Source: Parvibaculaceae bacterium PLY_AMNH_Bact1 (lineage in GTDB: Bacteria; Pseudomonadota; Alphaproteobacteria; Parvibaculales; Parvibaculaceae). From it: DNA of 64,000 nt. The notes beneath the pieces were generated by a model that was not told the origin of the DNA, made no database searches, and saw only the letters and a list, made by a program, of their open reading frames with translations. This document shows, piece after piece, positions 1 through 64,000 of this stretch (positions within the stretch are counted from its first letter, which is position 1; each line of letters opens with the position of its first letter). The DNA lies in contig CP126168.1 in the NCBI GenBank assembly GCA_032881465.1, positions 3,225,501-3,289,500 on the forward strand, in the 5' to 3' direction. The position numbers and the translations under genes were made by a program.

Positions 1-464
1 GCGTCCACGAACTCTTTGACGAACGCGTGCTCCACAATCTGCAGATTGGAAATCACCCAGCACCGGTCTTCGAATATCCAGTAGTAGCCCAGGCCAATAA
101 ACTCGCCCTCTTTGGTGAGATATGGAAAGAAGGGAAAGGACCGACACGCCATCAGGCGGTTATCGCGCTCACATTTCGCAGCACCCTTGCAGACACAGGC
201 CACGCAGGTCTCGTTAATGTCCTTAACCTCTGCGACCGCATGTTTGTCATCCGGATCAGGCTTGTACTTCTTCCAAAGCTTGGTCCGCTTCTTGATTACC
301 TTCCACTCAGGAGGGGATGCCGCTGGGATGGCGTTTTCAACATCACAGCAGACCGGGTCGCCATTGTTCAGTGGCGCGCAGAACTGTCCGCAATCATATT
401 TCTCCGAAATGGAGGCGTTGAAGTTTCGGTAGATGGTCTCGAAATGCTTCTTACGTGCGGTCAT
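1..464 (-). CDS. YkgJ-like cysteine-cluster protein, 3' end cut by window edge
   Basis: A reading frame without stops runs from an ATG at 464 leftward off the window, giving about 154 residues. It is rich in cysteines in two clusters: CGQFC followed by VCCD near residues 30-47, and CVACVCKGAAKC plus a further Cys near residues 85-110. The second is followed by an aromatic stretch, FPFFPYL. This pattern is like YkgJ/UPF0153 proteins, which are thought to bind a metal or Fe-S cluster through conserved cysteines; their function is mostly unknown. GGGAG lies about 12 nt upstream of the ATG. The plus-strand frames over the same bases have no family resemblance and are shadows. The family assignment rests on the Cys pattern alone. 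Confidence 0.6.
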   Translation of the reverse strand, partial: MTARKKHFETIYRNFNASISEKYDCGQFCAPLNNGDPVCCDVENAIPAASPPEWKVIKKRTKLWKKYKPDPDDKHAVAEVKDINETCVACVCKGAAKCERDNRLMACRSFPFFPYLTKEGEFIGLGYYWIFEDRCWVISNLQIVEHAFVKEFVD

Positions 465-656
465 TGAAGGCGCAGGCTCCCGCTCAAAATTGTTCCTAAC
501 CGGGGTACCAAGCTTTGACGGAAACATCAATCATCCCACGCCGGTAAACCACCCCAAGGCCCTATCCATCGCGCGGATATTATGTTCCCCGAAGCCTCGC
601 CTTTACATAAATCGTCGGATCGCTAGGATCGCGCACCCCTAACCAATAGGTATTCA

Positions 657-1613
657 ATGCGTATCACCCTAGCTGCTCTCGCCTTAGTTCTCTCCGGTAT
701 TACACCCGTCCTGGCAAACACGCCAAAGGTTGTGGCGAGTTTAAAGCCCATTCATAGCCTGGTTGCAGCAGTCATGGGGGAGACCGGCAGTCCTGAGCTT
801 TTGGTCACTGGTGCAGCCTCCCCTCACACTTTTTCTCTAAAACCCTCGCAGGCAGCATCACTGACGGAGGCTGACCTGATTTTTTGGGTTGATCCGGCGT
901 TAGAGGGTTTCCTCGTCAGTCCGATGGCAAACCTTGCAAAAGAAAATGCGTCTGTACCTCTCCTGAACACAGAGGGTGTCACCTTGCTCGAAGCTCGCGA
1001 GGGAGGCATTTGGGAATCCCACGATGAAGATGACCACCACGGCCATGAGCATGGACATGCTGACGAGCATCAAGATGTGCACGAAGAAGAAACTGATCAC
1101 CAGATGATCGACCCCCATTTTTGGCTCGACATTGGCAATGGGGTCGCCCTTGTCACCACCATTGAACATCAATTGAGCAAAGTCTATCCGGACCTCGCAC
1201 CTGTTTTTGCAGAGAACGCGTCTGCGTTTCGCGACCAACTATTGTTGCTGGACACTGAGTTGAAAGAGCAACTAGCCCCAGTCAGCACGCAGCCTTACAT
1301 CGTGTTTCATGATGCCTATCAATATTTTGAGGAACGCTATGACCTGTCACCCGCAGGGTCGGTGACTGCCAACCCCGAGGTCAGACCCGGCGCTAGACGC
1401 ATTGCAGATCTAAGACAAGCAAGCAGCACGGCAATCTGCGTTTTTGCAGAGCCTCAGTTTGAAGCACGCATCCTGCAGCGCCTGACAGAAGACGAAGACG
1501 TTCATCTGGGCTATCTGGACCCATTGGGAAGTGCCCTTCCTGCCGGACCAGATCACTACGCAGCAACCCTTAGAGCACTTGCAAACAGCATTACAGACTG
1601 CTTGTCACAATAA
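657..1613 (+). CDS. znuA: Zinc ABC transporter substrate-binding protein ZnuA
   Basis: A periplasmic binding protein of 318 aa that captures Zn2+ for high-affinity import. Residues 1-20 are a signal peptide ending PVLA. The cluster A-I metal-binding layout is clear: SPHTFSLKPS with His57, DPHFWLD with His154, and FHDAYQYF with His218. Between residues 122 and 149 is a His/Asp/Glu-rich loop typical of zinc rather than manganese carriers. No znuB or znuC permease or ATPase is adjacent: the upstream gene is divergent and the downstream gene convergent, so it is an orphan here. I looked for a Zur palindrome upstream and found no convincing one. The ribosome site (AGGT) is weak. A terminator overlaps the stop codon. 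Confidence 0.92.
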   Translation: MRITLAALALVLSGITPVLANTPKVVASLKPIHSLVAAVMGETGSPELLVTGAASPHTFSLKPSQAASLTEADLIFWVDPALEGFLVSPMANLAKENASVPLLNTEGVTLLEAREGGIWESHDEDDHHGHEHGHADEHQDVHEEETDHQMIDPHFWLDIGNGVALVTTIEHQLSKVYPDLAPVFAENASAFRDQLLLLDTELKEQLAPVSTQPYIVFHDAYQYFEERYDLSPAGSVTANPEVRPGARRIADLRQASSTAICVFAEPQFEARILQRLTEDEDVHLGYLDPLGSALPAGPDHYAATLRALANSITDCLSQ

Positions 1614-1641
1614 AAAAGGCGGCACCGAAGCACCGCCTTTT
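1612..1641. terminator. Bidirectional intrinsic terminator
   Basis: An A-run, GGCGG, a 10-nt loop, CCGCC and a T-run lie between the convergent znuA and thiolase genes. The symmetry serves both strands. The A-run begins inside the znuA stop codon. Confidence 0.85.
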
Positions 1642-1661
1642 GAAACTCTATCGGTGAGATC

Positions 1662-2834
1662 TCAGAGACGCTCAACGATCGATACATTGGCAAGTCCACC
1701 ACCTTCACACATGGTCTGAAGGCCATAGCGCTTATTCTTCTTCTGCAGCGCATGGATCAATGTGGTCATGAGCTTCGTACCGGAACCACCAAGCGGGTGA
1801 CCCAGCGCAATCGCGCCGCCATTCACATTGAGACGCTCAGGATCAGCACCTGTTTCTTTCAGCCATGCCGCAGGAACAGAAGCAAAAGCTTCGTTCACTT
1901 CGAAAAGATCAATGTCATCAATCTTCATGCCGGTCTTTTCAAGTGCGACCTGAGTTGCCGGAATTGGGGCTTCTAGCATGATGACCGGATCGCCACCTGT
2001 AACTGTTAGGTGGTGAATGCGTGCGATTGGATCCACGCCGAGGTCTTTCAGACCCTTTTCATTCACAACCATGACCGCCGATGCGCCATCACAGATCTGG
2101 CTTGACGTCGCCGCGGTCAAAGCACCGCCTTCAACCAGCAGCTTCACACCTTGGATACCGTCAAGGCTTGCATTGAAGCGAATGCCTTCGTCTACCTTGT
2201 GAACTTCTTTCGTGCCGTCTTCCAGCTCGACTTCGAGACCAAGAATTTCATCATCAAAGTCACCCGCCTGAGTTGCGGCAATCGCTTTTTCGTGGCTTCG
2301 GAACCCGTATTGGTCAAGTTCGTCTTTTGAGAGTCCGTATTTTTTCGCCATCATTTCAGCGCCCGCAAACTGGCTGAACTGAACGTCAGGATAGCGCTCT
2401 GTCATGTGAGGGCTCACATAGAACCCAAAGCCGTTCTTTATGGGCAATGACATAGGCAGACCCATTGGCACACGGGTCATGCTTTCGACGCCGGATGCAA
2501 TCACACAATCCATGAAGCCTGACATCACGGCCTGTGCCGCAAAGTGCAGCGCCTGCTGAGAAGATCCGCACTGACGATCAACCGACGTCGCAGGAACGCT
2601 TTCCGGCATGCCCGCAGCTAGAACTGCGTTACGTGCAATGTTACCAGCCTGCTCGCCAGCCTGACCAACGCAGCCCATGATCACATCATCAACGCGCGCC
2701 GGATCGGCATTTGCCTTGGAGATCACTGATTTCAAAACTTCACCAGCCATATCAGCCGGGTGCCAGCCTTTAAGGCGTCCGTCGCGACGACCACCGGCGG
2801 TCCGGGTCGCGGAGACGATATAAGCTTCTGCCAT
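1662..2834 (-). CDS. Acetyl-CoA acetyltransferase / thiolase
   Basis: A full-length thiolase of 390 aa, catalysing thiolytic cleavage of 3-ketoacyl-CoA or the reverse condensation. The acyl-accepting cysteine is Cys89 in VDRQCGSSQQA. The His346 motif (GGAIALGHPLGGSG) and the second catalytic Cys376 (MCEGGGLA) are both present, as is VNEAFA. It is cytosolic. It stands alone on the minus strand with about 260 bp of upstream DNA, so it probably has its own promoter. It belongs functionally with the crotonases and acyl-CoA dehydrogenases to its right. Substrate chain length cannot be told from the sequence; degradative rather than biosynthetic use is inferred from context. Confidence 0.92.
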   Translation of the reverse strand: MAEAYIVSATRTAGGRRDGRLKGWHPADMAGEVLKSVISKANADPARVDDVIMGCVGQAGEQAGNIARNAVLAAGMPESVPATSVDRQCGSSQQALHFAAQAVMSGFMDCVIASGVESMTRVPMGLPMSLPIKNGFGFYVSPHMTERYPDVQFSQFAGAEMMAKKYGLSKDELDQYGFRSHEKAIAATQAGDFDDEILGLEVELEDGTKEVHKVDEGIRFNASLDGIQGVKLLVEGGALTAATSSQICDGASAVMVVNEKGLKDLGVDPIARIHHLTVTGGDPVIMLEAPIPATQVALEKTGMKIDDIDLFEVNEAFASVPAAWLKETGADPERLNVNGGAIALGHPLGGSGTKLMTTLIHALQKKNKRYGLQTMCEGGGLANVSIVERL

Positions 2835-3093
2835 GTCTTTTTCCTCTTAGATGTAACGAGTCTGACCATAAATATGGGTTCGATTTGGCCGTAAGATGGG
2901 CCGAGCGCGCGGGAGATTCAACGCTCTTTTAGGCGCGCACGCCTCACACTTTCGAAGGCCGCGATTTGCCGAGGAATTCCCTACGTAAAGGCTGATAAAT
3001 TGCTTTAACCCGTTAGCCCCGCTTAGACTGCGGGCAACGTAATATCACAGAACACTGACAAATTTGGCCCACACGGCCAGCAGGGAGAGCCTC

Positions 3094-3915
3094 ATGAGCG
3101 AACGTATTTCAGTCGACATTAAAGATGGTGTAGCCGATGTGCGCTTGACCCGAAGCGACAAAATGAACGCCCTGGACGACCAGATGTTCAAGGCACTGAT
3201 CGATACAGGCGAACGATTGAAGACCGAAAAGGGTGTTCGGGCCGTGGTGATTTCTGGCGAAGGGCGAGCCTTCTGCGCAGGCCTGGACATGGGGAACTTT
3301 GGCAAAATGGCCGAAGGGGATGATGCTACAGGAGCCAAATCAAACAAGAAGCGCAATGCGCTTGCGCCCAGAACGCACGGCCTTGCCAACCGCGCGCAAT
3401 ATGCTGCCTGGGTCTGGCGCGAAGTCCCGGTGCCTGTCATTGCTGCCGTACACGGTGTTGCCTTCGGCGGTGGTTTCCAGGTCTGTCTTGGTGCTGATAT
3501 TCGCTACGTCGCACCCGACACCAAAATGTCCATCATGGAGATCAAATGGGGCCTCGTGCCGGATATGGCGGGCACGCAACTCATGCGCCACCTCGCCCGT
3601 GAAGACATTGTAAGGGAGCTCACCTACACAGGCCGTATCTTCTCCGGTCAGGAAGCGCTCGATTACGGCTTTGCAACCCGTGTCGTCGACGATCCCCGCG
3701 CACTTGCCCTAGAAACTGCGCAAGAAATCGCAGGCAAAAATCCGGACGCGATCCGCGCCAACAAGCGCATCTTCAATGCGGCCCCTTATGTGGATGCGGG
3801 CGCAGGCTTATTGTCTGAATCTGTTGAACAGGATGACATCATCGGGTCTGACAATCAGATTGAGTCCATCATGTCCACCATGGAAAAACGCCCTGGCAAA
3901 TTCGCCGACGCTTGA
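3094..3915 (+). CDS. Enoyl-CoA hydratase/isomerase (crotonase) family protein
   Basis: A 273-aa crotonase-fold protein. The oxyanion-hole segments are recognisable: GRAFCAGLDM near residue 60 and HGVAFGGGFQ near residue 127. EIKWGLVPDMAG follows where the catalytic acid loop of hydratases and dienoyl-CoA isomerases lies. It probably hydrates or isomerises an unsaturated acyl-CoA. I chose ATG 3094 because GGGAGAG precedes it at correct spacing; a TTG 30 nt upstream would add ten residues without a ribosome site. It is convergent with the iron alcohol dehydrogenase, with a 4-bp gap and no terminator visible. The exact reaction (hydratase, isomerase or hydrolase) is unresolved. Confidence 0.85.
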   Translation: MSERISVDIKDGVADVRLTRSDKMNALDDQMFKALIDTGERLKTEKGVRAVVISGEGRAFCAGLDMGNFGKMAEGDDATGAKSNKKRNALAPRTHGLANRAQYAAWVWREVPVPVIAAVHGVAFGGGFQVCLGADIRYVAPDTKMSIMEIKWGLVPDMAGTQLMRHLAREDIVRELTYTGRIFSGQEALDYGFATRVVDDPRALALETAQEIAGKNPDAIRANKRIFNAAPYVDAGAGLLSESVEQDDIIGSDNQIESIMSTMEKRPGKFADA

Positions 3916-3919
3916 TCAC

Positions 3920-5101
3920 CTATTTAGCCAGCTGAAGTATCTGCATAACATCCGCGGCCTCTGACACAGGTCGCGGATTTGTCCTTGCCCAGAAATCATG
4001 CATCGTTTTCTCAGCCACTTCCTGAAGCCGGTCCTCGCCCACATTTACCGCTGCCAGCGTTCGGGGCATGCCCAATCCGGAAATAAAATCGTCCGCAAGG
4101 TCAGACGCCCTCCTGTCTGGCGATCCAAAACAAGCGCTGATACGCTTCTGCCGCTCTGCATTCACCGATTCATTAAACGCAAGCACATAAGGCGACATCA
4201 CGCAGGACGTGTAGCCGTGCGGCACACCACACGCACCGCCCAGCACGTGGCCGATGGCATGACTTGCACCCATGGGCACGCCGGATACGACCGGTACCAT
4301 GGATTGCCACATGCCAATTTGACAATTGAGCCGGGCCTCCATATCGCCAGGGTCTTCCTTTACACGCCGCAAGCCATCGACCAGAAGACGCAGCGCACTG
4401 TCGGCAAGCCCATCGCAATAGGGGTTGGACTGGAGCGAGGCGAGCGTCTCAATGGCATGATCCATCGCGCGAACGCCGGTGGAAAACCAGAGCCATTCCG
4501 GCGTGTGACGCGTAAGCGCCGGGTCAAGGATCACCGTATGGGGCGCCAGATCTCTATGCTCATACCCTTCTTTCAGGTTCTTCCGAAGGTCCGTCGCACC
4601 GCCGAGCGGATTAAACTCTCCGCCCGATAGTGTTGTGGGGATGGCAATAGAGCGAATAGCCGGTCCTTCAAACGCTGGGTGCACCACTGTGCCGTCCTTC
4701 TCAACACGCACATGGAAGGGCTCAAGCCCATCGGCATCTTTGACATTGTGGGTGAGCGTGACGAGCACCACCTTGCCCGCATCGGTGACCGACCCACCAC
4801 CCAGTGTCACAAGCAGGTCAGCACTTGCGCCGCGCGCCGCATCTGCAGCGTCAATGACGGCCTGTCGTGGCGTATGTGCAGGCATGCCTGTATAGACATC
4901 TGCGAGCCTGTCTCCCAAAGCGCTCCGCACTTTGTCGATTTCATCTGTCTGGTCCGCAAGTGTTTTGCTGGCAATCAGGAAAACACGTTGAGCGCTGAGC
5001 GCCTCAACCTGCTCCGCCAATGCATCCGCCGCCGGTTTTCCAAACACAACCTTCTCCAGCGCAGAGCACTGGATTTCACCTGCCGCTCCCATGACACTCA
5101 T
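3920..5101 (-). CDS. Iron-containing alcohol dehydrogenase / maleylacetate reductase-like
   Basis: A group III metal-dependent dehydrogenase of 393 aa. The NAD(P)-binding turn GGGSVTDAGK is in the N-terminal half. Metal ligands typical of the family are present: Asp and His in MDHAIE, His in ASHAIGH and His in PHGYTSC. Family members reduce maleylacetate or oxidise alcohols. The residues around the cofactor loop resemble the maleylacetate reductase branch, but this is only suggestive. ATG 5101 is preferred over the upstream frame extension because GGGAGGG lies 4-5 nt before it. It is transcribed in the same direction as the acyl-CoA dehydrogenase operon to its right, 151 bp away across a repeat-like element, and may be read from it. 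Confidence 0.85.
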   Translation of the reverse strand: MSVMGAAGEIQCSALEKVVFGKPAADALAEQVEALSAQRVFLIASKTLADQTDEIDKVRSALGDRLADVYTGMPAHTPRQAVIDAADAARGASADLLVTLGGGSVTDAGKVVLVTLTHNVKDADGLEPFHVRVEKDGTVVHPAFEGPAIRSIAIPTTLSGGEFNPLGGATDLRKNLKEGYEHRDLAPHTVILDPALTRHTPEWLWFSTGVRAMDHAIETLASLQSNPYCDGLADSALRLLVDGLRRVKEDPGDMEARLNCQIGMWQSMVPVVSGVPMGASHAIGHVLGGACGVPHGYTSCVMSPYVLAFNESVNAERQKRISACFGSPDRRASDLADDFISGLGMPRTLAAVNVGEDRLQEVAEKTMHDFWARTNPRPVSEAADVMQILQLAK

Positions 5102-5217
5102 ATGTCCCTCCCTTAATTCAGGAAGTCTGAGACATTTCAGCGCCTGTGGGAAGGGCGAGAGCATTTCTAGGGTGAGGTCGACGCCGCCACAGGTTCAAGG
5201 CTAGGCCGAACGCGTAA

Positions 5218-5254
5218 GCGGTTTTCCGTCAGGAAATGCGGCAAACAAAGAGTC
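5218..5254. repeat. Intergenic palindromic repeat, copy 1
   Basis: GCGGTTTTCCGTCAGGAA and the bases after it, through AAAGAGTC, closely match the element at 50045-50080. The core TTTTCCGTnnGGAA is partly palindromic. It resembles short intergenic palindromes I remember as common in Rhizobiales genomes; that is from memory, not a search. Confidence 0.5.
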
Positions 5255-6416
5255 AGAAGAGGCGCGTGTCCGTTTCAAGGCCCAGAAAAAGCCGCCCAGC
5301 CTGTTCAAGCACGCCCTTCGCAACCATCATATGCTGGGTCGCCACATGAACATCCCTGAAATACCGTTGCAAAGGCGAGCGCTTATAGACTGAAGTCCCA
5401 CCACCCAGGTCATAAACAATATCAACTGCCTGGGCTGCAGACGTGGTCGCATGCGCCATGGAAAGGCGCATATCACGACGCAGATCAACGCTGATCACAC
5501 CTTTTGTCTGCGCCGCCTCCCAGGCTTCCGCGAAAGCATCGTCCATCCAGGTCTGTGCAGAACGCACCAAGGCCTCGGCTCGCGCCACACCCATCTGAGT
5601 ATCAGGCCGCTTCGCAAGAGGCTTCAATGTTCCCTGAGGCGTCTTGGCAGAGGCAAAGCTCACAAGCTCGTCGATGGCAGAGCGCGCAGTGCCCAAAGCA
5701 ACGCCTGCAATTCCAGACGCAAGAAGCGCGAACAGAGGAAAGACATAAAGCGGGCGCTCCATCGGCTTGTCATACCCAAAGGCAATGCCGCGGCTTTCTG
5801 GTACCCACACATCCTTCATCTCAAAGTCAGTACTGCCCGTGCCACAAAGCCCAGACACATCCCAGGTGTCGAGAAGCGTCACCTCATCGGCAGGCACCAT
5901 CATCATCCGACTGATGGGAACGCCTGTATCGGACATTTCAGGCTTTCCATCTTTCATGACAAAACACCCCCCGGAAATCCACGCCGCGTTGCGGCTTCCA
6001 GAGCCCCATTGCCAGCGCCCAGACACACGGTAACCGTCACCCTCCGGTATGGCTTTGCCAGTAGGCGCAAACACACCAGCTGTGATGGTCCGTTTGCCGC
6101 CTCCGAAAATCTCTTCTGCGTCGGCCTTCGGCATATAGGCAGACCCAAGCCCCGTCGTCGCGCCAATCATCGCGCACCAGGCAGCAGACGAGTCGCCCCG
6201 CGCCAGCGTCCGAATAAGCTTGAGGAAGCTCGGCGGATCCAATTCCAGACCGCCATAAACCTCCGGCACCATGACGGAGTAGAAGCCCGCTTCCGCGAAT
6301 GCTTCTGCAATGTCCTGGGGAACCTGGCGCATCTCTTCAATTTCGTCTGTGCGCTCCCGCAGCATCGGCACAAAACTCTCGGCGGCGGCGAGGAGTGCGT
6401 CTCCAGTTGACGTCAT
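5253..6416 (-). CDS. Acyl-CoA dehydrogenase-fold flavoprotein, possible group D monooxygenase
   Basis: A protein of 387 aa with the acyl-CoA dehydrogenase fold and the C-terminal signature of the Acyl-CoA_dh_2 / HsaA type: GGTSVYKRSPLQRYFRDVH followed by ATQHMM. Members of that branch include flavin-dependent hydroxylases such as HsaA and DszC as well as unusual dehydrogenases. The usual catalytic Glu context of classical dehydrogenases is not evident. The start at ATG 6416 has AGGAG 8 nt upstream; upstream extension would run into the neighbouring gene. It is the last gene of a tight operon after an enoyl-CoA hydratase and another acyl-CoA dehydrogenase (19-bp gap). No flavin reductase is nearby, which a monooxygenase would need. 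Confidence 0.82.
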   Translation of the reverse strand: MTSTGDALLAAAESFVPMLRERTDEIEEMRQVPQDIAEAFAEAGFYSVMVPEVYGGLELDPPSFLKLIRTLARGDSSAAWCAMIGATTGLGSAYMPKADAEEIFGGGKRTITAGVFAPTGKAIPEGDGYRVSGRWQWGSGSRNAAWISGGCFVMKDGKPEMSDTGVPISRMMMVPADEVTLLDTWDVSGLCGTGSTDFEMKDVWVPESRGIAFGYDKPMERPLYVFPLFALLASGIAGVALGTARSAIDELVSFASAKTPQGTLKPLAKRPDTQMGVARAEALVRSAQTWMDDAFAEAWEAAQTKGVISVDLRRDMRLSMAHATTSAAQAVDIVYDLGGGTSVYKRSPLQRYFRDVHVATQHMMVAKGVLEQAGRLFLGLETDTRLF

Positions 6417-6435
6417 CGACCTATCTCCTGGTGGT

Positions 6436-7605
6436 TTATTGGGGTAGCCCAAGCCGGGCAGCGATATTGTTGCGTTGCATATTGGAAGACCCACCGACAA
6501 TCGGCATACCCAAAACGTCCCGCACATTGCGTTCCATGTCGTAAGAATCGGTAAGTCCGTAGGCCCCCATCACTTGCTGACAGGCGAGTACGATCTCAAC
6601 AGCTGTGTCCGCGACGAACAACTTGGCCATACTAGTTTCCACAGAGCAGGGCTTGCCTTCATGGGCCAGATGAACCGCGTGATAGAGCATATGTTGGCAA
6701 GCTTGAAGCTTTGTCTTCGCTTCTGACAATGCATGTCGAACGGCCTGGTGCGCCGCAATCGGTTTACCGAACTGCACCCGTTCTTGCGCGTAAACCCAGG
6801 CCTCTTCTACAGCAGCCCGAGCGACACCATAGGTCACGGTCGTAATCTCGATTTTTTCGACATCAAGGGTTCTGCCCGCAAGCATGCCCCATCCCTTGTT
6901 CCAACCCTCAGGTCCACCCAACACCTGTTCAACAGGAATGCGCACATCATCAAAGAAAACATCACAAGACGCTGTATATCGAAGGTTTGAATGTTCGATC
7001 GGCTGCATGGAAATACCTGCAGCATCCGTCGGAATCAAAAGCACGGTCAGGTTCTTATATTTCTTGCCCGCAGCGTCGCTGTTGACCAAACAATAGATAT
7101 AGTCCGCCCAATCAGCACCAGTGCACCAACGTTTCGCACCGTTGACCACCACAGTCTTCCCATCATCTTCCAGATGCGCGCGGGTTCTGACCGTCGCGAG
7201 ATCACCGCCGACATCCGGCTCACTCAGACCATAGGCAAACCAGATATCACCCTTGGCAAGCTTCGGCAGAAGCTCCCGTTTCTGAGCGTCCGACCCGTTC
7301 TCCACCACATTTGCACCGCCATAAAACGCCGCATGAATAAACGGCCCACCGAGCGAAGGACCTACTTGGCAGAGCTCGTCCAGCACAGCAACGGCGGCAA
7401 CCAGATCAATTCCCTGCCCGCCATATTCTTCGGGAATGGTAAGGCCACAGACTCCCAAGTCCGCAAGCTTGCGAAACGTGTCTCGACAAAAAGTATGGTC
7501 CTTGTCAAGCTGCCGGCGTTTCTCCCGCGGCATCTCATCTTTCACAAAGCGCTTGATCATATCCCGCAGGATGGTGACGTGCTCGGGTTCATCGGTGAAA
7601 TACAT
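6436..7605 (-). CDS. Acyl-CoA dehydrogenase
   Basis: A 389-aa acyl-CoA dehydrogenase with the N-terminal helical, central beta (YGLSEPDVGGDLA, substrate and FAD loop) and C-terminal helical domains. The C-terminal segment that normally reads YEGT-EIQR here reads IVGGSSNMQR, so the usual catalytic Glu is Gly. A Glu occurs in TLDVEKIEI, the region that carries the catalytic base in isovaleryl-CoA dehydrogenase-like enzymes. This suggests a branched-chain or bulky acyl-CoA substrate, by inference. It is the middle gene of the operon, 5 bp after the enoyl-CoA hydratase stop and 19 bp before the next flavoprotein. Confidence 0.88.
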   Translation of the reverse strand: MYFTDEPEHVTILRDMIKRFVKDEMPREKRRQLDKDHTFCRDTFRKLADLGVCGLTIPEEYGGQGIDLVAAVAVLDELCQVGPSLGGPFIHAAFYGGANVVENGSDAQKRELLPKLAKGDIWFAYGLSEPDVGGDLATVRTRAHLEDDGKTVVVNGAKRWCTGADWADYIYCLVNSDAAGKKYKNLTVLLIPTDAAGISMQPIEHSNLRYTASCDVFFDDVRIPVEQVLGGPEGWNKGWGMLAGRTLDVEKIEITTVTYGVARAAVEEAWVYAQERVQFGKPIAAHQAVRHALSEAKTKLQACQHMLYHAVHLAHEGKPCSVETSMAKLFVADTAVEIVLACQQVMGAYGLTDSYDMERNVRDVLGMPIVGGSSNMQRNNIAARLGLPQ

Positions 7606-7610
7606 GGACG

Positions 7611-8405
7611 CTATTCCCCAGTGAAGTTCGGCGTGCGCTTTTCTTTAAAGGCAGCCACCGCTTCTTTGCGGTCTTCCAGCGTGTTGGTAATGGCTTCATA
7701 GGCAATTGCGGCATCCATCACTTTCACAGCAATTTCGCGAAGCGTGATGTTCGCCGCCGTCTTTGTCCACCGCACTGCCCATTTCGGATTGCCCATGATC
7801 TTGCCGACGAGCTCAGCAACTTTTGCATCAAGCTCTTCTGCTGGAACGGAATAGTTGATGAGCCCGAGGTCGAGTGCCTGCTGACCGGTCAGCATGTCGC
7901 CCGTCATGAGCAACTCTTTTGCTTTGGCGAAACCAATAAGCTGAGGCCAGATCACCGCGCCGCCATCGCCTGCAACCAGGCCGACTTTCACATGCGGATC
8001 ACCAATGACCGCTTTATCGCTCGCAATAATCACATCGCACAGAAGCGCAATCGTTGCGCCAAGCCCCGCCGCCGCGCCATTGAGGCGACAGACAATGGGT
8101 TTTTCCAGATCAAGGAGAGACGTGACGATCCGCTTTCCCTCAGGAGCAATGGATCGAAACTTTGCCGGGTTCGCGATCATCTCATCGAACCATTCCATAT
8201 CGCCGCCCGCGCAAAACGCCCGACCAGCGCCCGTCAGAATGATGAGGTCGCTATCTTCATCCCGCTGAAGGTCGGTAAAAACACGGCCCAGCTCCTCATG
8301 CATGCGGGCATCAACGGCATTAACCTGCCCCGGCCCGTCAATCGTGACCGTCAGAACCCGGCCTTCATAACTGAATGACAAGGTCTCGTAATCTTTGAAT
8401 TCCAT
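7611..8405 (-). CDS. Enoyl-CoA hydratase/isomerase family protein
   Basis: A crotonase-fold protein of 264 aa. It has GRAFCAGGDMEWF and NGAAAGLGATIALLCD, the two oxyanion-hole segments, then GDPHVKVGLVAGDGG in the active-site loop. ATG 8405 is chosen because AAAGGGAG sits about 6 nt upstream; the GTG two codons earlier touches that ribosome site. It is the first gene of the operon with the two flavoproteins that follow. It is divergent from the TetR gene at 8485, and an operator-like palindrome lies 19 bp upstream of its start. It likely acts on the enoyl-CoA made by the downstream dehydrogenase. Confidence 0.88.
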   Translation of the reverse strand: MEFKDYETLSFSYEGRVLTVTIDGPGQVNAVDARMHEELGRVFTDLQRDEDSDLIILTGAGRAFCAGGDMEWFDEMIANPAKFRSIAPEGKRIVTSLLDLEKPIVCRLNGAAAGLGATIALLCDVIIASDKAVIGDPHVKVGLVAGDGGAVIWPQLIGFAKAKELLMTGDMLTGQQALDLGLINYSVPAEELDAKVAELVGKIMGNPKWAVRWTKTAANITLREIAVKVMDAAIAYEAITNTLEDRKEAVAAFKEKRTPNFTGE

Positions 8406-8423
8406 GACCACTCCCTTTTTTTC

Positions 8424-8436
8424 TGAGGCTACCTCA
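8424..8436. promoter_or_regulatory. Operator-like palindrome, copy 1
   Basis: TGAGG-CTA-CCTCA followed by ATTTT lies just upstream of the enoyl-CoA hydratase operon. A near copy, TGAGGAATACTCA followed by AATTT, lies 94 bp away at the start of the TetR gene. The paired sites bracket the divergent promoters and probably bind that TetR protein. Confidence 0.5.
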
Positions 8437-8484
8437 ATTTTATCTAGACGATCAACCCTGAAATAGGCTTATGTTTGTCGAGAT

Positions 8485-9222
8485 ATGTCAGCTAGAGATC
8501 TCATGAACGCTAATTTTTTGAGGAATACTCAAATTTCTACAATTGCAACATCGCCAAAACAACGGTCCGGACGCTGGGGAGACCGGGAACAATCAATCCT
8601 GGACGCGGCGTGGGAGCTGATCACCACCAAAGGGTTCAATGGCATGACCATGGCGGATGTCGCGGTAGCCACCGGCTTGTCAGAGGGCAGTCTCTACAAT
8701 TATGTGCCCAGCAAAAGGGAACTCGCCATTCGGGTCGCAGAACGCTGGTTCTCGGCACAAGCCGAAGAGCTCGGACAAACATTGAGTGCCATTGACCACC
8801 CGCGTGATCAGATAACACTCCTAGTTCAGCGCCACATCGCCATGATCCTGGAACAACCGGAACTGTTCCTCATGTGGATACGTGAAGTCCGGGCGACAGA
8901 CGCTTATCTCACCTCCAGCTCCCGCGACATCTTCCGGTCATACACAGGTCTTCTGCGCACGGTTCTTGGCAAGGGGCAGGCAACCGGCGCCATCAATACT
9001 GATATGAGTGATGACATGGTCCGCGACATGATTTACGGCGGCGCAGAACATGTTGCCTGGACGGCAATCGTCCAAAAACGAGCAAGCACGTTGGATACAA
9101 CTGACGCCGCAAAGAAACTCGGCCGCACCTACTGGCGAGCCTTAAAGGCCCACGCTACATCAGAAGACTCAACCGACGAGCGCTTAGCGCGGATCGAAGC
9201 AAAGCTCGATCAACTTTCTTAG
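8485..9222 (+). CDS. TetR family transcriptional regulator
   Basis: A 245-aa regulator. The N-terminal helix-turn-helix covers roughly residues 35-80 (ILDAAWELITTKGFNGMTMADVA, then GLSEGSLYNYVPSKREL, given here in parts). The C-terminal ligand domain is unassigned. A further ATG at 8503 is in frame and could be the true start; neither has a strong ribosome site. It is divergent from the hydratase and acyl-CoA dehydrogenase operon, so it most likely represses that operon and itself in response to an acyl-CoA or related ligand. A palindrome matching the one before the hydratase operon overlaps codons 12-16. Its stop is 3 bp from that of the convergent cobW-like gene. Confidence 0.87.
   Translation: MSARDLMNANFLRNTQISTIATSPKQRSGRWGDREQSILDAAWELITTKGFNGMTMADVAVATGLSEGSLYNYVPSKRELAIRVAERWFSAQAEELGQTLSAIDHPRDQITLLVQRHIAMILEQPELFLMWIREVRATDAYLTSSSRDIFRSYTGLLRTVLGKGQATGAINTDMSDDMVRDMIYGGAEHVAWTAIVQKRASTLDTTDAAKKLGRTYWRALKAHATSEDSTDERLARIEAKLDQLS
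8518..8532. promoter_or_regulatory. Operator-like palindrome, copy 2
   Basis: TTGAG-GAATA-CTCAA then ATTT, matching the site at 8424-8436. It lies inside the first codons of the TetR frame, so binding there would block elongation, or the real transcript start is downstream of the annotated codon. Confidence 0.45.
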
Positions 9223-9225
9223 GTC

Positions 9226-10131
9226 TTATTCAAAACAGTCGCGAAGAGATCTCTCGATACCAACAGGCTCGGGTCCGACGCCGATGTAAACCAGCGCGGC
9301 GTCACCAGGTGTCATGTCCCGCGAGGAAATCTCCAACCGACCGGCTGTCCATTGAATGACGCGCGCTCCGCCATCCGCTGATCTGACAACCCCTTTGCAG
9401 CGCAAAAGGCCATTACAATCTGCCAACACACCTGTAAGCCGCTCGACATCGCAGGCTTCATTGCAAGCAATAGACCCTGTCCAAAAGAGTGCATGGGGAT
9501 CGTGGGGTTCCACTTGTTGCGGCTGCACATCTGTTGAGAAGTCAAACAGAAGAGAGACCGGGACATCAGTGATGGCAGCCTCGATCGCCAGCACACCGGG
9601 CCTTTCACGCCCCAGCAGCTCAACAACCGCCTGCGTTTGACGCTCGCTCGCAATATCTGTTTTTGTCACCACAAGAAGGTCTGCCGCCCTCACTTGCGCA
9701 CGTAGAGTATCTGAAAGCAGCGGGTCCACAGCCTGGCTTTGATGTTGTGTGGCGTCCACCAATACAAAAATCCCCTGAAGCCTAAGGGCCTTGTCGGCTC
9801 GCGCGATTGCCCCGATGCGCAAAGGGTCCGCAACGCCACTCGCCTCAATAATGATCTGCTCTGGCGGACCGGGGCGCGTGACGAGCGAGATCAAGGCGCG
9901 CAGAAAGTCATTTCCGATGGAGCAGCAGATACAGCCATTTGCAAGACTGACCATGTCCTCATCGCGAGTGACAATCAGCTTCTCATCAATATTGATGTCG
10001 CCGAAATCATTGACGATCACACCAAGGCGCCGCCCCTCGTTTTCCTGCAAAAGGCGATTGAGAAGGGTCGTCTTGCCCGCACCAAGAAAGCCCCCGACAA
10101 CCGAAACGGGTATCGCAGGTCGCTCACTCAT
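9226..10131 (-). CDS. CobW/COG0523 family GTP-dependent metallochaperone
   Basis: A 301-aa G3E-family GTPase. Walker A is GAGKTT at residues 17-22. The metal-binding CICC is at 67-70 (NGCICCSIGN). IEASGVADP follows, and VTKTDIAS is the guanine-specificity region. A C-terminal CobW_C domain fills the remainder. COG0523 proteins deliver zinc, cobalt or other metals to client enzymes. The gene begins 3 bp after the stop of a metal-dependent amidohydrolase, suggesting that enzyme as client. No Zur-like site is visible. It is unlikely to be the true CobW of cobalamin synthesis, since no cob genes are present. Confidence 0.9.
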   Translation of the reverse strand: MSERPAIPVSVVGGFLGAGKTTLLNRLLQENEGRRLGVIVNDFGDINIDEKLIVTRDEDMVSLANGCICCSIGNDFLRALISLVTRPGPPEQIIIEASGVADPLRIGAIARADKALRLQGIFVLVDATQHQSQAVDPLLSDTLRAQVRAADLLVVTKTDIASERQTQAVVELLGRERPGVLAIEAAITDVPVSLLFDFSTDVQPQQVEPHDPHALFWTGSIACNEACDVERLTGVLADCNGLLRCKGVVRSADGGARVIQWTAGRLEISSRDMTPGDAALVYIGVGPEPVGIERSLRDCFE

Positions 10132-10134
10132 GGA

Positions 10135-11775
10135 CTAAGCCTTAGGCGCTTCAAAAACCTCACCACCCACAACCGTGCCCCAGACGCCAATGTCTTTGAG
10201 CACCATTGCATCGACCTCAAGCGGGTCCTCATTCAAAACCGCAAAGTCAGCCAGCTTGCCCACTTCAATGCTACCGATCTCATGATCAAGCTTAAGGGAA
10301 ATAGCGCCCCCCATGGTGATGGTGTAGAGCGCCTCTTCGATGGTCAGCCGTTCCGCATCGCCCCCCAAAAGTTTGCCTGTCGATGTCACCCGGTTCACCG
10401 CGCACCAAGCTGTAAAGAGGGGGCCGATCGCCGTGATGGGCGCGTCTGAATGCAAAGCCAGATCAACACCATGCTCAACAGCGCTCCCGGCATTGTCGAC
10501 ACGATGCGCCCTGTCAGGGCCGAGTGTCAGCTCATAGTGCTGATCACCCCAATAAAAGACGTGGTTGCTGAACAGATTGACGCCCACGCCCATTGCAGCC
10601 ATGCGTCTGAACTGGGCGTCACTCGCCATCTGACAATGCTGCAACGTATGCCGGTGGTCCGGATGTGGATTGATCGCGAGCGCTTCTTCAATGGCATCAA
10701 GCGCCAGTTCCGTCGCCTCGTCCCCATTTGTATGAATGTGCAGCTGATGTCCGGCCGCATTGTAGGCGACGACAAGCTTCTTAAACTCATCCGGCGCGAT
10801 ATACCAAAGGCCATTCGGCGCCCCGTTAAAGTGCCCAGGCCATTTAAGACGTGCGGTGAAGCCCTGAATTGAGCCATCCAGCACCAGTTTCACGATCCCC
10901 ATTTTAAGCTTGTCGGTACTTTGGGACACCAGCGCCCCGATCCTTTCCGTGCCTTTGTCTGCTGGCATCAAGGTTCCACCAAAGGCAGAGACGACACGAA
11001 GCGGAAAGTCGGATTTGTCCGTCACCTCTTTCAAGCGCCCAACCATCTCATCATCAAGCGGGCTGTGGAGATCGGTCGCCGTGGTAACCCCTGCCAACTG
11101 ACACACTTTGGCAAAGTTCCAAAGCGCTGGAGCATGGGTTGATTGGGATCCCAAATCATATTTGAGCGACTTCATGGCGAGATACATGCCCACCATGCCC
11201 GCCAGCTCACCCGTAGGTGCCCCCTCGTCGTCGGTCATCACTTCCTGCATATCCGTGGAGCTAGAAAGGTCAGACTCTTCGATGACAGCAGAATTCACGT
11301 TGAGGAAATGCAGACTGGCATGAAACACACCGATCCGACGCCCGTTGGACACACGGTCCAGATCACGGGCATGCAGGCGCTGCTCACCAAAAAAGATCGG
11401 GTCAAAGCCCCAACCGATAAGAGCGGCGTCGGGATCATCCAGCGCAGCAGCGGCCTCCTGAAGTCGTTCAACAACGGCATCCAAAGACTTCAAGCCTGGC
11501 CAAATCCTGCCGTCCGGCGCGGTCCGGTCATAATAGCCCACATAGGTGTGATCCCAGAGCGCACCCTCCACCAGGTGGCTATGCCCCTCGATCAGTCCCG
11601 GCATAATCACCTGGTTTTCAAACCGCTCATCTAGTGCAGCGTCACCCCAGGCACTTACTTCCTTCAGGGTGCCAACACCAAGGACGCGCCCGTCACGGAC
11701 AGCCACATGAGTAGCAAAGGGCCGAGACGGGTTCATCGTAATGATCCGTTTCGCCGCAAAAATGGTTGTCGTCAC
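10135..11775 (-). CDS. Amidohydrolase, YtcJ-like (amidohydrolase 3)
   Basis: A hydrolase of 546 aa with the metal-dependent amidohydrolase barrel. The N-terminal HxH is His65 and His67 in IEGHSH. LHIHTNGDEAT and RHTLQHCQMAS supply the later His ligands, and ALHSDAPI holds the Asp. It is cytosolic, with no signal peptide. Substrates of the YtcJ group are mostly unknown cyclic amides or imides. The start is GTG 11775 with GGGAGG 9 nt upstream. It is the middle gene of a three-gene minus-strand operon, 31 bp after the DUF2855 gene and 3 bp before the CobW-family gene, which may load its metal. Confidence 0.9.
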   Translation of the reverse strand: MTTTIFAAKRIITMNPSRPFATHVAVRDGRVLGVGTLKEVSAWGDAALDERFENQVIMPGLIEGHSHLVEGALWDHTYVGYYDRTAPDGRIWPGLKSLDAVVERLQEAAAALDDPDAALIGWGFDPIFFGEQRLHARDLDRVSNGRRIGVFHASLHFLNVNSAVIEESDLSSSTDMQEVMTDDEGAPTGELAGMVGMYLAMKSLKYDLGSQSTHAPALWNFAKVCQLAGVTTATDLHSPLDDEMVGRLKEVTDKSDFPLRVVSAFGGTLMPADKGTERIGALVSQSTDKLKMGIVKLVLDGSIQGFTARLKWPGHFNGAPNGLWYIAPDEFKKLVVAYNAAGHQLHIHTNGDEATELALDAIEEALAINPHPDHRHTLQHCQMASDAQFRRMAAMGVGVNLFSNHVFYWGDQHYELTLGPDRAHRVDNAGSAVEHGVDLALHSDAPITAIGPLFTAWCAVNRVTSTGKLLGGDAERLTIEEALYTITMGGAISLKLDHEIGSIEVGKLADFAVLNEDPLEVDAMVLKDIGVWGTVVGGEVFEAPKA

Positions 11776-11806
11776 GCGACGTGCCTCCCAAAAATTCTAG
11801 CTGCGC

Positions 11807-12913
11807 TCAAAGATCCCAGAGCGAGATGATTTTGCCGCTCTCCGGCGCGACTTTGCCTTCCAGCACATCCAGATAGACGCGCTTGGTCTCATCAAGACCG
11901 CCAGACCGTTCCACCTTCATCCATCCATCAACAGATGCTAGAAATGCCCCCCAAGCTTTTGATATCTTCGCCTGCAGCACCTCAGCGCCCCAATCCTTGT
12001 TGCGCTTTTGAATCTGAGATGGCGCGAAGAAAAGAGTTGGCTGAGCACCCGGAAGATTATCAGCCCCACCACCTTGCTCCCAATGGGTACCGCCTACAGC
12101 ACAGCTGCAGGTAAGCCGATCCGCGAAGTGGTTATGGATCGCGGCACGGACATTTGCGTCCCCCGCCATATCAACGAATGCGACATTGCCATCAACACTT
12201 ATCGAGGCGATGTCATCATAGGCAACAACATCATCATAGTAGCCAACCCCTTCAACAAACGCTGTATTGCCTTTGGAGGTAAGACCAACCACCCGCGGCT
12301 TGTTCTCTGTCCGGCTTGAAAGCACCTGGGCAAGCCCCAGAGAAGTTTTGCTTGAAGCACTCGACAGGACGACCGTTGAGGCGCCAAAGAACTGATTATC
12401 TTCTAGAAAATCATCTATCAGGAAGGAGGTGGTGAACAGGGGTCGCAAAAGGCTTTGCTCTGCTTCGCGCGCCGCGGCGTAACCAGGGTCAGCGCTCACC
12501 CGGAGGTAATTGTTGTAGACTGGCGACAGCTCTGCCCTGTTCGCAGCACCATCAAAAAAGCCAGCGTCGGAAACACGCACCGCTTGCGCCACGAAATGTG
12601 TCGACATGGGGAAGTAGCCATAGAAGCGCTCACCAACAGCAACACCCTCGGCGCTAGACGCGAGCACATCTCCAAAGCCCCAAACAGGAACACGCCCCCA
12701 GCCCTCATCGGCGGGAAAGAAATCCCAATATTTCATTGCCTCTCCAAAGGCGGCATAGGTGATGTTATTCGCAGTGAAGGCAAAATCATCAACCTTGAAA
12801 AGCACTTCACCAGGCTGGAGCATGTCCGCATCGGGGATCGCTGTTTCTACAATCTTTGTCGTACGCAGATCATCTCGTTTTACCCAGAAGTTTGCCGCTG
12901 CCTGTTCTGCCAT
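11807..12913 (-). CDS. DUF2855 family protein
   Basis: I recognise this 368-aa protein as DUF2855-like from its whole-length pattern: the N-terminal FWVKRDDLRTT, an MDR-like segment GEVLFKVDDFAFTANNITYA, and SSASSKTSLGLAQVLSSR resembling a nucleotide-binding turn. The family looks like a divergent medium-chain reductase without zinc ligands. No function is established that I know of. AAGGGAG sits 7 nt before ATG 12913. It heads the operon with the amidohydrolase and COG0523 genes. About 210 bp of upstream DNA separates it from a divergent small secreted protein gene. Confidence 0.8.
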   Translation of the reverse strand: MAEQAAANFWVKRDDLRTTKIVETAIPDADMLQPGEVLFKVDDFAFTANNITYAAFGEAMKYWDFFPADEGWGRVPVWGFGDVLASSAEGVAVGERFYGYFPMSTHFVAQAVRVSDAGFFDGAANRAELSPVYNNYLRVSADPGYAAAREAEQSLLRPLFTTSFLIDDFLEDNQFFGASTVVLSSASSKTSLGLAQVLSSRTENKPRVVGLTSKGNTAFVEGVGYYDDVVAYDDIASISVDGNVAFVDMAGDANVRAAIHNHFADRLTCSCAVGGTHWEQGGGADNLPGAQPTLFFAPSQIQKRNKDWGAEVLQAKISKAWGAFLASVDGWMKVERSGGLDETKRVYLDVLEGKVAPESGKIISLWDL

Positions 12914-13029
12914 GTTTCACTCCCTTAAGCTGCAAGCTTGTACGCCCACCAACTAGATGACCAAATTTGCTGCATGGTAAGGGCGCGAGACACAAGGACC
13001 AAGAAAATCCGACCACAAAAAGAAGCAAA

Positions 13030-13121
13030 ACCTGTTCAATACTGGACACCAAACGGTGCACACATTGACTTGAACAGGTCAATCCCCCACACTCTATACG
13101 GGTACGTTTATATCTGTGGGG
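13030..13121 (+). promoter_or_regulatory. Two inverted repeats in the leader of the small secreted protein gene
   Basis: ACCTGTTCAA (13030-13039) and TTGAACAGGT (13070-13079) are perfect 10-nt arms 30 nt apart. CCCCACA (13085-13091) and TGTGGGG (13115-13121) form a second pair whose right arm contains the ribosome site, 4 nt before ATG 13126. The first could be an operator pair; the second could be an mRNA hairpin hiding the ribosome site. Confidence 0.45.
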
Positions 13122-13125
13122 AAAT

Positions 13126-13476
13126 ATGAATAAGGTAATCCATGCGGCACGCGCCGCAACTATTGCAGCGCTCGTAGGACTGTTTGTCGTCGTCACCGCG
13201 GCACCAAGCCAGGCCGAAGATCGCCGCGTTCGCATTATCAATGAAACCAGCTGGACGATGGTAGAGTTCTATGCATCGAATGTCGGAACCAACGACTGGG
13301 AAGAAGACATTCTGGGCTATGACGTCTTAGGCTCTGGCGACAGCGTCATGATCGATATCGACGATGGCACAGGCTATTGCATGTATGATTTCCGAGCTGT
13401 GTTTGCAGACGGTGATGTCCTTGTCCGCGAGCGGATCGACGTATGTGAGATCTCAAGCTACCGCTATCACGAATAG
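13126..13476 (+). CDS. Small secreted protein of unknown function
   Basis: A protein of 116 aa with a clear signal peptide (residues 1-30, hydrophobic core ATIAALVGLFVVVTAA, cleavage near SQA-ED). The mature part of about 86 residues is acidic, with IINETSWTMVEFYASN, SGDSVMIDIDDGTGYC and a second Cys near the end, so one disulfide is possible. I recall similar short periplasmic proteins in alphaproteobacteria and cyanobacteria but know no function. It stands alone between divergent and convergent neighbours, with inverted repeats in its leader and a terminator 20 bp after its stop, so it is a separate transcription unit. Confidence 0.8.
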   Translation: MNKVIHAARAATIAALVGLFVVVTAAPSQAEDRRVRIINETSWTMVEFYASNVGTNDWEEDILGYDVLGSGDSVMIDIDDGTGYCMYDFRAVFADGDVLVRERIDVCEISSYRYHE

Positions 13477-13495
13477 ACGGCATGTACCGAATAGC

Positions 13496-13533
13496 AAAAC
13501 CGCCCTTGCGCAAGCAATGGGCGGTTTTCTTTT
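13496..13533. terminator. Bidirectional intrinsic terminator
   Basis: AAAACCGCCC, a loop containing TTGCGCAAG, then GGGCGGTTTT and T-rich DNA. It lies between the small secreted protein gene and the convergent GST gene and suits both strands. Confidence 0.9.
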
Positions 13534-13560
13534 GCCTAAATTTGTCGGCGAACAATCAGA

Positions 13561-14424
13561 TTAGGCCGCGAGAATATCACCAGCTATATCCTGCATCCGC
13601 TTACCACGCAGGACTTGCCCAAACCGGACAGCAGGTAGAAACACTTTGGAGAGAATTGCTGGTGTCTTCGTTTCCTGGGCAAATGCCGGGCGCTTGAGAA
13701 GTCGATTGTAAAGCCTGAACAAACGAGGGTGAATTTCAAGCGGATAGCCCCCCATACGCAGACGGTTCATTGTGATGAACCAGGCAAGCTCAAGAACTGA
13801 AATTCGATCCCCTATCAACCAGTCATTTTTTTCAAGCCGTTTTTCAAGCACATCAAACGCGTCCCGATGGGCTTTCACAGCCGCGCGCGCCTGATCTTCG
13901 GTGACACCGTCCTTAGCAAAGGCGCGCCACCATGCAATCTCTTTGTCACGAGCGGGATCATCGGCGCCGTCTTGTTCATATTTTGCGAGGACCTCGTCGG
14001 GTTTTTGTGCAAGACGTTTGGGAAAGATGAACCCCATGGTGATCTCTCGCAACGCGAAATGCAGGTCGTTTTCCAGTGTTAGAGACGCATCGATAACCGC
14101 ACGCTCCTCAGGCGTCTGCGGAAAATAGGAATCCGCATCGCTCGGCAAGGTATCCAAATACGCAAGAATGTCATTACTCTCCACATGCACAATCCCATCA
14201 TGCACAAGTACAGGCACAACACCGCGCGGGTTGATACCGAGATACCAGGGTGACGCGTGCTCATGCTTCACCAGGTTTACATGGTGAGAAACGTAGCCGA
14301 TGCCTTTCTCGCGAAGCAGCGTACGGACTTTCTGTGAACATGAACTGCCACTAAAGTGCAGGAGATGCAGCCCCTCCCAAGACTTCACTTCTTCTGTCGT
14401 AACTTGCTCATCGCTCAGGATCAT
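13561..14424 (-). CDS. Glutathione S-transferase family protein
   Basis: A GST-fold protein of 287 aa. The N-terminal thioredoxin-like domain has SGSSCSQKVR (Ser27/Ser28/Cys29, likely thiol-activating site), the cis-Pro segment NPRGVVPVL, and ESNDI for glutathione binding. The C-terminal helical domain is longer than usual. GAGGGAGAG precedes ATG 14424. It is the last gene of an operon behind an extradiol-type dioxygenase and an FAH-family hydrolase. By context it may isomerise a ring-cleavage product with glutathione, as maleylpyruvate or maleylacetoacetate isomerases do. That role is inference. Confidence 0.85.
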   Translation of the reverse strand: MILSDEQVTTEEVKSWEGLHLLHFSGSSCSQKVRTLLREKGIGYVSHHVNLVKHEHASPWYLGINPRGVVPVLVHDGIVHVESNDILAYLDTLPSDADSYFPQTPEERAVIDASLTLENDLHFALREITMGFIFPKRLAQKPDEVLAKYEQDGADDPARDKEIAWWRAFAKDGVTEDQARAAVKAHRDAFDVLEKRLEKNDWLIGDRISVLELAWFITMNRLRMGGYPLEIHPRLFRLYNRLLKRPAFAQETKTPAILSKVFLPAVRFGQVLRGKRMQDIAGDILAA

Positions 14425-14447
14425 ACTTCTCTCCCTCTTTGAGGCCG

Positions 14448-15371
14448 CTAGCCCGCCATATCTTCCAGCGGCTCAGGCCCCCACTGTTTTCCAAGCAACT
14501 CCTCAACAGAGGCTTTGCCGGGAGGCGTTGAGGCGTCAAACAGATCACCATCTGTCCAATGCTCAACTGTGTGACCCCATGGGTCGCGCCAATAATCAAA
14601 GACTTGCGACCCGAGAATATGACGCCCCACTCCCCAAACGGGCGTGTATCCCTTGTCGCTCAAAACGTCGCGGCCAAGCATAAGATCATCTAGATCCGCA
14701 ACCTCCCAGGCCGCATGATTGAATCCAGGCTTGCCGGTGCCCAACAAAAACAACGTGTGGTGGTCAACAAATTTCTCACCCTGATCACACCGCGTAAATG
14801 CGCCGATCACAGTGTTCTCATCACCAATGTAAATTTCATCTGATTTCAGCAGACCAAACTGCTCGTGGTACCAAGCGTAACTTTTTGGGTAGTCAGTGAC
14901 ATTCAAGACGATATGCCCAAGGCGATGAACATGGGCAGGACCTGCGGTCATACGCTTAACGTCGCCAAGCCTTGGCTTTTCCAGGCGCGCATTGAGCGGC
15001 GCGATCTCCTGCACGGCGGCGACGTCCAGCTTGTCCAGCCCATACACAATTTCAATTGGAAACCCGTCTGGGTCATGGACGAGCACGCGTTTGCCGCCAC
15101 CAGGCTCCGTCCTCGCTTCCACAGAAGCGCCATTCGCCTCCGCAACAGCATCAAGGTCGGCTTCAGTAGATGCCTGCAAGGCAAGTCCGACAAAACCAGG
15201 TTCACCCAGCTCGGTCACATGCACGACAGGGTCGGACCCAACGCCACGCATATAAAGTGCGGTGTCCGTCCGCGCATACCGCTCCATGCCGAAATCGACA
15301 AGAAAGGCTTCCATCTTGTCCAGGTCCGGAGCACGAAACCGGGCATAGACAATGTCTTCGACTTTGATCAT
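14448..15371 (-). CDS. Extradiol ring-cleavage dioxygenase-like VOC protein
   Basis: A two-module vicinal-oxygen-chelate protein of 307 aa, the size of 2,3-dihydroxybiphenyl and catechol 2,3-dioxygenases. The C-terminal module carries a likely Fe(II) triad: His153 in HRLGHIVLNV, His219 in GFNHAAWEV and Glu270 in HTVEHWTDGD. The N-terminal module lacks such ligands, as is normal. It should cleave a catechol-type ring next to one hydroxyl. It is the middle gene of the operon with an FAH-family hydrolase (35 bp upstream) and a GST (23 bp downstream). An operator motif shared with the aromatic-hydroxylase locus at 58.4 kb supports a joint pathway. Confidence 0.85.
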   Translation of the reverse strand: MIKVEDIVYARFRAPDLDKMEAFLVDFGMERYARTDTALYMRGVGSDPVVHVTELGEPGFVGLALQASTEADLDAVAEANGASVEARTEPGGGKRVLVHDPDGFPIEIVYGLDKLDVAAVQEIAPLNARLEKPRLGDVKRMTAGPAHVHRLGHIVLNVTDYPKSYAWYHEQFGLLKSDEIYIGDENTVIGAFTRCDQGEKFVDHHTLFLLGTGKPGFNHAAWEVADLDDLMLGRDVLSDKGYTPVWGVGRHILGSQVFDYWRDPWGHTVEHWTDGDLFDASTPPGKASVEELLGKQWGPEPLEDMAG

Positions 15372-15406
15372 TTCAAGTGTTCCATTCGGTTCTAGAAATC
15401 GTGGCG

Positions 15407-16276
15407 TTATTCGATGATCACGCCGCCCTTATCGTCGAGCACCTTGTTCTCAATAGCTCCCAGACCTTCAATCTCAACACGCACAACATCACCGGCCTTT
15501 AGCCAGGGCTGGCCTTCCATGGCGGCAGCAACACCAGCGCAAGTGCCTGTCGCAATCACATCGCCTGGTTCCAGCGTGAAGGCTGTGGACAAATGTTCGA
15601 TGAGAGTTGGCACATCGAAAATGAGATAGCTCGTATCAGACTTCTGCCGCACGTCACCATTCACCAGAGTCTTCAATTCCAGTTTGGATACATCGACTTC
15701 ATCTGCCGTAACGAGAGCAGGGCCCATAGGACAATGCGTATCCCAGGACTTGCCCATCGTCATTGTGGGGGACGCGCGCTGCCAATCTCTAATGGTGACA
15801 TCGTTCAAAACCGTATATCCGGCGACAACTTCGTCATAGCGTTCCTTTGGCACCCGCCTGCAGCGCTTTCCAATGACGACACCCATTTCACCTTCATAGT
15901 CCATTGCGATGCTCTCATGCGGTCGCAGAATAGGACCGAAAGGCCGCGTCGCCGACGTGGACTGCTTATTGAAGATGATCGGGACCTTCGGGAGCTCGCG
16001 ACCTGTCTCCTCAACGTGCTCGCGATAGTTCAGGCCAACCGCGAGAATTTTCGGAGGCCGCAAAACTGGACTCTCAAGCGTCACGTCAGACAGGTCGATT
16101 GTTGCCTCAGCGTTGGCTGCAGCACGCGCCTTCTCCAAGGCGGCATCACCTGCTTCAAGGAAGGCAACCATTTCATTGGGAACATCAGGCGCAGCAACGG
16201 ACAGGTCAACAATTTGATCTCCCTGCAACACGCCAATCCGCGTGGATTTCTTGTCTGTGAATGTAATGAGCCGCAT
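15407..16276 (-). CDS. Fumarylacetoacetate hydrolase family protein
   Basis: A 289-aa FAH-fold protein. The metal site is visible as Glu128 and Glu130 in DYEGEMGVV and Asp159 in LNDVTIRDWQ. VGLNYREHVEE is the conserved family opening near residue 80, and GDVIATGTCAGV lies near the C-terminus. Members hydrolyse or decarboxylate diketo acids formed after ring cleavage. It is the first gene of the operon with the VOC dioxygenase and GST. GGGGAGAGG precedes the ATG. A palindrome at 16337-16349, 60 bp upstream, is repeated before the flavin monooxygenase at 58.4 kb. The exact substrate is unknown. Confidence 0.9.
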   Translation of the reverse strand: MRLITFTDKKSTRIGVLQGDQIVDLSVAAPDVPNEMVAFLEAGDAALEKARAAANAEATIDLSDVTLESPVLRPPKILAVGLNYREHVEETGRELPKVPIIFNKQSTSATRPFGPILRPHESIAMDYEGEMGVVIGKRCRRVPKERYDEVVAGYTVLNDVTIRDWQRASPTMTMGKSWDTHCPMGPALVTADEVDVSKLELKTLVNGDVRQKSDTSYLIFDVPTLIEHLSTAFTLEPGDVIATGTCAGVAAAMEGQPWLKAGDVVRVEIEGLGAIENKVLDDKGGVIIE

Positions 16277-16335
16277 GGCCTCTCCCCTAGATTTTCTGAC
16301 ACGCCGATCACAATTGGCATGTCGATATTTTCATA

Positions 16336-16358
16336 AATGATATTATCATCAGATATGA
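16336..16358. promoter_or_regulatory. Shared TetR-type operator candidate, site 1
   Basis: ATGATATTATCAT (16337-16349) is a perfect palindrome about a central base, followed by CAGATATGA. The 23-bp stretch matches 58414-58436 at 21 of 23 positions. It lies 60 bp upstream of the FAH operon start, where a repressor would act. Confidence 0.65.
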
Positions 16359-16562
16359 TTACAATCAACATTTACAAGGCCGACACCGCATTCTCCGGTG
16401 ATTAGATTGTGCTGCCTAGAAAATCTCCGCTAGGCAGCCATTAACGATGGGCGTCATTTCCAGCCTGACCAGCAGATTCCACCATCCACGGGCGTGATTC
16501 AGTTGGTAGCTATGGCGAGGGCTTGTTACGCTTAAAATCAACGATAGGGAGGATCGTGCACT

Positions 16563-18143
16563 ATGGAACAACTAACAGGCCTCGACGCCGCATTCCTTTA
16601 TATGGACCAAGAGAATTCGCCGATGCATATCGGCAGCGTCGCAATCTACGATCCTTCAACAGCCCCTGGCGGGTTCGTCCGATACAAAGACATTCTCAAG
16701 TTTGTTGAAGACCGGCTTCCGCTCGCCAACACCTTCCGGCGCGGCCTCGCCAATGTGCCCTTTGGCATCGATCACCCTTACTGGGTGGAAGTAGAAGACT
16801 TCAATCTGGAGTATCACGTGCGTCACGTGGCCCTTCCAAAACCTGGAGACTGGCGACAACTCTGCATTCAGGCAGCACGCATCATGGCGCGCCCTCTTGA
16901 TCTGACAAAACCGTTGTGGGAATTCACGATCATCGAGGGCCTGGACCATGTAGAAGGTGTCCCCAAGGGCTCCTATGCCATCATTTCCAAGATCCACCAT
17001 TCAGCGATCGATGGCATGTCAGGCGTCGACATTATGAATGCCCTGCACACAATCAAACCCGACGACACACTTCCTGTATTGGAAGACACTTGGAAGCCGG
17101 AGAAGAAACCGAGCGCAGTGGAAATGGCAGTTCGGGGTTACCTCGGCAACGTAAAGCAGCCCTTCAAGTGGGTCGAAATGGCCGGCAAGACTCTCCCAGG
17201 TCTCGCACGCACGATCAAAGGACTGCTGACAAAAGAATTCTCACTTGGTCAAGCCATGGCCGTGCCCCGCACGCGTTTCAACAATAAGATTTCTGCGCAC
17301 CGTGTGATCGAAGGAGTCGCCTTCGACCTGGCACGGATCAAAGAAATCAAAACCGGTGTACCTGGCGCAAAAGTCAATGATGTCATGCTGACTATCGTTG
17401 GGGGCGCAATGCGGAAATACCTGGAATCAAAGGCCGAGCTCCCAGAGACAACACTGGTCGCAATGGCACCGGTATCCGTCAGAACCAATGACGAGTCCGG
17501 ATCCCTCGGCAACCAAGTCTCTGCAATGATGGTCCAACTCGGGTCCGACATTGCCGATCCCTTGGAACGCATTCTTTCGATTTCAAACCACACACAGGAG
17601 CAAAAAGCTCTGACAAACGCCCTTGGCGCACGACAAATGTCAGAACTCAGCAAAACAGCTCCTGCTCTTTTCACCGGCATTGCAGCAAGGCTCTACACAC
17701 AGTTTGGACTGGCAAATTCAACGAAGCCATTTTTCAACACCGTCGTGACGAATGTGCCTGGGCCTCCCATTCCGATCTACATGAACGGCGCTCAGATGGT
17801 GAAATATTTCGGCCTCCTCTGCCTGTTTGATGGGCTGGGACTAGGCCACGTGGTGATGAGCTACGACAAGGAAGTCACCATCACCATTACCGCCGATCGC
17901 GAAATGATGCCCGACCCAGAGTTCTATGCAGAGTGCCTGCAACAGAGCTACGACGAATTGGAACTGGTTGTCCTAGGCGCTAATAAAAAGAAAGCGCCTG
18001 CGAAAAAGAAAGCCAAGGCAAAAACAAAAGCTGCACCGAAGCGCAAGTCGCCCGCTAAGAAAAAGACCGCAGCGAAAAAGAAGACCGCCGCTAAACTTGA
18101 GGCTGAGCCCAGCGAACCATCGCTAGTGCAAAAGACCGGCTAA
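16563..18143 (+). CDS. Wax ester synthase / diacylglycerol acyltransferase with histone-like tail
   Basis: A 526-aa WS/DGAT enzyme, which joins acyl-CoA to a fatty alcohol or diacylglycerol to make storage lipid. The catalytic HHxxxDG is HHSAIDG at residues 145-151, and the N-terminus MEQLTGLDAAFLYMD is typical. PLWEFTIIEGLD and the NVPGPP segment are also family marks. Residues 475-511 are an added tail of Lys, Ala and Pro (KKKAPAKKKAKAKTKAAPKR and more), like histone H1 or the tail of the PhaF phasin. It is a single-gene unit, with a strong terminator 20 bp after the stop. Confidence 0.92.
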   Translation: MEQLTGLDAAFLYMDQENSPMHIGSVAIYDPSTAPGGFVRYKDILKFVEDRLPLANTFRRGLANVPFGIDHPYWVEVEDFNLEYHVRHVALPKPGDWRQLCIQAARIMARPLDLTKPLWEFTIIEGLDHVEGVPKGSYAIISKIHHSAIDGMSGVDIMNALHTIKPDDTLPVLEDTWKPEKKPSAVEMAVRGYLGNVKQPFKWVEMAGKTLPGLARTIKGLLTKEFSLGQAMAVPRTRFNNKISAHRVIEGVAFDLARIKEIKTGVPGAKVNDVMLTIVGGAMRKYLESKAELPETTLVAMAPVSVRTNDESGSLGNQVSAMMVQLGSDIADPLERILSISNHTQEQKALTNALGARQMSELSKTAPALFTGIAARLYTQFGLANSTKPFFNTVVTNVPGPPIPIYMNGAQMVKYFGLLCLFDGLGLGHVVMSYDKEVTITITADREMMPDPEFYAECLQQSYDELELVVLGANKKKAPAKKKAKAKTKAAPKRKSPAKKKTAAKKKTAAKLEAEPSEPSLVQKTG

Positions 18144-18161
18144 CAAACACCATTCAAAAAG

Positions 18162-18204
18162 AAAAAGCGGGCCCCGAAGAAATCTTGGAGGCCCGCTTTT
18201 TTGT
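18162..18204. terminator. Bidirectional intrinsic terminator
   Basis: AAAAAGCGGGCC and GGCCCGCTTTTTT arms around a loop of about 16 nt, between the WS/DGAT gene and the convergent hydrolase. Confidence 0.9.
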
Positions 18205-18228
18205 TCCGCGATGACAATCAATAAAAAC

Positions 18229-19020
18229 TCAATGTCCGCTGGACGGATAAACGAGTGCACGCCAACCCTCTCGGTGGAACGGGCGCCAATTATCTTCAGG
18301 CTGTGCCAAACGGTCTGCCACCGCATACATGGTCGGCGCGTTAAAACCGAGACCACAATGAGAGGTTCGCACCTCAATATTGTCTGTATGGCCTTCTCGC
18401 GCTTCGATGGAGTTCTTCCAGTGCACGATCCCATCTGTCTTCGTATAGATTGATGTGGTTGGGATGCTTGGAGGAACTGCAATACTTTCGACGAGTTCCC
18501 GGAACCTTTGAGTCTGGGTCTCACCTTTGGCCATCACCTTGAAAAGCGGCCAGGCGCGACTGGTTTCAGGCTTGCCCGAAAACGGACTGCCGAGCGTGAT
18601 CACTTGCCTCACAGCGTCGGGCGCGCGTTTTGCAACTTCCCGTGCAAGAACACCACCCAAACTCCAGCCAACCAGACTGATCTTCTGACCGTCGTGGCTC
18701 TCGGAAATTTCTTCGATACGCTCAGCGATCCGTTCGCCCTCGTACCCAACTGTTGCTGGGCCAAGATTACGACCAAGCTCCCACGGATAGGCCTCATAGC
18801 CACGTGACGTTAGGAAACGCCGGAGCACGCCCGTGCTGCTATCACCAGCCATAAAGCCAGGAAGCACCATCACAGGGTGTCCATCGCCTATAGGCGCGCG
18901 TTTCAGGAACTGTTGAAAAATCGGTAACATGGCCACTTCGGCCATTGTCCGGCTGGGCTCAAGGTAAAGCCAGCGCAATTGTGGACGGTCAAGATCGGCA
19001 GACTCAGACATCATTGCCAT
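18229..19020 (-). CDS. Alpha/beta hydrolase (lipase-like)
   Basis: A 263-aa alpha/beta hydrolase. The nucleophile elbow is GWSLGG with Ser near residue 147. A likely acid is Asp in TKTDGIVHW, and the likely catalytic His is in SHCGLGFN. An early GHPVMVLPGFMAGD gives the oxyanion-hole strand. No signal peptide is present, so it is probably cytosolic. The start could be any of the three Met codons within the first four residues. It is convergent with the WS/DGAT gene; a role in storage-lipid turnover is possible but only from proximity. Confidence 0.85.
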   Translation of the reverse strand: MAMMSESADLDRPQLRWLYLEPSRTMAEVAMLPIFQQFLKRAPIGDGHPVMVLPGFMAGDSSTGVLRRFLTSRGYEAYPWELGRNLGPATVGYEGERIAERIEEISESHDGQKISLVGWSLGGVLAREVAKRAPDAVRQVITLGSPFSGKPETSRAWPLFKVMAKGETQTQRFRELVESIAVPPSIPTTSIYTKTDGIVHWKNSIEAREGHTDNIEVRTSHCGLGFNAPTMYAVADRLAQPEDNWRPFHREGWRALVYPSSGH

Positions 19021-19126
19021 TCAGGATACCCCCAGTTTGTTCGCCTTGCGCCCACCCGCGCAGATCACGAATCGGATAAGGCTACAAACTGGAGGGATAA
19101 ACCGTCAAGGAACTGTCTTATTGACG

Positions 19127-19753
19127 TTAACCACCAAGCTGGTAGGGACCGCCCTTCTCCAGCGCTTTTTTGTAGGCAGGCCGCGCCTGAATGCGCTCCA
19201 CAAAGCCCGCAAGATTGGGGTAGTCCTTAAGCAAACCTGTGGACTGACCAGCTTCCATGGGGAAACTCATCTGCACATCACAGGCCGTAATATCACTCCC
19301 AGCGAACCAATCCTGATCAGCCAGAGCGCCATTCATATAGGAGAAGTGATTTGTCATTTCACCCATGATCCGCGGCAACAAAGGCGCACCCGCATCGCCG
19401 AGACGACCGACATAGAGCCCCAGTAGAAGCGGCACCATGGCCGACCCCTCTGAATAATGCATCCATTCTAGATATTGGAGCGCCTCTGGCGTGCCTACTG
19501 CGGGTTTCCACGCCCCCTTTCCGTAAGTATCGACCAGATATTCGATAATGGCGGCAGACTCAGCGATTTTGACCTCACCATCAGTCAAGACGGGTGACTT
19601 ACCTAATGGATGAATTTCCTTCAGCGATTCAGGCGCCAGGTTCGTTTCTTTGTCCCGCTGGTAGTGCACGATCTCATAGTCGAGCCCCAGCTCTTCAAGC
19701 ATCCAGAGAATGCGCTGCGACCGGGAATTGTTGAGATGATGGACAGTAATCAT
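19127..19753 (-). CDS. Glutathione S-transferase
   Basis: A canonical-length GST of 208 aa. The N-terminal domain has HHLNNSRSQRILW, with Ser10 or Ser12 as the likely glutathione-activating residue, then HPLGKSPVL with cis-Pro and AESAAIIEYL for gamma-glutamyl binding. The C-terminal domain has the SGSDITACD-type cap (WFAGSDITACDVQMSF). It is apparently monocistronic. It may detoxify electrophiles; the substrate is not indicated. Confidence 0.92.
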   Translation of the reverse strand: MITVHHLNNSRSQRILWMLEELGLDYEIVHYQRDKETNLAPESLKEIHPLGKSPVLTDGEVKIAESAAIIEYLVDTYGKGAWKPAVGTPEALQYLEWMHYSEGSAMVPLLLGLYVGRLGDAGAPLLPRIMGEMTNHFSYMNGALADQDWFAGSDITACDVQMSFPMEAGQSTGLLKDYPNLAGFVERIQARPAYKKALEKGGPYQLGG

Positions 19754-19969
19754 GTGTGTTGCCTTTCATTGACCAGTTACAGACAGATTTCGTCCTGAAG
19801 GCGGCAAAGTCAACAAAGGGTATGTTTCACCGATGCGTTATCGCTCCTCAAAATTGCAATGCGGCATCACTTGAATAATCTCAGGCTCTGCCGGCTCAAC
19901 CGGTTGCAGCTTTTGCATGAGGCATCACCCTGTTAGCCTTTCTTCCATCAACATTGAGGAGGAAACACC

Positions 19970-21190
19970 ATGGCCATTGATTTTAGCTTTCCCGAAGAAG
20001 TTGAGGTCATTAGAACCTCAATCCGCAATTTCATCGATGACGTCGTAAAACCCATCGAAGATGCAATGGACGAAGACGACCGCGCGTCTGTCCGCGAAGG
20101 CGTGATCAAAATGCGCACGGAGGCTTATGAGCGCGGCCTCTGGCTTCCTCACATGCCTGAGGCATGGGGTGGCATGGAGTTGGGCCATGTGGAACTTGCC
20201 ATGATATCCGCCGAAGCAGCCCGCTCGCGCTATGGCCCATTCGCCATCAATTGCCAGGCACCCGATGAAGGCAATATGCATACGCTCCTAAAATGGGGAA
20301 CGGACGAGCAAAAAGACACCTACCTGCGCCCCATGTGCGAAGGACGAAAATTCTCCTGCTTCGCCATGACCGAGCCAGAGGTAGCAGGGTCTGACCCAAC
20401 GCTCATCCGGACAAACGCAAAACTTGAAGGCGACACCTGGGTGATCAATGGACATAAATGGTTCATCTCAGGAGCCCACCGCGCAAACTTCGCAATCCTT
20501 ATCGCGCGAACGGAAGATGACCCCAAAATACCGCAAGCGGCCAACACCGCATTTATCATCGATCTGCCCTCTGAAGGCTGGTCGGAAGTACGCGAGATCC
20601 ACACCATGCACGGGTCATCAGGGCACTCAGAGATCCTCATCGAAAACCTACGTGTGCCAGACACACGCCGTCTGGGTGGACGCGGAGACGGCCATAGGCT
20701 CGGCCAATCGCGCCTAGGTCCAGCACGCCTAGCTCACTGCATGCGGTGGATCGGACAAGCCGAAACGGCGCTGGAGATGATGGTCGACCGCTCAACCAAA
20801 CGTTTCTCCCATGGCTCCTATCTCTCCGAGAAGCAGGGCATCCAGTGGATGATCGCCGACAGCACAATGGAGCTCTATCAATCGAAACTCATGGTGCTTC
20901 ACGCTGCCTATAAAATAGACAATGGAGAGGACTTCAGGTCGGAGGTCTCCATGGCGAAACACTTTGTGGCCAACTCACTGAACAGGATCATCGACCGCGC
21001 CATTCAGGTACATGGGGCGCTCGGTTACTCCCATGACACACCGCTTGCGCACATGGCGCAGCAAGCACGCTGGGCACGGTTCGCAGACGGGGCCGACCAA
21101 ATCCACCAGATGCGGATTGCAGAACGGACCATCAAGAGCTTTAAGGAAAGCGGGTCGCTGCATTCCGCACTTGGTGGTTTGCCAGTCTAA
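19970..21190 (+). CDS. Acyl-CoA dehydrogenase (ACAD10/11-like)
   Basis: A full-length enzyme of 406 aa with CFAMTEPEVAGSDPT (FAD and substrate loop), WVINGHKWFISGA, and RLGPARLAHCMRW. The C-terminal segment ADGADQIHQMRIAERTI resembles the ADGPDEVH form seen in the ACAD10/11-like branch. Around residues 233-247 the conserved LGGEG-G reads LGGRGDGHRLG, with Arg for the common Glu. I considered a pair of compensating frameshifts there, but the frame continues normally. GAGGAGG lies 7 nt before the ATG. About 215 bp upstream separates it from a divergent GST gene. Confidence 0.9.
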   Translation: MAIDFSFPEEVEVIRTSIRNFIDDVVKPIEDAMDEDDRASVREGVIKMRTEAYERGLWLPHMPEAWGGMELGHVELAMISAEAARSRYGPFAINCQAPDEGNMHTLLKWGTDEQKDTYLRPMCEGRKFSCFAMTEPEVAGSDPTLIRTNAKLEGDTWVINGHKWFISGAHRANFAILIARTEDDPKIPQAANTAFIIDLPSEGWSEVREIHTMHGSSGHSEILIENLRVPDTRRLGGRGDGHRLGQSRLGPARLAHCMRWIGQAETALEMMVDRSTKRFSHGSYLSEKQGIQWMIADSTMELYQSKLMVLHAAYKIDNGEDFRSEVSMAKHFVANSLNRIIDRAIQVHGALGYSHDTPLAHMAQQARWARFADGADQIHQMRIAERTIKSFKESGSLHSALGGLPV

Positions 21191-21296
21191 ACTGAGCCCG
21201 CAGAGCATCTGACACTTAGCTGATCTGCGGACTTAAAGGCGTTGCACCAGATCGCAGGCACACACTATCCTCGCCTCAAGCCAAAGGGGATGATAC

Positions 21297-22754
21297 GTGA
21301 CGAGCGAAGACAAGACAGAAACGATCACGCCGGAGAAGGGTCCCTTCGACTTTAACTTCCTTATCTCTCTCGCGTTGGCCCTGTTGGTCTGGATCGGTCT
21401 GCGCAATGACGTGGTCTGGGGCAGCTTTGTTGGAGAAGCTGACCGCGAAGCGCTTCAAATCGCGTTTGAGATGCGCGTCAATAAAACACTCCCCGGATCT
21501 CATCCAATCCTGTTCCTCAATTTGGATGACTCAGTCTGGCTGGGTGCGACAGCTGACGGCCCCGCCCTCGCCTATGCGCCCCGCCCGGTCCTCGCTGACC
21601 TCATCGAAGCATCATACGGAACACCGGGCATGCCCCGCCCGAAAGTGGTCATTGTCGACATAGATCTCTTTTGGCGCACACCCGATGAAGCCGCCGAACA
21701 ACGCATTGATAAGATCCTTCAAAAGTGGGGACGCGATCCGGAAGCCCCCCTTCTTATTCTTCAAAGAGAGGTGACTGAAGGCGACGGTCGCCCCGACTCT
21801 CTCGCTGCCGCCCGTGCGTCAGACAGAGACAGCATCATTCTGTCGGCACCGGAAGACAATATCGTTTGGGCAAGCGCACAACTGACAGGCGATGAAGTGA
21901 TGGGGGCCCGCTACTTCACCCATTTCCTGTGTATCGACACGCCGACCGGCATCGAAGCATCTGCAACCACCGCATTTTATGCAGCCGTCGCGCGAAAAGC
22001 AGAGACCCCTCGAGAGGCCATTCAGATTGTCCAGAAATCAATGGAAGGTCCTCGCTCCTATTGCACCGGTACCTGGGATGACGTTTCCTTCGATCTCACT
22101 ATCCCTGGTCGACAACCGCTCACATTCAAAAGCCAGCAGAGCCTCATCAATTACAATCTGAATGCAGGCTCAGCAGATGACCCAGAACCGCAGCTCCCCG
22201 CTGCCGATATGTTTGTTATTCCCGCCGGGCTGGTTCAACCGGGCATGGTCGCAGGTCTCTCGGCAAATGATGGGGTCGTAATTATTGGATCTGCTGCCAT
22301 TGCCGCGAGAGACCGTCATATCTCCGCATATGGCGCCATGGGCGGCAGTCTCGTCATTGCCAACGTCATCAGGGGGGTAGAAGCAGGTGGCGAAGTAAGG
22401 CGCATGGCCTGGTACCTCGAAGCCATCCTGTTAACCCTGTTTGTCATGCTGATCGTGTTGGCTTTCTGGTATTGCCGAAAAGCCAGGGACTACCTCAAAC
22501 CTATGGAGGGCCTGCACTGGGCCATGCGAATAGCCCGTACACCTATCAATCTGTTGACCAATCCGGTTATCATCAAGATATTGATCGGAATAGGGGTTTT
22601 CTGGGTTGGGGCTGGTGCCAGTTATTTCCTTCTAGATGACGGTCTGTGGCTTGGTTTAGCCGCCCCTGCATATGCAGCGGCACTTAACGAAGCCCGCGAA
22701 GATTTTGAAGAATTAATGGAAAGCTTGAGAAATGCCGAAACAAAAAATGGTTAG
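21297..22754 (+). CDS. CHASE2-domain membrane protein without an output domain
   Basis: A protein of 485 aa. One transmembrane helix is near residues 22-42. A long extracytoplasmic CHASE2 sensor domain runs to about 375, with KVVIVDIDLFWRTPDEAAE and NDGVVIIGSAAIAARDRH typical of CHASE2. Two or three C-terminal membrane helices lie near 393-415 and 443-475. CHASE2 normally feeds a kinase, cyclase or other catalytic domain; here none follows, so signalling must go to a partner. The start is GTG 21297 with GGGGA 7 nt upstream. The next gene overlaps by 23 nt and is presumably co-translated. The pair converges on the CHAT/TPS operon. Confidence 0.85.
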   Translation: MTSEDKTETITPEKGPFDFNFLISLALALLVWIGLRNDVVWGSFVGEADREALQIAFEMRVNKTLPGSHPILFLNLDDSVWLGATADGPALAYAPRPVLADLIEASYGTPGMPRPKVVIVDIDLFWRTPDEAAEQRIDKILQKWGRDPEAPLLILQREVTEGDGRPDSLAAARASDRDSIILSAPEDNIVWASAQLTGDEVMGARYFTHFLCIDTPTGIEASATTAFYAAVARKAETPREAIQIVQKSMEGPRSYCTGTWDDVSFDLTIPGRQPLTFKSQQSLINYNLNAGSADDPEPQLPAADMFVIPAGLVQPGMVAGLSANDGVVIIGSAAIAARDRHISAYGAMGGSLVIANVIRGVEAGGEVRRMAWYLEAILLTLFVMLIVLAFWYCRKARDYLKPMEGLHWAMRIARTPINLLTNPVIIKILIGIGVFWVGAGASYFLLDDGLWLGLAAPAYAAALNEAREDFEELMESLRNAETKNG

Positions 22755-23628
22755 CGCCGCGATTGCGATTGCATTGGGTGCCGCGGCTTGGGGAACCACA
22801 ACCAGCGCAGATGCAGCAATCCCGGCGTGCGGATCCGCCACTGTTGCATTCGTGAAACAAATTGACGGCAGCTCCGACAGTGTACGCATCAAGCGCGCAG
22901 GCTCAGAGGACTCTCTTTCCGTTTTCGCCCCGCTATGTGAGGGCGATGTGGTGAGTCTCAAGACAGCCAGCGACAGGGTGGTCCTCGGCATTGCAGGTAA
23001 CTCTGGTCCAAATGAAATTCGCGGACCGAAAAGCTACACCGTTGGCCCTGCCTCAACCGGCAGCCAGTCTATTAGCGAACTGATCGAAGGCCGCCTGCTT
23101 CCTCTCGGTGATCGGTTGGTCGGACAGGGGTTAGCGCGCTCCGGCGGTGAGTTTGGATTTGGACTGCTTGATCTCGAAACCGAATCTGCACAGATCAAAT
23201 CAGGCTTCCGTCCTCTGTGGGTCGGCTGGTCCGGTGGACAGGCACCCTACGAACTGCTCGTGCTCGATCCCACCGACCGGATCTTCGCGACCCAAACTCT
23301 GTCAGACATATCCACAACGCTGCCAGCGAGAACCATTACGCCAGGGCGCTACACAATCGTCGTGAAAGATGCCTACGGGCGGACGAGACAGACTTTCTTC
23401 GATGCAGTGGAGAACGTACCCACTACATCTGCACCTTCAGTACCAGCATGGATGGGGGAGGACACTGCCGTCATGCTTGCGGCTTTCTGCGTTGCCGCCG
23501 AAGACCCATATGTGTGGTCCTACGAAGCCGCGCAGCAGATCAGCGGAGCAAAAGATACCGGTCTTGATCGGGAGGCAGCACTTGCGCTCATTGGTGGGGG
23601 CGACTCAGAGGCTCTCTGCCCTCGCTAA
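22732..23628 (+). CDS. Periplasmic protein of unknown function, CHASE2 partner
   Basis: A 298-aa protein with a signal peptide (about residues 1-28, ending SADA-AI). Residues 30-105 (PLCEGDVVSL then VVLGI and a GPKSYTV stretch) faintly resemble the beta-rich FecR domain. Residues 150-225 look like an Ig-like or jelly-roll strand region (YELLVLDPTDR, GRYTIVVKD). The C-terminal 70 residues are helical, with two Cys. Function unknown. It overlaps the CHASE2 gene by 23 nt and ends 15 bp from the convergent CHAT gene with no terminator, so the two transcripts probably overlap. ATG 22747 is an alternative start. Confidence 0.8.
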   Translation: MPKQKMVSAAIAIALGAAAWGTTTSADAAIPACGSATVAFVKQIDGSSDSVRIKRAGSEDSLSVFAPLCEGDVVSLKTASDRVVLGIAGNSGPNEIRGPKSYTVGPASTGSQSISELIEGRLLPLGDRLVGQGLARSGGEFGFGLLDLETESAQIKSGFRPLWVGWSGGQAPYELLVLDPTDRIFATQTLSDISTTLPARTITPGRYTIVVKDAYGRTRQTFFDAVENVPTTSAPSVPAWMGEDTAVMLAAFCVAAEDPYVWSYEAAQQISGAKDTGLDREAALALIGGGDSEALCPR

Positions 23629-23643
23629 GACGCCGCGTCCGGA

Positions 23644-26619
23644 TCACCCTCGATTGAGCACTCGGTCTGCGTCTCCGGTCATGACATACGGAGCCCAGAA
23701 ATAGGGGTGTGAGAACTTGTCTTGAGCGATGAGCGCTTTCTGGGCACCGCGTAACGCTTCATGCATCGGTGCACGAGCGGCATCTACGAAAAACTTGCGA
23801 ACCACCGCGTCTGCCGCAGCGTCATCTGCAACCCAGTGGGTAGCAAGCACAGATCGTGCACCCGCATAGACAAAGCTTCGAACCAGCCCATCAAGCTGCG
23901 CACCATCGAAGACAGCAGCAACACCCTCAGCACCTTCGGCCGCCCGCGCGGTATCGCACGCGGCCAGAACCACCAGCGTGGCATCAAGTTTCATATCAAG
24001 AATTTCAGTCGCGCTCAGCATGCCATCGCCGCCTGCCTGGTCAAGCGACGTCAGCAGTGACGGTTCGGAAATGCAAAAGCCATCCCCAAAAAAACCATGC
24101 GTAACAAAGACCAACACCTGTTGATCAACAAGCGATGCATCTTCGATCGTGTCCACATCGGTGAAGGACCGTCCGGTCACATCTCGGCGGCCGAATGCCT
24201 GCCCAACTGACGACCGCAAGGCGGTCAGCGGCTTCTGAAGATTGGGCTGCCCAGCAAACACCTGACCACACCGGGCGGGCCTGCCTTCCGCTGTCATCCG
24301 AGCCGTGAAATCAGATATCCAGGCATCAGAATTGTTGGGGGGCACAGGCGGTCCAAAAACGGTCATACCGGTGGTCGCCTCTGGGGCCTCAGCGGTCCTT
24401 GCCGCAACAAAACTCGCCGCGCTCGGCGTATTGATGAAAGCAAAATCATTCGCAAGCCAGGGCAAGGTGGAATAAGACCGCGCGCGCACGAGATCCTTCT
24501 GTTCATCATCAAAGGCCGAGAGCAGAAGCGATGGAGGAAGTGATCCAATCACACCGCGAGGGGCAAATATCAGTGTTTCGACACCTGCCTCGCGAAGGTC
24601 TGAGTAAACCGGCCCCAACACGCCGTCAAACAATGCATGCGCCTGTTCGGCAGCAAAAGGTGGCGTTCCGCCAGCGCGTGCGCGCAGCGTGGAGCGCACG
24701 CGACGCACGAGACGGCGCGCGTCATTGCGCCCAAGCTCAGTACCAAAGGGCATCACCTTGCCCGAGAAAACAGCATACCCAAAACCACCGGCCTGGGTGG
24801 GGGCAAAAGCGACAAATGCCTCGTCTGAGCCAAGTGTCGAAATGAGGTCCGCCGTCTCCGCCCCCCCATTCACAAGCTGCATATATTGCGGCTGAGCCTG
24901 ACGCGCGAGGACCTCTGCTTCCAGCGCCGCCGCTTCCGTGGTCTCCACAGCAAGCGTCAATCGCGCAAGCTCTTCCGGGTCATCAGTGCTGGCGCCCTGT
25001 TGCAGAGCAAGGCGAGCCTCCTGAAGCGCTCGCTCAGCATCCTGCAACGCACGGATTTCGTCTGCTGTTCCCTCGCTCGCGACCCGCGCGGCCGCCATCG
25101 CCATCGCCGCCGCAGCCCTCGGCTCAACCATTCCTTCAAAAGCATCGACAAAACGTCTCGTGAGCCCTGCCGCATCCCCAAGCCCCATGTCCTGTGCCCG
25201 CAACAAAACACCCAGATAATCTCCTGCAACATCCGGCGAGATGCCAAATGAGCCCTCTACACTCGAATAAAGATCAAACGAGTAATTGTAAGAAGCGAGC
25301 GCTGCGGAGACATCGCCATCGGTAATCTGGGCTTTTCCGAGGCTCGCAAGAAGCCGGGCAGTCAAAAGAGATTGAGGCTGGTCTTTGACCCACTTGGCCA
25401 CAAGGGTCGACAAGCGTGATCGCGCAGCACCAACATTACCTTGCGCCAGATCATTCCCTGCACGCCGCTCTTCAATCAGCGCATCAAGCCATCCGGCCGA
25501 TCCCGGAGGTGCACGTCCCACCAGATCCGCCGCATCATCAAGTGCATCCGCCGCTCCCTCGCGACCTGAAAGAAGCAGTGCAGACGCCCGAAGATAGGCT
25601 CTATGCCCTTCAAGGATGAGTGCCCTAACGCCCGGACGGAGCTCTGCATCTGAATAGATCGGCGGCACACTATTACCGCTGCGATGATTAACAAACTCAG
25701 CAGCCCGCGGTGTGATCACACGATCAGAGCTCTCTCCCGAGACAAAGGCATAGGCCCCAAAAGTCTCCGGCGCGAAAGCCTGTTCTGCCAGCGCCAGGGC
25801 TTCTCGATAGTTCCCTATATTGAGCTGATGCACGGCCCTGTAGTTGATGAGTTTATCGCGCAGCCACGAGGTCGTCTGCACTCCCGCTGAGAGAGCCGTG
25901 TTATCAAGCAGTGTTTCCGCTTCCGCAAAACGCCCCTGGCTCGAAAGATTGAGCGCAAGGTCCAGCGCAATATCCGCGCGGCGCACAGGATCGCCACCAA
26001 AGAGCCCATCCTGGATTGCCACTGCTTTGGCATAATCTTCTGCGGCGAGGGAAAAACGGAAAGACACATTCCGCCGGTGTCCGCGTCGGCGCAATACTTC
26101 CTGATCCTGAAGTGCAGCAACGCCTGGCAGGCTCGCCATTTCATCCGCACTTAACTCAATCGGTGCTTCAAGGCCCGCAAGGGCTGCAGCCCCGCGACGC
26201 ATTGCAGGAAGAGAGCCGGGAATTCCCCGGGCCTGCACGATGGTGTCTGATCCCGAAACGCTGATCGCAAGATCCTGCAGCAATGTACCCGACAATTGCC
26301 CTGGGCATGTCAAAACACCTTCAGCAAGCAAACTTGGCTCGACAGAAGACCGGCACGCCGACAAGAGACCGGCACCTTGCGCAATCTCGTTGGGATAAAC
26401 ATCCATTGTTGCAGCCGCCCGACGCCATGTACCGCAAAACACATCGTACCGGGCAAGCGCGCCCACAGCTTCCGTATCAAGACGCTTGCCAGCCCGGCAG
26501 GCATCGCCCTCTGAGCTCACGCCAAGATCCAGTGCGTCAGGTAATGCTGACCCCATCTCCTGCATACAGCTGGTAAGAAACAAGACAGAGAGCAAAGTTG
26601 CGAGGAAACGGCCGGTCAT
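23644..26619 (-). CDS. CHAT-domain caspase-like lipoprotein with TPR-like repeats
   Basis: A lipoprotein of 991 aa. The signal MTGRFLATLLSVLFLTSC ends in a lipobox, with acylation at Cys18. Residues 100-600 are helical and repeat-rich (TPR-like, with coiled-coil stretches rich in Ala, Glu and Arg near 490-560). The C-terminal CHAT domain (about 590-985) keeps both catalytic residues: His841 in VFVTHGFFGDG and Cys888 in VVLAACDTA. It should be an active cysteine protease of clan CD at the periplasmic or outer-membrane face. Its ATG overlaps the stop of the TpsA gene as ATGA, so the two are translationally coupled. The likely target is the coupled exoprotein or the CHASE2 pair. Confidence 0.88.
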   Translation of the reverse strand: MTGRFLATLLSVLFLTSCMQEMGSALPDALDLGVSSEGDACRAGKRLDTEAVGALARYDVFCGTWRRAAATMDVYPNEIAQGAGLLSACRSSVEPSLLAEGVLTCPGQLSGTLLQDLAISVSGSDTIVQARGIPGSLPAMRRGAAALAGLEAPIELSADEMASLPGVAALQDQEVLRRRGHRRNVSFRFSLAAEDYAKAVAIQDGLFGGDPVRRADIALDLALNLSSQGRFAEAETLLDNTALSAGVQTTSWLRDKLINYRAVHQLNIGNYREALALAEQAFAPETFGAYAFVSGESSDRVITPRAAEFVNHRSGNSVPPIYSDAELRPGVRALILEGHRAYLRASALLLSGREGAADALDDAADLVGRAPPGSAGWLDALIEERRAGNDLAQGNVGAARSRLSTLVAKWVKDQPQSLLTARLLASLGKAQITDGDVSAALASYNYSFDLYSSVEGSFGISPDVAGDYLGVLLRAQDMGLGDAAGLTRRFVDAFEGMVEPRAAAAMAMAAARVASEGTADEIRALQDAERALQEARLALQQGASTDDPEELARLTLAVETTEAAALEAEVLARQAQPQYMQLVNGGAETADLISTLGSDEAFVAFAPTQAGGFGYAVFSGKVMPFGTELGRNDARRLVRRVRSTLRARAGGTPPFAAEQAHALFDGVLGPVYSDLREAGVETLIFAPRGVIGSLPPSLLLSAFDDEQKDLVRARSYSTLPWLANDFAFINTPSAASFVAARTAEAPEATTGMTVFGPPVPPNNSDAWISDFTARMTAEGRPARCGQVFAGQPNLQKPLTALRSSVGQAFGRRDVTGRSFTDVDTIEDASLVDQQVLVFVTHGFFGDGFCISEPSLLTSLDQAGGDGMLSATEILDMKLDATLVVLAACDTARAAEGAEGVAAVFDGAQLDGLVRSFVYAGARSVLATHWVADDAAADAVVRKFFVDAARAPMHEALRGAQKALIAQDKFSHPYFWAPYVMTGDADRVLNRG

Positions 26620-29600
26620 CGGACCCCCGCATCCCACAAGGCTTCATTGCCGCTTGCAGCAACGCCGCCAAGGTCTTCTTCCTCATCGTCCTCATCATCC
26701 TCACCGGTCTCAAACACAACCGGGATCACACCACCCAGGCCCGAGGGATCCCCATTGATAAAGCGGTTGTTCCGCTCAATCTCGCGAAGAGAATCAGCAG
26801 AACAGCTCACTGGATCACCGATGAGACAAAAATTCATGTAGTACCGGTTATTCTGGATCAACGCGGTCTCGCCAGATGTCGTGTCACCGCCAAACAGAAT
26901 ATTCTCTTCAAGGCTGGCATTAAAAGCAGACACACGCGTGCCATCTGCCCGAATGACATCGCCGAAAATCAACACCTCTTCAGGCCCGGTGCCTGATGGG
27001 AACAAAACCCCGTCCCCCTTAGACGGCACGTTGAACACAAGCCCTGCCCCCTCAACGCCGCGCCCCGTATTCAACTGGACGACCGATCCAGGCGCCAAAA
27101 TTTGCAGCTGATTGGTGGCGATAAACACATGATCCTCAGCAACACCGAAAAGACTGTGAGGCAAGGCAGCCAAGCCTAGGAGGGGCAAAGACCCTGACTC
27201 AAAAATCTCCAGGAACCTCTCCGTCCCAATCACAACATCATCGGCCGACTCAAGCCGAACACTTCCCAGCCTTCCCGCACCCGTATCCAAACCCAGCTGC
27301 CCAGAAATCAGGATCATTCCAGGTCGCCGATCAAGGCTCGCGGTTTGATACCCAAGCTGTAGAGACGAAAGACCGGCAACGGTACCCGCAGCAATGATGC
27401 GGGATGACTGGTCTGTCCCGATCATCATCGTATCCAGGCTGCTCGTGTTGAGCCGCGCATCCAGCAACAACACATCGTTGGCACCGCCATCTATGTCAAA
27501 ACGACCAGCGGAGATTTTGGTAAGCTCAGATTCATCAATGATGAGCCCTGCAGCCCGTCTGAGTGTGATGCCACCTGTCGTGCCATTACCACCGAGCACG
27601 ATTGTCTGCCCTGTGCGATCGGTCTCTAGAATGAATTGATCGCCCGCGGATATCGACCCGGAGAGATCAAGGTCAGCGACGGTCAACATGACATCGCTTA
27701 AGGCGCCAATCCGATTGAGAAGAGCGCTGCCATTGGATGCATTCAGCACGAGCGTGCCACCCATAGCACTCATCGAACCACCAATCGTCACATTACCCGT
27801 AAGTGCCTGTAGAAATGCGCTGCCATGTGCAGTTCCGGTCCCAGCGACACTCACCGAGCCGCCCACAAGTCGGATATCTTTGGTCGCTTCCAGGTCATTA
27901 ACAGCAATTGGACCGTTGGCCGCGTTGGCGACAATGTCGCCAAGAGTTGCCATTATGCTGCCCGTAGAGGAAATACCCCCAGTAAGCGCGGTCAAAAGAA
28001 CATCTGTCGCTGCCGTAACTCTCCCAATGAGTGAGATTGAGCCAGCTTCTATCTCCAAGTTACTGGTCGAAGAAATATCTCCGACAGTCGCTGTCAGAGC
28101 AGCGGAGGTGCCAGCGGTAGACTTACCCGCGAGGTCAATATCTTGGGCCGACATGGTAATGCTGGTACCTGCCGTCGTGGTCCCCACGTCAATGCTCCCG
28201 GTCGCCGCATTGATCGCGATAGCCCCCGTCGTCGCTGTCACCGCATTGATCGCGATAGCCCCGGCAGTCGCTGTAATCGTGGCATCGGTGGCAGCCAGCG
28301 CCGGACCAGAGACCGTCACCGCCGAGCCCTCAATCTCCAACGCCCCCGTCGAAGACACATCCCCAACCGTTGCCGTCAGCATCGCTGTGGTCGTGGCATC
28401 AGCTTTGCCCGTGAGGTCAATATCTTGGGCCGACATGGTAATGCTGGTACCCGCCGTCGTGGCACCCACGTCGATATTCCCGGTCGCCGCATTGATCGCA
28501 ACAGCCCCGGCCGTTGCCGTCACCGCATCGAGCGTGGCATCCCCTGACGTCGCCGTAATCGTGGCATCGGTGGCAGCCAGCGCCGGACCAGAGACCGTCA
28601 CCGCCGAGCCCTCAATCTCCAACGCCCCCGTCGAAGACACATCCCCAACCGTTGCCGTCAGCATCGCTGTGGTCGTGGCATCAGCTTTGCCCGTGAGGTC
28701 AATATCTTGGGCCGACATGGTAATGCTGGTACCCGCCGTCGTGGCACCCACGTCGATATTCCCGGTCGCCGCATTGATCGCAACAGCCCCGGCCGTTGCC
28801 GTCACCGCATCGAGCGTGGCATCCCCTGACGTCGCCGTAATCGTGGCATCGGTGGCAGCCAGCGCCGGACCAGAGACCGTCACCGCTGAACCTTCAATCT
28901 CCAACGCACCCGTCGAAGACACATTGCCCGCCGTTGCCGTCAGCATCGCGGCGGTCGTGGCTTCGGCTTTGCCTGTCAGATCAATATCCTGACCAGACAC
29001 GGTGATACTAGTCCCCGCAGTCAGAGCGGCAGCATCCACATCGCCTGTGGTGGCGGTAATACCAATCGCGCCCGTCGCAACAATCGCGTCATTGACCGAT
29101 GCATCACCGCTCACCGCCTCAATGGCCGCAGATCCGACAGAGATATCTTGTGCGCTGGCAGCAATAGAGACTGAGCTACCTCGAACGGTCAAAGCCCCCG
29201 TGGCACTAATACCAAGATCTGCAGTCCGGACAGTCTCGGTTCCTGTTGCAGCAACAACCCCACCAACCAAATCCGCACCGCCGAGCAGCATGACAGAACC
29301 TGACCCGGTGCCTACATTTGTCGCCTCGATAACACCATCAACATTTAGAAAGGCGCCGCCTCCCATCGACGACGCAGCGGAGATAATAACATTACTGCCA
29401 CGAGCACTCCCCGCCGCCGTCTGCGTAACAGGGACCGTCTCAGCAGGTGCCATGGCATGATCAACACCAGTATCAATGATAAAATCTGTGACCAGCAGTT
29501 CCTTGTATGGGGCTCCGCCACCCGCCGGCGTCCGATCCGCCTCAGCAAAACTGAGACGAAACGCGTTTGCGCCCCCAAGAAGAACATCCCCATTGTCCGA

Positions 29601-30209
29601 TGTCAGGGACCCTGAATTAGTGACCATCGGCGCCACCAACGCAATCAGCCCCTGCGCCTGAAGATCAGCGGCATTGGTGATTGCTCCCGTCCCGCTTTCT
29701 GTAAAAACGAAGGTTCCGGTGGTTGGATCCGTCGCCATAAAAGCAGCAGTATCAATATCACTCGTGGTGGCCAGTAATCCGCCAACATCAACAACTGCAC
29801 CCGCACCAAACGCAATACCGCCAGGGTCCAAAATCCAAACATGGCCGTTAGCTGTAAGCGCGCCATCAATCATCGTTGGCGTCATAACGTCAACTGTTAC
29901 CCGGTTAACAGCGATAGATGAGCTTGAAGGTTGGATGAAATCGACCGCATCGTTGATCCCAATATTAAAATTGTCCCAATTGATGACCATCTGATCAGAG
30001 TTTTGCTGAACCGTGACGGCAACCCCGCCGCCGCCGGCCATAGACGTAATAGAAGCACCAACACCACCGCCAGCCACAATCGTCCCATTCGTCGGTTCCG
30101 CCTGAGCCCCTGTCATCGCACAGGCCAGCGCAGCCGCACACAACACACCGGCGGGCATCGCCCGACGAACGCCCTTACGCCAAAGCAGGTTAGAGGGTGG
30201 GATCTTCAC
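26616..30209 (-). CDS. Two-partner secretion exoprotein (TpsA, filamentous hemagglutinin N-terminal domain)
   Basis: A secreted protein of 1197 aa. A signal peptide of about 37 residues ends GAQA. The TPS domain (about 40-260) has NFNIGINDAVDFIQPS, then HVWILDPGGIAFGAGA, a variant of the usual NPNGIxFG. The middle is a long beta-helix-like region rich in Ala, Thr, Gly and Asp with 94-residue repeats, two of which are identical at DNA level. The C-terminus has two Cys, a very acidic run (DDEDDEEED) and a short tail. Start is GTG 30209 with GGAGG upstream; it overlaps the TpsB gene by 20 nt. It is probably a surface adhesin exported by TpsB; the coupled CHAT lipoprotein could process it. Confidence 0.9.
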   Translation of the reverse strand: MKIPPSNLLWRKGVRRAMPAGVLCAAALACAMTGAQAEPTNGTIVAGGGVGASITSMAGGGGVAVTVQQNSDQMVINWDNFNIGINDAVDFIQPSSSSIAVNRVTVDVMTPTMIDGALTANGHVWILDPGGIAFGAGAVVDVGGLLATTSDIDTAAFMATDPTTGTFVFTESGTGAITNAADLQAQGLIALVAPMVTNSGSLTSDNGDVLLGGANAFRLSFAEADRTPAGGGAPYKELLVTDFIIDTGVDHAMAPAETVPVTQTAAGSARGSNVIISAASSMGGGAFLNVDGVIEATNVGTGSGSVMLLGGADLVGGVVAATGTETVRTADLGISATGALTVRGSSVSIAASAQDISVGSAAIEAVSGDASVNDAIVATGAIGITATTGDVDAAALTAGTSITVSGQDIDLTGKAEATTAAMLTATAGNVSSTGALEIEGSAVTVSGPALAATDATITATSGDATLDAVTATAGAVAINAATGNIDVGATTAGTSITMSAQDIDLTGKADATTTAMLTATVGDVSSTGALEIEGSAVTVSGPALAATDATITATSGDATLDAVTATAGAVAINAATGNIDVGATTAGTSITMSAQDIDLTGKADATTTAMLTATVGDVSSTGALEIEGSAVTVSGPALAATDATITATAGAIAINAVTATTGAIAINAATGSIDVGTTTAGTSITMSAQDIDLAGKSTAGTSAALTATVGDISSTSNLEIEAGSISLIGRVTAATDVLLTALTGGISSTGSIMATLGDIVANAANGPIAVNDLEATKDIRLVGGSVSVAGTGTAHGSAFLQALTGNVTIGGSMSAMGGTLVLNASNGSALLNRIGALSDVMLTVADLDLSGSISAGDQFILETDRTGQTIVLGGNGTTGGITLRRAAGLIIDESELTKISAGRFDIDGGANDVLLLDARLNTSSLDTMMIGTDQSSRIIAAGTVAGLSSLQLGYQTASLDRRPGMILISGQLGLDTGAGRLGSVRLESADDVVIGTERFLEIFESGSLPLLGLAALPHSLFGVAEDHVFIATNQLQILAPGSVVQLNTGRGVEGAGLVFNVPSKGDGVLFPSGTGPEEVLIFGDVIRADGTRVSAFNASLEENILFGGDTTSGETALIQNNRYYMNFCLIGDPVSCSADSLREIERNNRFINGDPSGLGGVIPVVFETGEDDEDDEEEDLGGVAASGNEALWDAGVR
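28281..28844 (-). repeat. Perfect 282-bp tandem duplication within tpsA
   Basis: Bases 28281-28562 and 28563-28844 read identically, a 94-codon unit. A third, partly identical unit begins at 28845, and diverged units flank both sides. The phase preserves the frame. Identity at silent sites points to recent duplication or gene conversion. Confidence 0.9.
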
Positions 30210-31890
30210 CTAGCCCTCCAATAAAAGCCGCCGCGTCGTCCCAAATCTGCACCGCATCAGCGGTGATGTTGAACAAGACCCGAGCACCAGGTCGGTTTTC
30301 GCCAAGGCCGCGCGGCCGATCGAGCGGCTGCGCATAAGTGATATCGGCCCGCACTTGTTGGTTGAATAGAAGCCTCACACCACCGCCGGCAGACGCCAAC
30401 GTCCGCGCAGGCGTGCCCGTGGTGTCTTCATTCCAATATCGACCGACATCATAAAAAGCGATCAGCTCAGCGCCAATTCGGTCATTCCAGAACTGTTGTT
30501 TGAAGCCGCTTAGCGTCACAGCTGCAGCAATCGCACTGTCCCCTGCCGCAGCTCCGGGATCATATCCACGGCCCACCGTGTAATTACCGAATGAGAACTC
30601 TTCGATCGCCATCAGTGGCGAATGTGCCCACTGGCCTCGGAGATCTATTTCCGCCTTCATGCCCCAAAGCGCCGGCGTTTCAGTAAGAAACTCTCCCGAG
30701 ACCACCCGCGTAAACGGATCTGCCTCCGAACGGGCCAGGTTAGAATCGCCCCGGGCGCTTGCATGAAACCACCGGAGCCCCTGACGCAGCTCTACGTTCC
30801 CCGAAAAGCTCCACTCATCGACCTCAAACTCACCTTCAAGCCCCGCATAAAGCGTCCGAGTTTCATCTTTGCTCAGCGGCACGGCCCCCTGGAACAACTC
30901 TCCTTTGAGGTTCGCCGCTTCAAAACCCAGATATCCTGAAAGGGATTCTTCACGGCGGAGGTAGATAGGATGAGCCAGCTCAATGCCTGCTGTGAGGCTT
31001 TCCGAGGTTGATCCCAACGTCGCGACGGCACCGGAAGGTTCAGCCTCGGCATAGGAGCTCCAGACCCGCGCTGTCAGTCCATCAACCGTCAACCCGCGGG
31101 TATATGCAATTTGACCGCTCACCTGCTCACCAGGTTCCCAAGTATTAAATGCAGCAACCTCCAACTCATCGCCCAGAGGCGCCCAGCCGGGAATATGCGC
31201 AAAAAGTGTCGTACCTTCCCGTCCAAGGTTTTTCGATCCGAAGTTCTGAACATTCACCAAAACCCGGGGGTCTTGTCGCTCCGCGTCTGCAATGAGACGC
31301 ATTGCTCCTGGGCCTTGCTTACCGCGCGCGATTGAAACTCTCGCTGCAAGTCCCGGAACGTCGTTCAAGAGCGCGACGGTGCGCTCCACATCATCAAGCG
31401 CGAGCGGTCCCTTACCGTCCAAGGCCGCGAGTCGCGCCTCCGTCTGAGCTTTGGCGATGGCAGAAGGCCCCAACACAGAGACGCCCTCAACCCATCCTTC
31501 GATGATCTGAAACCTCACACGCCCATTGAGAATTTCCTGTGGCGGCAGCACGACCCGGACGTAAGGGTAGCCTGCGTCCCGGAAAATACCCTCCATTTCA
31601 GTACCCAACGCCCGCAGATCATCTAAGGAAACCGGTCGATTGAGATAGGGCTCCGCAGCCGCTTCAAGTATGGCATCATCGACTGCCGAGGGCTCAGGAA
31701 GGGCGCTCATCCGCTCTAGCAAAACAGCACTGAACTCAATGCTTGGAGCGCTATTTGTCCCTTCTGCAGCTGCCGCAGATGTTGCGGCATCCATTTGCCC
31801 AGGAGTCGGCGCAAAGGTGCTGCAGCCAGCGACCATCAGAGAGAAAAATAAAAGTGCGATACTCCGCACAACCGCCCCCACATTCCACAT
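30190..31890 (-). CDS. TpsB outer-membrane transporter (ShlB/FhaC family), predicted lipoprotein
   Basis: A 566-aa transporter. The leader runs from MWNVGAVVRS to LMVAGC, a good lipobox with Cys23, unusual for this family. A POTRA region lies at about 85-190 (LNGRVRFQIIEGWVEGVSV, then DVERTVALLNDVPG). The 16-strand barrel follows, with the conserved VGRGYDPGA of loop L6 and RADITYAQPLDRP near the C-terminus. It exports the TpsA protein encoded immediately downstream, with which it overlaps by 20 nt. First gene of the TpsB-TpsA-CHAT operon. A CtrA-type site lies about 97 bp upstream. Confidence 0.9.
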   Translation of the reverse strand: MWNVGAVVRSIALLFFSLMVAGCSTFAPTPGQMDAATSAAAAEGTNSAPSIEFSAVLLERMSALPEPSAVDDAILEAAAEPYLNRPVSLDDLRALGTEMEGIFRDAGYPYVRVVLPPQEILNGRVRFQIIEGWVEGVSVLGPSAIAKAQTEARLAALDGKGPLALDDVERTVALLNDVPGLAARVSIARGKQGPGAMRLIADAERQDPRVLVNVQNFGSKNLGREGTTLFAHIPGWAPLGDELEVAAFNTWEPGEQVSGQIAYTRGLTVDGLTARVWSSYAEAEPSGAVATLGSTSESLTAGIELAHPIYLRREESLSGYLGFEAANLKGELFQGAVPLSKDETRTLYAGLEGEFEVDEWSFSGNVELRQGLRWFHASARGDSNLARSEADPFTRVVSGEFLTETPALWGMKAEIDLRGQWAHSPLMAIEEFSFGNYTVGRGYDPGAAAGDSAIAAAVTLSGFKQQFWNDRIGAELIAFYDVGRYWNEDTTGTPARTLASAGGGVRLLFNQQVRADITYAQPLDRPRGLGENRPGARVLFNITADAVQIWDDAAAFIGGLGEDPTL

Positions 31891-32408
31891 CCATTGTTAC
31901 GCTGGGATGATTGGAAAACATCAGGTCTGCGTATCGACCTGAAGCGCGAATTGTACAAAAGATTGCCGACGGGAGTCGGTCCAAAGTTAACTTTTGGTTA
32001 ATCAGAACGCAGCTGAGCTTTTTCCCACACACCTCTCCAACCGCTGGTCGGAAGCCTGTGCAAACCCATCAAAAACACAAGTCCCCATCCCCAAATCACG
32101 GGCAGGCTGAAGCATTCTATTTAGAGACCAATCGCCATCATATAAACCGGCCTTAACCGGCGCGATTCATCCCACGATTAATAAGAGAATGTTAAGTATC
32201 TTTAGGCGGAGCATTATGTTTTGAATGGCGATGGCGGAGAGAAGTCATTTCTGACCCGTGCCCTGCAAGGCACAGAATTCCTCATCATACCCCTGTGATT
32301 TCGGATTATTTGACTTAAGTGAACGTTTTCCGCGTCTGCCGCGTAGAATAAGAATAGGTGAGGTTGGCGTTAACCGGCGCCCCCCAGTTGGAAACAAGGC
32401 CGCTGTAT
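31891..32408. other. Divergent intergenic region between the TPS and RND operons
   Basis: A noncoding stretch of 518 bp. It is AT-richer than its surroundings and holds one full CtrA-type site (31987-32001) and several TTAACC half-sites, including ones near 32153 and 32369. No convincing small gene or RNA is visible. Confidence 0.6.
31987..32001 (-). promoter_or_regulatory. CtrA-type binding site TTAA-N7-TTAA
   Basis: TTAACTTTTGGTTAA matches the full CtrA consensus TTAA-N7-TTAA, and on the minus strand ends in TTAAC. It is 97 bp upstream of the TpsB start, a normal promoter distance. Cell-cycle or surface-state control of the TPS operon is inferred. Confidence 0.5.
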
Positions 32409-33914
32409 ATGAATTCCCCCAAAGTGGTATCCCTAGCCACTCTTCTCATTCTGTCAGGATGCACCCTTGGACCGGATTATGAGCGGGGCAGCTCTTTAAC
32501 CTCAATTCTCGGTCTGGATGGACCTAACGCTGACCCGACAACATTCAACGCGGCGCCCGACCCTGCATCAAGTGCAGCTGAAAACATCTCCCACTGGTGG
32601 GAACGGCTGGGCGATCCGGGCCTGTCCCCTCTTGTTGCGGAAATGTTGTCGAACAACAAGGACCTTGCAGTCTCAGCTGCCCGCATTAGACAGGCCCAGG
32701 CAAGCCTGGAAAACACTACCGGCACACGCCTCCCAAGCCTTGACCTCAATCCAAGCGCCAACCGCTCCTTCACCACGAACAGCGCTGGCGATCGGACCTA
32801 CACAAACAACTTCTCTGTAGGAACAACCTTGTCATGGCAGACGGACCTCTTTGGCAGACTGCGTCGGAGCGAACGGTCACAAGCAGCCAATCTCGCGGCG
32901 GCAGAGGCTGACTGGCAAGGATTGATCCACACACAGATCGCCACGCTGGTGCGCACTCGGGTGGCGCACGCGACCCTGGAGCGACGGCTCGCCGCGACGC
33001 AGGCGATCGCAGAAAGCCGTCGCGCTACATTGAATGCCGTTGAACGTCGATACCGCGCGGGGCTTGAAAGCACCAACGCAGTCGATCTGCATGCAGCTCG
33101 GGAAAACTACACATCAGCTCTTGCAGATATCCCGTCACTTGAAAACGATATTGCAGCAACCACAACCAGTCTGCATGTGTTGCTCGGGCGTATTCCAGGC
33201 ACCGGCCTCCTCAACATGGATACTCTGTCGAACGTGCCGCCACCTCAGGACATACCGATCGGGATCCCGGCGTCCCTTCTAGATCGTCGTCCGGACCTAC
33301 GAGCCGCTGAGTTCAGATTAGAGGCAGCAACAGAAAATGTTGGTGTTGCCATTGCCGACCTTTACCCCAACCTCACGCTCACCGGCAGCCTGAGCTCCAG
33401 CGATGCATCGATCGCAAATCTCTTCGATATTACAAGCCTTGCAGGCTCTCTGATGGCACAGATCACTCAGCCTTTGTTTGATGGCGGTTCGCGGCAAGCC
33501 ACGGTGAGACAACGCGAAGCTCAGATGGCCGAGCAGGCAGCCGCCTATGCTGGCAATATCCTGACGGCGATCAAAGAAGTGGAAGATGCACTTGTGGCAG
33601 AACGCAAGTCAGCCGCCCGGCTGGTCCAGCTGGAGAGCACCCTTCGCGAAGTTCGGTTGGCAGAAGCCAGTTCCTTTGATCGGTTCCGCCGCGGGATTGG
33701 GTCTTATGAAAGACTATTGGAAACACAACGCCGCCTGCAGGCCGCTGAGCAGACTCTTTTGATTGAACAACAAAACAAATGGAATTCTCGCATCAATCTA
33801 CTACTGGCGCTTGGCGGAGATTGGCTGGATTCCGGCTCTCAACAAACACCAAATGCCCAACTCTCGCTTGAAACGAGTACACAGGAAAGTGAGACACATG
33901 AAACGCATTCTTGA
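32409..33914 (+). CDS. RND efflux outer-membrane lipoprotein (NodT/OprM family)
   Basis: A TolC-like outer-membrane channel of 501 aa. The lipoprotein signal MNSPKVVSLATLLILSGC acylates Cys18, then LGPDYERGS follows as in NodT proteins. Two OEP repeats span the rest, with LLDRRPDLRAAEFRLEAA at the junction and coiled-coil helices. Start ATG 32409 puts the lipobox at the right depth; a GTG 51 nt upstream would bury it. It is the first gene of a three-gene efflux operon, and its 3' end overlaps the fusion protein gene by 17 nt. Confidence 0.9.
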   Translation: MNSPKVVSLATLLILSGCTLGPDYERGSSLTSILGLDGPNADPTTFNAAPDPASSAAENISHWWERLGDPGLSPLVAEMLSNNKDLAVSAARIRQAQASLENTTGTRLPSLDLNPSANRSFTTNSAGDRTYTNNFSVGTTLSWQTDLFGRLRRSERSQAANLAAAEADWQGLIHTQIATLVRTRVAHATLERRLAATQAIAESRRATLNAVERRYRAGLESTNAVDLHAARENYTSALADIPSLENDIAATTTSLHVLLGRIPGTGLLNMDTLSNVPPPQDIPIGIPASLLDRRPDLRAAEFRLEAATENVGVAIADLYPNLTLTGSLSSSDASIANLFDITSLAGSLMAQITQPLFDGGSRQATVRQREAQMAEQAAAYAGNILTAIKEVEDALVAERKSAARLVQLESTLREVRLAEASSFDRFRRGIGSYERLLETQRRLQAAEQTLLIEQQNKWNSRINLLLALGGDWLDSGSQQTPNAQLSLETSTQESETHETHS

Positions 33915-35124
33915 TCCGATTACAAAGCGCTTTTCGAAAGAGGCTGCGGATCCAGCTTATCGCGCTGAAAATGTCGGCCGTCTGCAACTCATCCTCGTTG
34001 TCTCGTTCTTCTTATTTGCCGTTCTGGTGTCCAGCCTGCTCTCAGGAACAGACCGCACACCACAGCTAAAGGACGAAGAAGAATTTGCCCCTCTTGTGAA
34101 CTCGACCATTGTGAACCCGGAAACCCGACGGATTGAAATTGTGGGCAGCGGGGCGGTCAGCAGCCAGGTTGACGTTCAAATCATTCCGCAAGTCCAGGGT
34201 CGGGTTGATTGGCTGAGCGCAGTTATGCACCCCGGCGGTTCTTTCTTAAAAGACGAAGTACTGTTCCGCATCGAAGCACGCGACTTCGAACTAGAGGTTG
34301 AACGCCGACGCGCAGAGGTTGCAAGCGCCAGAACCAATCTACAGTTGGAAGAAGCCGAGGGTCTTGCCGCCACAAGGGAATGGGAAGAAATCACGCCAAG
34401 CGAGCCGGTTCCAGACCTTGTCGCGCGCAAACCCCAGATCCGAGACAGGCGTGCCGCCCTCGCCTCAGCCCAAGCTCAGCTCGCCCGCGCCCAACTCGAC
34501 CTGGACCGAACGAATTTCTCATTGCCATTTAATGGAAGGGTCGTCTCCAGCAATGTCGAACTGGGTCAGTTCATGGCCACCGGCCAGTCCTACGGGACCG
34601 TCTATTCGCTGGATGGACTCGAAGTCACTGTGCCCCTAGCAGACAAAGATCTGAAATGGCTCCAACCACTCAACAATGTTGAGGCGATCATCCAGACGTC
34701 ATATCTCGGTGTTGATCGAGTGATCCAGGCAAAGGCCACGCGCGTGTCTGCGCAACTGGACGCCCAGACAAGGTTTGCCTCCGTTATTGTATCCCTAGGC
34801 GAGAACGTAGGTACCGAAGACACACTGCCGCTCGTCCCAGGCGTTTTCGTTTCTGTGACATTTCGCGGTCCTGAACTGGACAACCTGGTCACCGTGCCCA
34901 CAGCCGCTGTTCAGGAGAACGGGAAAATCTGGACCGTTGTAGATCAGCGATTGAAAGTTGCCCAGCCGGAGATTGTGCAAACAGGGCCCACTGTCTCGCT
35001 GATCAGAGGGCTGGCAGCCGGTACAGAAATATTGCTGAGCAATGTTCCAGGGGCAGTTGAAAACATGGCGGTCCGCACCGTCGTCGCAACGACATCAGCG
35101 ATCAACACAGTCGAGGCGCGCTAA
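33898..35124 (+). CDS. RND efflux periplasmic adaptor (membrane fusion protein)
   Basis: A protein of 408 aa with an N-terminal membrane anchor (about residues 30-48), not a cleaved signal. A lipoyl-like barrel half (IIPQVQGRVDWLS) is followed by an alpha-helical hairpin near 120-210, then the second half (RTNFSLPFNGRVVSSNVELGQ, in parts) and beta-barrel and membrane-proximal domains. It links the inner-membrane pump to the channel. ATG 33898 is chosen because AGGAAAG precedes it; the reading frame opens earlier, but that part lies inside the upstream gene. It is joined to the pump gene by a TAATG overlap. Confidence 0.9.
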   Translation: MKRILDPITKRFSKEAADPAYRAENVGRLQLILVVSFFLFAVLVSSLLSGTDRTPQLKDEEEFAPLVNSTIVNPETRRIEIVGSGAVSSQVDVQIIPQVQGRVDWLSAVMHPGGSFLKDEVLFRIEARDFELEVERRRAEVASARTNLQLEEAEGLAATREWEEITPSEPVPDLVARKPQIRDRRAALASAQAQLARAQLDLDRTNFSLPFNGRVVSSNVELGQFMATGQSYGTVYSLDGLEVTVPLADKDLKWLQPLNNVEAIIQTSYLGVDRVIQAKATRVSAQLDAQTRFASVIVSLGENVGTEDTLPLVPGVFVSVTFRGPELDNLVTVPTAAVQENGKIWTVVDQRLKVAQPEIVQTGPTVSLIRGLAAGTEILLSNVPGAVENMAVRTVVATTSAINTVEAR

Positions 35125-38100
35125 TGGCCAGCGACTTTCCTAGCGATTACGAAGATCGCAAACAGACACAACCGCGCGGCATCATTCCCTGGTTCGTCAA
35201 CAATCACGTCGCCGCAAACCTCTTGATGATGTTTTTGCTTTGCGCTGGCCTGCTTGCGGTTTCCAACATGCGGGCAGAAGTATTTCCACAGGTCGACCTT
35301 CGCACCATCAGCATCACCGTTGCCTATCCAGGCGCGACCCCGAACGAGGTTGAGGACGGCATCACCCGGCGCGTCGAGGAAGCGATATCCGGCATTGAGG
35401 GTATTGATCGCGTGCGGTCAACGGCGTCGGAAAGTGTTGGGACGATTACCGCAGAACTCGATGACTTTATCGACGCAAGCACTGTTCTCGATGACATCAA
35501 AGACGAAGTAGACCGACTCTCCGACTTCCCCCCGGCAGATGCCGAAGAGCCGGACATTTCCAAATCAAGCCGGGCTTCTAGTGTACTGTCTCTAGTGGTC
35601 TTCGGTCAGGGTGGAGAACGAGCAATCCGCGAAAATGCGGAGCGCATACGAGATGACCTTCTTCAGGTCAATGGCCTCTCGCTGGTCTCTCTCAGTGGCG
35701 TGCGCGGCTATGAGCTTTCTATAGAAGTGAGCGAAGAGACGTTGCGCAGGTATGGCTTAACGCTGCGAGAAGTTGCGAGCGCGGTATCCAATACCTCGCT
35801 CGATCTTCCCGCCGGTTCAATCAAAACAGATGCAGGCGAAATCCTGCTGCGAACGGCGGGCAGACGGTTTACCGGCCGAGAGTTTGAAGACATTGTGATC
35901 CGCTCCAACATAGACGGCTCCCTTCTGCGCCTAGGGAACATTGCAACCATCAATGATGGCTTCGTGGAAGATGAGTTAGAGAGCCTCTTTAACGGTCAAC
36001 CCGCTGCGAAGATCAACATCTCCCGAACCGGTGACCAGGATGCGCTCGAGATCGAAGAGAAAGTCAAAACCTACCTCAAAACACTTACACTGCCCGCCGG
36101 CCTGGAAATCGACATATCCGAGAGTCAGACTGACATCCTGCGAGATCGCATCAGCCTTCTCATCCGCAACGCTCTGCTTGGTTTCGCACTCGTCTTTCTT
36201 TCACTCGTCCTCTTTCTCGATCTAAAGCTCGCTTTCTGGACAAGTATGGGCATCCCGATCTCCTTTCTTGGCGGACTGATGATTGCATCCCTGTTCGGGG
36301 TCACCATTTCTATGGTCAGCCTGTTCGCATTGATCGTCGTCCTGGGGATTGTGGTCGATGACGCCATTGTTGCAGGCGAGAACATCTTTGCAGCCCAAGA
36401 AGCCGGACTGAAAAATGAGAAAGCCTCACTCGCAGGTGTGATGGGGATCGCCGCCCCTGTCACCGTGGGCGTCACGACAACAATGGCAGCCTTTGCGCCA
36501 CTTCTCTTTGCCTCGGGCATTTTGGGACAGATCATGGCGCCTGTGCCCCTCATCGTGATCGCGGTGCTCTTGGTTTCGCTTTTCGAAGCCTTCTTCATTC
36601 TGCCCGCCCACCTATCCAATTCAAGCCGATGGAGCCGGGGCATCCTGGAACGCATTCAAACACGTGTAGGTGGCGCTCTGAATTCATTCACGGAGAGGGT
36701 CGTCCGCCCCACTGTGACACGGTGCGTTCAATTCAAATACGCCACTTTTGCGGGAAGCGTCGGTCTTCTCATCATCATGTACGGCCTCTTTCAAGGGGGG
36801 TATGCCCGCTTCATTTTCTTCCCTCACCTTGAGGGGGACCGGGTAGCAGCGTCGCTCACAATGCCGGAAGGAACCCCTTTCGAAACGACACGCGCAGCCA
36901 CACAACAGATCATCGATGCAGCTGAGCGCATTCGAAGAGAAATAGACGCAACCACACCAGACGGGACCGACAGTGTTCTTGTCAGAACTTCAGTGACCGT
37001 CGGCGAACAATCCTTCTCAGGTGGCCCAGGGGGCGGGAGCAGTTCAAATGGTGCCAATATCTCACGCGTAATCCTGGAATTGCCACTTGGCGATGCACGC
37101 GTCATCTCAGCCCGCGAGCTCGAACAAAGATGGCGCAAGGAAATAGGCGAGATCCCGGGCGCGGAATATCTTGGCATTCAAAGTTCTCTCTTTTCCAATG
37201 ATCCGCCGGTTGAGATTCAATTGCGGCATGCCAACGAAGAAACAGTTCTTATGGCAACCGAACGGTTGAAACTGGAACTCGCTGCCATCACTGGCGTAGA
37301 AGAAATCCAGGACAATCTGGATGTCGGCAAACGGCAGCTGGATTTTGAACTGACCGCTGCTGGGTTGGCAGCAGGTCTCACAACCAATGATCTCGCACGA
37401 CAGGTTCGTCAGTCCTTTTATGGCGAGGAGATTGAGCGCATTCAGCGTGGTCGCGATGAGATCAAGGTTCTCGTCAAGTACCCACTGGAGGAACGCCAAT
37501 CTCTTTCAGAAGTCTATGATATGCGAATTCGTCTGGCAGACGGGTCAGAGGCGCCACTCCTCACTGTCGCACAACTCTCGGAATCGCGCGGTTACTCTTC
37601 CATTCAACGGGTGGACGGACGCCGCATTGCATCGGTGACCGCAGAGGTGGACGAAGCGGAGACGACACCCAACGATGTGATCGCTTTGATTGAGACCGAC
37701 ATCATGCCCCGCATGACGAGAGACATCCCTGGCCTCTCCTACTCAAAAGAAGGAGATGCGCGCAGTCAATCAGAAGACCTGGCCGCCCTCGGACAAGGCC
37801 TCCTGATTGCACTCTTTGTGATTTTTGTCATGCTGGCAGTGCAGCTGCGCAGCTACATTCAACCCCTGGTTATTTTGACCGCAGTGCCATTTGGGTTCTT
37901 GGGCGCCATCCTTGGCCACATGATCATGGGCCACGGCCTTTCCTTTGTTTCGATCTTCGGGATGGTCGCACTGTCAGGCGTGGTGGTGAACGACAGCATC
38001 GTGCTGGTGGATTATTACAACAAGCTGATCGAACAAGGCGTTGAGGAAGGCCAGGCAGTTGTCGATGCCGCCGTACGACGCTTCCGCCCCATTCTGCTCA

Positions 38101-38276
38101 CGACGACAACCACCGCGTTAGGGCTTCTACCCATGCTGCTGGAGACAAGCGTTCAGGCTCAGTTCCTCATCCCAATGGCAATCAGTCTTGCCTTCGGAAT
38201 CGTTGTGGCGAGTGTCATGATTATCCTGCTGGTGCCAGCACTCACCATGATCGTTGAGGAATGGCGTGTTCGATAG
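35124..38276 (+). CDS. RND multidrug efflux permease (AcrB/HAE-1-like)
   Basis: An inner-membrane proton-driven exporter of 1050 aa with the normal 12-helix, two-loop plan. The proton-relay aspartates sit in GIVVDDAIVAGENI of helix 4, and VVNDSIVLVDYYN marks the matching helix in the second half. Two large periplasmic loops lie at about 60-340 and 570-870. It is the last gene of the operon, starting within the stop codon of the adaptor gene. No local regulator is present. Substrates are unknown. Confidence 0.93.
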   Translation: MASDFPSDYEDRKQTQPRGIIPWFVNNHVAANLLMMFLLCAGLLAVSNMRAEVFPQVDLRTISITVAYPGATPNEVEDGITRRVEEAISGIEGIDRVRSTASESVGTITAELDDFIDASTVLDDIKDEVDRLSDFPPADAEEPDISKSSRASSVLSLVVFGQGGERAIRENAERIRDDLLQVNGLSLVSLSGVRGYELSIEVSEETLRRYGLTLREVASAVSNTSLDLPAGSIKTDAGEILLRTAGRRFTGREFEDIVIRSNIDGSLLRLGNIATINDGFVEDELESLFNGQPAAKINISRTGDQDALEIEEKVKTYLKTLTLPAGLEIDISESQTDILRDRISLLIRNALLGFALVFLSLVLFLDLKLAFWTSMGIPISFLGGLMIASLFGVTISMVSLFALIVVLGIVVDDAIVAGENIFAAQEAGLKNEKASLAGVMGIAAPVTVGVTTTMAAFAPLLFASGILGQIMAPVPLIVIAVLLVSLFEAFFILPAHLSNSSRWSRGILERIQTRVGGALNSFTERVVRPTVTRCVQFKYATFAGSVGLLIIMYGLFQGGYARFIFFPHLEGDRVAASLTMPEGTPFETTRAATQQIIDAAERIRREIDATTPDGTDSVLVRTSVTVGEQSFSGGPGGGSSSNGANISRVILELPLGDARVISARELEQRWRKEIGEIPGAEYLGIQSSLFSNDPPVEIQLRHANEETVLMATERLKLELAAITGVEEIQDNLDVGKRQLDFELTAAGLAAGLTTNDLARQVRQSFYGEEIERIQRGRDEIKVLVKYPLEERQSLSEVYDMRIRLADGSEAPLLTVAQLSESRGYSSIQRVDGRRIASVTAEVDEAETTPNDVIALIETDIMPRMTRDIPGLSYSKEGDARSQSEDLAALGQGLLIALFVIFVMLAVQLRSYIQPLVILTAVPFGFLGAILGHMIMGHGLSFVSIFGMVALSGVVVNDSIVLVDYYNKLIEQGVEEGQAVVDAAVRRFRPILLTTTTTALGLLPMLLETSVQAQFLIPMAISLAFGIVVASVMIILLVPALTMIVEEWRVR

Positions 38277-38291
38277 CGCGAAGGGGTCGCA

Positions 38292-39419
38292 CTAGTTCGG
38301 CGTTACACGTAGTACTTTACCACCTTCGCCATCTGTCAAAATATAGAGTGACCCATCCGGCGCCATCTGCACACCACGGATACGGCTTTCAAGTTCTGCA
38401 AAGAGCACTTCCTCACCAACAATCTCACCATCTTCCAGATCAATGCGGCGCACGTCGCCTGGAACCAGCCCGGCGACAAAAAAGTCACCACTCCATGCCG
38501 GAAAGAGACTGCCGGTGTAGAGCTCCAGGTTGGCCGGGGCAATAGAGGGCACCCAATATTTCAATGGTTGCTCCATGCCCTCCATTTCAGTGAACGGCGA
38601 TATGCGTGCACCTGAATAGTCAATGCCATAGCCAATCACCGGCCATCCGTAGTTCTTACCGGCTTCAATCAAATTGATTTCATCACCGCCTTGGGGGCCA
38701 TGCTCATTCATATAGACGGTGCCATCATTCATGATGAAGAGACCTTGTGGACTGCGGTGCCCGTAGGAGAAAATCTCCGGCTTAATGCCTTCCTGACCAA
38801 CAAACGGATTGTCCGACGGCACAGAGCCATCATCATTCAGACGTACGATCGATCCAAGCGTATTGGAAAGAACCTGGGCCTGCTCGCGATAGTTAAAACC
38901 ATCGCCAGTGGTAAGAAACAAAGTACCATCAGGCGCAAAGGCAATCCGACCGCCATAGTGAACCGGTGTATCTTTAAGAGGCGTCACCTCGTAGATAACC
39001 TCCAGGTCACTCAGCGCGGCCCCATCGAATGTGGCACGCGCGACACGAGTTGCATTGGCACCTGGCTCACCAGCGGCGTAGGAGAGATAAAGTAGTTTGT
39101 TATCTGCAAAATCTGGATGCGGCACCACATCAAACAACCCACCCTGACTTGCACGGTAAACCTCGGGCACACCGGCAATAGGGGTAGGGTCAAGCTCACC
39201 ACCACGGATCGCCCGCAGCTCCCCGTCAAGCTCTGTCACGAGGACCGTTCCATCTTCCAGAAAAGCGGCATTCCATGGAAACGCCAGGCCTTCTGCCACG
39301 GTTTCAACCTGATAGGAAGCCGAAGGCTCCGCTAGCGCGGCGCCACCAACAGGGAGAAGCGCCATCAAAGCTGCCACTCCCGATGTGGCCCACAATCGCA
39401 GGTTTGAGCTTTTCTTCAT
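38292..39419 (-). CDS. PQQ-dependent aldose sugar dehydrogenase-like protein
   Basis: A secreted six-bladed propeller protein of 375 aa related to YliI/Asd and soluble glucose dehydrogenase. A signal peptide ends near ALA (residue 30). Marks of the family are VHYGGRIAFAPDGTLF with the catalytic-type His, FSYGHRSPQGL, and HGPQGGDEINLIEAGKNYG before a Trp. It would oxidise aldoses at C1 with PQQ. ATG 39419 is preferred (AAGGGG upstream, normal signal peptide length). It is convergent with the RND pump gene and divergent from a small membrane protein gene. Confidence 0.9.
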   Translation of the reverse strand: MKKSSNLRLWATSGVAALMALLPVGGAALAEPSASYQVETVAEGLAFPWNAAFLEDGTVLVTELDGELRAIRGGELDPTPIAGVPEVYRASQGGLFDVVPHPDFADNKLLYLSYAAGEPGANATRVARATFDGAALSDLEVIYEVTPLKDTPVHYGGRIAFAPDGTLFLTTGDGFNYREQAQVLSNTLGSIVRLNDDGSVPSDNPFVGQEGIKPEIFSYGHRSPQGLFIMNDGTVYMNEHGPQGGDEINLIEAGKNYGWPVIGYGIDYSGARISPFTEMEGMEQPLKYWVPSIAPANLELYTGSLFPAWSGDFFVAGLVPGDVRRIDLEDGEIVGEEVLFAELESRIRGVQMAPDGSLYILTDGEGGKVLRVTPN

Positions 39420-39516
39420 GGCCGATCCCCTTCTCATCATGAGTAGCTTGTTCTTTACGTTGTCTGATCATGTGACCATACTCCCCCAAAGATCAATAGA
39501 CGATGGGGAAGAGATC

Positions 39517-39963
39517 ATGAGCTATGTGCGCCCGATAGGCGGTTTTTTTGCCGCGGTGATTGTCGCAATAATTCTGGGGTCAATCGCTTCCACACATTTT
39601 GTCTTGGCCGCACTCTCCGACCTCGGGGTCGCAATTCCCTTCTCAGACCGCCTCGCAATGACCATGCAGGACATCGTCGGCATCGCGCCCCTGTATGGGG
39701 CGATCATCGGCACCGGACTGCTGGTTGCTTTTATTGTGGCAATCTTCGTTTCAAAGCTCGCTCCTAATTTGAGGTGGTTTGTCTATCTGGTTGCAGGCGG
39801 GACCGCTGTCGGCGTCACACTATTCACGCTGCAAACAGCTTTTGGCGGCATAATGCCCATCTCAGGAGCCCGGTCTACAGGCGGCTTCATTGCACAGATC
39901 GCCGTCGGAGCCATCGCAGGATACGTCTTCGCAACGCTTACTAACAAAACACAGACTGCCTGA
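39517..39963 (+). CDS. Small integral membrane protein of unknown function
   Basis: A protein of 148 aa with four predicted helices: near residues 7-30, 55-80, 88-108 and 122-142. Its conserved-looking segments are RPIGGFFAAVIVAIILGS and GIMPISGARSTGGFIAQI. The start ATG 39517 has GGGGAAGAG upstream; the frame opens earlier but without a ribosome site. It appears monocistronic and is divergent from the PQQ dehydrogenase gene. I recognise no family with confidence. Confidence 0.75.
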   Translation: MSYVRPIGGFFAAVIVAIILGSIASTHFVLAALSDLGVAIPFSDRLAMTMQDIVGIAPLYGAIIGTGLLVAFIVAIFVSKLAPNLRWFVYLVAGGTAVGVTLFTLQTAFGGIMPISGARSTGGFIAQIAVGAIAGYVFATLTNKTQTA

Positions 39964-39971
39964 CCGAAACG

Positions 39972-40001
39972 AAAAACGGCGACCTCGTAAAAAGGCCGCC
40001 G
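39972..40001 (-). terminator. Intrinsic terminator after cysNC
   Basis: On the minus strand, CGGCGGCCT and AGGTCGCCG pair (one G-U) around a 7-nt loop and are followed by TTTTT, 28 bp after the cysNC stop. Confidence 0.8.
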
Positions 40002-40029
40002 CTCAAAAAAAGGTCCGTCCTGCATAAGC

Positions 40030-41940
40030 TCAACGAGCAGACAGATATCCCTGTTTTTCCAGATAATCGATGATCTGATCGGCCGCTTCTTCAGCCGAGA
40101 CGTTATCTGTTTTGACTTCTATCTCCGCTGCTTCAGGCGCTTCATAGTCTGAATCAATGCCCGTGAAATTTTTGATTTCACCGGCCCGAGCCTTTTTATA
40201 GAGGCCTTTCGGATCGCGTTGCTCACAAAGCTCCAACGATGTGTTCACAAAAATCTCAATGAACTCATTCTCCTCAACCAGTCTGCGCGCTAAACGACGC
40301 TCACTGATAAAGGGTGAGATGAACGACACCAGCACGATAAGCCCGGCATCCACCATCAGTTTCGAGGTTTCACCAACACGGCGAATATTTTCAACCCGGT
40401 CTACATCCGTGAAACCCAGGTCCTTGTTGAGACCGTGCCGAACATTGTCACCATCTAGCGTGTAGGTGTGCCGACCGCGGTCATAGAGTTTCTGCTCCAC
40501 GAGATTGGCGATCGTTGATTTTCCGGAACCACTTAAGCCCGTAAACCACAGCACGGCAGGTTTCTGGTGCTTCTGTTCAGCACGCGTTTCTTTGTCAACT
40601 TTCAGTTCCTGCCACACAACGTTCTGTGCGCGGCGGAGGGAGAAGTCGAGCATGCCCACACCAACTGTTTCGTTGGTGCGCCGATCAATAAGAATAAAGC
40701 TGCCGGTATCCCTGTTATCGGCATAGGCATCATAAGCAATCGCCTGATCCAGGCTGATATTGCAAACACCAACCTCATTGAGCTCAAGGGTCTTACCTGC
40801 CTGCTGCTCAAGCGTATTGACATTGACCTTGTGCTTAAGCTCAGAGACCGACGCAGACACAAGCTTGTTGTGGATCTTCATGTAATATTGTCGACCCGGC
40901 AGCATTTCCTCTTCACGCATCCACAAAAGGTGTGCCGCAAACTGATCAGAAATCAACGATGGCGCTTGGCCGCCGCAGATAACATCACCACGACTGACAT
41001 CAACCTCATCTTCCAGCGTCAGTGTTATCGACTGGCCTGTCTGCGCTTCTTCCAGGTCACCGGTTGCCGTAACAATACGCTCAACCTTGCTGCGAGATGC
41101 CGACGGCATGACGATAACCTCATCACCCACCTTGACAGCCCCACCGGCAATCGTGCCGCTAAATCCGCGAAAATCCAGATTGGGCCGGTTTACCCATTGA
41201 ACCGGAAAACGAAACGCTTGGGCTCCAGCTTCGCTATCAACTTCAATTTCTTCCAGTTCCTGAAGAAGGGCCGGCCCCTTGTACCAAGGCGTATCTTCGG
41301 GACTTGGGACTGTGATGTTTGCCCCTTTAAGAGCTGAGACAGGAATGCATTTGATGGTTGAGAAATTCAGCTGCGCTGCAAATTCCCGATAAGCCGCTTC
41401 AATCTCATTGAATGTGTCTTGCGAATAGTCGACCAGATCCATCTTGTTGATCGCAACGATCACATGCTTGATGCCCAAGAGGGATGCAATATAGGAATGG
41501 CGGCGCGTCTGGGTCAGCATGCCTTTGCGGGCATCGACAAGAATAATCGCCACGTCCGCAGTAGAGGCACCCGTCGCCATATTGCGCGTGTACTGCTCGT
41601 GGCCGGGAGTATCGGCGACGATGAACTTACGCTTGTCTGTCGAGAAGAAACGATAGGCGACGTCAATTGTAATGCCCTGCTCCCGCTCGGCTGCGAGGCC
41701 ATCAACAAGCAGAGCAAAGTCAAAATCATCGCCCTGGGTGCCGAGCTTTTTGCTGTCAGCCTCCAGTGCTGCCAGTTGATCTTCAAAGATCAGCTTGGAA
41801 TCATAAAGCAGACGCCCGATAAGCGTGCTCTTCCCATCATCCACGCTGCCGCAGGTCAGGAAGCGCAGAAAGCTCTTGTTTTCTTGAGCGTCAAGATAGG
41901 CTTCGATATCTGTTTCGATGAGAGCCGATTGGTGTGCCAT
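40030..41940 (-). CDS. cysNC: Bifunctional sulfate adenylyltransferase subunit 1 / APS kinase (CysN-CysC, NodQ-type)
   Basis: A fusion of 636 aa. Residues 1-430 are the GTPase subunit of ATP sulfurylase: [13 protein letters not shown] (P-loop), [11 protein letters not shown] (G3), NKMDLVDY (G4) and two beta-barrel domains. Residues from about 440 are APS kinase, with [13 protein letters not shown] as P-loop and the [10 protein letters not shown] substrate loop. Together they make APS and then PAPS for sulfate assimilation or sulfonation. Its ATG overlaps the cysD stop (TGATG), so it is translationally coupled. A terminator follows. Confidence 0.96.
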
Positions 41941-42842
41941 CAGAAATAGCCCTCCTGCTTCTTCTTCTCCATGGATGCAGCTGCATCATGGTCAATCATC
42001 CGACCCTGTCGTTCAGAGGACGTGGTCAACAACATCTCTTGAATAATATCAGGCAATGTTGCTGCTTCAGATTCAACCGCGCCGGTCAGCGGGTAACACC
42101 CAAGTGTGCGGAACCGAACGGACTTCATTTCAGGCACTTCACCTTCAGCCAATTTCATGCGGTCGTCATCCACCATAATCAGCTGACCATCGCGCTCTAC
42201 GACCGGGCGTTTAGCAGAGTAATAGAGCGGCACGATGTCGATATTTTCTTTATGGATATATTGCCAGATGTCGAGCTCGGTCCAGTTCGAGATCGGAAAC
42301 ACCCGCAAGCTTTCGCCAGAATGCATACGGGTGTTGTAAAGGCTCCAAAGCTCGGGACGTTGGTTCTTCGGATCCCACCTATGCTGTTCGGATCGAAAGG
42401 AGAAAATCCGTTCCTTCGCGCGAGATTTCTCTTCATCCCGACGCGCGCCACCAAATGCAGCGTCAAACTTGTACTTGTCGAGCGCCTGTTTCAGCGCATC
42501 GGTCTTCATGATCTGTGTATGCAGCTGAGACCCATGGGTGAAGGGACCTACCCCCTGCGCGACACCTTCCTGGTTCGTATGAACGATGAGATCGAGACCA
42601 TATTTCTCTGCAACGCGGTCGCGAAACTCGATCATCTCCCGGAATTTCCAGGTCGTGTCCACATGCATCAAAGGAAAGGGCGGCTTCGACGGATAGAAAG
42701 CCTTCATGGCCAAATGCAGCATGACAGCTGAATCTTTGCCGATGGAATACAACATCACCGGGTTTTCACACGCCGCGGCAACTTCGCGGATAATATGAAT
42801 GCTCTCAGCTTCTAGCCGTTCGAGATGGGTAAGCGCCCGCAT
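41940..42842 (-). CDS. cysD: Sulfate adenylyltransferase subunit 2 (CysD)
   Basis: A 300-aa ATP pyrophosphatase-fold subunit that forms APS from ATP and sulfate, together with CysN. The PP-loop-like motif is [14 protein letters not shown] near residue 33. [29 protein letters not shown] and [14 protein letters not shown] are strongly conserved in CysD. It is the first gene of the operon, about 200 bp from the divergent ABC-F gene. A hairpin lies in its leader, 38-61 nt before the start codon. Confidence 0.96.
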
Positions 42843-42879
42843 AAATTCAGGTCCTGATCAACTGGGTCTAATGTCGAAA

Positions 42880-42903
42880 GCACCTCGCGAACTCAGCGGG
42901 TGC
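42880..42903 (-). promoter_or_regulatory. Hairpin in the cysD leader
   Basis: On the minus strand GCACC-CGC, a 7-nt loop, GCG-A-GGTGC, then TTTC. It is a stable stem in the likely 5' UTR, possibly an attenuator. I could not match it to a known sulfur riboswitch. Confidence 0.35.
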
Positions 42904-43040
42904 CTTGTTGCAGACTATATGCGCCGATTGAAATCACACTTCAAGGGCGTAATCTATTTTTATTACCATATTTTTTATGTAGATAAAGAAAATGGGCCGG
43001 TCCTCTTACAAAATGAAGACCGAAAGGCTATAGGGCGACC

Positions 43041-44861
43041 ATGGCTCCTCCTCTTCTTACCCTCCAAGACGTTCACCTGACCTTTGGCGGCACCCCCCTT
43101 CTAGTCGGCGCAGATCTGACAATAGAAGCAGGTGCACGCCTTTGCCTTGTGGGACGCAACGGCTCGGGAAAGTCGACCTTATTGAAGATCGCTGCCGGTC
43201 TGGTCGAGGCGGATGAGGGCGAAAGGTTCCTCCAACCTGGTGTGACCGTAAGGTACCTGGCACAAGAACCAGACTTTGCTGGATTCTCGACAACCCAAGA
43301 ATTCGCAGAAGCGGGTCTGACCGAAGGCGATGACCATTACCGGGCGGAGTACCTCCTCAACGAACTGGGCCTGACCGGGAATGAAGACCCGTCCAACCTC
43401 TCTGGTGGCGAAACGCGCCGCGCCGCTCTCGCCCAAGCGCTGGCACCTGAGCCCGATATCCTCATGCTAGATGAGCCGACCAACCATCTGGATTTACCTG
43501 CCATTGAATGGCTGGAAAAAGAACTGAGCAAAACCCGCTCGGCTCTTGTGCTCATCAGCCATGACCGACGCTTTCTAACAACGCTTTCCCGGTCAACCGT
43601 TTGGCTTGATCGAGGCACCACCAAGAGGTTGGGCAAGGGCTTTGGGGAATTTGAAGCCTGGCGCGATCAACTCTTGGAAGAAGAAGAGCGCGACGCCCAC
43701 AAAATGCAGCGCAAAGTCGCCCGCGAAGAACACTGGCTTCGCTACGGCGTCACCGCGCGGCGAAAGCGGAATGTCAGACGGCTAGGCGATCTTCACCAAC
43801 TTCGGGCAGACGCCGCAAAAGCCAGAAGCGACCTCAACAGAGGAACCGCAAAAGTCGACCTGACTGCACAGGAAGGTCGTCTGTCGGGCAAGCTTGTCTT
43901 TGAGGCAGATGCCATTGCCAAAAGCTTCGATGACAAACCCATCATCAGGAATTTCTCGACCCGCATTCTCCGCGGAGATCGGGTTGGCATTATCGGTCCG
44001 AACGGTGCTGGTAAAACAACCCTGCTCAACCTGCTGACAGGAAAACTGGAACCTGACAGTGGCACCGTGCGCCTGGGCACAAACCTTGAAACCGTAACGC
44101 TCGATCAAAAGCGCGAAAGTCTGCCCGCGGGGACCAGTCTCAAAGACGCCCTGACAGGCGGCGGAAAAGACATGGTCATGGTGGGCGACACCCAGCGCCA
44201 TGTCATTTCCTATATGAAGGATTTCCTCTTCTCCCCTGAACAGGCAGGCACCCCCATCGACGAACTATCCGGCGGAGAGAAAGGCCGGTTGATGCTTGCA
44301 CGAGCCTTGGCGAAGCCATCGAACCTTCTGATCCTTGATGAGCCAACAAACGACCTCGACCTGGAGACACTTGATCTCCTTCAGGAAATGCTTGGCGCCT
44401 ATCAGGGGACCGTGCTGCTCGTATCCCATGATCGCGACTTTCTTGACCGGCTTGTGACCTCCGTCATCAATGCCGAAGGAAACGGTGATTGGCAGGAATA
44501 TGCAGGCGGCTATTCGGATATGACGCACCAGCGCAAACCGGTTGAATCAGAGATCGCCGACCAAAACACAAAGCCCAAAAAGGCAAACACGAACAGCAGC
44601 AAATCTGCGCCTTCCAAAGGAAAACTCTCTTTCAAAGACAAACACGCTTTGGAAATACTGCCCAAAGAAATGAGCAAACTGGAACAGCGCATCCACAAAC
44701 TCAAAGACACTCTGGCGGAAGCCGACTTTTTTGCGCGCGACCCGGAAGGGTTCCAAAAGACAGCCAAAGATCTTGAAACTGCTGAGGCCTCACTTGCAGA
44801 GATGGAAGAAGAATGGCTCAAGCTAGAGATGAAGCGCGAAGAAATCGAAGGCGGTTCGTAA
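43041..44861 (+). CDS. ABC-F family ATPase (Uup-like)
   Basis: A soluble protein of 606 aa with two ATPase cassettes and no membrane domain. Cassette 1 has GRNGSGKSTLL and LSGGETRRAALAQ; cassette 2 has GPNGAGKTTLL and LSGGEKGRLMLARA. The interdomain linker is near residues 210-265. A C-terminal coiled coil (about 510-605, KEMSKLEQRIHKLKDTL) follows, as in Uup. ABC-F proteins act at the ribosome or on branched DNA rather than in transport. It is monocistronic or leads the MDR gene 80 bp downstream. Confidence 0.92.
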   Translation: MAPPLLTLQDVHLTFGGTPLLVGADLTIEAGARLCLVGRNGSGKSTLLKIAAGLVEADEGERFLQPGVTVRYLAQEPDFAGFSTTQEFAEAGLTEGDDHYRAEYLLNELGLTGNEDPSNLSGGETRRAALAQALAPEPDILMLDEPTNHLDLPAIEWLEKELSKTRSALVLISHDRRFLTTLSRSTVWLDRGTTKRLGKGFGEFEAWRDQLLEEEERDAHKMQRKVAREEHWLRYGVTARRKRNVRRLGDLHQLRADAAKARSDLNRGTAKVDLTAQEGRLSGKLVFEADAIAKSFDDKPIIRNFSTRILRGDRVGIIGPNGAGKTTLLNLLTGKLEPDSGTVRLGTNLETVTLDQKRESLPAGTSLKDALTGGGKDMVMVGDTQRHVISYMKDFLFSPEQAGTPIDELSGGEKGRLMLARALAKPSNLLILDEPTNDLDLETLDLLQEMLGAYQGTVLLVSHDRDFLDRLVTSVINAEGNGDWQEYAGGYSDMTHQRKPVESEIADQNTKPKKANTNSSKSAPSKGKLSFKDKHALEILPKEMSKLEQRIHKLKDTLAEADFFARDPEGFQKTAKDLETAEASLAEMEEEWLKLEMKREEIEGGS

Positions 44862-44941
44862 ACGCACACCCGTCAGACTCGGAATACCGCACATCCTGTG
44901 AGAGACTGTCCCCAACAACTTTTCGCAGCCCGGGAGGCCTC

Positions 44942-45961
44942 ATGTCCAGCAATGTTAATCGCCAATTCCGCCTTAAAAGCCGTCCTGTCGGCAAGATCAA
45001 AACCAGTGACTTTGATCTCGTTGAAGAACCGGTTCCAACACCAGGACCTGGCGAAGCAGTTATCCGAAACCTCTATCTGAGCCTCGACCCCACCAACCGC
45101 ATCTGGATGTCGGACATGGATCAGTACATGCCGCCGGTAGAAATCGGTGCTGTGATGCGCGGTGGCGGTATCGGCAAAGTGGTTGCATCGAACTCTGACG
45201 CCTACAAGGTAGGCGATACCGTCAGCGGTCTTCTTGGATGGCAAGACTACTATGTCGCTGGACCAAACGATGAAATCCCCGTGGGTGTCCTTCCAGCAGA
45301 ACTTCCTGTTGGACTGCCGACCATGTTGGGCGCCTGCGGTTTGACAGGTCTTACCGCCTATTTCGGACTTCTTGAACTTGGCCAGCCCAAAGCCGGAGAG
45401 ACTGTTGTCGTCTCCGCCGCTGCAGGCGCCGTGGGCTCCGTTGTAGGGCAAATCGCCAAACTCAATGGATGCCGGGTTGTTGGCATCGCAGGCGGCGCAG
45501 AGAAGTGTAAGTGGATTGTGGAAGAACTCGGGTTTGATGCGGCTGTGGACTACAAGGCATCAGGTTGGCGCGAGCAACTGGAGGCCGTGACGCCCGACGG
45601 CATTGATGTGAATTTTGAGAATGTCGGCGGCGAGATCATGGAAGCCGTGATGGCGCGCATGAACCTGTTCAGCCGCATGCCCCTCTGCGGCATGATCTCC
45701 GGCTACAACACCGACGAGCCCATGCGCGGTGATTTCTCACCTATCCTCATGCGACGGATAAATGTTCGTGGTTTCATCGTGACGGACTTCCTGGAGAAGT
45801 ACGCTGAAGCCACCATGGAACTGGCGACCTGGGTCGCGAGCGGAAAGATCAAAAGTCAGGAGACCATTGTCGAAGGACTGGAAAGCGCCCCAACCGCCGT
45901 GAACAAACTGTTTGAGGGTGAAAATCTCGGGAAGCTGGTGGTAAAAATCGCCGACGAATAG
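44942..45961 (+). CDS. NADP-dependent medium-chain oxidoreductase (CurA/leukotriene B4 dehydrogenase-like)
   Basis: A zinc-free MDR of 339 aa. Family marks are YLSLDPTNRIWMSD, LGACGLTGLTAYFGLLE, and the Rossmann turn VVSAAAGAVGSVVGQIAKL, with NFENVGGEIMEAV following. Such enzymes reduce alpha,beta-unsaturated ketones or aldehydes. ATG 44942 is supported by GGGAGG; the longer open frame starts inside the ABC-F gene. The next gene is 105 bp away beyond a large palindrome. Confidence 0.92.
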   Translation: MSSNVNRQFRLKSRPVGKIKTSDFDLVEEPVPTPGPGEAVIRNLYLSLDPTNRIWMSDMDQYMPPVEIGAVMRGGGIGKVVASNSDAYKVGDTVSGLLGWQDYYVAGPNDEIPVGVLPAELPVGLPTMLGACGLTGLTAYFGLLELGQPKAGETVVVSAAAGAVGSVVGQIAKLNGCRVVGIAGGAEKCKWIVEELGFDAAVDYKASGWREQLEAVTPDGIDVNFENVGGEIMEAVMARMNLFSRMPLCGMISGYNTDEPMRGDFSPILMRRINVRGFIVTDFLEKYAEATMELATWVASGKIKSQETIVEGLESAPTAVNKLFEGENLGKLVVKIADE

Positions 45962-46015
45962 ATAGTAGGTGGGAACAACCCCTGGTCAGCCAACTTTCTA
46001 GAGAGAACAGACAAT

Positions 46016-46066
46016 CCACGTGAAAAATTCTTTGAATTTTTCACGTGGGGCGTGATATTTTCACGC
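46016..46066. promoter_or_regulatory. Strong palindromic operator array before the XRE-cupin gene
   Basis: Two perfect 15-nt arms, CCACGTGAAAAATTC (46016-46030) and its complement (46034-46048), flank a 3-nt centre. A second palindrome, GCGTGA-TATTT-TCACGC (46050-46066), directly touches ATG 46067. Both carry the half-site CGTGAAAA/TTTTCACG or a close variant, suggesting an autoregulator binding cooperatively. Confidence 0.65.
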
Positions 46067-46657
46067 ATGACAGAAACCAAGGAAATCGAGCGGGAAACCA
46101 GACAGATTGCAGAGGCAATCGGGAAAGACGTCCGCGCCCTGCGACGCACCAGAGGCCTCACGCTGCAAGCCCTGGCCGACAAGATCAATCGATCGGTGGG
46201 ATATGTAAGCCAGGTCGAACGTGGCCTCTCCAACTTGGGTGTTGATGACCTCCGCAAACTGGGCGCGGCACTGAACGTGCCGATTGGTTTTTTTCTTGAG
46301 CATCACAATGCACACCCCTCCGACCGGGGGATCGTTGTTCGCGCCGACGCACGGCGCAAAGTCGGGACACGAGAAGAAGGCTTTACCGAAGAGCTACTAT
46401 CCCCCGATATGACAGGCACCTTCGAGATGCTGCGCACAGAGATCGCTCCCGGCGCTTCCAGCAAGCACCTCATCCATCGCCCCACCGAGGAAGCCGCTTA
46501 TCTGGTAAGCGGCACATTGGAAATATGGATCGAGGACCGCCACTACGAATTGACGCCTGGCGATGCATTTCGGTTCCACGACCAAAATGTCCGCTGGCAC
46601 AATCCATCAAATGAACCAGCAATCCTCGTGTGGGTTGTTGCACCACCTGTCTATTGA
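46067..46657 (+). CDS. XRE family regulator with C-terminal cupin domain
   Basis: A protein of 196 aa. The helix-turn-helix covers about residues 15-70 (LRRTRGLTLQALADKINRS, then YVSQVERGLSNLGVDDL). The C-terminal cupin (about 105-190) has HLIHRPTEEAAYLVSGTLE and GDAFRFHDQNVRWHNPSN. Members sense small metabolites such as polyamines, amino acids or methylated amines. ATG 46067 has no ribosome site and immediately follows a palindrome, so the mRNA may be leaderless; a GTG at 46052 is the alternative. It heads the operon with the DMGDH-like, TauD and GATase genes, probably as their regulator. Confidence 0.9.
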   Translation: MTETKEIERETRQIAEAIGKDVRALRRTRGLTLQALADKINRSVGYVSQVERGLSNLGVDDLRKLGAALNVPIGFFLEHHNAHPSDRGIVVRADARRKVGTREEGFTEELLSPDMTGTFEMLRTEIAPGASSKHLIHRPTEEAAYLVSGTLEIWIEDRHYELTPGDAFRFHDQNVRWHNPSNEPAILVWVVAPPVY

Positions 46658-46671
46658 GCAGGACAGACTGC

Positions 46672-49146
46672 ATGACAACCCAACTCCCTGAAGAAGCATC
46701 GATCATCATCATTGGAGGTGGCGTCATTGGCTGCTCTCTCGCCTATCACCTGGGTGAACTTGGCCAAAAAGATGTCGTGCTTCTAGAGCGCAAACAGCTG
46801 ACCTGCGGCACAACCTGGCACGCAGCGGGCCTGGTCGCCCAGTTACGCGCCACCCGCAACCTAACGCAACTGGCAAAGCACTCTGCGGACCTCTACGCGA
46901 ACCTTGAGGCCAAAACGGAGCTCGCCACTGGCTATCGACAAACCGGGTCAATCTCCCTCGCCCTAACAAAGGAGCGGCTTGAAGAGTTAAAGCGCAATGC
47001 TGCGATGGCCTCAATCTTTGGAGTAGAGGCAGAAATGCTTTCTACTTCTGAGTGTTTGGATCTCTATCCACACCTCAATCTGAAGGACGTTGAAGGGGGC
47101 GTCCATGTTCCAGGAGACGGACAAGCAGATCCTGTCAATGTCACCATGGCACTCGCCAAAGGGGCCCGCATGGCCGACGTCCGCATTCTTGAGCAGGTGA
47201 AGGTAACCGGGGTCACACAGGCCAAAGGCTGTGTCACAGGCGTCAATACAGAGTTCGGCCCTATCAAAGCACCCATCGTCGTCAACTGCGCCGGCATGTG
47301 GGCTCGTGAGGTCGGGCAGATGGCGGGTGCCAATGTGCCCCTTCATGCCGCCGAACACTTTTACGTGGTGACAGAACCGCTTGCTAAGCTCGTCCCGAAC
47401 CTGCCCACACTGCGCGTGCCCGATGAAGAAGCCTACTTCAAGGAAGATGCAGGCAAGCTGCTCATCGGGGCCTTTGAGAAAAAAGCAAAACCCTGGGGCA
47501 TGGACGGCATCCCCGAGAGTTTCTGTTTTGATGAGTTACCTGAAGATCTGGATCATTTCACACCGATCTTGGAGAAAGCCATTGCCCGGCTGCCGATGCT
47601 GGAACAGGCAGGCATCGCGACCTTCTTCAACGGACCCGAAAGTTTCACGCCAGACGATCGCTACCTTCTCGGCGAAACACCAGAGCTCAAAAACTTTTAT
47701 GTCGCTGCCGGGTTCAACTCCATCGGTATTCAGTCTGCCGGCGGTGCCGGTAAAGCTCTGGCAGAATGGATTATTGAAGGTCACCCTCCCTTTGATCTTT
47801 GGGACGTTGATATCCGGCGCATGGCGCCTTTTCAGAACAACAAGACCTATCTGTTCGATCGAACCAAAGAGTCCCTCGGTCTACTCTATCAGGACCATTT
47901 TCCGTACCGCCAATATGAAACGGGACGCGGCGTCCGCAGGTCGCCTTTGCACTCGAGGCTGGAACAACTGGGTGCCTGCTTCGGTGAAGTGGCCGGATGG
48001 GAACGCCCAAACTGGTATTTGACCCGCGAGCAGCGCGAAGCAGGTGTCGAACCAGCCTATGCCTATTCTTGGGGCCGGCAGAACTGGTTTGAGAATGCAG
48101 CTGCTGAGCACCACGCGGTCCGAAACAACCTCGCCTTTTTCGACCTTTCCTCTTTCGCAAAGTTCCGTGTTGAAGGGCGCGATGCGAAGGACGTTCTCCA
48201 GTATATCTGCGCTAACGAGATTGATGTTGAACCGGGACGCATCGTTTACACGCAATGGCTGAACGAGCGCGGCGGCATAGAAGCCGACCTCACCATAACC
48301 CGCCTCTCCGAAACCAGTTTTCTGGTCGTCACTGCGCCAGGTGTTCACCAGCGGGATTGGAATTGGCTGACCCGGCACATTCCTAAGAAGGCCCATTGCA
48401 TTGCAACAGACGTCACCTCAGGCGAAGCGGTAATTGCACTAATGGGCCCCAAAGCACGCAGTTTCCTACAAACACTCACCTCAGACAATTTGTCCAACGA
48501 TGCCTTTCCTTTTGGTACAGCAAAAACGATTGAACTCGGCATGGGGACCGTGCGCGCCCATCGTATTACCTATGTAGGTGAATTGGGCTATGAACTTTAT
48601 GTTTCTACAGATATGGCACTGCACATATTCGATACCCTCTGGGAGGCAGGACACGACTGGGACCTCACACCCGCAGGCATGCATGTACTCGATGCGTGTC
48701 GTATTGAAAAAGGCTATCGCCACTTCGGCCACGACATTTCAGATGAAGACCATGTTGTCGATGCAGGCCTCGGCTTTGCCGTCAAAACCGACAAGCTCGA
48801 AACGCCCTATGGACATTTCATCGGACGCGACGCCGTTCTGCGTGTGAAGGAAGAGGGACCAAAAAGTCGGCTATTACATTTCCAACTGAACGATCCCGAA
48901 CCGCTCCTCTTTCACAACGAACCCATCTACTGCGATGGAGAGCAGGTAGGCTATCTGACGTCGGGGAATTATGGTCATGCGCTGGGTGCCTCTGTAGGTA
49001 TGGGCTACGTCCCCCGCACACCCGGTGAAAAGCTCAGCGCCCTGGAAGCAAAACCCTATGAAATCAATGTCGCTGGGACCCGGATTCCCGCGACGGCATC
49101 CGTGAAACCATTATATGATCCAACATCAGCTCGCGTCCGAGGGTGA
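46672..49146 (+). CDS. Dimethylglycine/sarcosine dehydrogenase-like FAD oxidoreductase with GcvT domain
   Basis: A flavoenzyme of 824 aa. The FAD fingerprint is IIIGGGVIGCSLAYHLGE near residue 12. His50 in CGTTWHAAG matches the covalent FAD-linking His of dimethylglycine dehydrogenase. The DAO-type domain runs to about 390, followed by FAO-like and GcvT aminomethyltransferase domains (about 430-820) for tetrahydrofolate capture of formaldehyde. It would demethylate an N-methylated amine such as dimethylglycine. It starts 14 bp after the regulator gene at ATG 46672, with AGGAC upstream. The substrate could differ from dimethylglycine. Confidence 0.9.
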   Translation: MTTQLPEEASIIIIGGGVIGCSLAYHLGELGQKDVVLLERKQLTCGTTWHAAGLVAQLRATRNLTQLAKHSADLYANLEAKTELATGYRQTGSISLALTKERLEELKRNAAMASIFGVEAEMLSTSECLDLYPHLNLKDVEGGVHVPGDGQADPVNVTMALAKGARMADVRILEQVKVTGVTQAKGCVTGVNTEFGPIKAPIVVNCAGMWAREVGQMAGANVPLHAAEHFYVVTEPLAKLVPNLPTLRVPDEEAYFKEDAGKLLIGAFEKKAKPWGMDGIPESFCFDELPEDLDHFTPILEKAIARLPMLEQAGIATFFNGPESFTPDDRYLLGETPELKNFYVAAGFNSIGIQSAGGAGKALAEWIIEGHPPFDLWDVDIRRMAPFQNNKTYLFDRTKESLGLLYQDHFPYRQYETGRGVRRSPLHSRLEQLGACFGEVAGWERPNWYLTREQREAGVEPAYAYSWGRQNWFENAAAEHHAVRNNLAFFDLSSFAKFRVEGRDAKDVLQYICANEIDVEPGRIVYTQWLNERGGIEADLTITRLSETSFLVVTAPGVHQRDWNWLTRHIPKKAHCIATDVTSGEAVIALMGPKARSFLQTLTSDNLSNDAFPFGTAKTIELGMGTVRAHRITYVGELGYELYVSTDMALHIFDTLWEAGHDWDLTPAGMHVLDACRIEKGYRHFGHDISDEDHVVDAGLGFAVKTDKLETPYGHFIGRDAVLRVKEEGPKSRLLHFQLNDPEPLLFHNEPIYCDGEQVGYLTSGNYGHALGASVGMGYVPRTPGEKLSALEAKPYEINVAGTRIPATASVKPLYDPTSARVRG

Positions 49147-49171
49147 GCGATTGGTGGTAAGGAGACGAGAT

Positions 49172-50020
49172 ATGACAGCAGCAAACTTTCAGGTGAAACA
49201 GGTAACTGGATCCCTTGGTGCAGAAATCTCCGGTGTGAAGCTCAGCGATCTGTCGAACGGACAATTCGATAGCATCTGCACAGCTTTTGCCGACCACTCC
49301 GTCCTCGTGTTTCGCAATCAGGACCTAACCCACGATGAACATGTCGCGTTCGCGCGCCGCTTCGGTGATCTTGAAGTCCATCCCATCGTCAACGGCATGG
49401 ACGAACGCCCGGAGATGATCAAAATGCTGAAGCCAGCGGGCGAGTCCGCAAGCTTTGGCGTTGGCTGGCACACCGACAATTCCTTTTTTGCTGAACCCAG
49501 CATGGGGTCCGTTGTGTATAGCCACGTCGTACCTCCTCACGGAGGAGACACACTTTTTGCCAATCAGTACCTGGCATATGAACGTCTTTCCGACGGGATG
49601 AAACGAATGCTGGATGGCATGGGCGCAGTCCATTCCGCCAAATATGCTTACACGTCAGATACGGCGGAAGAAAAATACGAAGGTAAAACTGCCATCACCT
49701 ACAAGCGATCTGACTCGGTCTATGACGAAGTCGTACACCCTGTGGTGCGCGTACACCCGAACACGGGACGCAAAGCGCTCTATGTGAATCCCATGTTCAC
49801 AATCCGCTTTGAAGACATGAGCGAAGAAGAAAGCAAACCCCTGCTCGACTATCTCTTTGCTCATTGCACAAAGCCGGAATTCTGCTGCCGCGTACCTTGG
49901 GATCCAAAGATGGTTGCCATGTGGGACAATCGCTGCGTGCAGCATTATGCGGTCGACGACTATGTTGAATATGAACGCCTTCTCTACCGTGTCACCGTAA
50001 ATGGTGAGAAACCGGTTTAG
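49172..50020 (+). CDS. TauD/TfdA family 2-oxoglutarate-dependent dioxygenase
   Basis: A 282-aa Fe(II)/2-oxoglutarate oxygenase. The HxD metal motif is His100 and Asp102 in GWHTDNSFF. The distal His258 is in CVQHYAVDDY, and the 2-oxoglutarate-binding Arg is in ERLLYRVTV near 269-273. AAGGAG precedes ATG 49172, 25 bp after the dehydrogenase stop. Within the operon it may hydroxylate a methylated amine or sulfonated substrate before demethylation, as gamma-butyrobetaine or TauD enzymes do. The true substrate is unknown. Confidence 0.92.
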   Translation: MTAANFQVKQVTGSLGAEISGVKLSDLSNGQFDSICTAFADHSVLVFRNQDLTHDEHVAFARRFGDLEVHPIVNGMDERPEMIKMLKPAGESASFGVGWHTDNSFFAEPSMGSVVYSHVVPPHGGDTLFANQYLAYERLSDGMKRMLDGMGAVHSAKYAYTSDTAEEKYEGKTAITYKRSDSVYDEVVHPVVRVHPNTGRKALYVNPMFTIRFEDMSEEESKPLLDYLFAHCTKPEFCCRVPWDPKMVAMWDNRCVQHYAVDDYVEYERLLYRVTVNGEKPV

Positions 50021-50080
50021 AGTGTTTCCAGGAAAAGTGGCCTTGCGGTTTTCCGTTCGGAAGCACGACAGAAAAGAGTC
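50021..50080. repeat. Intergenic palindromic repeat, copy 2
   Basis: GTGTTTCCAGGAAAAGTGG and then GCGGTTTTCCGTTCGGAAGC form a mosaic of short palindromes. The right half matches 5218-5254. It lies between the TauD and GATase genes and does not look like a terminator. Confidence 0.5.
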
Positions 50081-50083
50081 CCG

Positions 50084-50935
50084 ATGAGCGAAAAGCTTCT
50101 CGTCATTGACGGCTATGACAAAACCGGTCGGGAAAATCTCGGCAAGGCTGGCTGCACACTTGCAGGCACGCTCTATGAGCGGATGATCAGACGGTTCCTG
50201 CCAAACGCTGAAGTTACTGTCCTCCATCCAGCAGACCCTGATGAGACACTTCCCTCTGGCTCCGCCCTTACAGATTTCGATGCGGCACTCTGGACCGGGT
50301 CCAGTCTCACCATCTATCACCAGACACCCGATGTGACCCGGCAGGTAGAGCTCGCGCGCGCACTCTACGCCGCTGGAACGCCAAGCTTCGGCAGCTGTTG
50401 GGCACTACAGATCGCAGTGCTGGCAGCCGGTGGCACGTGCCGCCTCAACCCCAAAGGTCGCGAGTTTGGCATCGCGCGCAAAATAGCCCTGACCGACGAT
50501 GGCCGAGCTCACCCACTTTATTCAGACAAAACACCCGTCTTTGATGGTTTCACCAGCCACTTTGATGATGTGGAAAGTCTGCCCTCCGGCAGCATCCATC
50601 TGGCAGGCAACAACATCACGCCGATCCAGTCCGCCATCGTCACCCACGAAGGCACCCCCTTTTGGGCCGTACAGTATCACCCGGAATATGATCTTTCAGA
50701 ACTGGCAGCGCTCACCCGCTTTCGCATGGACGGCTTAGTTGAAAGCGGATACTTCGCAGACCACGCAGCCGCCAGGAGCTTTGTCAAAGATCTTGAGGCT
50801 CTCCACAAAGACCCAACCCGCAAAGACATTGCCTGGCAGTTGGGTATTGACCAGGACGTCATGGACGAAAACATTCGAACGCTTGAGGTCAGAAACTGGG
50901 TCGAAAATGTATTGCGCGGTGGCGCGCCAGCCTAG
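50084..50935 (+). CDS. Class I glutamine amidotransferase-like hydrolase
   Basis: A protein of 283 aa with the class I GATase triad: Cys105 in FGSCWALQIA, His199 and Glu201 in AVQYHPEYD. No synthetase domain is attached, so it may act on a free gamma-glutamyl compound as PuuD does, or work with a partner. It is the fourth gene of the XRE-cupin, DMGDH, TauD operon. A gamma-glutamyl-amine route would fit that context, but this is inference. Its stop codon overlaps the stop of the convergent thioesterase by 3 bases. Confidence 0.88.
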   Translation: MSEKLLVIDGYDKTGRENLGKAGCTLAGTLYERMIRRFLPNAEVTVLHPADPDETLPSGSALTDFDAALWTGSSLTIYHQTPDVTRQVELARALYAAGTPSFGSCWALQIAVLAAGGTCRLNPKGREFGIARKIALTDDGRAHPLYSDKTPVFDGFTSHFDDVESLPSGSIHLAGNNITPIQSAIVTHEGTPFWAVQYHPEYDLSELAALTRFRMDGLVESGYFADHAAARSFVKDLEALHKDPTRKDIAWQLGIDQDVMDENIRTLEVRNWVENVLRGGAPA

Positions 50936-51756
50936 TCGTGAATGCGAAGGATAACCGACTGACTGGCACTCGCCATGAGTTCTCCGTTTTCGGCAAACAG
51001 ATGCATCCGCCCATGAGCAAATCCATTGTGGACACCGTGAATGCGAATATCCAGCAAGACCCAGTCTGTCTCCACCACTTGACGAATGCGGATTGTATTG
51101 TCGAGACTGTTTCCACCTGCGTTTCGCCCGATAGCATTCCCAATAGCTGAAGGCACAAAGTCCGCCATCACGGCAAGAGCACTGGAACTCATGGGCAGGT
51201 CTTCACGCATTCGCGCCCACAAGACGACATGGCCATCTTCACTCAGACCACCCTTCTTGCGCTCTTCGCCATAGCGTCCTTTCACAACACGCACATCGAT
51301 ACGGCCATGCAGATCATCGCGGTCCTCTTGCCAATGATCAACGGAGGCACAATCCTCCGGCGGCACGACATCAGGCTTCTCCGCCCATTGAGCAGAATAT
51401 TCGCTGGGTCGTTCGCCAAGCGCTGCGTTTACCGTAAAAATCTCCCGGTCACCCACATGGCCAACCACACGTGCTTGCGTATTGTATTTGCCAGACACCG
51501 GCACGAGTACGTCCAGGTCGACAATCTCGCCAACACGCGCGAATGACAAATATTGCGCAGCCGCCCAAACAGTTGGCCGTCCCGTCGTCTCTTCAATAGC
51601 TCGAATGGATGAAGCAAGGCCGACACCACCGAAAAGAAAGAGCTTCCCTGGAGGACCTACGCTCAGCTTGTCTTCAACAGGCAGGTAATATCGATTGGGG
51701 TTATGAGTTGGTTGAAGGTCAAAGAGGTGATCTTTGGAAGCGGCTATGTCAGGCAT
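50932..51756 (-). CDS. Acyl-CoA thioesterase II (TesB-like, double hotdog)
   Basis: A protein of 274 aa with two hotdog modules. N-terminal: LFLFGGVGLASSIRAIEE and AQYLSFARVGE. C-terminal: GNSLDNTIRIRQ, DWVLLDIRIHGVHNGFAHG and then a typical ASASQSVILR end. The LDNTIRI Asp is at the usual TesB active-site position. It hydrolyses acyl-CoA to free acid and CoA. It is monocistronic on the minus strand. Confidence 0.88.
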   Translation of the reverse strand: MPDIAASKDHLFDLQPTHNPNRYYLPVEDKLSVGPPGKLFLFGGVGLASSIRAIEETTGRPTVWAAAQYLSFARVGEIVDLDVLVPVSGKYNTQARVVGHVGDREIFTVNAALGERPSEYSAQWAEKPDVVPPEDCASVDHWQEDRDDLHGRIDVRVVKGRYGEERKKGGLSEDGHVVLWARMREDLPMSSSALAVMADFVPSAIGNAIGRNAGGNSLDNTIRIRQVVETDWVLLDIRIHGVHNGFAHGRMHLFAENGELMASASQSVILRIHD

Positions 51757-51868
51757 TCAGTCTCACTCAGAACAGGAGGGGGGGCAGGGGAACTGGGCGC
51801 CTACCTAACCATTCCTGAGCGAGATTTCAAATTTCAGAGAAAAACAGACCTTATGCAGGGGCCAAATC

Positions 51869-52801
51869 TCAAGGTTTAGTATGTGAAACCGTCCGAAAAC
51901 CAATGTGATCTGTGCCTAAATCCACTTCCTGGGGATGGCGGGCCGCCGGCCGGTAGCGACGACAATAGTTCGGCGCGCAGAGATAGGAGCCCCCCTTCAT
52001 CAACCCGATGGAAGCATCAGGCGATGCATAAGGATCGGCCGTCCACTCCCAGACATTTCCGATCATGTCATAGAGCCCATAGCCATTTGGCGGATAACAG
52101 GCAACCGGTGCACGGCCCACAAAACCATCAGCCCCTTCGTCGTTGAAGGGAAAGAACCCCTGCCAATTGTTTGCAAGATATTCTCCCCCTGGCTCACGTT
52201 CTTCACCCCAGGCATACTTTGCGCCATCAAGGCCACCGCGCGCCGCATATTCCCACTGAACCTCTGTTGGCAGTGTTCGACCTTTCCATGTCGCGTAAGC
52301 GACTGCGTCTTGGTAGGCGATTTGAACGACGGGAAAGTGTTCGCGTCCCGTAATGGTGCTGCCTGCCCCCTCCGGCTGCCGCCAGTTCGCCGTCTCAGCG
52401 TAAGACCACCTACCTTCAGCATTGGTCTCGGGAACCTGAAACACCGCAGCACCAGGCGGAACCAAACCGTCGATCCCAGCTTCCGCAACCGTCACATATC
52501 CGGTTGCGTCCACAAACGCAGCAAACTCCGCATTGGTGACTTCAGTCGCATCAATCCAGAAGCTCTCAACTTCCTCACGGCGCACCGGTCCTTCTTCGGA
52601 GTAGATGCTACCCGCCCCCATATCGAAGGAACCCCCTTCGATCAAAACCATGCCAGCTGTATCGGGCGCGATCGTCTCAGGGTGTAGGCAACTCACCTGC
52701 CGGTCGACATTTTGGGATGTCGGCCAAACCAGATAGGTGACCACCCCCAGGGCCAGAGCCCCGAGAATTACCGCACTAGTTTTCCCAATAGATGACTTCA
52801 T
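51869..52801 (-). CDS. Formylglycine-generating enzyme (sulfatase-modifying factor)
   Basis: A 310-aa FGE-sulfatase-domain protein with an N-terminal membrane anchor or signal (about residues 8-27). The copper-binding catalytic pair is Cys275 and Cys280 in GGSYLCAPNYC, followed by RRYRPAAR as in true FGEs. MVLIEGGSFDMG and GNVWEWTADPY are also typical. It oxidises the sulfatase motif Cys to formylglycine. ATG 52801 has AGAGGA upstream and lies 26 nt inside the sulfatase gene, so the pair is coupled. It likely works outside the cytoplasm on the adjacent sulfatase. Confidence 0.93.
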   Translation of the reverse strand: MKSSIGKTSAVILGALALGVVTYLVWPTSQNVDRQVSCLHPETIAPDTAGMVLIEGGSFDMGAGSIYSEEGPVRREEVESFWIDATEVTNAEFAAFVDATGYVTVAEAGIDGLVPPGAAVFQVPETNAEGRWSYAETANWRQPEGAGSTITGREHFPVVQIAYQDAVAYATWKGRTLPTEVQWEYAARGGLDGAKYAWGEEREPGGEYLANNWQGFFPFNDEGADGFVGRAPVACYPPNGYGLYDMIGNVWEWTADPYASPDASIGLMKGGSYLCAPNYCRRYRPAARHPQEVDLGTDHIGFRTVSHTKP

Positions 52802-54440
52802 CGTCCTCTTTAAGCGGTTCCGCCAGTGTCTTGTCAACATAGACAGGTGTTGCCACAGAAGACGGCCAGATCGGGTCGGCCTGTTCCGCTTGGTGTGCGT
52901 CAAGAAGGCTTTTTAGCTCAGCAAGCTTGGTAGGTTCAGCCTCCGCGAGGTTTGTCGTTTCACTTCGATCAGCCGCCAGATGGAACAGCCACTCTTTGTC
53001 CTGAAGGCCCGAGACCTGGAGCTTCCAGCCATCTTTGAGAACCGATCGGTACTCGCCGGCAGTCCAGAACAGGGCTTCATGTGGCGCACCCTCTTTATCG
53101 CCCGCAACGAAAGGAACGAAGTCGACACCATCCATCACGCGGTCAGTCGGCATCGCGCCACCTGCAGCGCCTGCAGCAGTGGCGAACAGATCAATGTGGG
53201 AGACGGGCTCATCGAAAACCGTGCCCGCGGGAATGCGCTTAGGCCAGCGCGCCATAAACGGCACATGGGTTCCTCCTTCAAAGAGAGTGATCTTCCACCC
53301 CCGATAGGGCGTGTTGAGATCGTCCAGCCCGACATAACCTGCACCGCCATTATCGCTGGTAAAGATCACGAGCGTATTCTCATCCAACCCATTGTCTTTC
53401 AATGCCTGCATCACCCGACCAACAGACCGGTCGACGGCACGTGTCATCGCCGTGTAAACGCGCAAGCGATGGTCCTCGATATGGGAAAGCGCATCATAGT
53501 CAGATTTCAACGCCTGCAGCGGCGTATGAATTCCCCAATGAGCGAGATAGAGGAAGAACGGTTGATTGCGATTATTCTCAATCACCTTTACTGCTTCGTC
53601 TGTGTAGTAGTCGGTGATGTAACCCCGTGGCTCAAAACGCGAACTGTTATTGAAGGTCGATGCATATTGCATGTTCGGCCAGAGGAATCTGTCAATCGGG
53701 TCAAAGTCCTGATAGGAGTTCACCACATCAGGATGATCTTCCGGCAGATACAAACCACTCGCCATCAACAGGCTGTCGTCAAAACCCTGCTCAATCGCAC
53801 TGCTGCCATTTGACCGCCCAATGTGCCATTTTCCGATATGAGCGGTGTAATAGCCCGCATCCTTCAACATTTCGGCAACGGTGATTTCCGAGGTCGGCAT
53901 ACCAAGATTGTCATAGGGCGGAATCTCAACGTCCCGCTCAAAAATAAAGGTGGGATGCGGCCTTTCAATCCCACTGTTTTCAGACACAAAGTTGACAAGG
54001 GACAACATACCAGGGGGCGTAGGCGTAAACTTGAAACCAAAACGCGTCGCATAGCGCCCCGTCATAATCATCGCCCGCGACGGCGCACACACAGCAGTCC
54101 CCGCGTAGCCGTTTGTGAAGGCGACACCTTCTTGAGCGAGCGCATCAATATGAGGTGTCTGCATGTCCGAGCCGGACGCACCACCGCCATAATAACTGAT
54201 GTCATTGAAACCCATATCATCGGTCACAATGAAGATGATGTTGGGCGGACGCTCGGAGGGAGGCGCCGCCGCAACGTCCGGACCCTTCGTCCAGACAATC
54301 TCCTGGTTGGGACCAACAGGATTGACGAAGTTCAGAAGAACACCCGGTGCGTTGACCGCAATCTCAACCCGGTAGATCCAGCCAACAGCGATCAGAACAA
54401 GTAGCGCGACACCAACACCGCCAAAGATTTTCTTCAACAT
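52776..54440 (-). CDS. Membrane-anchored type I sulfatase
   Basis: An arylsulfatase-family hydrolase of 554 aa. The anchor is at residues 5-24. The formylglycine motif is Cys118-Ala-Pro-Ser-Arg (CAPSRAMIMTGRY). Metal ligands appear as FIVTDDMGFND near 70-80 and FTSDNGGAGY in the middle, and HIGKWHIG holds the Lys and His of the site. It cleaves a sulfate ester outside the cytoplasm. GGGGAGGG precedes the ATG. It is third in an operon after a GST-like protein and a membrane protein, and is followed by its own activating enzyme. Confidence 0.94.
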   Translation of the reverse strand: MLKKIFGGVGVALLVLIAVGWIYRVEIAVNAPGVLLNFVNPVGPNQEIVWTKGPDVAAAPPSERPPNIIFIVTDDMGFNDISYYGGGASGSDMQTPHIDALAQEGVAFTNGYAGTAVCAPSRAMIMTGRYATRFGFKFTPTPPGMLSLVNFVSENSGIERPHPTFIFERDVEIPPYDNLGMPTSEITVAEMLKDAGYYTAHIGKWHIGRSNGSSAIEQGFDDSLLMASGLYLPEDHPDVVNSYQDFDPIDRFLWPNMQYASTFNNSSRFEPRGYITDYYTDEAVKVIENNRNQPFFLYLAHWGIHTPLQALKSDYDALSHIEDHRLRVYTAMTRAVDRSVGRVMQALKDNGLDENTLVIFTSDNGGAGYVGLDDLNTPYRGWKITLFEGGTHVPFMARWPKRIPAGTVFDEPVSHIDLFATAAGAAGGAMPTDRVMDGVDFVPFVAGDKEGAPHEALFWTAGEYRSVLKDGWKLQVSGLQDKEWLFHLAADRSETTNLAEAEPTKLAELKSLLDAHQAEQADPIWPSSVATPVYVDKTLAEPLKEDDEVIYWEN

Positions 54441-54466
54441 TTTTCACCCTCCCCAGGGAGTCATCA

Positions 54467-55087
54467 CTAACGACGCACCACAGCGTTCAACACACCCGCA
54501 ACACTCAACAAGGCGAAAAACAGCAACACTCTTGGATCGGCAAGCGCAAGGCCATCTTCAATCGGATAGGCGATCGTCTTTTCAAGTGACGCTGTCTTGA
54601 AATCATGCCGTCCTGAAAAGGCTGGATTGGTCGTAATCTCCATCATGTCGCGCCTGGAGCGATAGCGCATCGCCGCCCCTCTATTCCAGACACGCGCGTT
54701 CTCAATGCCAACAACCTCAAGCGCATTGGAAACTGATGGTCCAAACATCACCGGATGTGAGGCTCGGCTGAGAAGTGCCGGCCACATGTATTCCATATAC
54801 TTCGCCATCACATCATCTGAACTGTCGCCTGCCTCAACGCCGTCCACCAGGTCAGGCGTGTCTTTCATATGAATGACATTGATCATGATGAAATCATTAC
54901 CGGTGTCAGACTCGAGGAACGCCCGTATGCGAGCCAGTCCTTCTTCCTCACTTCCGCGTTCTTTAAACGCGGACACATACTGCTCGACTTCTTCTTGCGT
55001 TAGCGGACCACCAAAGCTCGTATACCAAAAGAAAAAGACCACATAGAGAAGCGCCGGAACAATCCAAACCATCAATCGCAGCGACAT
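54467..55087 (-). CDS. Membrane protein of unknown function in the sulfatase operon
   Basis: A protein of 206 aa with one helix at about residues 5-24 and another near 185-203. A soluble domain of about 160 residues between them contains INVIHMKDTPDLVDG and ENARVWNRGAAMRYRSRRDM. That second stretch is faintly like the EthD or antibiotic-monooxygenase ferredoxin-like fold, but I do not claim it. It lies 12 bp after the GST-like gene and 26 bp before the sulfatase, so it is operonic. Confidence 0.75.
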   Translation of the reverse strand: MSLRLMVWIVPALLYVVFFFWYTSFGGPLTQEEVEQYVSAFKERGSEEEGLARIRAFLESDTGNDFIMINVIHMKDTPDLVDGVEAGDSSDDVMAKYMEYMWPALLSRASHPVMFGPSVSNALEVVGIENARVWNRGAAMRYRSRRDMMEITTNPAFSGRHDFKTASLEKTIAYPIEDGLALADPRVLLFFALLSVAGVLNAVVRR

Positions 55088-55099
55088 AACGATGTTCCT

Positions 55100-56128
55100 T
55101 TACGCGAAGAGTTTTTCGCAGCCGGTTCCCGCTAGAACCTCGTCGACAATCGCCCGGTCTGCATCCGCCAGCGCTGAGTGCTGTTCCCTCAGCCATTGCA
55201 GACACTTGCCCTGGTAGGCGAAAGGCTTCTGTACCCACCGCGCCCCGTCAATTTCTGTCTCAACTGTATCGGCACCTTCCATCAGCGCTTTAGCATTCGC
55301 GAGGAGTGCAGGAACGTAGTAGGCCCCCACTTCTTTGAAGAGATCTATCAGCGTTTGCGGGATCGCATCACGCTTGGTCCAGGCGTCCTCATCTGCATCA
55401 AGCCCACTCAGGTCATCGACCAAATCGACCCACGCATAGACTGCCGGGGCTTTGTCGAGTGTGAGCTGCATAGGCGTCGGGTCAAAGGTCGCAAGCTGGG
55501 TCAGCTGCCCATACATGCCGAAGTCACTACTGCTCGGCCGTGCTCCAAAGAGAAAGGAAGACGTTTCCAGGTGGGCCCGCATCACACCCAGATATCGCTC
55601 ATAGCTCGCCTCAATCACAGGCGCGGTTTCATTGCTCGACCCAACAACGTGGAGCCGCGAAATCTGACGGTCAGCGAAAATCTTGCCCAGCTTGAGCGCT
55701 TCTTCCTCCGCTTGGGGTTTCAGGGTCCACCGCGGCAGGATAGCTGCCGCTTTGTCGATGTCGGCCTGGAAGTGCCAACGGTAATGGAACATCGGTTTGG
55801 TGAGCCATTCATCCGCATAGTCTTCGAGGAGATAGTCAAGAAAAGCGATTGCTGGATCAGTTGGAATAACCGACCGACCCTCATACTCATTTTCAAAGCG
55901 TCGGATCAGCGGCGTGCTGTCGACAACAGCCTCCATGTCCCCCGCCGCATTCGGCAAAAAGAAGGTGGGAAGAAGTGCCACTTTTGGAACTGGCAATCCT
56001 TCAGGCATGCCGTCACGGCTCAAGAACAAACGGTACGGCAGATGGCGATAGCGCAGAACCGCAAGCATTTTGCGTGTGTAGGGGGACCCAGGCGCTCCCA
56101 TCAAAGTGAGCGGCGTCGAAACTGTCAT
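55100..56128 (-). CDS. Glutathione S-transferase family protein (two-domain, long)
   Basis: A 342-aa GST-like protein. The N-terminal thioredoxin-like domain has MGAPGSPYTRKMLAVLRYR and a later VDSTPLIRRFE for gamma-glutamyl binding. The C-terminal helical part is long (about 230 residues), with FGARPSSSDFGMYGQL as in GST C-domains. ATG 56128 has GGAGG 6 nt upstream; the frame extends upstream through the promoter region. First gene of the operon with a membrane protein, sulfatase and FGE. A motif at 56199-56218, 71 bp upstream, is repeated before the tandem DsbA-like gene at 60640. Confidence 0.85.
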   Translation of the reverse strand: MTVSTPLTLMGAPGSPYTRKMLAVLRYRHLPYRLFLSRDGMPEGLPVPKVALLPTFFLPNAAGDMEAVVDSTPLIRRFENEYEGRSVIPTDPAIAFLDYLLEDYADEWLTKPMFHYRWHFQADIDKAAAILPRWTLKPQAEEEALKLGKIFADRQISRLHVVGSSNETAPVIEASYERYLGVMRAHLETSSFLFGARPSSSDFGMYGQLTQLATFDPTPMQLTLDKAPAVYAWVDLVDDLSGLDADEDAWTKRDAIPQTLIDLFKEVGAYYVPALLANAKALMEGADTVETEIDGARWVQKPFAYQGKCLQWLREQHSALADADRAIVDEVLAGTGCEKLFA

Positions 56129-56198
56129 GTAAACCTCCCATGCGGACGGAGCCAGGCAAAGCCGGTCAGTCATCGTTTTGTTGCTACCAGCGTAGAAG

Positions 56199-56218
56199 TT
56201 GGCATTATTAGTGTCAAT
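56199..56218. promoter_or_regulatory. Shared operator candidate B, site 1
   Basis: TTGGCATTATTAGTGTCAAT. Its first 19 bases are a spaced pseudo-palindrome (TTGnCAnTAnTAnTGnCAA). It differs at one base from 60593-60611 over the 19 bases starting TGGC. It lies between a terminator and the GST-sulfatase operon. Confidence 0.65.
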
Positions 56219-56233
56219 TCTTTGTTTGCCCAC

Positions 56234-56260
56234 AAAAAAGCCCGCAGAAGAGCGGGCTTT
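56234..56260 (-). terminator. Intrinsic terminator after the SnoaL-like gene
   Basis: On the minus strand AAAGCCCGCT, a short loop, GCGGGCTTTTTT. It separates the monooxygenase-SnoaL transcript from the sulfatase operon. Confidence 0.88.
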
Positions 56261-56283
56261 CTCGAATGATCGGGCAAAAACGT

Positions 56284-56718
56284 TCAGGCAGCTTTCATTT
56301 TCTCCAGCATCGCGCCCATCGCAGCATGGACCGCATTGACGGCCTGCAGGGGCCGGATCATGACCTTGAACTCAATGATTTTGCCTTCGTCATTGCAGGT
56401 GATGATGTCGACACCATTCACATACTTGCCATCCATCTCGGTCTCAAACTCAAGCATGGCGTGGTTTCCAGCGAGAATCTCCTTGGTGTATTTGAACTTG
56501 CCGGAGTTCTCAGCAGGCTTGTCTTCACCAGGCGTTCCTTGACCACCCAGCGTTCCACCTGCAGCGCGTAGATAGGCCAGCGTCAGATCTTTGCCAACCT
56601 GCGGCTTGAAAACGATTGGCGAGATAAAGACGCATTCGTCAGCAATCAGCGCTTCAAGGCCTCCCGGCTTCTTCCCGATAATATATTCGTGCCAGTCGGC
56701 GATGCATTTCTCGATCAT
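56284..56718 (-). CDS. SnoaL/NTF2-like protein
   Basis: A protein of 144 aa with the cone-shaped NTF2 fold pattern: DWHEYIIGKKPGGLEALIAD, VFISPIVFKPQVGKDLTLAY and a late EGKIIEFKVMIRPLQAV. Such proteins include ketosteroid isomerase, dehydratases and small hydrolases; no catalytic set is certain here. AAGGGA precedes the ATG. It lies 113 bp after the flavin monooxygenase gene and is followed by a terminator, so the two probably share a transcript. Confidence 0.8.
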   Translation of the reverse strand: MIEKCIADWHEYIIGKKPGGLEALIADECVFISPIVFKPQVGKDLTLAYLRAAGGTLGGQGTPGEDKPAENSGKFKYTKEILAGNHAMLEFETEMDGKYVNGVDIITCNDEGKIIEFKVMIRPLQAVNAVHAAMGAMLEKMKAA

Positions 56719-56831
56719 GACAAAGGTCCCTTCTCAGCAGATCATTTGGTTCTGTGCAGGCACCCTACACCATCACAAGATCCAATCACGCACCGCCGTC
56801 TGAGCAAAAATGAACAGGCGGATGCGCCCCA

Positions 56832-58364
56832 TCAATTGAAGTTCGACATCAATTTGTTGACCTGATCGGACAATGTGCATTTGTCATTTACCAGACCAAA
56901 AATGTAGCGATCCGGCCGCACGATGACTGCCTTGTGCAGTGCCAGATGCAAATCCATCTGAGATGTGAGCCGCGCGTCTTGGTCCAGGACAATGAGCTTC
57001 GCACCGATCCGATCCAGAAAGTCCTTCTGACCTTCGGAGAGTTCAGACGATAGATCCTCAGTTGAGACAATGAAAAAGGCGCCGGCCACATGCCGGTCCA
57101 ACAGTGCCGGGTCGGCCCCGTCTATTTTGACCATCGCCTGTGGCGCCTGATAGCCCGTCAATCCGTCTGTCGGATCTTCTTCTGACAGAGCAAGTACTCC
57201 ACCATGCAAATGAGGAAGGCCGCGCGAACCGCCATACATCGCATCATAGGACTCCGGCCAGTTTCCAGTGACTTGTGCTTCTGCACATGCATCAATCAGC
57301 TTTCCGGTCTCTACCGCATGATCAACAAGATCATGGGCATGCGGACCACGCTCACGTTGATAGGTTTCAAGAAGCGCTTCTGAAGCAAGTCCACGCTTCA
57401 CCATGTCGAGCTTCCAAGCAAGATTGGCAGCGTCACGAACGCCTGCAACCATCCCCTCACCAAGGAAAGGCGGCGTCTGATGCGCCGCATCTCCGGCAAG
57501 GAAGATGCGGCGGTCGCGCCACTGATCCGCATGGGCTGCATGGAATTGGTATCCAGCTGAGCGTTCAATGTCCGCATCTTCTGGACCCACCCACGGAGCA
57601 AGCATTTTCCAGACATTTTCTTCCTTGGCCATTTCCACTTTGTCTTCGCCAGGAAGAAGTTGAAACTCCCATCGCCGCTTCAGCCCAACGTTCGGCACAT
57701 AGGTCGCGCGACGCTTGGGATCACAGATTTGTTGGGTGATTGGCCCAAGGCTTGGGATCTCCCGCTTGAGATCAACATCGACAACAACCCAGTCACAATC
57801 ATACCCAAGAGACTGAAAAGAAAAGCCCAGCGCCTTGCGGACAGGACTTGCCGCCCCATCGGCGGCGATCAAGTAATCCGCCTCTAGCGTAAAGCTCTCT
57901 CCACCACCCACAGGCGTGACATCGACACTTACACCGTCATCTGTTTGCTGTGGGACCGCTGCCTCATGCGAGATCAAAACAGTGACATTCGCCCGTGCTT
58001 CAATATTGTCACGCAATGTGCGCTCCAGTTGCGGCTGGTAAAACATCTTACTGTGCGCCCACCCTGATGGGTCCACATAGTCTTCTTGTAGATCAATTCC
58101 CTGGATGCGCTTACCCGTCGCATCTACAAATTCAGCACCCAGCGCCCGCTCGGAATCCGCATCGACCTGGTCCCCGATCCCTAACTCATCAAAGACGCGC
58201 ATCGTTTCGCCATCAAGACGAACCGCTCTGGGAAGAGGATAGATGTCCGGTAAACGGTCAATAACAGCGACACTCCATCCGCGACAGGCCAGCAAGCCCG
58301 CCATTGTTGCCCCAACGGGGCCATACCCAATGATGACGGCGTCAAAACGCTCGGAGTTACCCAC
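56832..58364 (-). CDS. FAD-dependent aromatic monooxygenase (MhpA-like)
   Basis: A group A flavin hydroxylase of 510 aa. The FAD fold is AVIIGYGPVGATMAGLLACR near residue 10. The second FAD motif is RIFLAGDAAHQTPPFLGEG near 285, and a DG motif (AADGAASPVRKAL) lies between. It resembles 3-(3-hydroxyphenyl)propionate hydroxylase MhpA, which makes catechols for ring cleavage. GTG 58364 is preferred, 8 nt after AAGGAG; the TTG at 58370 is too near. It is divergent from a TetR gene, and the palindrome at 58415-58427 between them recurs before the FAH/VOC dioxygenase operon. Confidence 0.9.
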   Translation of the reverse strand: MGNSERFDAVIIGYGPVGATMAGLLACRGWSVAVIDRLPDIYPLPRAVRLDGETMRVFDELGIGDQVDADSERALGAEFVDATGKRIQGIDLQEDYVDPSGWAHSKMFYQPQLERTLRDNIEARANVTVLISHEAAVPQQTDDGVSVDVTPVGGGESFTLEADYLIAADGAASPVRKALGFSFQSLGYDCDWVVVDVDLKREIPSLGPITQQICDPKRRATYVPNVGLKRRWEFQLLPGEDKVEMAKEENVWKMLAPWVGPEDADIERSAGYQFHAAHADQWRDRRIFLAGDAAHQTPPFLGEGMVAGVRDAANLAWKLDMVKRGLASEALLETYQRERGPHAHDLVDHAVETGKLIDACAEAQVTGNWPESYDAMYGGSRGLPHLHGGVLALSEEDPTDGLTGYQAPQAMVKIDGADPALLDRHVAGAFFIVSTEDLSSELSEGQKDFLDRIGAKLIVLDQDARLTSQMDLHLALHKAVIVRPDRYIFGLVNDKCTLSDQVNKLMSNFN

Positions 58365-58413
58365 TTTCAATTCTCCTTTTGATCCAGGTATCCATCTTGA
58401 TTTACCGACTTAC

Positions 58414-58436
58414 AATGATAATATCATCAGAAATGA
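58414..58436. promoter_or_regulatory. Shared TetR-type operator candidate, site 2
   Basis: ATGATAATATCAT, then CAGAAATGA. It is a perfect palindrome about a central base and agrees with 16336-16358 at 21 of 23 positions. It lies 50 bp before the monooxygenase and 60 bp before the TetR gene. Confidence 0.7.
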
Positions 58437-58495
58437 CGAAAGTCACATTTAGGTAGTTTGAAAATCAGTACAAATTGACCAAGACGGAGACCGCG

Positions 58496-59140
58496 ATGGA
58501 CTTCCTGGAAATCGAACAGCCACCGATCAGCCGCGTAGAGCGCAAGCGTATGCGCGCGCGCGCGCGTATTCTGGAAGCGGCGGAAGAACTCATGCGGGCG
58601 AAAGGCTTTGATCCGGTCAAAATCCAGGACATCACAGATGTCGCTGACATTGGTCACGGCACCTTCTATACCCACTTCAAAACCAAGATGGACGTGCTGG
58701 TTCCGATTGTGCGCACAAAGGCACGACGGGTGACAGAACGGCTTGATGATCTGACCCGGGACATGACAGACCCGGCCGACGTTGTTTCAGTCAGCGTCAG
58801 GCACATGCTGACAGAGATCTCTAAAGATCCTCTATGGTCCTGGTTCCTCTATAAGTCCGACCTTCCGATGGACCAAATCCGAGAAGCAAGCGGTGATAGC
58901 GCAAAGCGCGATATTCAAAATGGTATCGAAGCAGGCCGGTTTATTGGTCACGACGAAGAAACACTCGAGCCGTTCTTGCTCGGCGCCCTCGTCGGCGTCA
59001 TTCGCGACAAGTTTGAAACAGGTCTAGACCAATCCATCATCGAGAATTGTGCTTACATTCTGCTTTTAATCCTTGGCATAGAAAAAGAAGAAGCGCGCAA
59101 ACTGTCTTGCGCGCGCCTGCCACCGTTACCACCAGAGTAA
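58496..59140 (+). CDS. TetR family transcriptional regulator
   Basis: A protein of 214 aa with the N-terminal DNA-binding domain at about residues 15-65 (RARARILEAAEELMRAKGF, then DIGHGTFYTHFKTKMDVL) and a helical ligand domain. ATG 58496 has GGAG upstream; a TTG at 58475 is the start of the longer frame but has no ribosome site. It is divergent from the aromatic monooxygenase gene. It is the natural candidate to bind the palindrome between them and its copy at 16.3 kb. It is convergent with the P450 gene, 6 bp apart. Confidence 0.9.
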   Translation: MDFLEIEQPPISRVERKRMRARARILEAAEELMRAKGFDPVKIQDITDVADIGHGTFYTHFKTKMDVLVPIVRTKARRVTERLDDLTRDMTDPADVVSVSVRHMLTEISKDPLWSWFLYKSDLPMDQIREASGDSAKRDIQNGIEAGRFIGHDEETLEPFLLGALVGVIRDKFETGLDQSIIENCAYILLLILGIEKEEARKLSCARLPPLPPE

Positions 59141-59146
59141 AACAGT

Positions 59147-60403
59147 TCAGCCTTTGATCTGTACGGGCAGTTTTTCAAAGCCCTTCACGAAACTCGACAG
59201 AACGCGCTCAGGTTCACCGACGACTTCGATCTTCTCAAAGCGCTTCATGATTTCTTCCCAGAGCACTCGCAACTGCATCTCCGCCAGGCGATTGCCAACA
59301 CAGCGGTGAATGCCGAAACCAAATGACAAGTGTTGACGCGGCCGCTCGCGGTCGATGATGAACTGATTGGGGTTTTCAATCACATCCCCATCCCGGTTGC
59401 CCGAAACGTACCACATGATGACCTTATCGCCCTTCTTGATCTGCTTGCCGCCAAGCTCCGTGTCTTCAAGAGCCGTGCGGCGCATATGCGCCAAAGGCGT
59501 TTGCCAACGAATAATCTCAGGCACCATCGTTTCGATCAAACTGTGATCTGCGCGGAGCTTGTCATATTGCTCCGGATGTTCGTTCAACGCGAGCAAACCT
59601 CCTGTGATGGAATTCCGTGTCGTGTCATTCCCGCCAACAATCAATAGAATGACGTTACCCAGATATTCCATCGGTTTCATATTTCGTGTCGCTTCACCAT
59701 GCGCCAACATCGAAATAAGATCACCTTTGGGCTCTGGGTCGTTAACCCGTTCGTTCCAAAGCCGCGTGAAATATTCCCCACATTCCAGCAGGATCTCATT
59801 GCGTTCCTCCAGCGAGGAAATCAGAGGTCCGTTCACATCCGCTGTCGTTATATCCGACCAGTACGTAAGCAAACGTCGCTCTTCCCAGGGAAAGTCGAAC
59901 AGCGTAGCAAGCATTTGCGTCGTAAGCTCAATGGAGACACGGTCGACCCAATCAAATGTCTCATTGATCGGCAATCCATCAAGGATCTTACCCACCCGTT
60001 CCCGGATCACGCCTTCTAGAATCGCCAAATTGTTAGGTGCAACAATCGGACTTACTGTTTTGCGCTGCTCATCATGTTTGGGCTGATCCATCGCAATAAA
60101 ACTGGGCAGGCGAAAAGCTTCCATTGGATCCCGAATGGTGATCCCGCCAAGACTTGAGTCCGATGAGTAAATCCCGTGGCTCGTATCCACTTTCATGATG
60201 TCCTTATATTTGGTCACCGACCAATAAGGTCCGAACTCGCTCTCCGCACAAAAATGCACCGGATCTTCATTTCGCAAGCGCTCGAAGTAGGGCCAGATCG
60301 CATTCTCTTTAAAGAGACGCGGTTGGCCGACATCGATTTTATCAAGTGGAATTGAATAGGCGTCTTCCGACGCGGCATCCAGGCTGACAGCAGCTTCGCT
60401 CAT
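59147..60403 (-). CDS. Cytochrome P450, CYP153-like alkane/fatty-acid hydroxylase
   Basis: A 418-aa bacterial P450. The heme loop is HLSFGFGIHRCVGNRLAEMQ with Cys368. The I-helix oxygen-activation motif is IVGGNDTTRNSITGG. ExxR and PERF-like elements are present. The heme-loop wording and the C-terminal VVGEPERVLSSFVKGFEKLP closely resemble CYP153 enzymes, which hydroxylate terminal methyl groups of alkanes and fatty acids. That subfamily call is from memory. No ferredoxin or ferredoxin reductase gene is nearby. ATG 60403 has GGAGGAG upstream. Confidence 0.9.
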   Translation of the reverse strand: MSEAAVSLDAASEDAYSIPLDKIDVGQPRLFKENAIWPYFERLRNEDPVHFCAESEFGPYWSVTKYKDIMKVDTSHGIYSSDSSLGGITIRDPMEAFRLPSFIAMDQPKHDEQRKTVSPIVAPNNLAILEGVIRERVGKILDGLPINETFDWVDRVSIELTTQMLATLFDFPWEERRLLTYWSDITTADVNGPLISSLEERNEILLECGEYFTRLWNERVNDPEPKGDLISMLAHGEATRNMKPMEYLGNVILLIVGGNDTTRNSITGGLLALNEHPEQYDKLRADHSLIETMVPEIIRWQTPLAHMRRTALEDTELGGKQIKKGDKVIMWYVSGNRDGDVIENPNQFIIDRERPRQHLSFGFGIHRCVGNRLAEMQLRVLWEEIMKRFEKIEVVGEPERVLSSFVKGFEKLPVQIKG

Positions 60404-60446
60404 CGTTTGGCTCCTCCATCCAGAGGTGCGCACTGCGCAGCACTCC

Positions 60447-60482
60447 GGGACCAGTCAACTGGTCCCGCTCAGCTGGGCCCAG
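60447..60482. promoter_or_regulatory. Palindromes upstream of the P450 gene
   Basis: GGGACCAGTCAACTGGTCCC (60447-60466) has perfect 9-nt arms around CA. CTGGGCCCAG (60473-60482) is a second palindrome sharing the CCAGTCAA flank. They lie 44 bp from the P450 start, where a repressor or activator could bind. Confidence 0.5.
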
Positions 60483-60591
60483 TCAAATTGCGAATTACAC
60501 ATCCTAACAACGTAAAACACTTTGCGCAGCGATCAAATTTTACCATCGCCTGAACGATTTCGAACGCCAGCTGTTTGTCACCACTGGACTA

Positions 60592-60611
60592 ATGGCATTA
60601 TGAGTGTCAAT
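60592..60611. promoter_or_regulatory. Shared operator candidate B, site 2
   Basis: ATGGCATTATGAGTGTCAAT, one mismatch over 19 bases to the site before the GST-sulfatase operon. It lies 28 bp before the tandem DsbA-like gene. Confidence 0.65.
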
Positions 60612-60639
60612 AATCGCGTCACTTGCAGGGAGATGCTGA

Positions 60640-62022
60640 ATGTTGGAACCGACCAAAAAAGACAATCCAAACCCTTCTTTGACTGTAGATCCGCCGAGGC
60701 CCGTTCGGTTACTCATGTCATTCATACTGAACAGGATGATGGATCCAGTCCGTCTACAGAAAAAGCGGGATGCCGCGGAAGCTGAGCGCCAAAAGGCTGG
60801 TGCGCCACACCGCGTGGAATATTTCCACCAGCTTGACGATCCCTACAGTCATCTGAGCGCACAGAAACTTGCAGACTTGAGCGCGGCCTACGACATTGAA
60901 ATCATACCGCGCCTCATTAATGCGACCGGTGGGAAAAACCAGCCCTACCCGGAAGATCTGGCCGAATATGCACGACGCGATGCCGCCGCTGTCGCACCCC
61001 ATTATAATGTCGCCTTCCCCGGCAATGCGGGCACACTGCCACGCGACACTGATCGCTTATTGGCCGCTCGAATATTAGCCGCAGCAAGCCCAACCGAATT
61101 TGTCGACCAGGTTGCACCCGTCAGTGACCTACTTTGGGTGGGCGATCACGCCGCACTCCAAGCACTGTCAGACGAGCTGGGAGCAGTGAGCGAGAAAGAA
61201 GCCCTAAACCGCCTCGCACAAGATTCTGACATGCTCCAAAAGGAAGGCCACTATTCCGGCGGCACTTTTCGATATGCGGGCGAATGGTTCTGGGGCATTG
61301 ACCGTCTCCACCATCTGGAGGCGCGTCTAAAGGAACGCGGCGCACATAAGGACGGCGCCCACCCGATCGCTCCCCGCCCGCCGGTTGATTGGGGCACGAC
61401 CAAAGACACGGGCACCATCACCCTGGAGGTCTTCCCCTCTCTGCGTTCCCCCTATACAGCCATCATCTTCGACAAGGCCTGTGAGCTAGCAGATGAGAGC
61501 GGTGTAAAGCTCGTTGTCCGTCCCGTGCTGCCAATGGTCATGCGCGGCGTTCCGGGAACACAGAACAAGGGCCGCTACATATTCAGCGACACCAAGCGAG
61601 AAGCCGATGCCATGGGTGTCGGGTATGGACCCGTTTATGACCCCATTGGAGAACCTGTCCGAAGGGCTTACTCCCTCTTTCCCTGGGCAACGTCTCAGGG
61701 CAAAGGCAGTGAATTGCTCAGCGCCTTTCTCGATGCCGCTTTCAGAAAAGCCGTTCGTATTGATACCGATCGAGGCATGAAGAAAGTCGTCGAAGCGGCC
61801 GGTCTCTCGTGGAGAGAGGCAAAGCCACACCTGGGCACCGATAATTGGAAGGCAGAAGTCGCTGAAAACCAGCGCATTATGTCGGAAGACATGCACCTCT
61901 GGGGTGTACCAAGTTTCAGGGTTTCCGGGCCGGGGTCGGAGCCAGACTTCACAGCCTGGGGTCAGGATCGTTTGTGGCTGGTTGCAGCAGAGATAAAAAA
62001 ACGGATCGCTGAAAACAGCTAA
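60640..62022 (+). CDS. Tandem DsbA/2-hydroxychromene-2-carboxylate isomerase-like protein
   Basis: A protein of 460 aa containing two GST-kappa/DsbA-like thioredoxin domains, each opened by a PY[S/T] motif: DDPYSHLSAQKL near residue 66 and PSLRSPYTAIIF near 260. The second ends with the cis-Pro loop GVPSFRVSGPG. No CxxC is present, so it is not a disulfide oxidase; the isomerase or GST-kappa branch is likelier. Normal family length is about 200-220 aa, so this is an internal duplication or fusion. GGGAG lies 8 nt before the ATG. It is divergent from the P450 gene and carries the shared operator motif. Confidence 0.82.
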   Translation: MLEPTKKDNPNPSLTVDPPRPVRLLMSFILNRMMDPVRLQKKRDAAEAERQKAGAPHRVEYFHQLDDPYSHLSAQKLADLSAAYDIEIIPRLINATGGKNQPYPEDLAEYARRDAAAVAPHYNVAFPGNAGTLPRDTDRLLAARILAAASPTEFVDQVAPVSDLLWVGDHAALQALSDELGAVSEKEALNRLAQDSDMLQKEGHYSGGTFRYAGEWFWGIDRLHHLEARLKERGAHKDGAHPIAPRPPVDWGTTKDTGTITLEVFPSLRSPYTAIIFDKACELADESGVKLVVRPVLPMVMRGVPGTQNKGRYIFSDTKREADAMGVGYGPVYDPIGEPVRRAYSLFPWATSQGKGSELLSAFLDAAFRKAVRIDTDRGMKKVVEAAGLSWREAKPHLGTDNWKAEVAENQRIMSEDMHLWGVPSFRVSGPGSEPDFTAWGQDRLWLVAAEIKKRIAENS

Positions 62023-62111
62023 CGTCCCAACACACACGCGCCCAGCCTAAATCTCTCCTTGTGCTTGTCGTCCACTCACCTTAAGTGACCAGACTGGGCT
62101 AGGGGACACGC

Positions 62112-63545
62112 GTGAGCGACAAAGACAACAAAAACAAAAATCGCTTAGCGAAGGAGGAGAAGCCAGAGCTCGCCTCACCTCTCCTCGACCTGCGCGAACG
62201 CAGTCCAAGCGCGCTCGCGCCGCCGCCCCAATCACTCGGCATATGGGAACTGGCCTGGCCAACCATTGTCGCATCCGCGCTCCAGACCATGGTGCGCTGG
62301 GCAGACTTCATGATGGTGGGCGATCTTGGCGTCGAAGCTGTTGCGGGCGTAGGCGCCGCGGGACAGATCTATTGGATGATCCAGACGCTGGTGATGGCCT
62401 TGTCCACTGGCCTTGTCGCCATTCTCGCCCGCGCGATTGGAGGGGGTAACCGCCAGGAAGCCGATCAGGCACTGCGTCAATCCATCATTATGGGCATTGT
62501 CTTTGGCCTGGTCTCCTGGTTCATCGTCCTGCCAATTCTTGAACCCATGATCGGCATTATGGGGGTCACAGACGGCGTCATCGCGTATGGCAGCGACTAT
62601 CTGTTCTGGCTCTTGGTTGGCAATGTCCCCTTCGTTCTGGGTTTCATGTTCGCAGCTGCTCTCCGCGCCGCAGGCGATGCGCGTATGCCGCTCTACATCG
62701 GCATCCTTGCCAACCTGCTGAACCTGTTCCTGAATTGGGTACTGATCTACGGCAATCTGGGAGCACCAGCCCTGGGCGTCGCGGGGGCTGGCATGGCATC
62801 CGCCATCGCCATGTTCGTACAACTCGCTGTCTATTGGGTCATGTGGGCCCGCGGTTTTCTGATCCTGAAACCGCTGCTCAAAGGCTTTCGTTTTGATTGG
62901 GGCATGAGCCGCCGCATTCTGCACATCGGCTATCCGGCCTCCATCGAAGGCATGGTGTTTCAAATCGGCATCCTGGCTTTCATGGCGCTCATGAGCGTCT
63001 ACGGAACGGCCGAATTCACCGCCTATCAGATCGGCGTGCAGATCCTTTCCATCTCCTTCCTACCAGGCAATGGGTTCTCGATTGCCGCTGCCACACTTGT
63101 CGGGCAGCACCTGGGTGCAAATGACCCGGACGCCGCCATGCGCTCCGGCTGGCGGTCTCTGGGCATGTCGATGCTCTTTATGGGCGCACTGGGTGCCGCA
63201 TTGATTGCCATGGCCCCCATGTTGGCAGGCTGGTTTATTGACGACGAGGAGGTTATCGCTCTCACTGTCGACTTCATCTGGATATTGGGGATCGCCCAAC
63301 CATTGATGGCCATCGAATTCGTGATTGCAGGCGCATTGCGCGGAGCAGGCGATACACGCTTCCCACTCTTCGCCATTTTCACTGGCCTGTTCGTGTTTCG
63401 CGTATTCCCGGCAATGCTGATCGCGCTTTATTGGGAAGGCTCGATCCAACTGGTCTGGTCCGCGCTGCTGCTGGACTATCTGGTCAAAGGCATCTTGCTG
63501 GCCGAAAGGTTCCGCCGCGGCCATTGGCAAACCATCAAGGTCTAA
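62112..63545 (+). CDS. MATE family efflux transporter
   Basis: An inner-membrane exporter of 477 aa with twelve predicted helices in two pseudo-symmetric halves. Each half contains a related segment (AAALRAAGDARMPLYIGI and GALRGAGDTRFPLFAIF), a standard MATE mark. The N-terminal 45 residues are a charged cytoplasmic extension. The start is GTG 62112 and lacks a strong ribosome site. It moves cationic drugs or metabolites against Na+ or H+. It is 89 bp after the DsbA-like gene. Confidence 0.92.
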   Translation: MSDKDNKNKNRLAKEEKPELASPLLDLRERSPSALAPPPQSLGIWELAWPTIVASALQTMVRWADFMMVGDLGVEAVAGVGAAGQIYWMIQTLVMALSTGLVAILARAIGGGNRQEADQALRQSIIMGIVFGLVSWFIVLPILEPMIGIMGVTDGVIAYGSDYLFWLLVGNVPFVLGFMFAAALRAAGDARMPLYIGILANLLNLFLNWVLIYGNLGAPALGVAGAGMASAIAMFVQLAVYWVMWARGFLILKPLLKGFRFDWGMSRRILHIGYPASIEGMVFQIGILAFMALMSVYGTAEFTAYQIGVQILSISFLPGNGFSIAAATLVGQHLGANDPDAAMRSGWRSLGMSMLFMGALGAALIAMAPMLAGWFIDDEEVIALTVDFIWILGIAQPLMAIEFVIAGALRGAGDTRFPLFAIFTGLFVFRVFPAMLIALYWEGSIQLVWSALLLDYLVKGILLAERFRRGHWQTIKV

Positions 63546-64000
63546 TCATCCGCCGGTGAGAATACCCGCCTCCTGCATGGCCGAGATCTCCGCCTCGTCC
63601 AATCCGGCTTCACGCGCGATAGCAGACGAATGCTGCCCATGGGCAGGGCAAGGCGTCTCGATGTGGGCCTGCACGCCTGCAAGCTGAACCGGCGGCTCCG
63701 CAACCCGAACCGGCCCCAGCAAAGGATGCTCTTCAAGACCAAGCGCGCCAACCGCTGCTACCTGCTCATTGGCAACGACATCGTCCGGAAAGAGGCAGGC
63801 AGCACACGGAACATCATGCTCCTTGAGTTGCGTCAGCGCGTCTGCCGTTGAGAGATGAGAAAACGCACCATCAAGCTCCTTCAGCAACACAGCGACATTC
63901 GCACTACGCGCAAAAATCGAATTGAAACGGTCATCTTCCATGATGTCAGGCCGATCGATAACAGACGAAACGCCCCGCCAATGATCATCCGTCGCCGCCG
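63546..64000 (-). CDS. CaiB/BaiF CoA-transferase, C-terminal part; N-terminus beyond window edge
   Basis: An open frame entering from the right edge and ending at 63546, with 151 residues visible. The start DDHWRGVSSVIDRPDIMEDD is the class III CoA-transferase signature for the region after the catalytic Asp. HDVPCAACLFPDDVVAN and ALGLEEHPLLGPVRV are also standard. The catalytic Asp and N-terminal fold lie outside. It transfers CoA between carboxylic acids. Its stop abuts the stop of the MATE gene. Confidence 0.9.
   Translation of the reverse strand, partial: AATDDHWRGVSSVIDRPDIMEDDRFNSIFARSANVAVLLKELDGAFSHLSTADALTQLKEHDVPCAACLFPDDVVANEQVAAVGALGLEEHPLLGPVRVAEPPVQLAGVQAHIETPCPAHGQHSSAIAREAGLDEAEISAMQEAGILTGG

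Follow-up and report, generated by a model that had tools for sequence, protein, structure and literature searches.

The wax ester synthase/diacylglycerol acyltransferase (WS/DGAT) encoded in the window, i.e. the whole 64,000-nucleotide stretch of Parvibaculaceae bacterium PLY_AMNH_Bact1 DNA that was analysed (contig CP126168.1), carries behind its catalytic domain a lysine- and alanine-rich tail resembling histone H1. Our analysis indicated that this tail is real, selected and recurrent, and more general than was seen in a preliminary description of the sequence, in which the synthase had been proposed to tether lipid droplets to the nucleoid; such tethering is plausible. Non-specific attachment of the synthase and its droplet to the nucleoid by the tail is our leading reading, held tentatively, with a probability of roughly 0.45. 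The features concerned are the following:

16563..18143, forward strand: WS/DGAT, 526 aa, ATG start (TIGR02946, PF03007 and PF06974)
16995..17015, forward strand: HHxxxDG active-site motif, residues 145-151 (alignment)
17916..17987, forward strand: final helix of the folded part, residues 452-475 (in the AlphaFold model, where pLDDT reaches 98 ahead of the tail)
17985..18095, forward strand: Lys/Ala-rich histone-H1-like tail, residues 475-511 (sequence; predicted disorder; selection)
18096..18140, forward strand: weakly charged C-terminal 15 residues, 512-526 (LEAEPSEPSLVQKTG) (sequence)
18229..19020, reverse strand: alpha/beta hydrolase, convergent neighbour of the WS/DGAT (PF00561)

Judging from its sequence, the product of the open reading frame (ORF) 16563-18143 is a member of the WS/DGAT family. 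It matched the TIGR02946 model (acyl_WS_DGAT) over residues 4-467 with 432.3 bits, against a family cut-off of 309.95, and a Pfam scan placed WS_DGAT_cat (PF03007) at residues 4-275 and WS_DGAT_C (PF06974) at residues 316-466. HHxxxDG is the active-site motif of WS/DGAT enzymes, and residues H145, H146, D150 and G151 were invariant in an alignment of 60 sequences; the predicted activity is wax ester or triacylglycerol synthesis. At E values up to 1, Pfam returned PF03007 and PF06974 only, without a phasin domain (PF05597), and the histone H1-like HC2 model (PF07382) gave no match to the window WS/DGAT at the same limit. A match of a valyl-tRNA ligase model to the tail (NF011492, E 0.0071) was dismissed as low-complexity noise.

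The convergent alpha/beta hydrolase, homologs of which were detected by tblastn in 58 of the 94 loci L001-L094 in both relative orientations, is a possible lipase or esterase partner of the WS/DGAT. Just past the WS/DGAT stop codon, a hairpin with a GC stem and a T run was noted by eye (window about 18165-18200); it was not among the matches of a terminator scan, and its loop exceeds the length allowed by that scan. Further along the window, the Pfam scan revealed a CHASE2-domain protein (21297-22754) and, close by on the opposite strand, one with a CHAT domain (23644-26637).

The tail itself (KKKAPAKKKAKAKTKAAPKRKSPAKKKTAAKKKTAAK) is composed of 18 Lys, 1 Arg and 11 Ala among other residues, none of them acidic, and it lies exactly where the preliminary description had placed it, since residue 475 begins at base 17985. 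The net charge reaches +17 over the 58 residues beyond the WS/DGAT domain, and the last 15 residues retain a similar form in four members of the genus. In the AlphaFold model, computed from a 60-sequence alignment (mean pLDDT 87.4, pTM 0.85), the tail was without secondary structure, with a pLDDT of 65 dropping to 34 (about 40); it is thus predicted to be disordered. The tail is outside the Pfam and TIGRFAM models, which stop at residues 466-467. Nor is a tail present in 6CHJ and 7NXG, two solved relatives that sequence comparison assigns to the WS/DGAT family: their chains (455 and 463 aa) finish with the domain, the match stopping at chain residues 451 and 444. The earlier statement that the tail is absent from the standard enzyme therefore holds for the family models and these two structures, but not for the protein's own clade, where such tails prevail.

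WS/DGAT C-termini were surveyed in 60 relatives together with the own genome (a match in 21 of these 61), in named genomes, in an evenly drawn class sample (20 of 289 genomes), in an evenly drawn phylum sample (35 of 299) and in eight further named genomes reached through loci. From 242 hits, 8 were dropped as incomplete, and 186 of the remaining 234 were left at 95% identity. With an author-chosen cut-off for the basic class (at least 12 residues, net charge of at least +5 and at least 15% K+R), a basic tail was found in 77 of these 186 non-redundant complete WS/DGATs, the others being short (<12 aa, 47), acidic (19) or of another kind (43). The possibility that the tail is an oddity unique to one protein was ruled out by this count. 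Basic tails were present in 57 of the 68 sequences at least 45% identical to the query, in 4 of 24 at 35-45% identity, and in 16 of the 94 that were below this range or unaligned. That 11 of the 68 close relatives, including a four-member group whose tails are 4-7 residues long, are outside the basic class counts against nucleoid attachment. At the genome level, at least one basic-tailed WS/DGAT was encoded by 16 of the 20 WS/DGAT genomes of the class sample and by 12 of the 35 of the phylum sample. Among culturable non-pathogens, Qipengyuania gaetbuli and Erythrobacter sp. SD-21 possess the tail (loci L038 and L039). An outgroup search, from which 30 of 47 matches gave 23 new non-redundant rows, yielded no basic tail in these rows; the Motiliproteus locus L082, found earlier than the outgroup rows, has one.

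The basic/non-basic label was mapped onto a FastTree phylogeny of the 186 trimmed cores, from which the tails were excluded. At least 19 changes were required (well-supported branches force 16), compared with a mean of 59 for shuffled labels, and the exact number of gains and losses is uncertain because many branches are long. As the query falls within a clade of 79 rows of which 62 are basic, the tail is, on this tree, an old trait of one clade that was gained or lost many times elsewhere. Within the one enzyme family, it spans many bacterial families.

The genes around these synthases do not share the tail. In the named-genome loci L032-L093, a net charge of at least +8 together with at least 8 Lys in the last 50 residues was found in 36 of 56 WS/DGATs and in none of 316 neighbouring ORFs. 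The mean K/(K+R) was 0.79 for tails and 0.32 for neighbours, and it was higher for the tail in 38 of 38 loci (mean GC 0.586), which means that lysine is retained in preference to arginine despite the base composition. dN/dS was calculated for five members of the genus (the window and L004-L007, 10 pairs; L008 and L009 were left out), giving 0.01-0.03 for the core. For the tail, values of 0.06, 0.10 and 0.10 were obtained in the three pairs whose synonymous sites are not saturated; in the other seven, tail synonymous sites were saturated and dN was at most 0.223. Tail codon changes in the genus were mostly synonymous. Tail-less neighbours, lysine preference and mostly synonymous changes together indicate that the tail is under selection for a lysine-rich composition and not drifting. 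A frameshift or spurious read-through was ruled out, as purifying selection extends through the tail.

The same data bear on the proposal that the tail is a neutral low-complexity product of replication slippage. Its low complexity and one weak 18-base tandem array (17985-18024) would fit such an origin, but the KKKTAA repeat units differ in codons, the tail dN/dS is low (0.06-0.10), lysine is retained in high-GC genomes, and the composition is conserved over deep divergence. On these grounds slippage was rejected as extremely improbable.

When the 77 basic tails were compared with within-tail shuffles, spaced basic pairs (76 against 12.2), PAKK (19 against 5.3) and KP[AV]A (38 against 6.9) were over-represented and KKK was depleted (32 against 45.1, the observed number being reached in 294 of 300 shuffles), these contrasts being descriptive because related tails are not independent. 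The query tail contains PAKKK twice and the exact PAKKA word of the MLDS/HBHA comparison not at all. At the level of sequence words, this grammar of spaced basic pairs, PAKK and KPAA matches that of the PhaF, AlgP and MLDS tails, for which DNA binding has been reported, and the resemblance to a histone-H1-like PhaF tail on which the preliminary description had drawn is borne out.

Like PhaF of Pseudomonas (PF05597), whose tail is reported to bind DNA (PMC3574117, PMC13052382), the window protein combines a location on the storage-granule surface, here presumed, with a disordered Lys/Ala/Pro C-terminal tail bearing KP[AV]A-type words; isolated C-PhaF is described as mainly random coil and alters on binding (PMC3574117). 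However, PhaF has a structural role, as a phasin of PHA granules, whereas the window tail sits on a neutral-lipid synthase. PhaM of Ralstonia eutropha, reported to bind PHB, PhaC1 and DNA, also joins a granule synthase to DNA and the nucleoid (PMC3556143), but it is a separate protein binding PhaC1, and in the window protein tail and synthase form one chain. Lipid-droplet or inclusion proteins with a Lys-rich tail are found in Rhodococcus jostii (MLDS) and in mycobacteria (HBHA), and DNA binding by MLDS was reported to proceed through C-terminal PAKKA motifs and to be abolished by a Lys-to-Glu change (PMC5504291); unlike the window protein, neither is an acyltransferase. The H1-like KPAA-type tail of Pseudomonas aeruginosa AlgP is reportedly required for the spacing of polyphosphate granules (PMC9239181), and AlgP differs from the window protein in serving these granules and in having an N-terminal part described as helical. 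The window protein, a WS/DGAT and not a phasin, would work as the PhaF, PhaM and MLDS tails do if the inference from these systems holds.

For nucleoid attachment, the tail would be a flexible, strongly positive arm on the enzyme that produces neutral-lipid droplets and is located on them. By analogy with its functional relatives, the tails of PhaF, AlgP, PhaM and MLDS, it would bind DNA without sequence specificity, and DNA binding is its most likely property. The synthase and the growing droplet would be held on the nucleoid, and we infer for this bacterium that droplets could thereby be spaced out and divided between daughter cells. The survey (77 of 186), the recurrence on the tree, the tail-less neighbours, the low tail dN/dS and the PhaF/AlgP/MLDS-like grammar all argue for this reading.

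HBHA, which the title of one study calls a nucleoid-associated protein (PMC10665949), points to a second possible target. Its lysine-rich tail is reported to bind PI and PIP2 and to be needed for mycobacterial lipid inclusions, and derivatives lacking the lysine-rich region neither bound PI/PIP2 nor restored the inclusions (PMC6176652). Such a tail binds phosphoinositides and not DNA alone, which weakens the case for the nucleoid and favours an electrostatic anchor to acidic phospholipids, by which the enzyme would dock both at the inner membrane, the site of droplet formation, and at the phospholipid surface of the droplet. A +17 arm would bind any polyanion, and WS/DGATs are thought to act at the membrane, both of which count for the anchor. 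Bulky hydrophobic and aromatic residues make up only 7.4% and 0.3% of the tail residues, so that an inserting amphipathic helix is unlikely, but purely electrostatic docking remains compatible with this composition. In addition, lipid binding by HBHA was reported to depend on methylation made in mycobacteria (PMC6176652). Overall, we consider the lipid anchor rather unlikely.

The charge of the window tail was also placed against the proteins of its own genome. In the window and 20 stretches of 20 kb (464 kb in all; mechanical calls, ATG starts, longest first), the C-terminal 50-mers of 402 ORFs of at least 100 aa had a mean net charge of -0.25 (s.d. 4.17). A net charge of at least +14 was found in four of them: the window WS/DGAT (+15), topoisomerase I (+17), a DbpA-type DEAD-box helicase (+15) and an RNase R-type RNB protein (+14). 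The three besides the WS/DGAT all act on DNA or RNA, in agreement with nucleoid attachment.

BLAST of the own genome with the tail as query returned the tail itself and the extension of an aconitase only, the latter at E 1.55. Lys/Ala pattern searches gave 33 and 75 hits, against 10 and 29 with the same patterns reversed, and part of the hits were identified; two standalone histone-like ORFs were found in this way. On the nucleic-acid and ribosome side, Lys/Ala extensions are carried by topoisomerase I, a MarR regulator, a pseudouridine synthase, an ABC ATPase read as UvrA, and trigger factor (L300:160-1662, C-terminal). Three others are outside nucleic acids and ribosomes: ArgJ (L115:241-1632) and a glutamine-synthetase-like protein (L316:2125-3552), both extended N-terminally, and the aconitase (L096:1378-3108, near G000:C1:3398.2-3398.8 kb), with a histone-like N-terminal extension of ~200 residues and about +97. 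In 11 of 14 loci, among them the own copy, a strongly basic N-terminal region (net +57 to +113) lies ahead of the core of the aconitase, and in some of these loci the first Met may precede the true start.

The extensions on aconitase, ArgJ, trigger factor and the glutamine-synthetase-like protein, which are without a droplet role, speak against nucleoid attachment of droplets as the purpose of such tails. Together with the other carriers, from topoisomerase I to phasins, and the two standalone ORFs, they would suit a general polyanion-binding or solubility extension (for DNA, RNA, ribosomes or polyphosphate) with no specific role in droplet positioning. This explanation is unlikely in our view: among genes overall such tails are rare (none of the 316 neighbouring ORFs has one, and 4 of 402 ORFs of the own genome reach a net charge of +14 or more), and within a single enzyme family the tail recurs across many bacterial families.

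The own genome encodes two further WS/DGATs, one 42% identical with a short acidic end (L002) and one 33% identical with a separate-looking basic tail (L003). Two WS/DGATs with net +17 tails are thus found beside a paralog ending in EDDDGEDQTVVYLE (net -7); this acidic end (L002:1498-2952) is nearly unchanged in the genus copies L024-L027. Pairing of basic tails with the acidic tails of paralogs, leading to mixed enzyme clusters on droplets, would be consistent with this combination and with the presence of both kinds of tail in 7 of the 20 class-sample WS/DGAT genomes. However, 9 of the 16 basic-tail genomes of that sample are without an acidic-classed WS/DGAT, and pairing appears very unlikely.

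With regard to phasins, the Phasin_2 profile (PF09361) found no match in the own genome. An own genome without phasin was nevertheless ruled out, since pattern searches revealed a tandem pair of PF05597 phasins, both Lys/Ala-tailed, with a TetR regulator behind them (L294: 381-860 and 1024-1608; also L321:3522-5424, G000:C1 about 59.5-61.4 kb). Their tails are in keeping with nucleoid attachment, but a PhaF-type phasin could already tether droplets in this bacterium. PhaC_N was without a match in the own genome and in 5 of the 6 genus mates searched (6 of 7 genus genomes); this profile could overlook class III/IV synthases, so that these negatives do not prove an absence of PHA from the genus. 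With PhaC_N unmatched in the own genome, the tandem proteins are possibly droplet rather than PHA phasins. Against nucleoid attachment, the tail is not tied to an absence of PHA, as 11 of the 16 basic-tail genomes in the class sample have PhaC_N. A replacement of the PHA machinery by the tail was likewise unsupported, PhaC_N being present in 49 of 66 WS/DGAT genomes.

A phasin homolog adjoins the WS/DGAT in 2 of 238 loci, many of which have a flank of ~1.5 kb only: L179 (two phasins, 2119-3023) and L244 (212-568). Both WS/DGATs are without a basic tail, and one L179 phasin is Lys/Ala-tailed. Two of these three phasins scored above the PF05597 cut-off and the tailed one below it (20.8 against 28.8 bits). 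A phasin beside a tail-less WS/DGAT would fit a tether able to sit on either protein, two cases being few, and counts in favour of nucleoid attachment.

In the titles and abstract openings searched, which covered few subscription papers, a tail on WS/DGAT was not described. A sediment WS/DGAT survey treats alphaproteobacterial sequences, and the words 'lysine' and 'DNA-binding' are missing from its main text (PMC10351704); a 2025 review covers PHB, polyphosphate, carboxysomes and magnetosomes, and 'lipid droplet' does not occur in it (PMC13052382). The observation made in the preliminary description is confirmed and its interpretation partly supported.

On a wider scale, the synthase may repeatedly have acquired an H1-like tail across Pseudomonadota, so that one protein would both make the droplet and tie it to the chromosome. 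This in-cis arrangement would be an alternative to a separate phasin, PhaM or MLDS, and lineages would differ in carrying the tail on the synthase, on an adjacent phasin, or on both; we put forward this generalization as a possibility that is still doubtful.

Tethers between granules and the nucleoid are already known; here, the tail is carried by the synthase itself. The placement and sharing of bacterial fat droplets are known for few cases, such as MLDS in Rhodococcus (PMC5504291). Should the synthase itself act as the tether, the formation of a droplet and its attachment to the chromosome would be coupled in one polypeptide by a tail of ~37 residues. In wax-ester and triacylglycerol engineering, removing or transplanting this tail could alter droplet number and size, and the recurrent gain or loss of tails provides a natural comparative series.

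Follow-up and report, generated by a model that had tools for sequence, protein, structure and literature searches.

Short C-terminal tag on TpsA exoproteins encoded beside an exported TPR-CHAT lipoprotein with a predicted caspase-like fold

Results

Gene content of the locus

The locus lies in the window (the whole 64-kb stretch of DNA that was analysed) and contains five genes in the positions given by the earlier note. The genes for a CHASE2 protein and its partner, both on the + strand, converge on a TpsB-TpsA-CHAT operon on the - strand. The features are as follows.

21297..22754, + strand: CHASE2 membrane protein, 485 aa (Pfam CHASE2, 35.3 bits; orthologues in the same layout)
22732..23628, + strand: exported partner, 298 aa (orthologues 64-96% identical)
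23644..26619, - strand: exported lipoprotein, predicted TPR-CHAT protease, 991 aa from the ATG (CHAT, 119 bits)
23956..23958, - strand: catalytic Cys888 of CHAT (ACDT motif; 140/140 CHATs)
24097..24099, - strand: catalytic His841 of CHAT (THG motif; 140/140 CHATs)
26179..26535, - strand: N-terminal four-cysteine domain of CHAT (alignment A5 and model)
26566..26568, - strand: lipobox Cys of CHAT (residue 18 counted from the ATG, in LTSC; a lipobox-like motif is seen here and in related CHATs)
26616..30209, - strand: TpsA exoprotein, 1197 aa (TPS domain, E 1e-19, residues 65-283)
26634..26663, - strand: C-terminal tag of TpsA, VAASGNEALW, residues 1183-1192 of 1197 (motif score 25.2 bits)
26802..26828, - strand: Cys pair of TpsA, CLIGDPVSC (candidate disulfide anchor)
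28126..28988, - strand: 282-bp tandem repeat in the TpsA body, 3.1 copies, 93% matches (Tandem Repeats Finder)
30190..31890, - strand: TpsB outer-membrane transporter, 566 aa (ShlB, 68 bits; POTRA_2, 45 bits)

Besides the TPS domain of TpsA, the ShlB (E 1e-18) and POTRA_2 (E 9e-12) matches of TpsB identify the genes as those of a two-partner secretion (TPS, type Vb) system. The operon of TpsB, a 1197-aa TpsA and a CHAT lipoprotein that had been described earlier was confirmed by Pfam matches, positions and gene overlaps: the TpsA and TpsB genes overlap (30190-30209), and the CHAT start ATG at 26619 overlaps the TpsA stop as ATGA. An in-frame GTG at 26637 is an upstream alternative start of the CHAT ORF (23644-26637). 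PADLOC matched none of the five proteins, and an anti-phage defence reading was dropped.

The CHAT lipoprotein

The only Pfam matches of note in the lipoprotein were CHAT and TPR. The dyad residues His841 and Cys888 (numbered from the ATG), which the earlier note had reported to be intact, were both invariant in the alignments, and a His-Cys dyad was found in every one of the 140 CHATs. The structural model (pLDDT 84.9) contains a TPR superhelix of several hundred residues, and in the fold comparison it matched Craspase TPR-CHAT (Z 26.9), separase (Z 24) and gingipain RgpB (Z 17.5). The protein combines a CHAT domain and an intact dyad with a caspase-like fold, the last as predicted by the model.

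An unnamed N-terminal domain with four cysteines (Cys41, 62, 89 and 105, invariant in alignment A5), predicted by the model as beta strands and a helix, was present in 85 of the 90 TPS-linked CHATs. Export signals were detected in 92 of 97 CHATs carrying this domain. Four of the five sequences lacking a signal are truncated by a contig end and the fifth has a doubtful start.

With Pfam, the lipoprotein gave no match to a subtilisin-type autotransporter of the SphB1 type, and the protease of the locus was assigned to CHAT and not to family C93. LapG-family (C93) proteases are encoded elsewhere in the window genome, which counts against the CHAT reading; members of C93 were absent from 12 of the 22 CHAT-TPS genomes.

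Conservation of the CHAT-TPS linkage

The earlier note had named a lack of conserved co-occurrence in other genomes as the result that would speak against its proposal. Such co-occurrence was present: 24 CHAT matches had a TpsB no more than 20 kb away, where 1.23 would be expected by chance (P 8e-23). The core, a TPS system plus an exported TPR-CHAT, is widespread in alphaproteobacteria, with carriers among Novosphingobium, Sphingomonas and Zavarzinia strains, and the five-gene layout (CHASE2, partner, CHAT, TpsA, TpsB) was found again in two families. Linkage of CHAT to TPS required 4 changes on the CHAT tree compared with 33 in shuffles, and it was also clustered on the TpsB tree (5 changes compared with 36). 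The TPS-CHAT linkage is old and widespread.

A C-terminal tag on CHAT-linked TpsAs

When the motif search was run with a whole-protein background it returned acidic composition only, and this run was discarded; with a C-terminal background it returned a short tag at the end of the CHAT-linked TpsAs, which is the new observation of this study. Its consensus is approximately [VI][TS]GxGNExLW. Of the 57 CHAT-linked TpsAs, 50 carried the tag (median score on cross-validation 16.3 bits), and the window TpsA reached 25.2 bits when scored with the motif trained on these 57. On shuffled C-termini, the motif search reached about 30% of the likelihood gain. No tag was present in any of the 18 complete TpsAs that lack CHAT, and the 16 unlinked TpsAs scored with the motif all stayed at or below 9 bits. 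Among held-out genomes, it was recovered in seven of seven linked TpsAs (scores 10.5-23.2), including five whose gene order is different, and two unlinked TpsAs scored -0.1 and -4.5. Furthermore, among the best 64 of 13,645 ORFs ranked by tag score, 60 were TpsAs beside CHAT. A genome-wide search of the window genome, conducted as a DNA pattern search, gave three matches to the tag, and only the one in TpsA was in frame within an ORF of at least 60 aa.

The TpsA cysteine pair

The cysteines of CLIGDPVSC are the only ones in the window TpsA beyond its first 60 residues and lie 70 residues from the end, that is, near the C-terminus as in HMW1-type anchors. A Cys pair was found upstream of the tag in 46 of the 57 CHAT-linked TpsAs, with few cysteines elsewhere. 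By analogy with Haemophilus HMW1/HxuA, in which TpsA has a C-terminal disulfide anchor (PMC5422565), the pair probably forms a disulfide knot. A disulfide anchor is not universal, since a linked sub-group (L034, L051 and their kin) has no Cys pair.

An association was also seen between an Asp following the HWxV motif of CHAT and the TpsA Cys pair. It was set aside, as most of the exceptions were related sequences and the association may therefore reflect ancestry alone.

CHASE2 and the periplasmic partner

The window CHASE2 protein exceeded the Pfam cut-off of 26.3 bits but had no recognised output domain in Pfam, cyclase included, and its gene overlaps the partner gene by 23 bases, an overlap kept in relatives; both points agree with the earlier note. 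A CHASE2 gene lay within 10 kb of 13 of the 24 TpsB-linked CHATs, against about 0.28 expected, and in relatives the CHASE2 adjoining CHAT is often fused to an adenylate cyclase. For the proposed control by the CHASE2 pair, the support comes from gene neighbourhood only: the adjacency is conserved and other members have a cyclase. In the window itself the case is at its weakest, because the CHASE2 protein has no known output. CHASE2 control as a fixed component of the system was rejected, since no more than about half of the CHAT-TPS loci had a CHASE2 gene within 10 kb.

The 298-aa partner had no Pfam match, FecR included, at E values up to 1. In its AlphaFold model, of low confidence (pLDDT 53), a beta domain and an Ig-like domain are accompanied by helices at the C-terminus. 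It resembles the 230-aa partners found at the cyclase loci in position and domain order. Homology between the two is not claimed, because the hhalign probability was only 0.2.

Discussion

To our knowledge, only a few CHAT proteins of bacteria (Craspase, HetF) have a known function. Our literature search found nothing joining the CHAT domain to two-partner secretion, filamentous hemagglutinin or CHASE2, which is weak evidence because subscription papers and preprints were mostly outside its coverage; a search combining CHASE2 and hemagglutinin found nothing related.

That the tag was not found on TpsAs without CHAT suggests that this relative of caspases controls the retention or release of a surface protein. 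On balance, we lean towards a TPS system that includes an exported caspase-like gatekeeper of its own, which would decide between retention and release of TpsA. To the observed genes, conserved linkage, export signals, intact dyad, tag and Cys pair, this reading would add anchoring, tag recognition, cleavage, release and a direction of control. TpsB would thread TpsA to the cell surface, and the TpsA C-terminus with its Cys pair and GNExLW tag would remain in the periplasm and hold TpsA at the cell. The TPR-CHAT lipoprotein would be anchored in the outer membrane, facing the periplasm, where it would recognise the tag and cut TpsA near the C-terminus, and this cut would decide between retention and release, as does that of LapG on CdrA in Pseudomonas. 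The partner and the CHASE2 membrane protein may sense the periplasmic state, which the CHASE2 adenylate cyclases of many relatives would report as cAMP; the window CHASE2, without an output domain, may act by contact. The tag is strong circumstantial evidence for the claim in the earlier note that the cognate TpsA is what CHAT acts on.

The co-inheritance of CHAT, TpsB and tagged TpsA means that the reader of the tag could be the TpsB lineage or the CHASE2 side instead of CHAT. It is unlikely, although conceivable, that CHAT works in the periplasm as a receptor or chaperone and not mainly as a TpsA protease, its TPR docking the tag during threading and the engagement being reported to CHASE2 (as cAMP in relatives). 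The long TPR superhelix of the model and the CHASE2-cyclases adjoining CHAT in many loci would suit such a role, as would the Sinorhizobium CHASE2 cyclases, which sense an exogenous protein via an outer-membrane barrel (PMC13001267). However, the dyad, needless for pure docking, is kept in all the CHATs compared, and a nearby CHASE2 gene is missing from about half of the loci. We consider it rather less probable that the TpsA C-terminus triggers CHAT to cut another protein, for example the partner or the CHASE2 sensor, as a proteolytic signal that secretion has stalled or been completed. The closest fold is that of Craspase TPR-CHAT, an allosterically activated protease, and CHAT directly adjoins the partner and CHASE2 genes both in the five-gene layout and in the cyclase variants, but roughly half of the loci conserve CHAT and the tag with no partner or CHASE2 gene next to them. 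Finally, the clustering of CHAT linkage on the TpsB tree, by which lineage and CHAT are confounded, would allow the tag to be a trait of a single TpsA/TpsB lineage, which TpsB reads as a signal to stop secretion or to anchor, with CHAT as a fellow traveller with another job, which we regard as the least probable explanation, since the tag and CHAT stay paired when gene order changes and the unlinked L202 and L206 (the only unlinked TpsAs with complete C-termini near linked TpsBs) keep the Cys pair without the tag.

Under the gatekeeper reading, a large exported branch of CHAT proteins is given a probable substrate and a likely recognition tag. For several TPS systems the proteases that mature TpsA are still to be named (PMC5422565), and the reading proposes an answer to this question. 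It also hints that the c-di-GMP/LapG switch, by which cells either stick or leave, has a counterpart linked to cAMP. More tentatively, and with doubt outweighing confidence, GNExLW might mark TPS exoproteins as dedicated substrates of a widespread sorting system, in which the exported TPR-CHAT would trim or re-attach them at the outer membrane and report through CHASE2 cyclases as cAMP, the tag-protease pair being comparable in kind to PEP-CTERM/exosortase and LPXTG/sortase.

Comparison with known systems

The earlier note had likened the CHAT lipoprotein to SphB1. SphB1, however, is a surface subtilisin autotransporter, and LapG acting on CdrA fits better because the tag and the Cys pair are at the TpsA end that stays periplasmic in HMW1/HxuA-type proteins. 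The sphB1 gene also lies outside the fhaB-fhaC locus (PMC5422565). In Bordetella the FhaB C-terminus is processed by DegP, CtpA and SphB1 (PMC8263021), which shares with our proposal the proteolytic control of the TpsA C-terminus in the periplasm, although the proteases are unrelated and FhaB has a long prodomain. The C-terminal tether of the Pseudomonas TpsA CdrA is cut by the periplasmic cysteine protease LapG (PMC5422565), so that a periplasmic cysteine protease releases TpsA by cutting its tail under second-messenger control, as is proposed here. However, LapG belongs to family C93 and not to CHAT, the signal is c-di-GMP and not cAMP, and the GNExLW tag is not described in the portion of the CdrA-CdrB/LapG literature available to us. 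With HMW1/HxuA, the window TpsA shares the Cys pair near the C-terminus as a candidate anchor in the TpsB pore, whereas in the present system the pair is followed by a linker and a conserved tag, and the locus includes a protease gene.

The Sinorhizobium CHASE2 adenylate cyclases CyaD1, CyaD2 and CyaK work with NsrA (PMC13001267). They resemble the present system in tying a CHASE2 sensor to an outer-membrane component, and CHASE2 cyclases adjoin CHAT in many relatives; in contrast, the window CHASE2 has no cyclase, and the partner gene and CHAT do not figure in the Sinorhizobium system in the accessible part of its description. Craspase TPR-CHAT (Csx29) and separase share with the window CHAT the architecture of TPR and caspase-like CHAT, together with the predicted fold. 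These proteins are cytoplasmic or nuclear and have other regulators, whereas the window CHAT is exported and carries the four-cysteine N-terminal domain.

Organisation of the locus

The five genes of the cassette lie exactly where the earlier note had placed them. The gene of the CHASE2 membrane protein, which has 485 amino acids (aa) and is without an output domain, shares 23 bases with that of a 298-aa exported partner, and 15 bases separate the stop codons of the partner gene and the converging CHAT (caspase-like peptidase) gene. The latter is part of the tpsB-tpsA-CHAT operon on the minus strand, which encodes the transporter (TpsB) and the exoprotein (TpsA) of a two-partner secretion (TPS) system together with a CHAT lipoprotein, whose lipobox follows after 17 residues from the ATG overlapping the tpsA stop codon.

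26616-26619, minus strand: ATGA overlap of the CHAT start codon and the TpsA stop codon, read from the sequence
28126-28988: tandem 282-bp repeat within tpsA

The lengths of same-genus TpsAs differ strongly (1197 versus 1594 aa, the frame being split near 7231-7274 in L032), and these differences, together with the 282-bp repeat, point to repeat-number variation or phase change. The N-terminus of TpsB (MWNVGAVVRSIALLFFSLMVAGCSTF; 31813-31890) resembles a lipobox signal, which is unusual for a barrel protein. Beside the cassette, at 32358-38276, the genes for an outer-membrane efflux protein and a membrane-fusion-like protein are followed by a 1050-aa ORF, and these likely form an RND efflux operon; the first genes of this group also adjoin the cassette in two same-genus genomes.

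Conservation of the linkage

Among 385 genomes of the Alphaproteobacteria, the class to which the window belongs, CHAT matches were found in 80 and TpsB matches in 111. The neighbourhood search for CHASE2, CHAT and TPS genes that the earlier note had called for revealed a conserved linkage: among the TpsB matches listed, at least 24 CHAT matches were located within 20 kb of TpsB, compared to 1.23 expected when CHAT was placed randomly within the same genomes (P = 8e-23). CHASE2 was present within 10 kb in 13 of these 24, compared to about 0.28 expected, a value derived from approximate counts. The exact convergent five-gene layout is shared by the three genomes of the window's genus, its own among them, and by three from another family; Candidatus Phaeomarinobacter (locus L092) has the same convergent layout, but on a contig without tpsB. 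The 298-aa partner was detected in 8 of the 40 same-order genomes searched, and a short stretch of each of these eight contained CHASE2, the partner and a convergent CHAT.

In a wider survey of 80 named loci, selected for the similarity of their CHATs, the order tpsB-tpsA-CHAT occurred in Caulobacterales, Sphingomonadales, Rhodospirillales and others. The order CHAT-cyclase-tpsB-tpsA was found in Sphingomonadales, where profile matches place the cyclase domain on the CHASE2 protein, as confirmed by Pfam in sampled loci; in some loci an exported protein of about 230 aa sits between CHAT and the cyclase (alignment A4). TPS linkage requires 4 changes on the CHAT tree, versus 33 with shuffled labels. 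The CHATs of L118 and L140, labelled Akkermansia and Bacillus, branch among Burkholderiaceae and Sphingomonadaceae, and therefore these database labels are doubtful. The tpsB-tpsA-CHAT-CHASE2 arrangement is real and conserved. It is apparently undescribed so far, a literature search of partial coverage having found no paper that joins CHAT with TPS; the novelty is the combination, the components being known families.

The CHAT protease

The caspase-like dyad reported earlier as intact (His841 and Cys888) is indeed kept in the window CHAT. It is present in all 140 CHAT sequences; the patterns that selected the 80 named loci included the dyad motifs, and the profile-search sequences were collected without them. 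Four cysteines are invariant in an N-terminal domain that was found in 85 of the 90 TPS-linked CHATs and also in 12 apparently unlinked ones. In eight of these 12, including L092 and L111, the contig ends beside the CHAT gene, and the truncated frames upstream of CHAT in L092 and L111 end in the conserved C-terminal motif of TpsA (the tag). A truncated TpsA-like frame precedes CHAT in L071, and no TPS gene was found within the stretch read in L058, L060 and L062. A lipobox-like motif was present in 24 of the 97 four-cysteine CHATs and another hydrophobic N-terminus in 68. The AlphaFold model of the window CHAT (pLDDT 84.9, 61 sequences) matched Craspase TPR-CHAT 7y9x (Z 26.9, 490 residues, rmsd 7.8), separase 5fc3 (Z 24.0, 312 residues, rmsd 3.4) and gingipain RgpB 4ief (Z 17.5, 281 residues, rmsd 3.7). 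By these matches of sequence and predicted fold, the window protein is an exported TPR-CHAT peptidase, and we infer that it is active as such. Three LapG-family (C93) matches in the window genome (G000:C1:2092204, 91665 and 1886299) lie far from the cassette.

The C-terminus of TpsA

CHAT-adjacent TpsAs have alike C-termini despite lengths ranging from about 900 to 4,400 residues. An unsupervised search of the last 60 residues of linked TpsAs, i.e., those encoded beside CHAT (n = 57), uncovered the tag [VI][TS]GxG[ND][EPA]xL[WYF], with a log-likelihood gain of 494 versus 133-149 for shuffled C-termini. The median tag score of linked TpsAs was 16.3 bits in five-fold cross-validation; that of complete TpsAs from CHAT-free TPS loci (n = 16) was -0.9, and none of the 16 scored above 9. 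In all loci compared, only 64 of 13,645 ORFs scored above 13 bits at the C-terminus: 50 training TpsAs, 10 TpsA ends that lie ahead of CHAT loci or form part of them, and 4 chance-like cases. For the prediction test, TpsAs from loci with the other gene order were scored along with further TpsAs of the same genomes, and five incomplete stretches and one of unclear reading were set aside; the seven complete CHAT-linked TpsAs scored 10.5-23.2, and two complete TpsAs without CHAT in view scored -0.1 and -4.5. The tag of the window TpsA is VAASGNEALW, five residues before the C-terminal end, and no second in-frame copy was found in the window genome.

In addition, 46 of the 57 linked TpsAs carry a cysteine pair spaced C-x(4-8)-C, mostly with Nx in front of it (CLIGDPVSC in the window), 50-130 residues before the end (in one case 172). 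These 46 proteins have few or no cysteines elsewhere, and TPS passengers are known to be cysteine-poor (PMC5422565). One linked sub-group is without the pair. In HMW1 and HxuA, a C-terminal disulfide loop locks the C-terminus inside the TpsB pore (PMC5422565). Since the pair also occurs, at the very end, in four unlinked TpsAs without the tag, the sequences suggest that it is a common anchor and the tag the element that accompanies CHAT.

CHASE2 proteins at other loci

At L034 a channel of the mechanosensitive type that contains a cyclic-nucleotide-binding domain (1127-2566, minus strand), a candidate cAMP effector, is encoded downstream of CHAT, the partner and a CHASE2 cyclase. No CHAT accompanies the second TpsB of the window genome (L172; G000:C1:2586000-2604000); the genes of a FecR protein and a CHASE2-PAS-histidine kinase diverge from it, so that a periplasmic partner and CHASE2 beside TPS are a recurring theme; CHASE2 also adjoins a second TpsB in genomes G009, G323, G121 and G225. 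L066, L069, L070, L073, L085, L086 and L088 form a separate TPS-free CHAT clade with a CHASE2 cyclase still adjoining, often with an exported protein of about 230 aa in between. This clade is a second CHAT-CHASE2 association, without TPS. At L036 one contig (G007:C88) holds a CHASE2 cyclase, CHAT, DUF928 and TpsB, and a link to DUF928 proteins is possible; the host is unsure because the G007 bin is 7% contaminated.

Proposed mechanism

We propose that TpsB would thread TpsA outward with the N-terminus leading, while the cysteine knot of TpsA would remain behind and hold the exoprotein. The tag would then be exposed in the periplasm, the predicted location of the CHAT lipoprotein, which could read it and cut the TpsA tail, changing TpsA from held to released. 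Alternatively, this cut may belong to normal maturation. CHAT, TpsB and the tag are inherited together, and therefore correlation cannot separate CHAT from TpsB as the tag reader; the closest counter-examples (L202 and L206), though few, favour CHAT. Tag-directed cutting of tethered TpsA by periplasmic CHAT is probably how the system works. Sensing would be supplied by the CHASE2 proteins; CHASE2 cyclases of Sinorhizobium answer an external protein via an outer-membrane barrel (PMC13001267). Such control is the weakest step in the window, because its CHASE2 protein is without an output domain. The nearest precedent for CHAT acting on the TpsA tail is LapG, which cuts the periplasmic tail of CdrA once c-di-GMP drops (PMC5422565).
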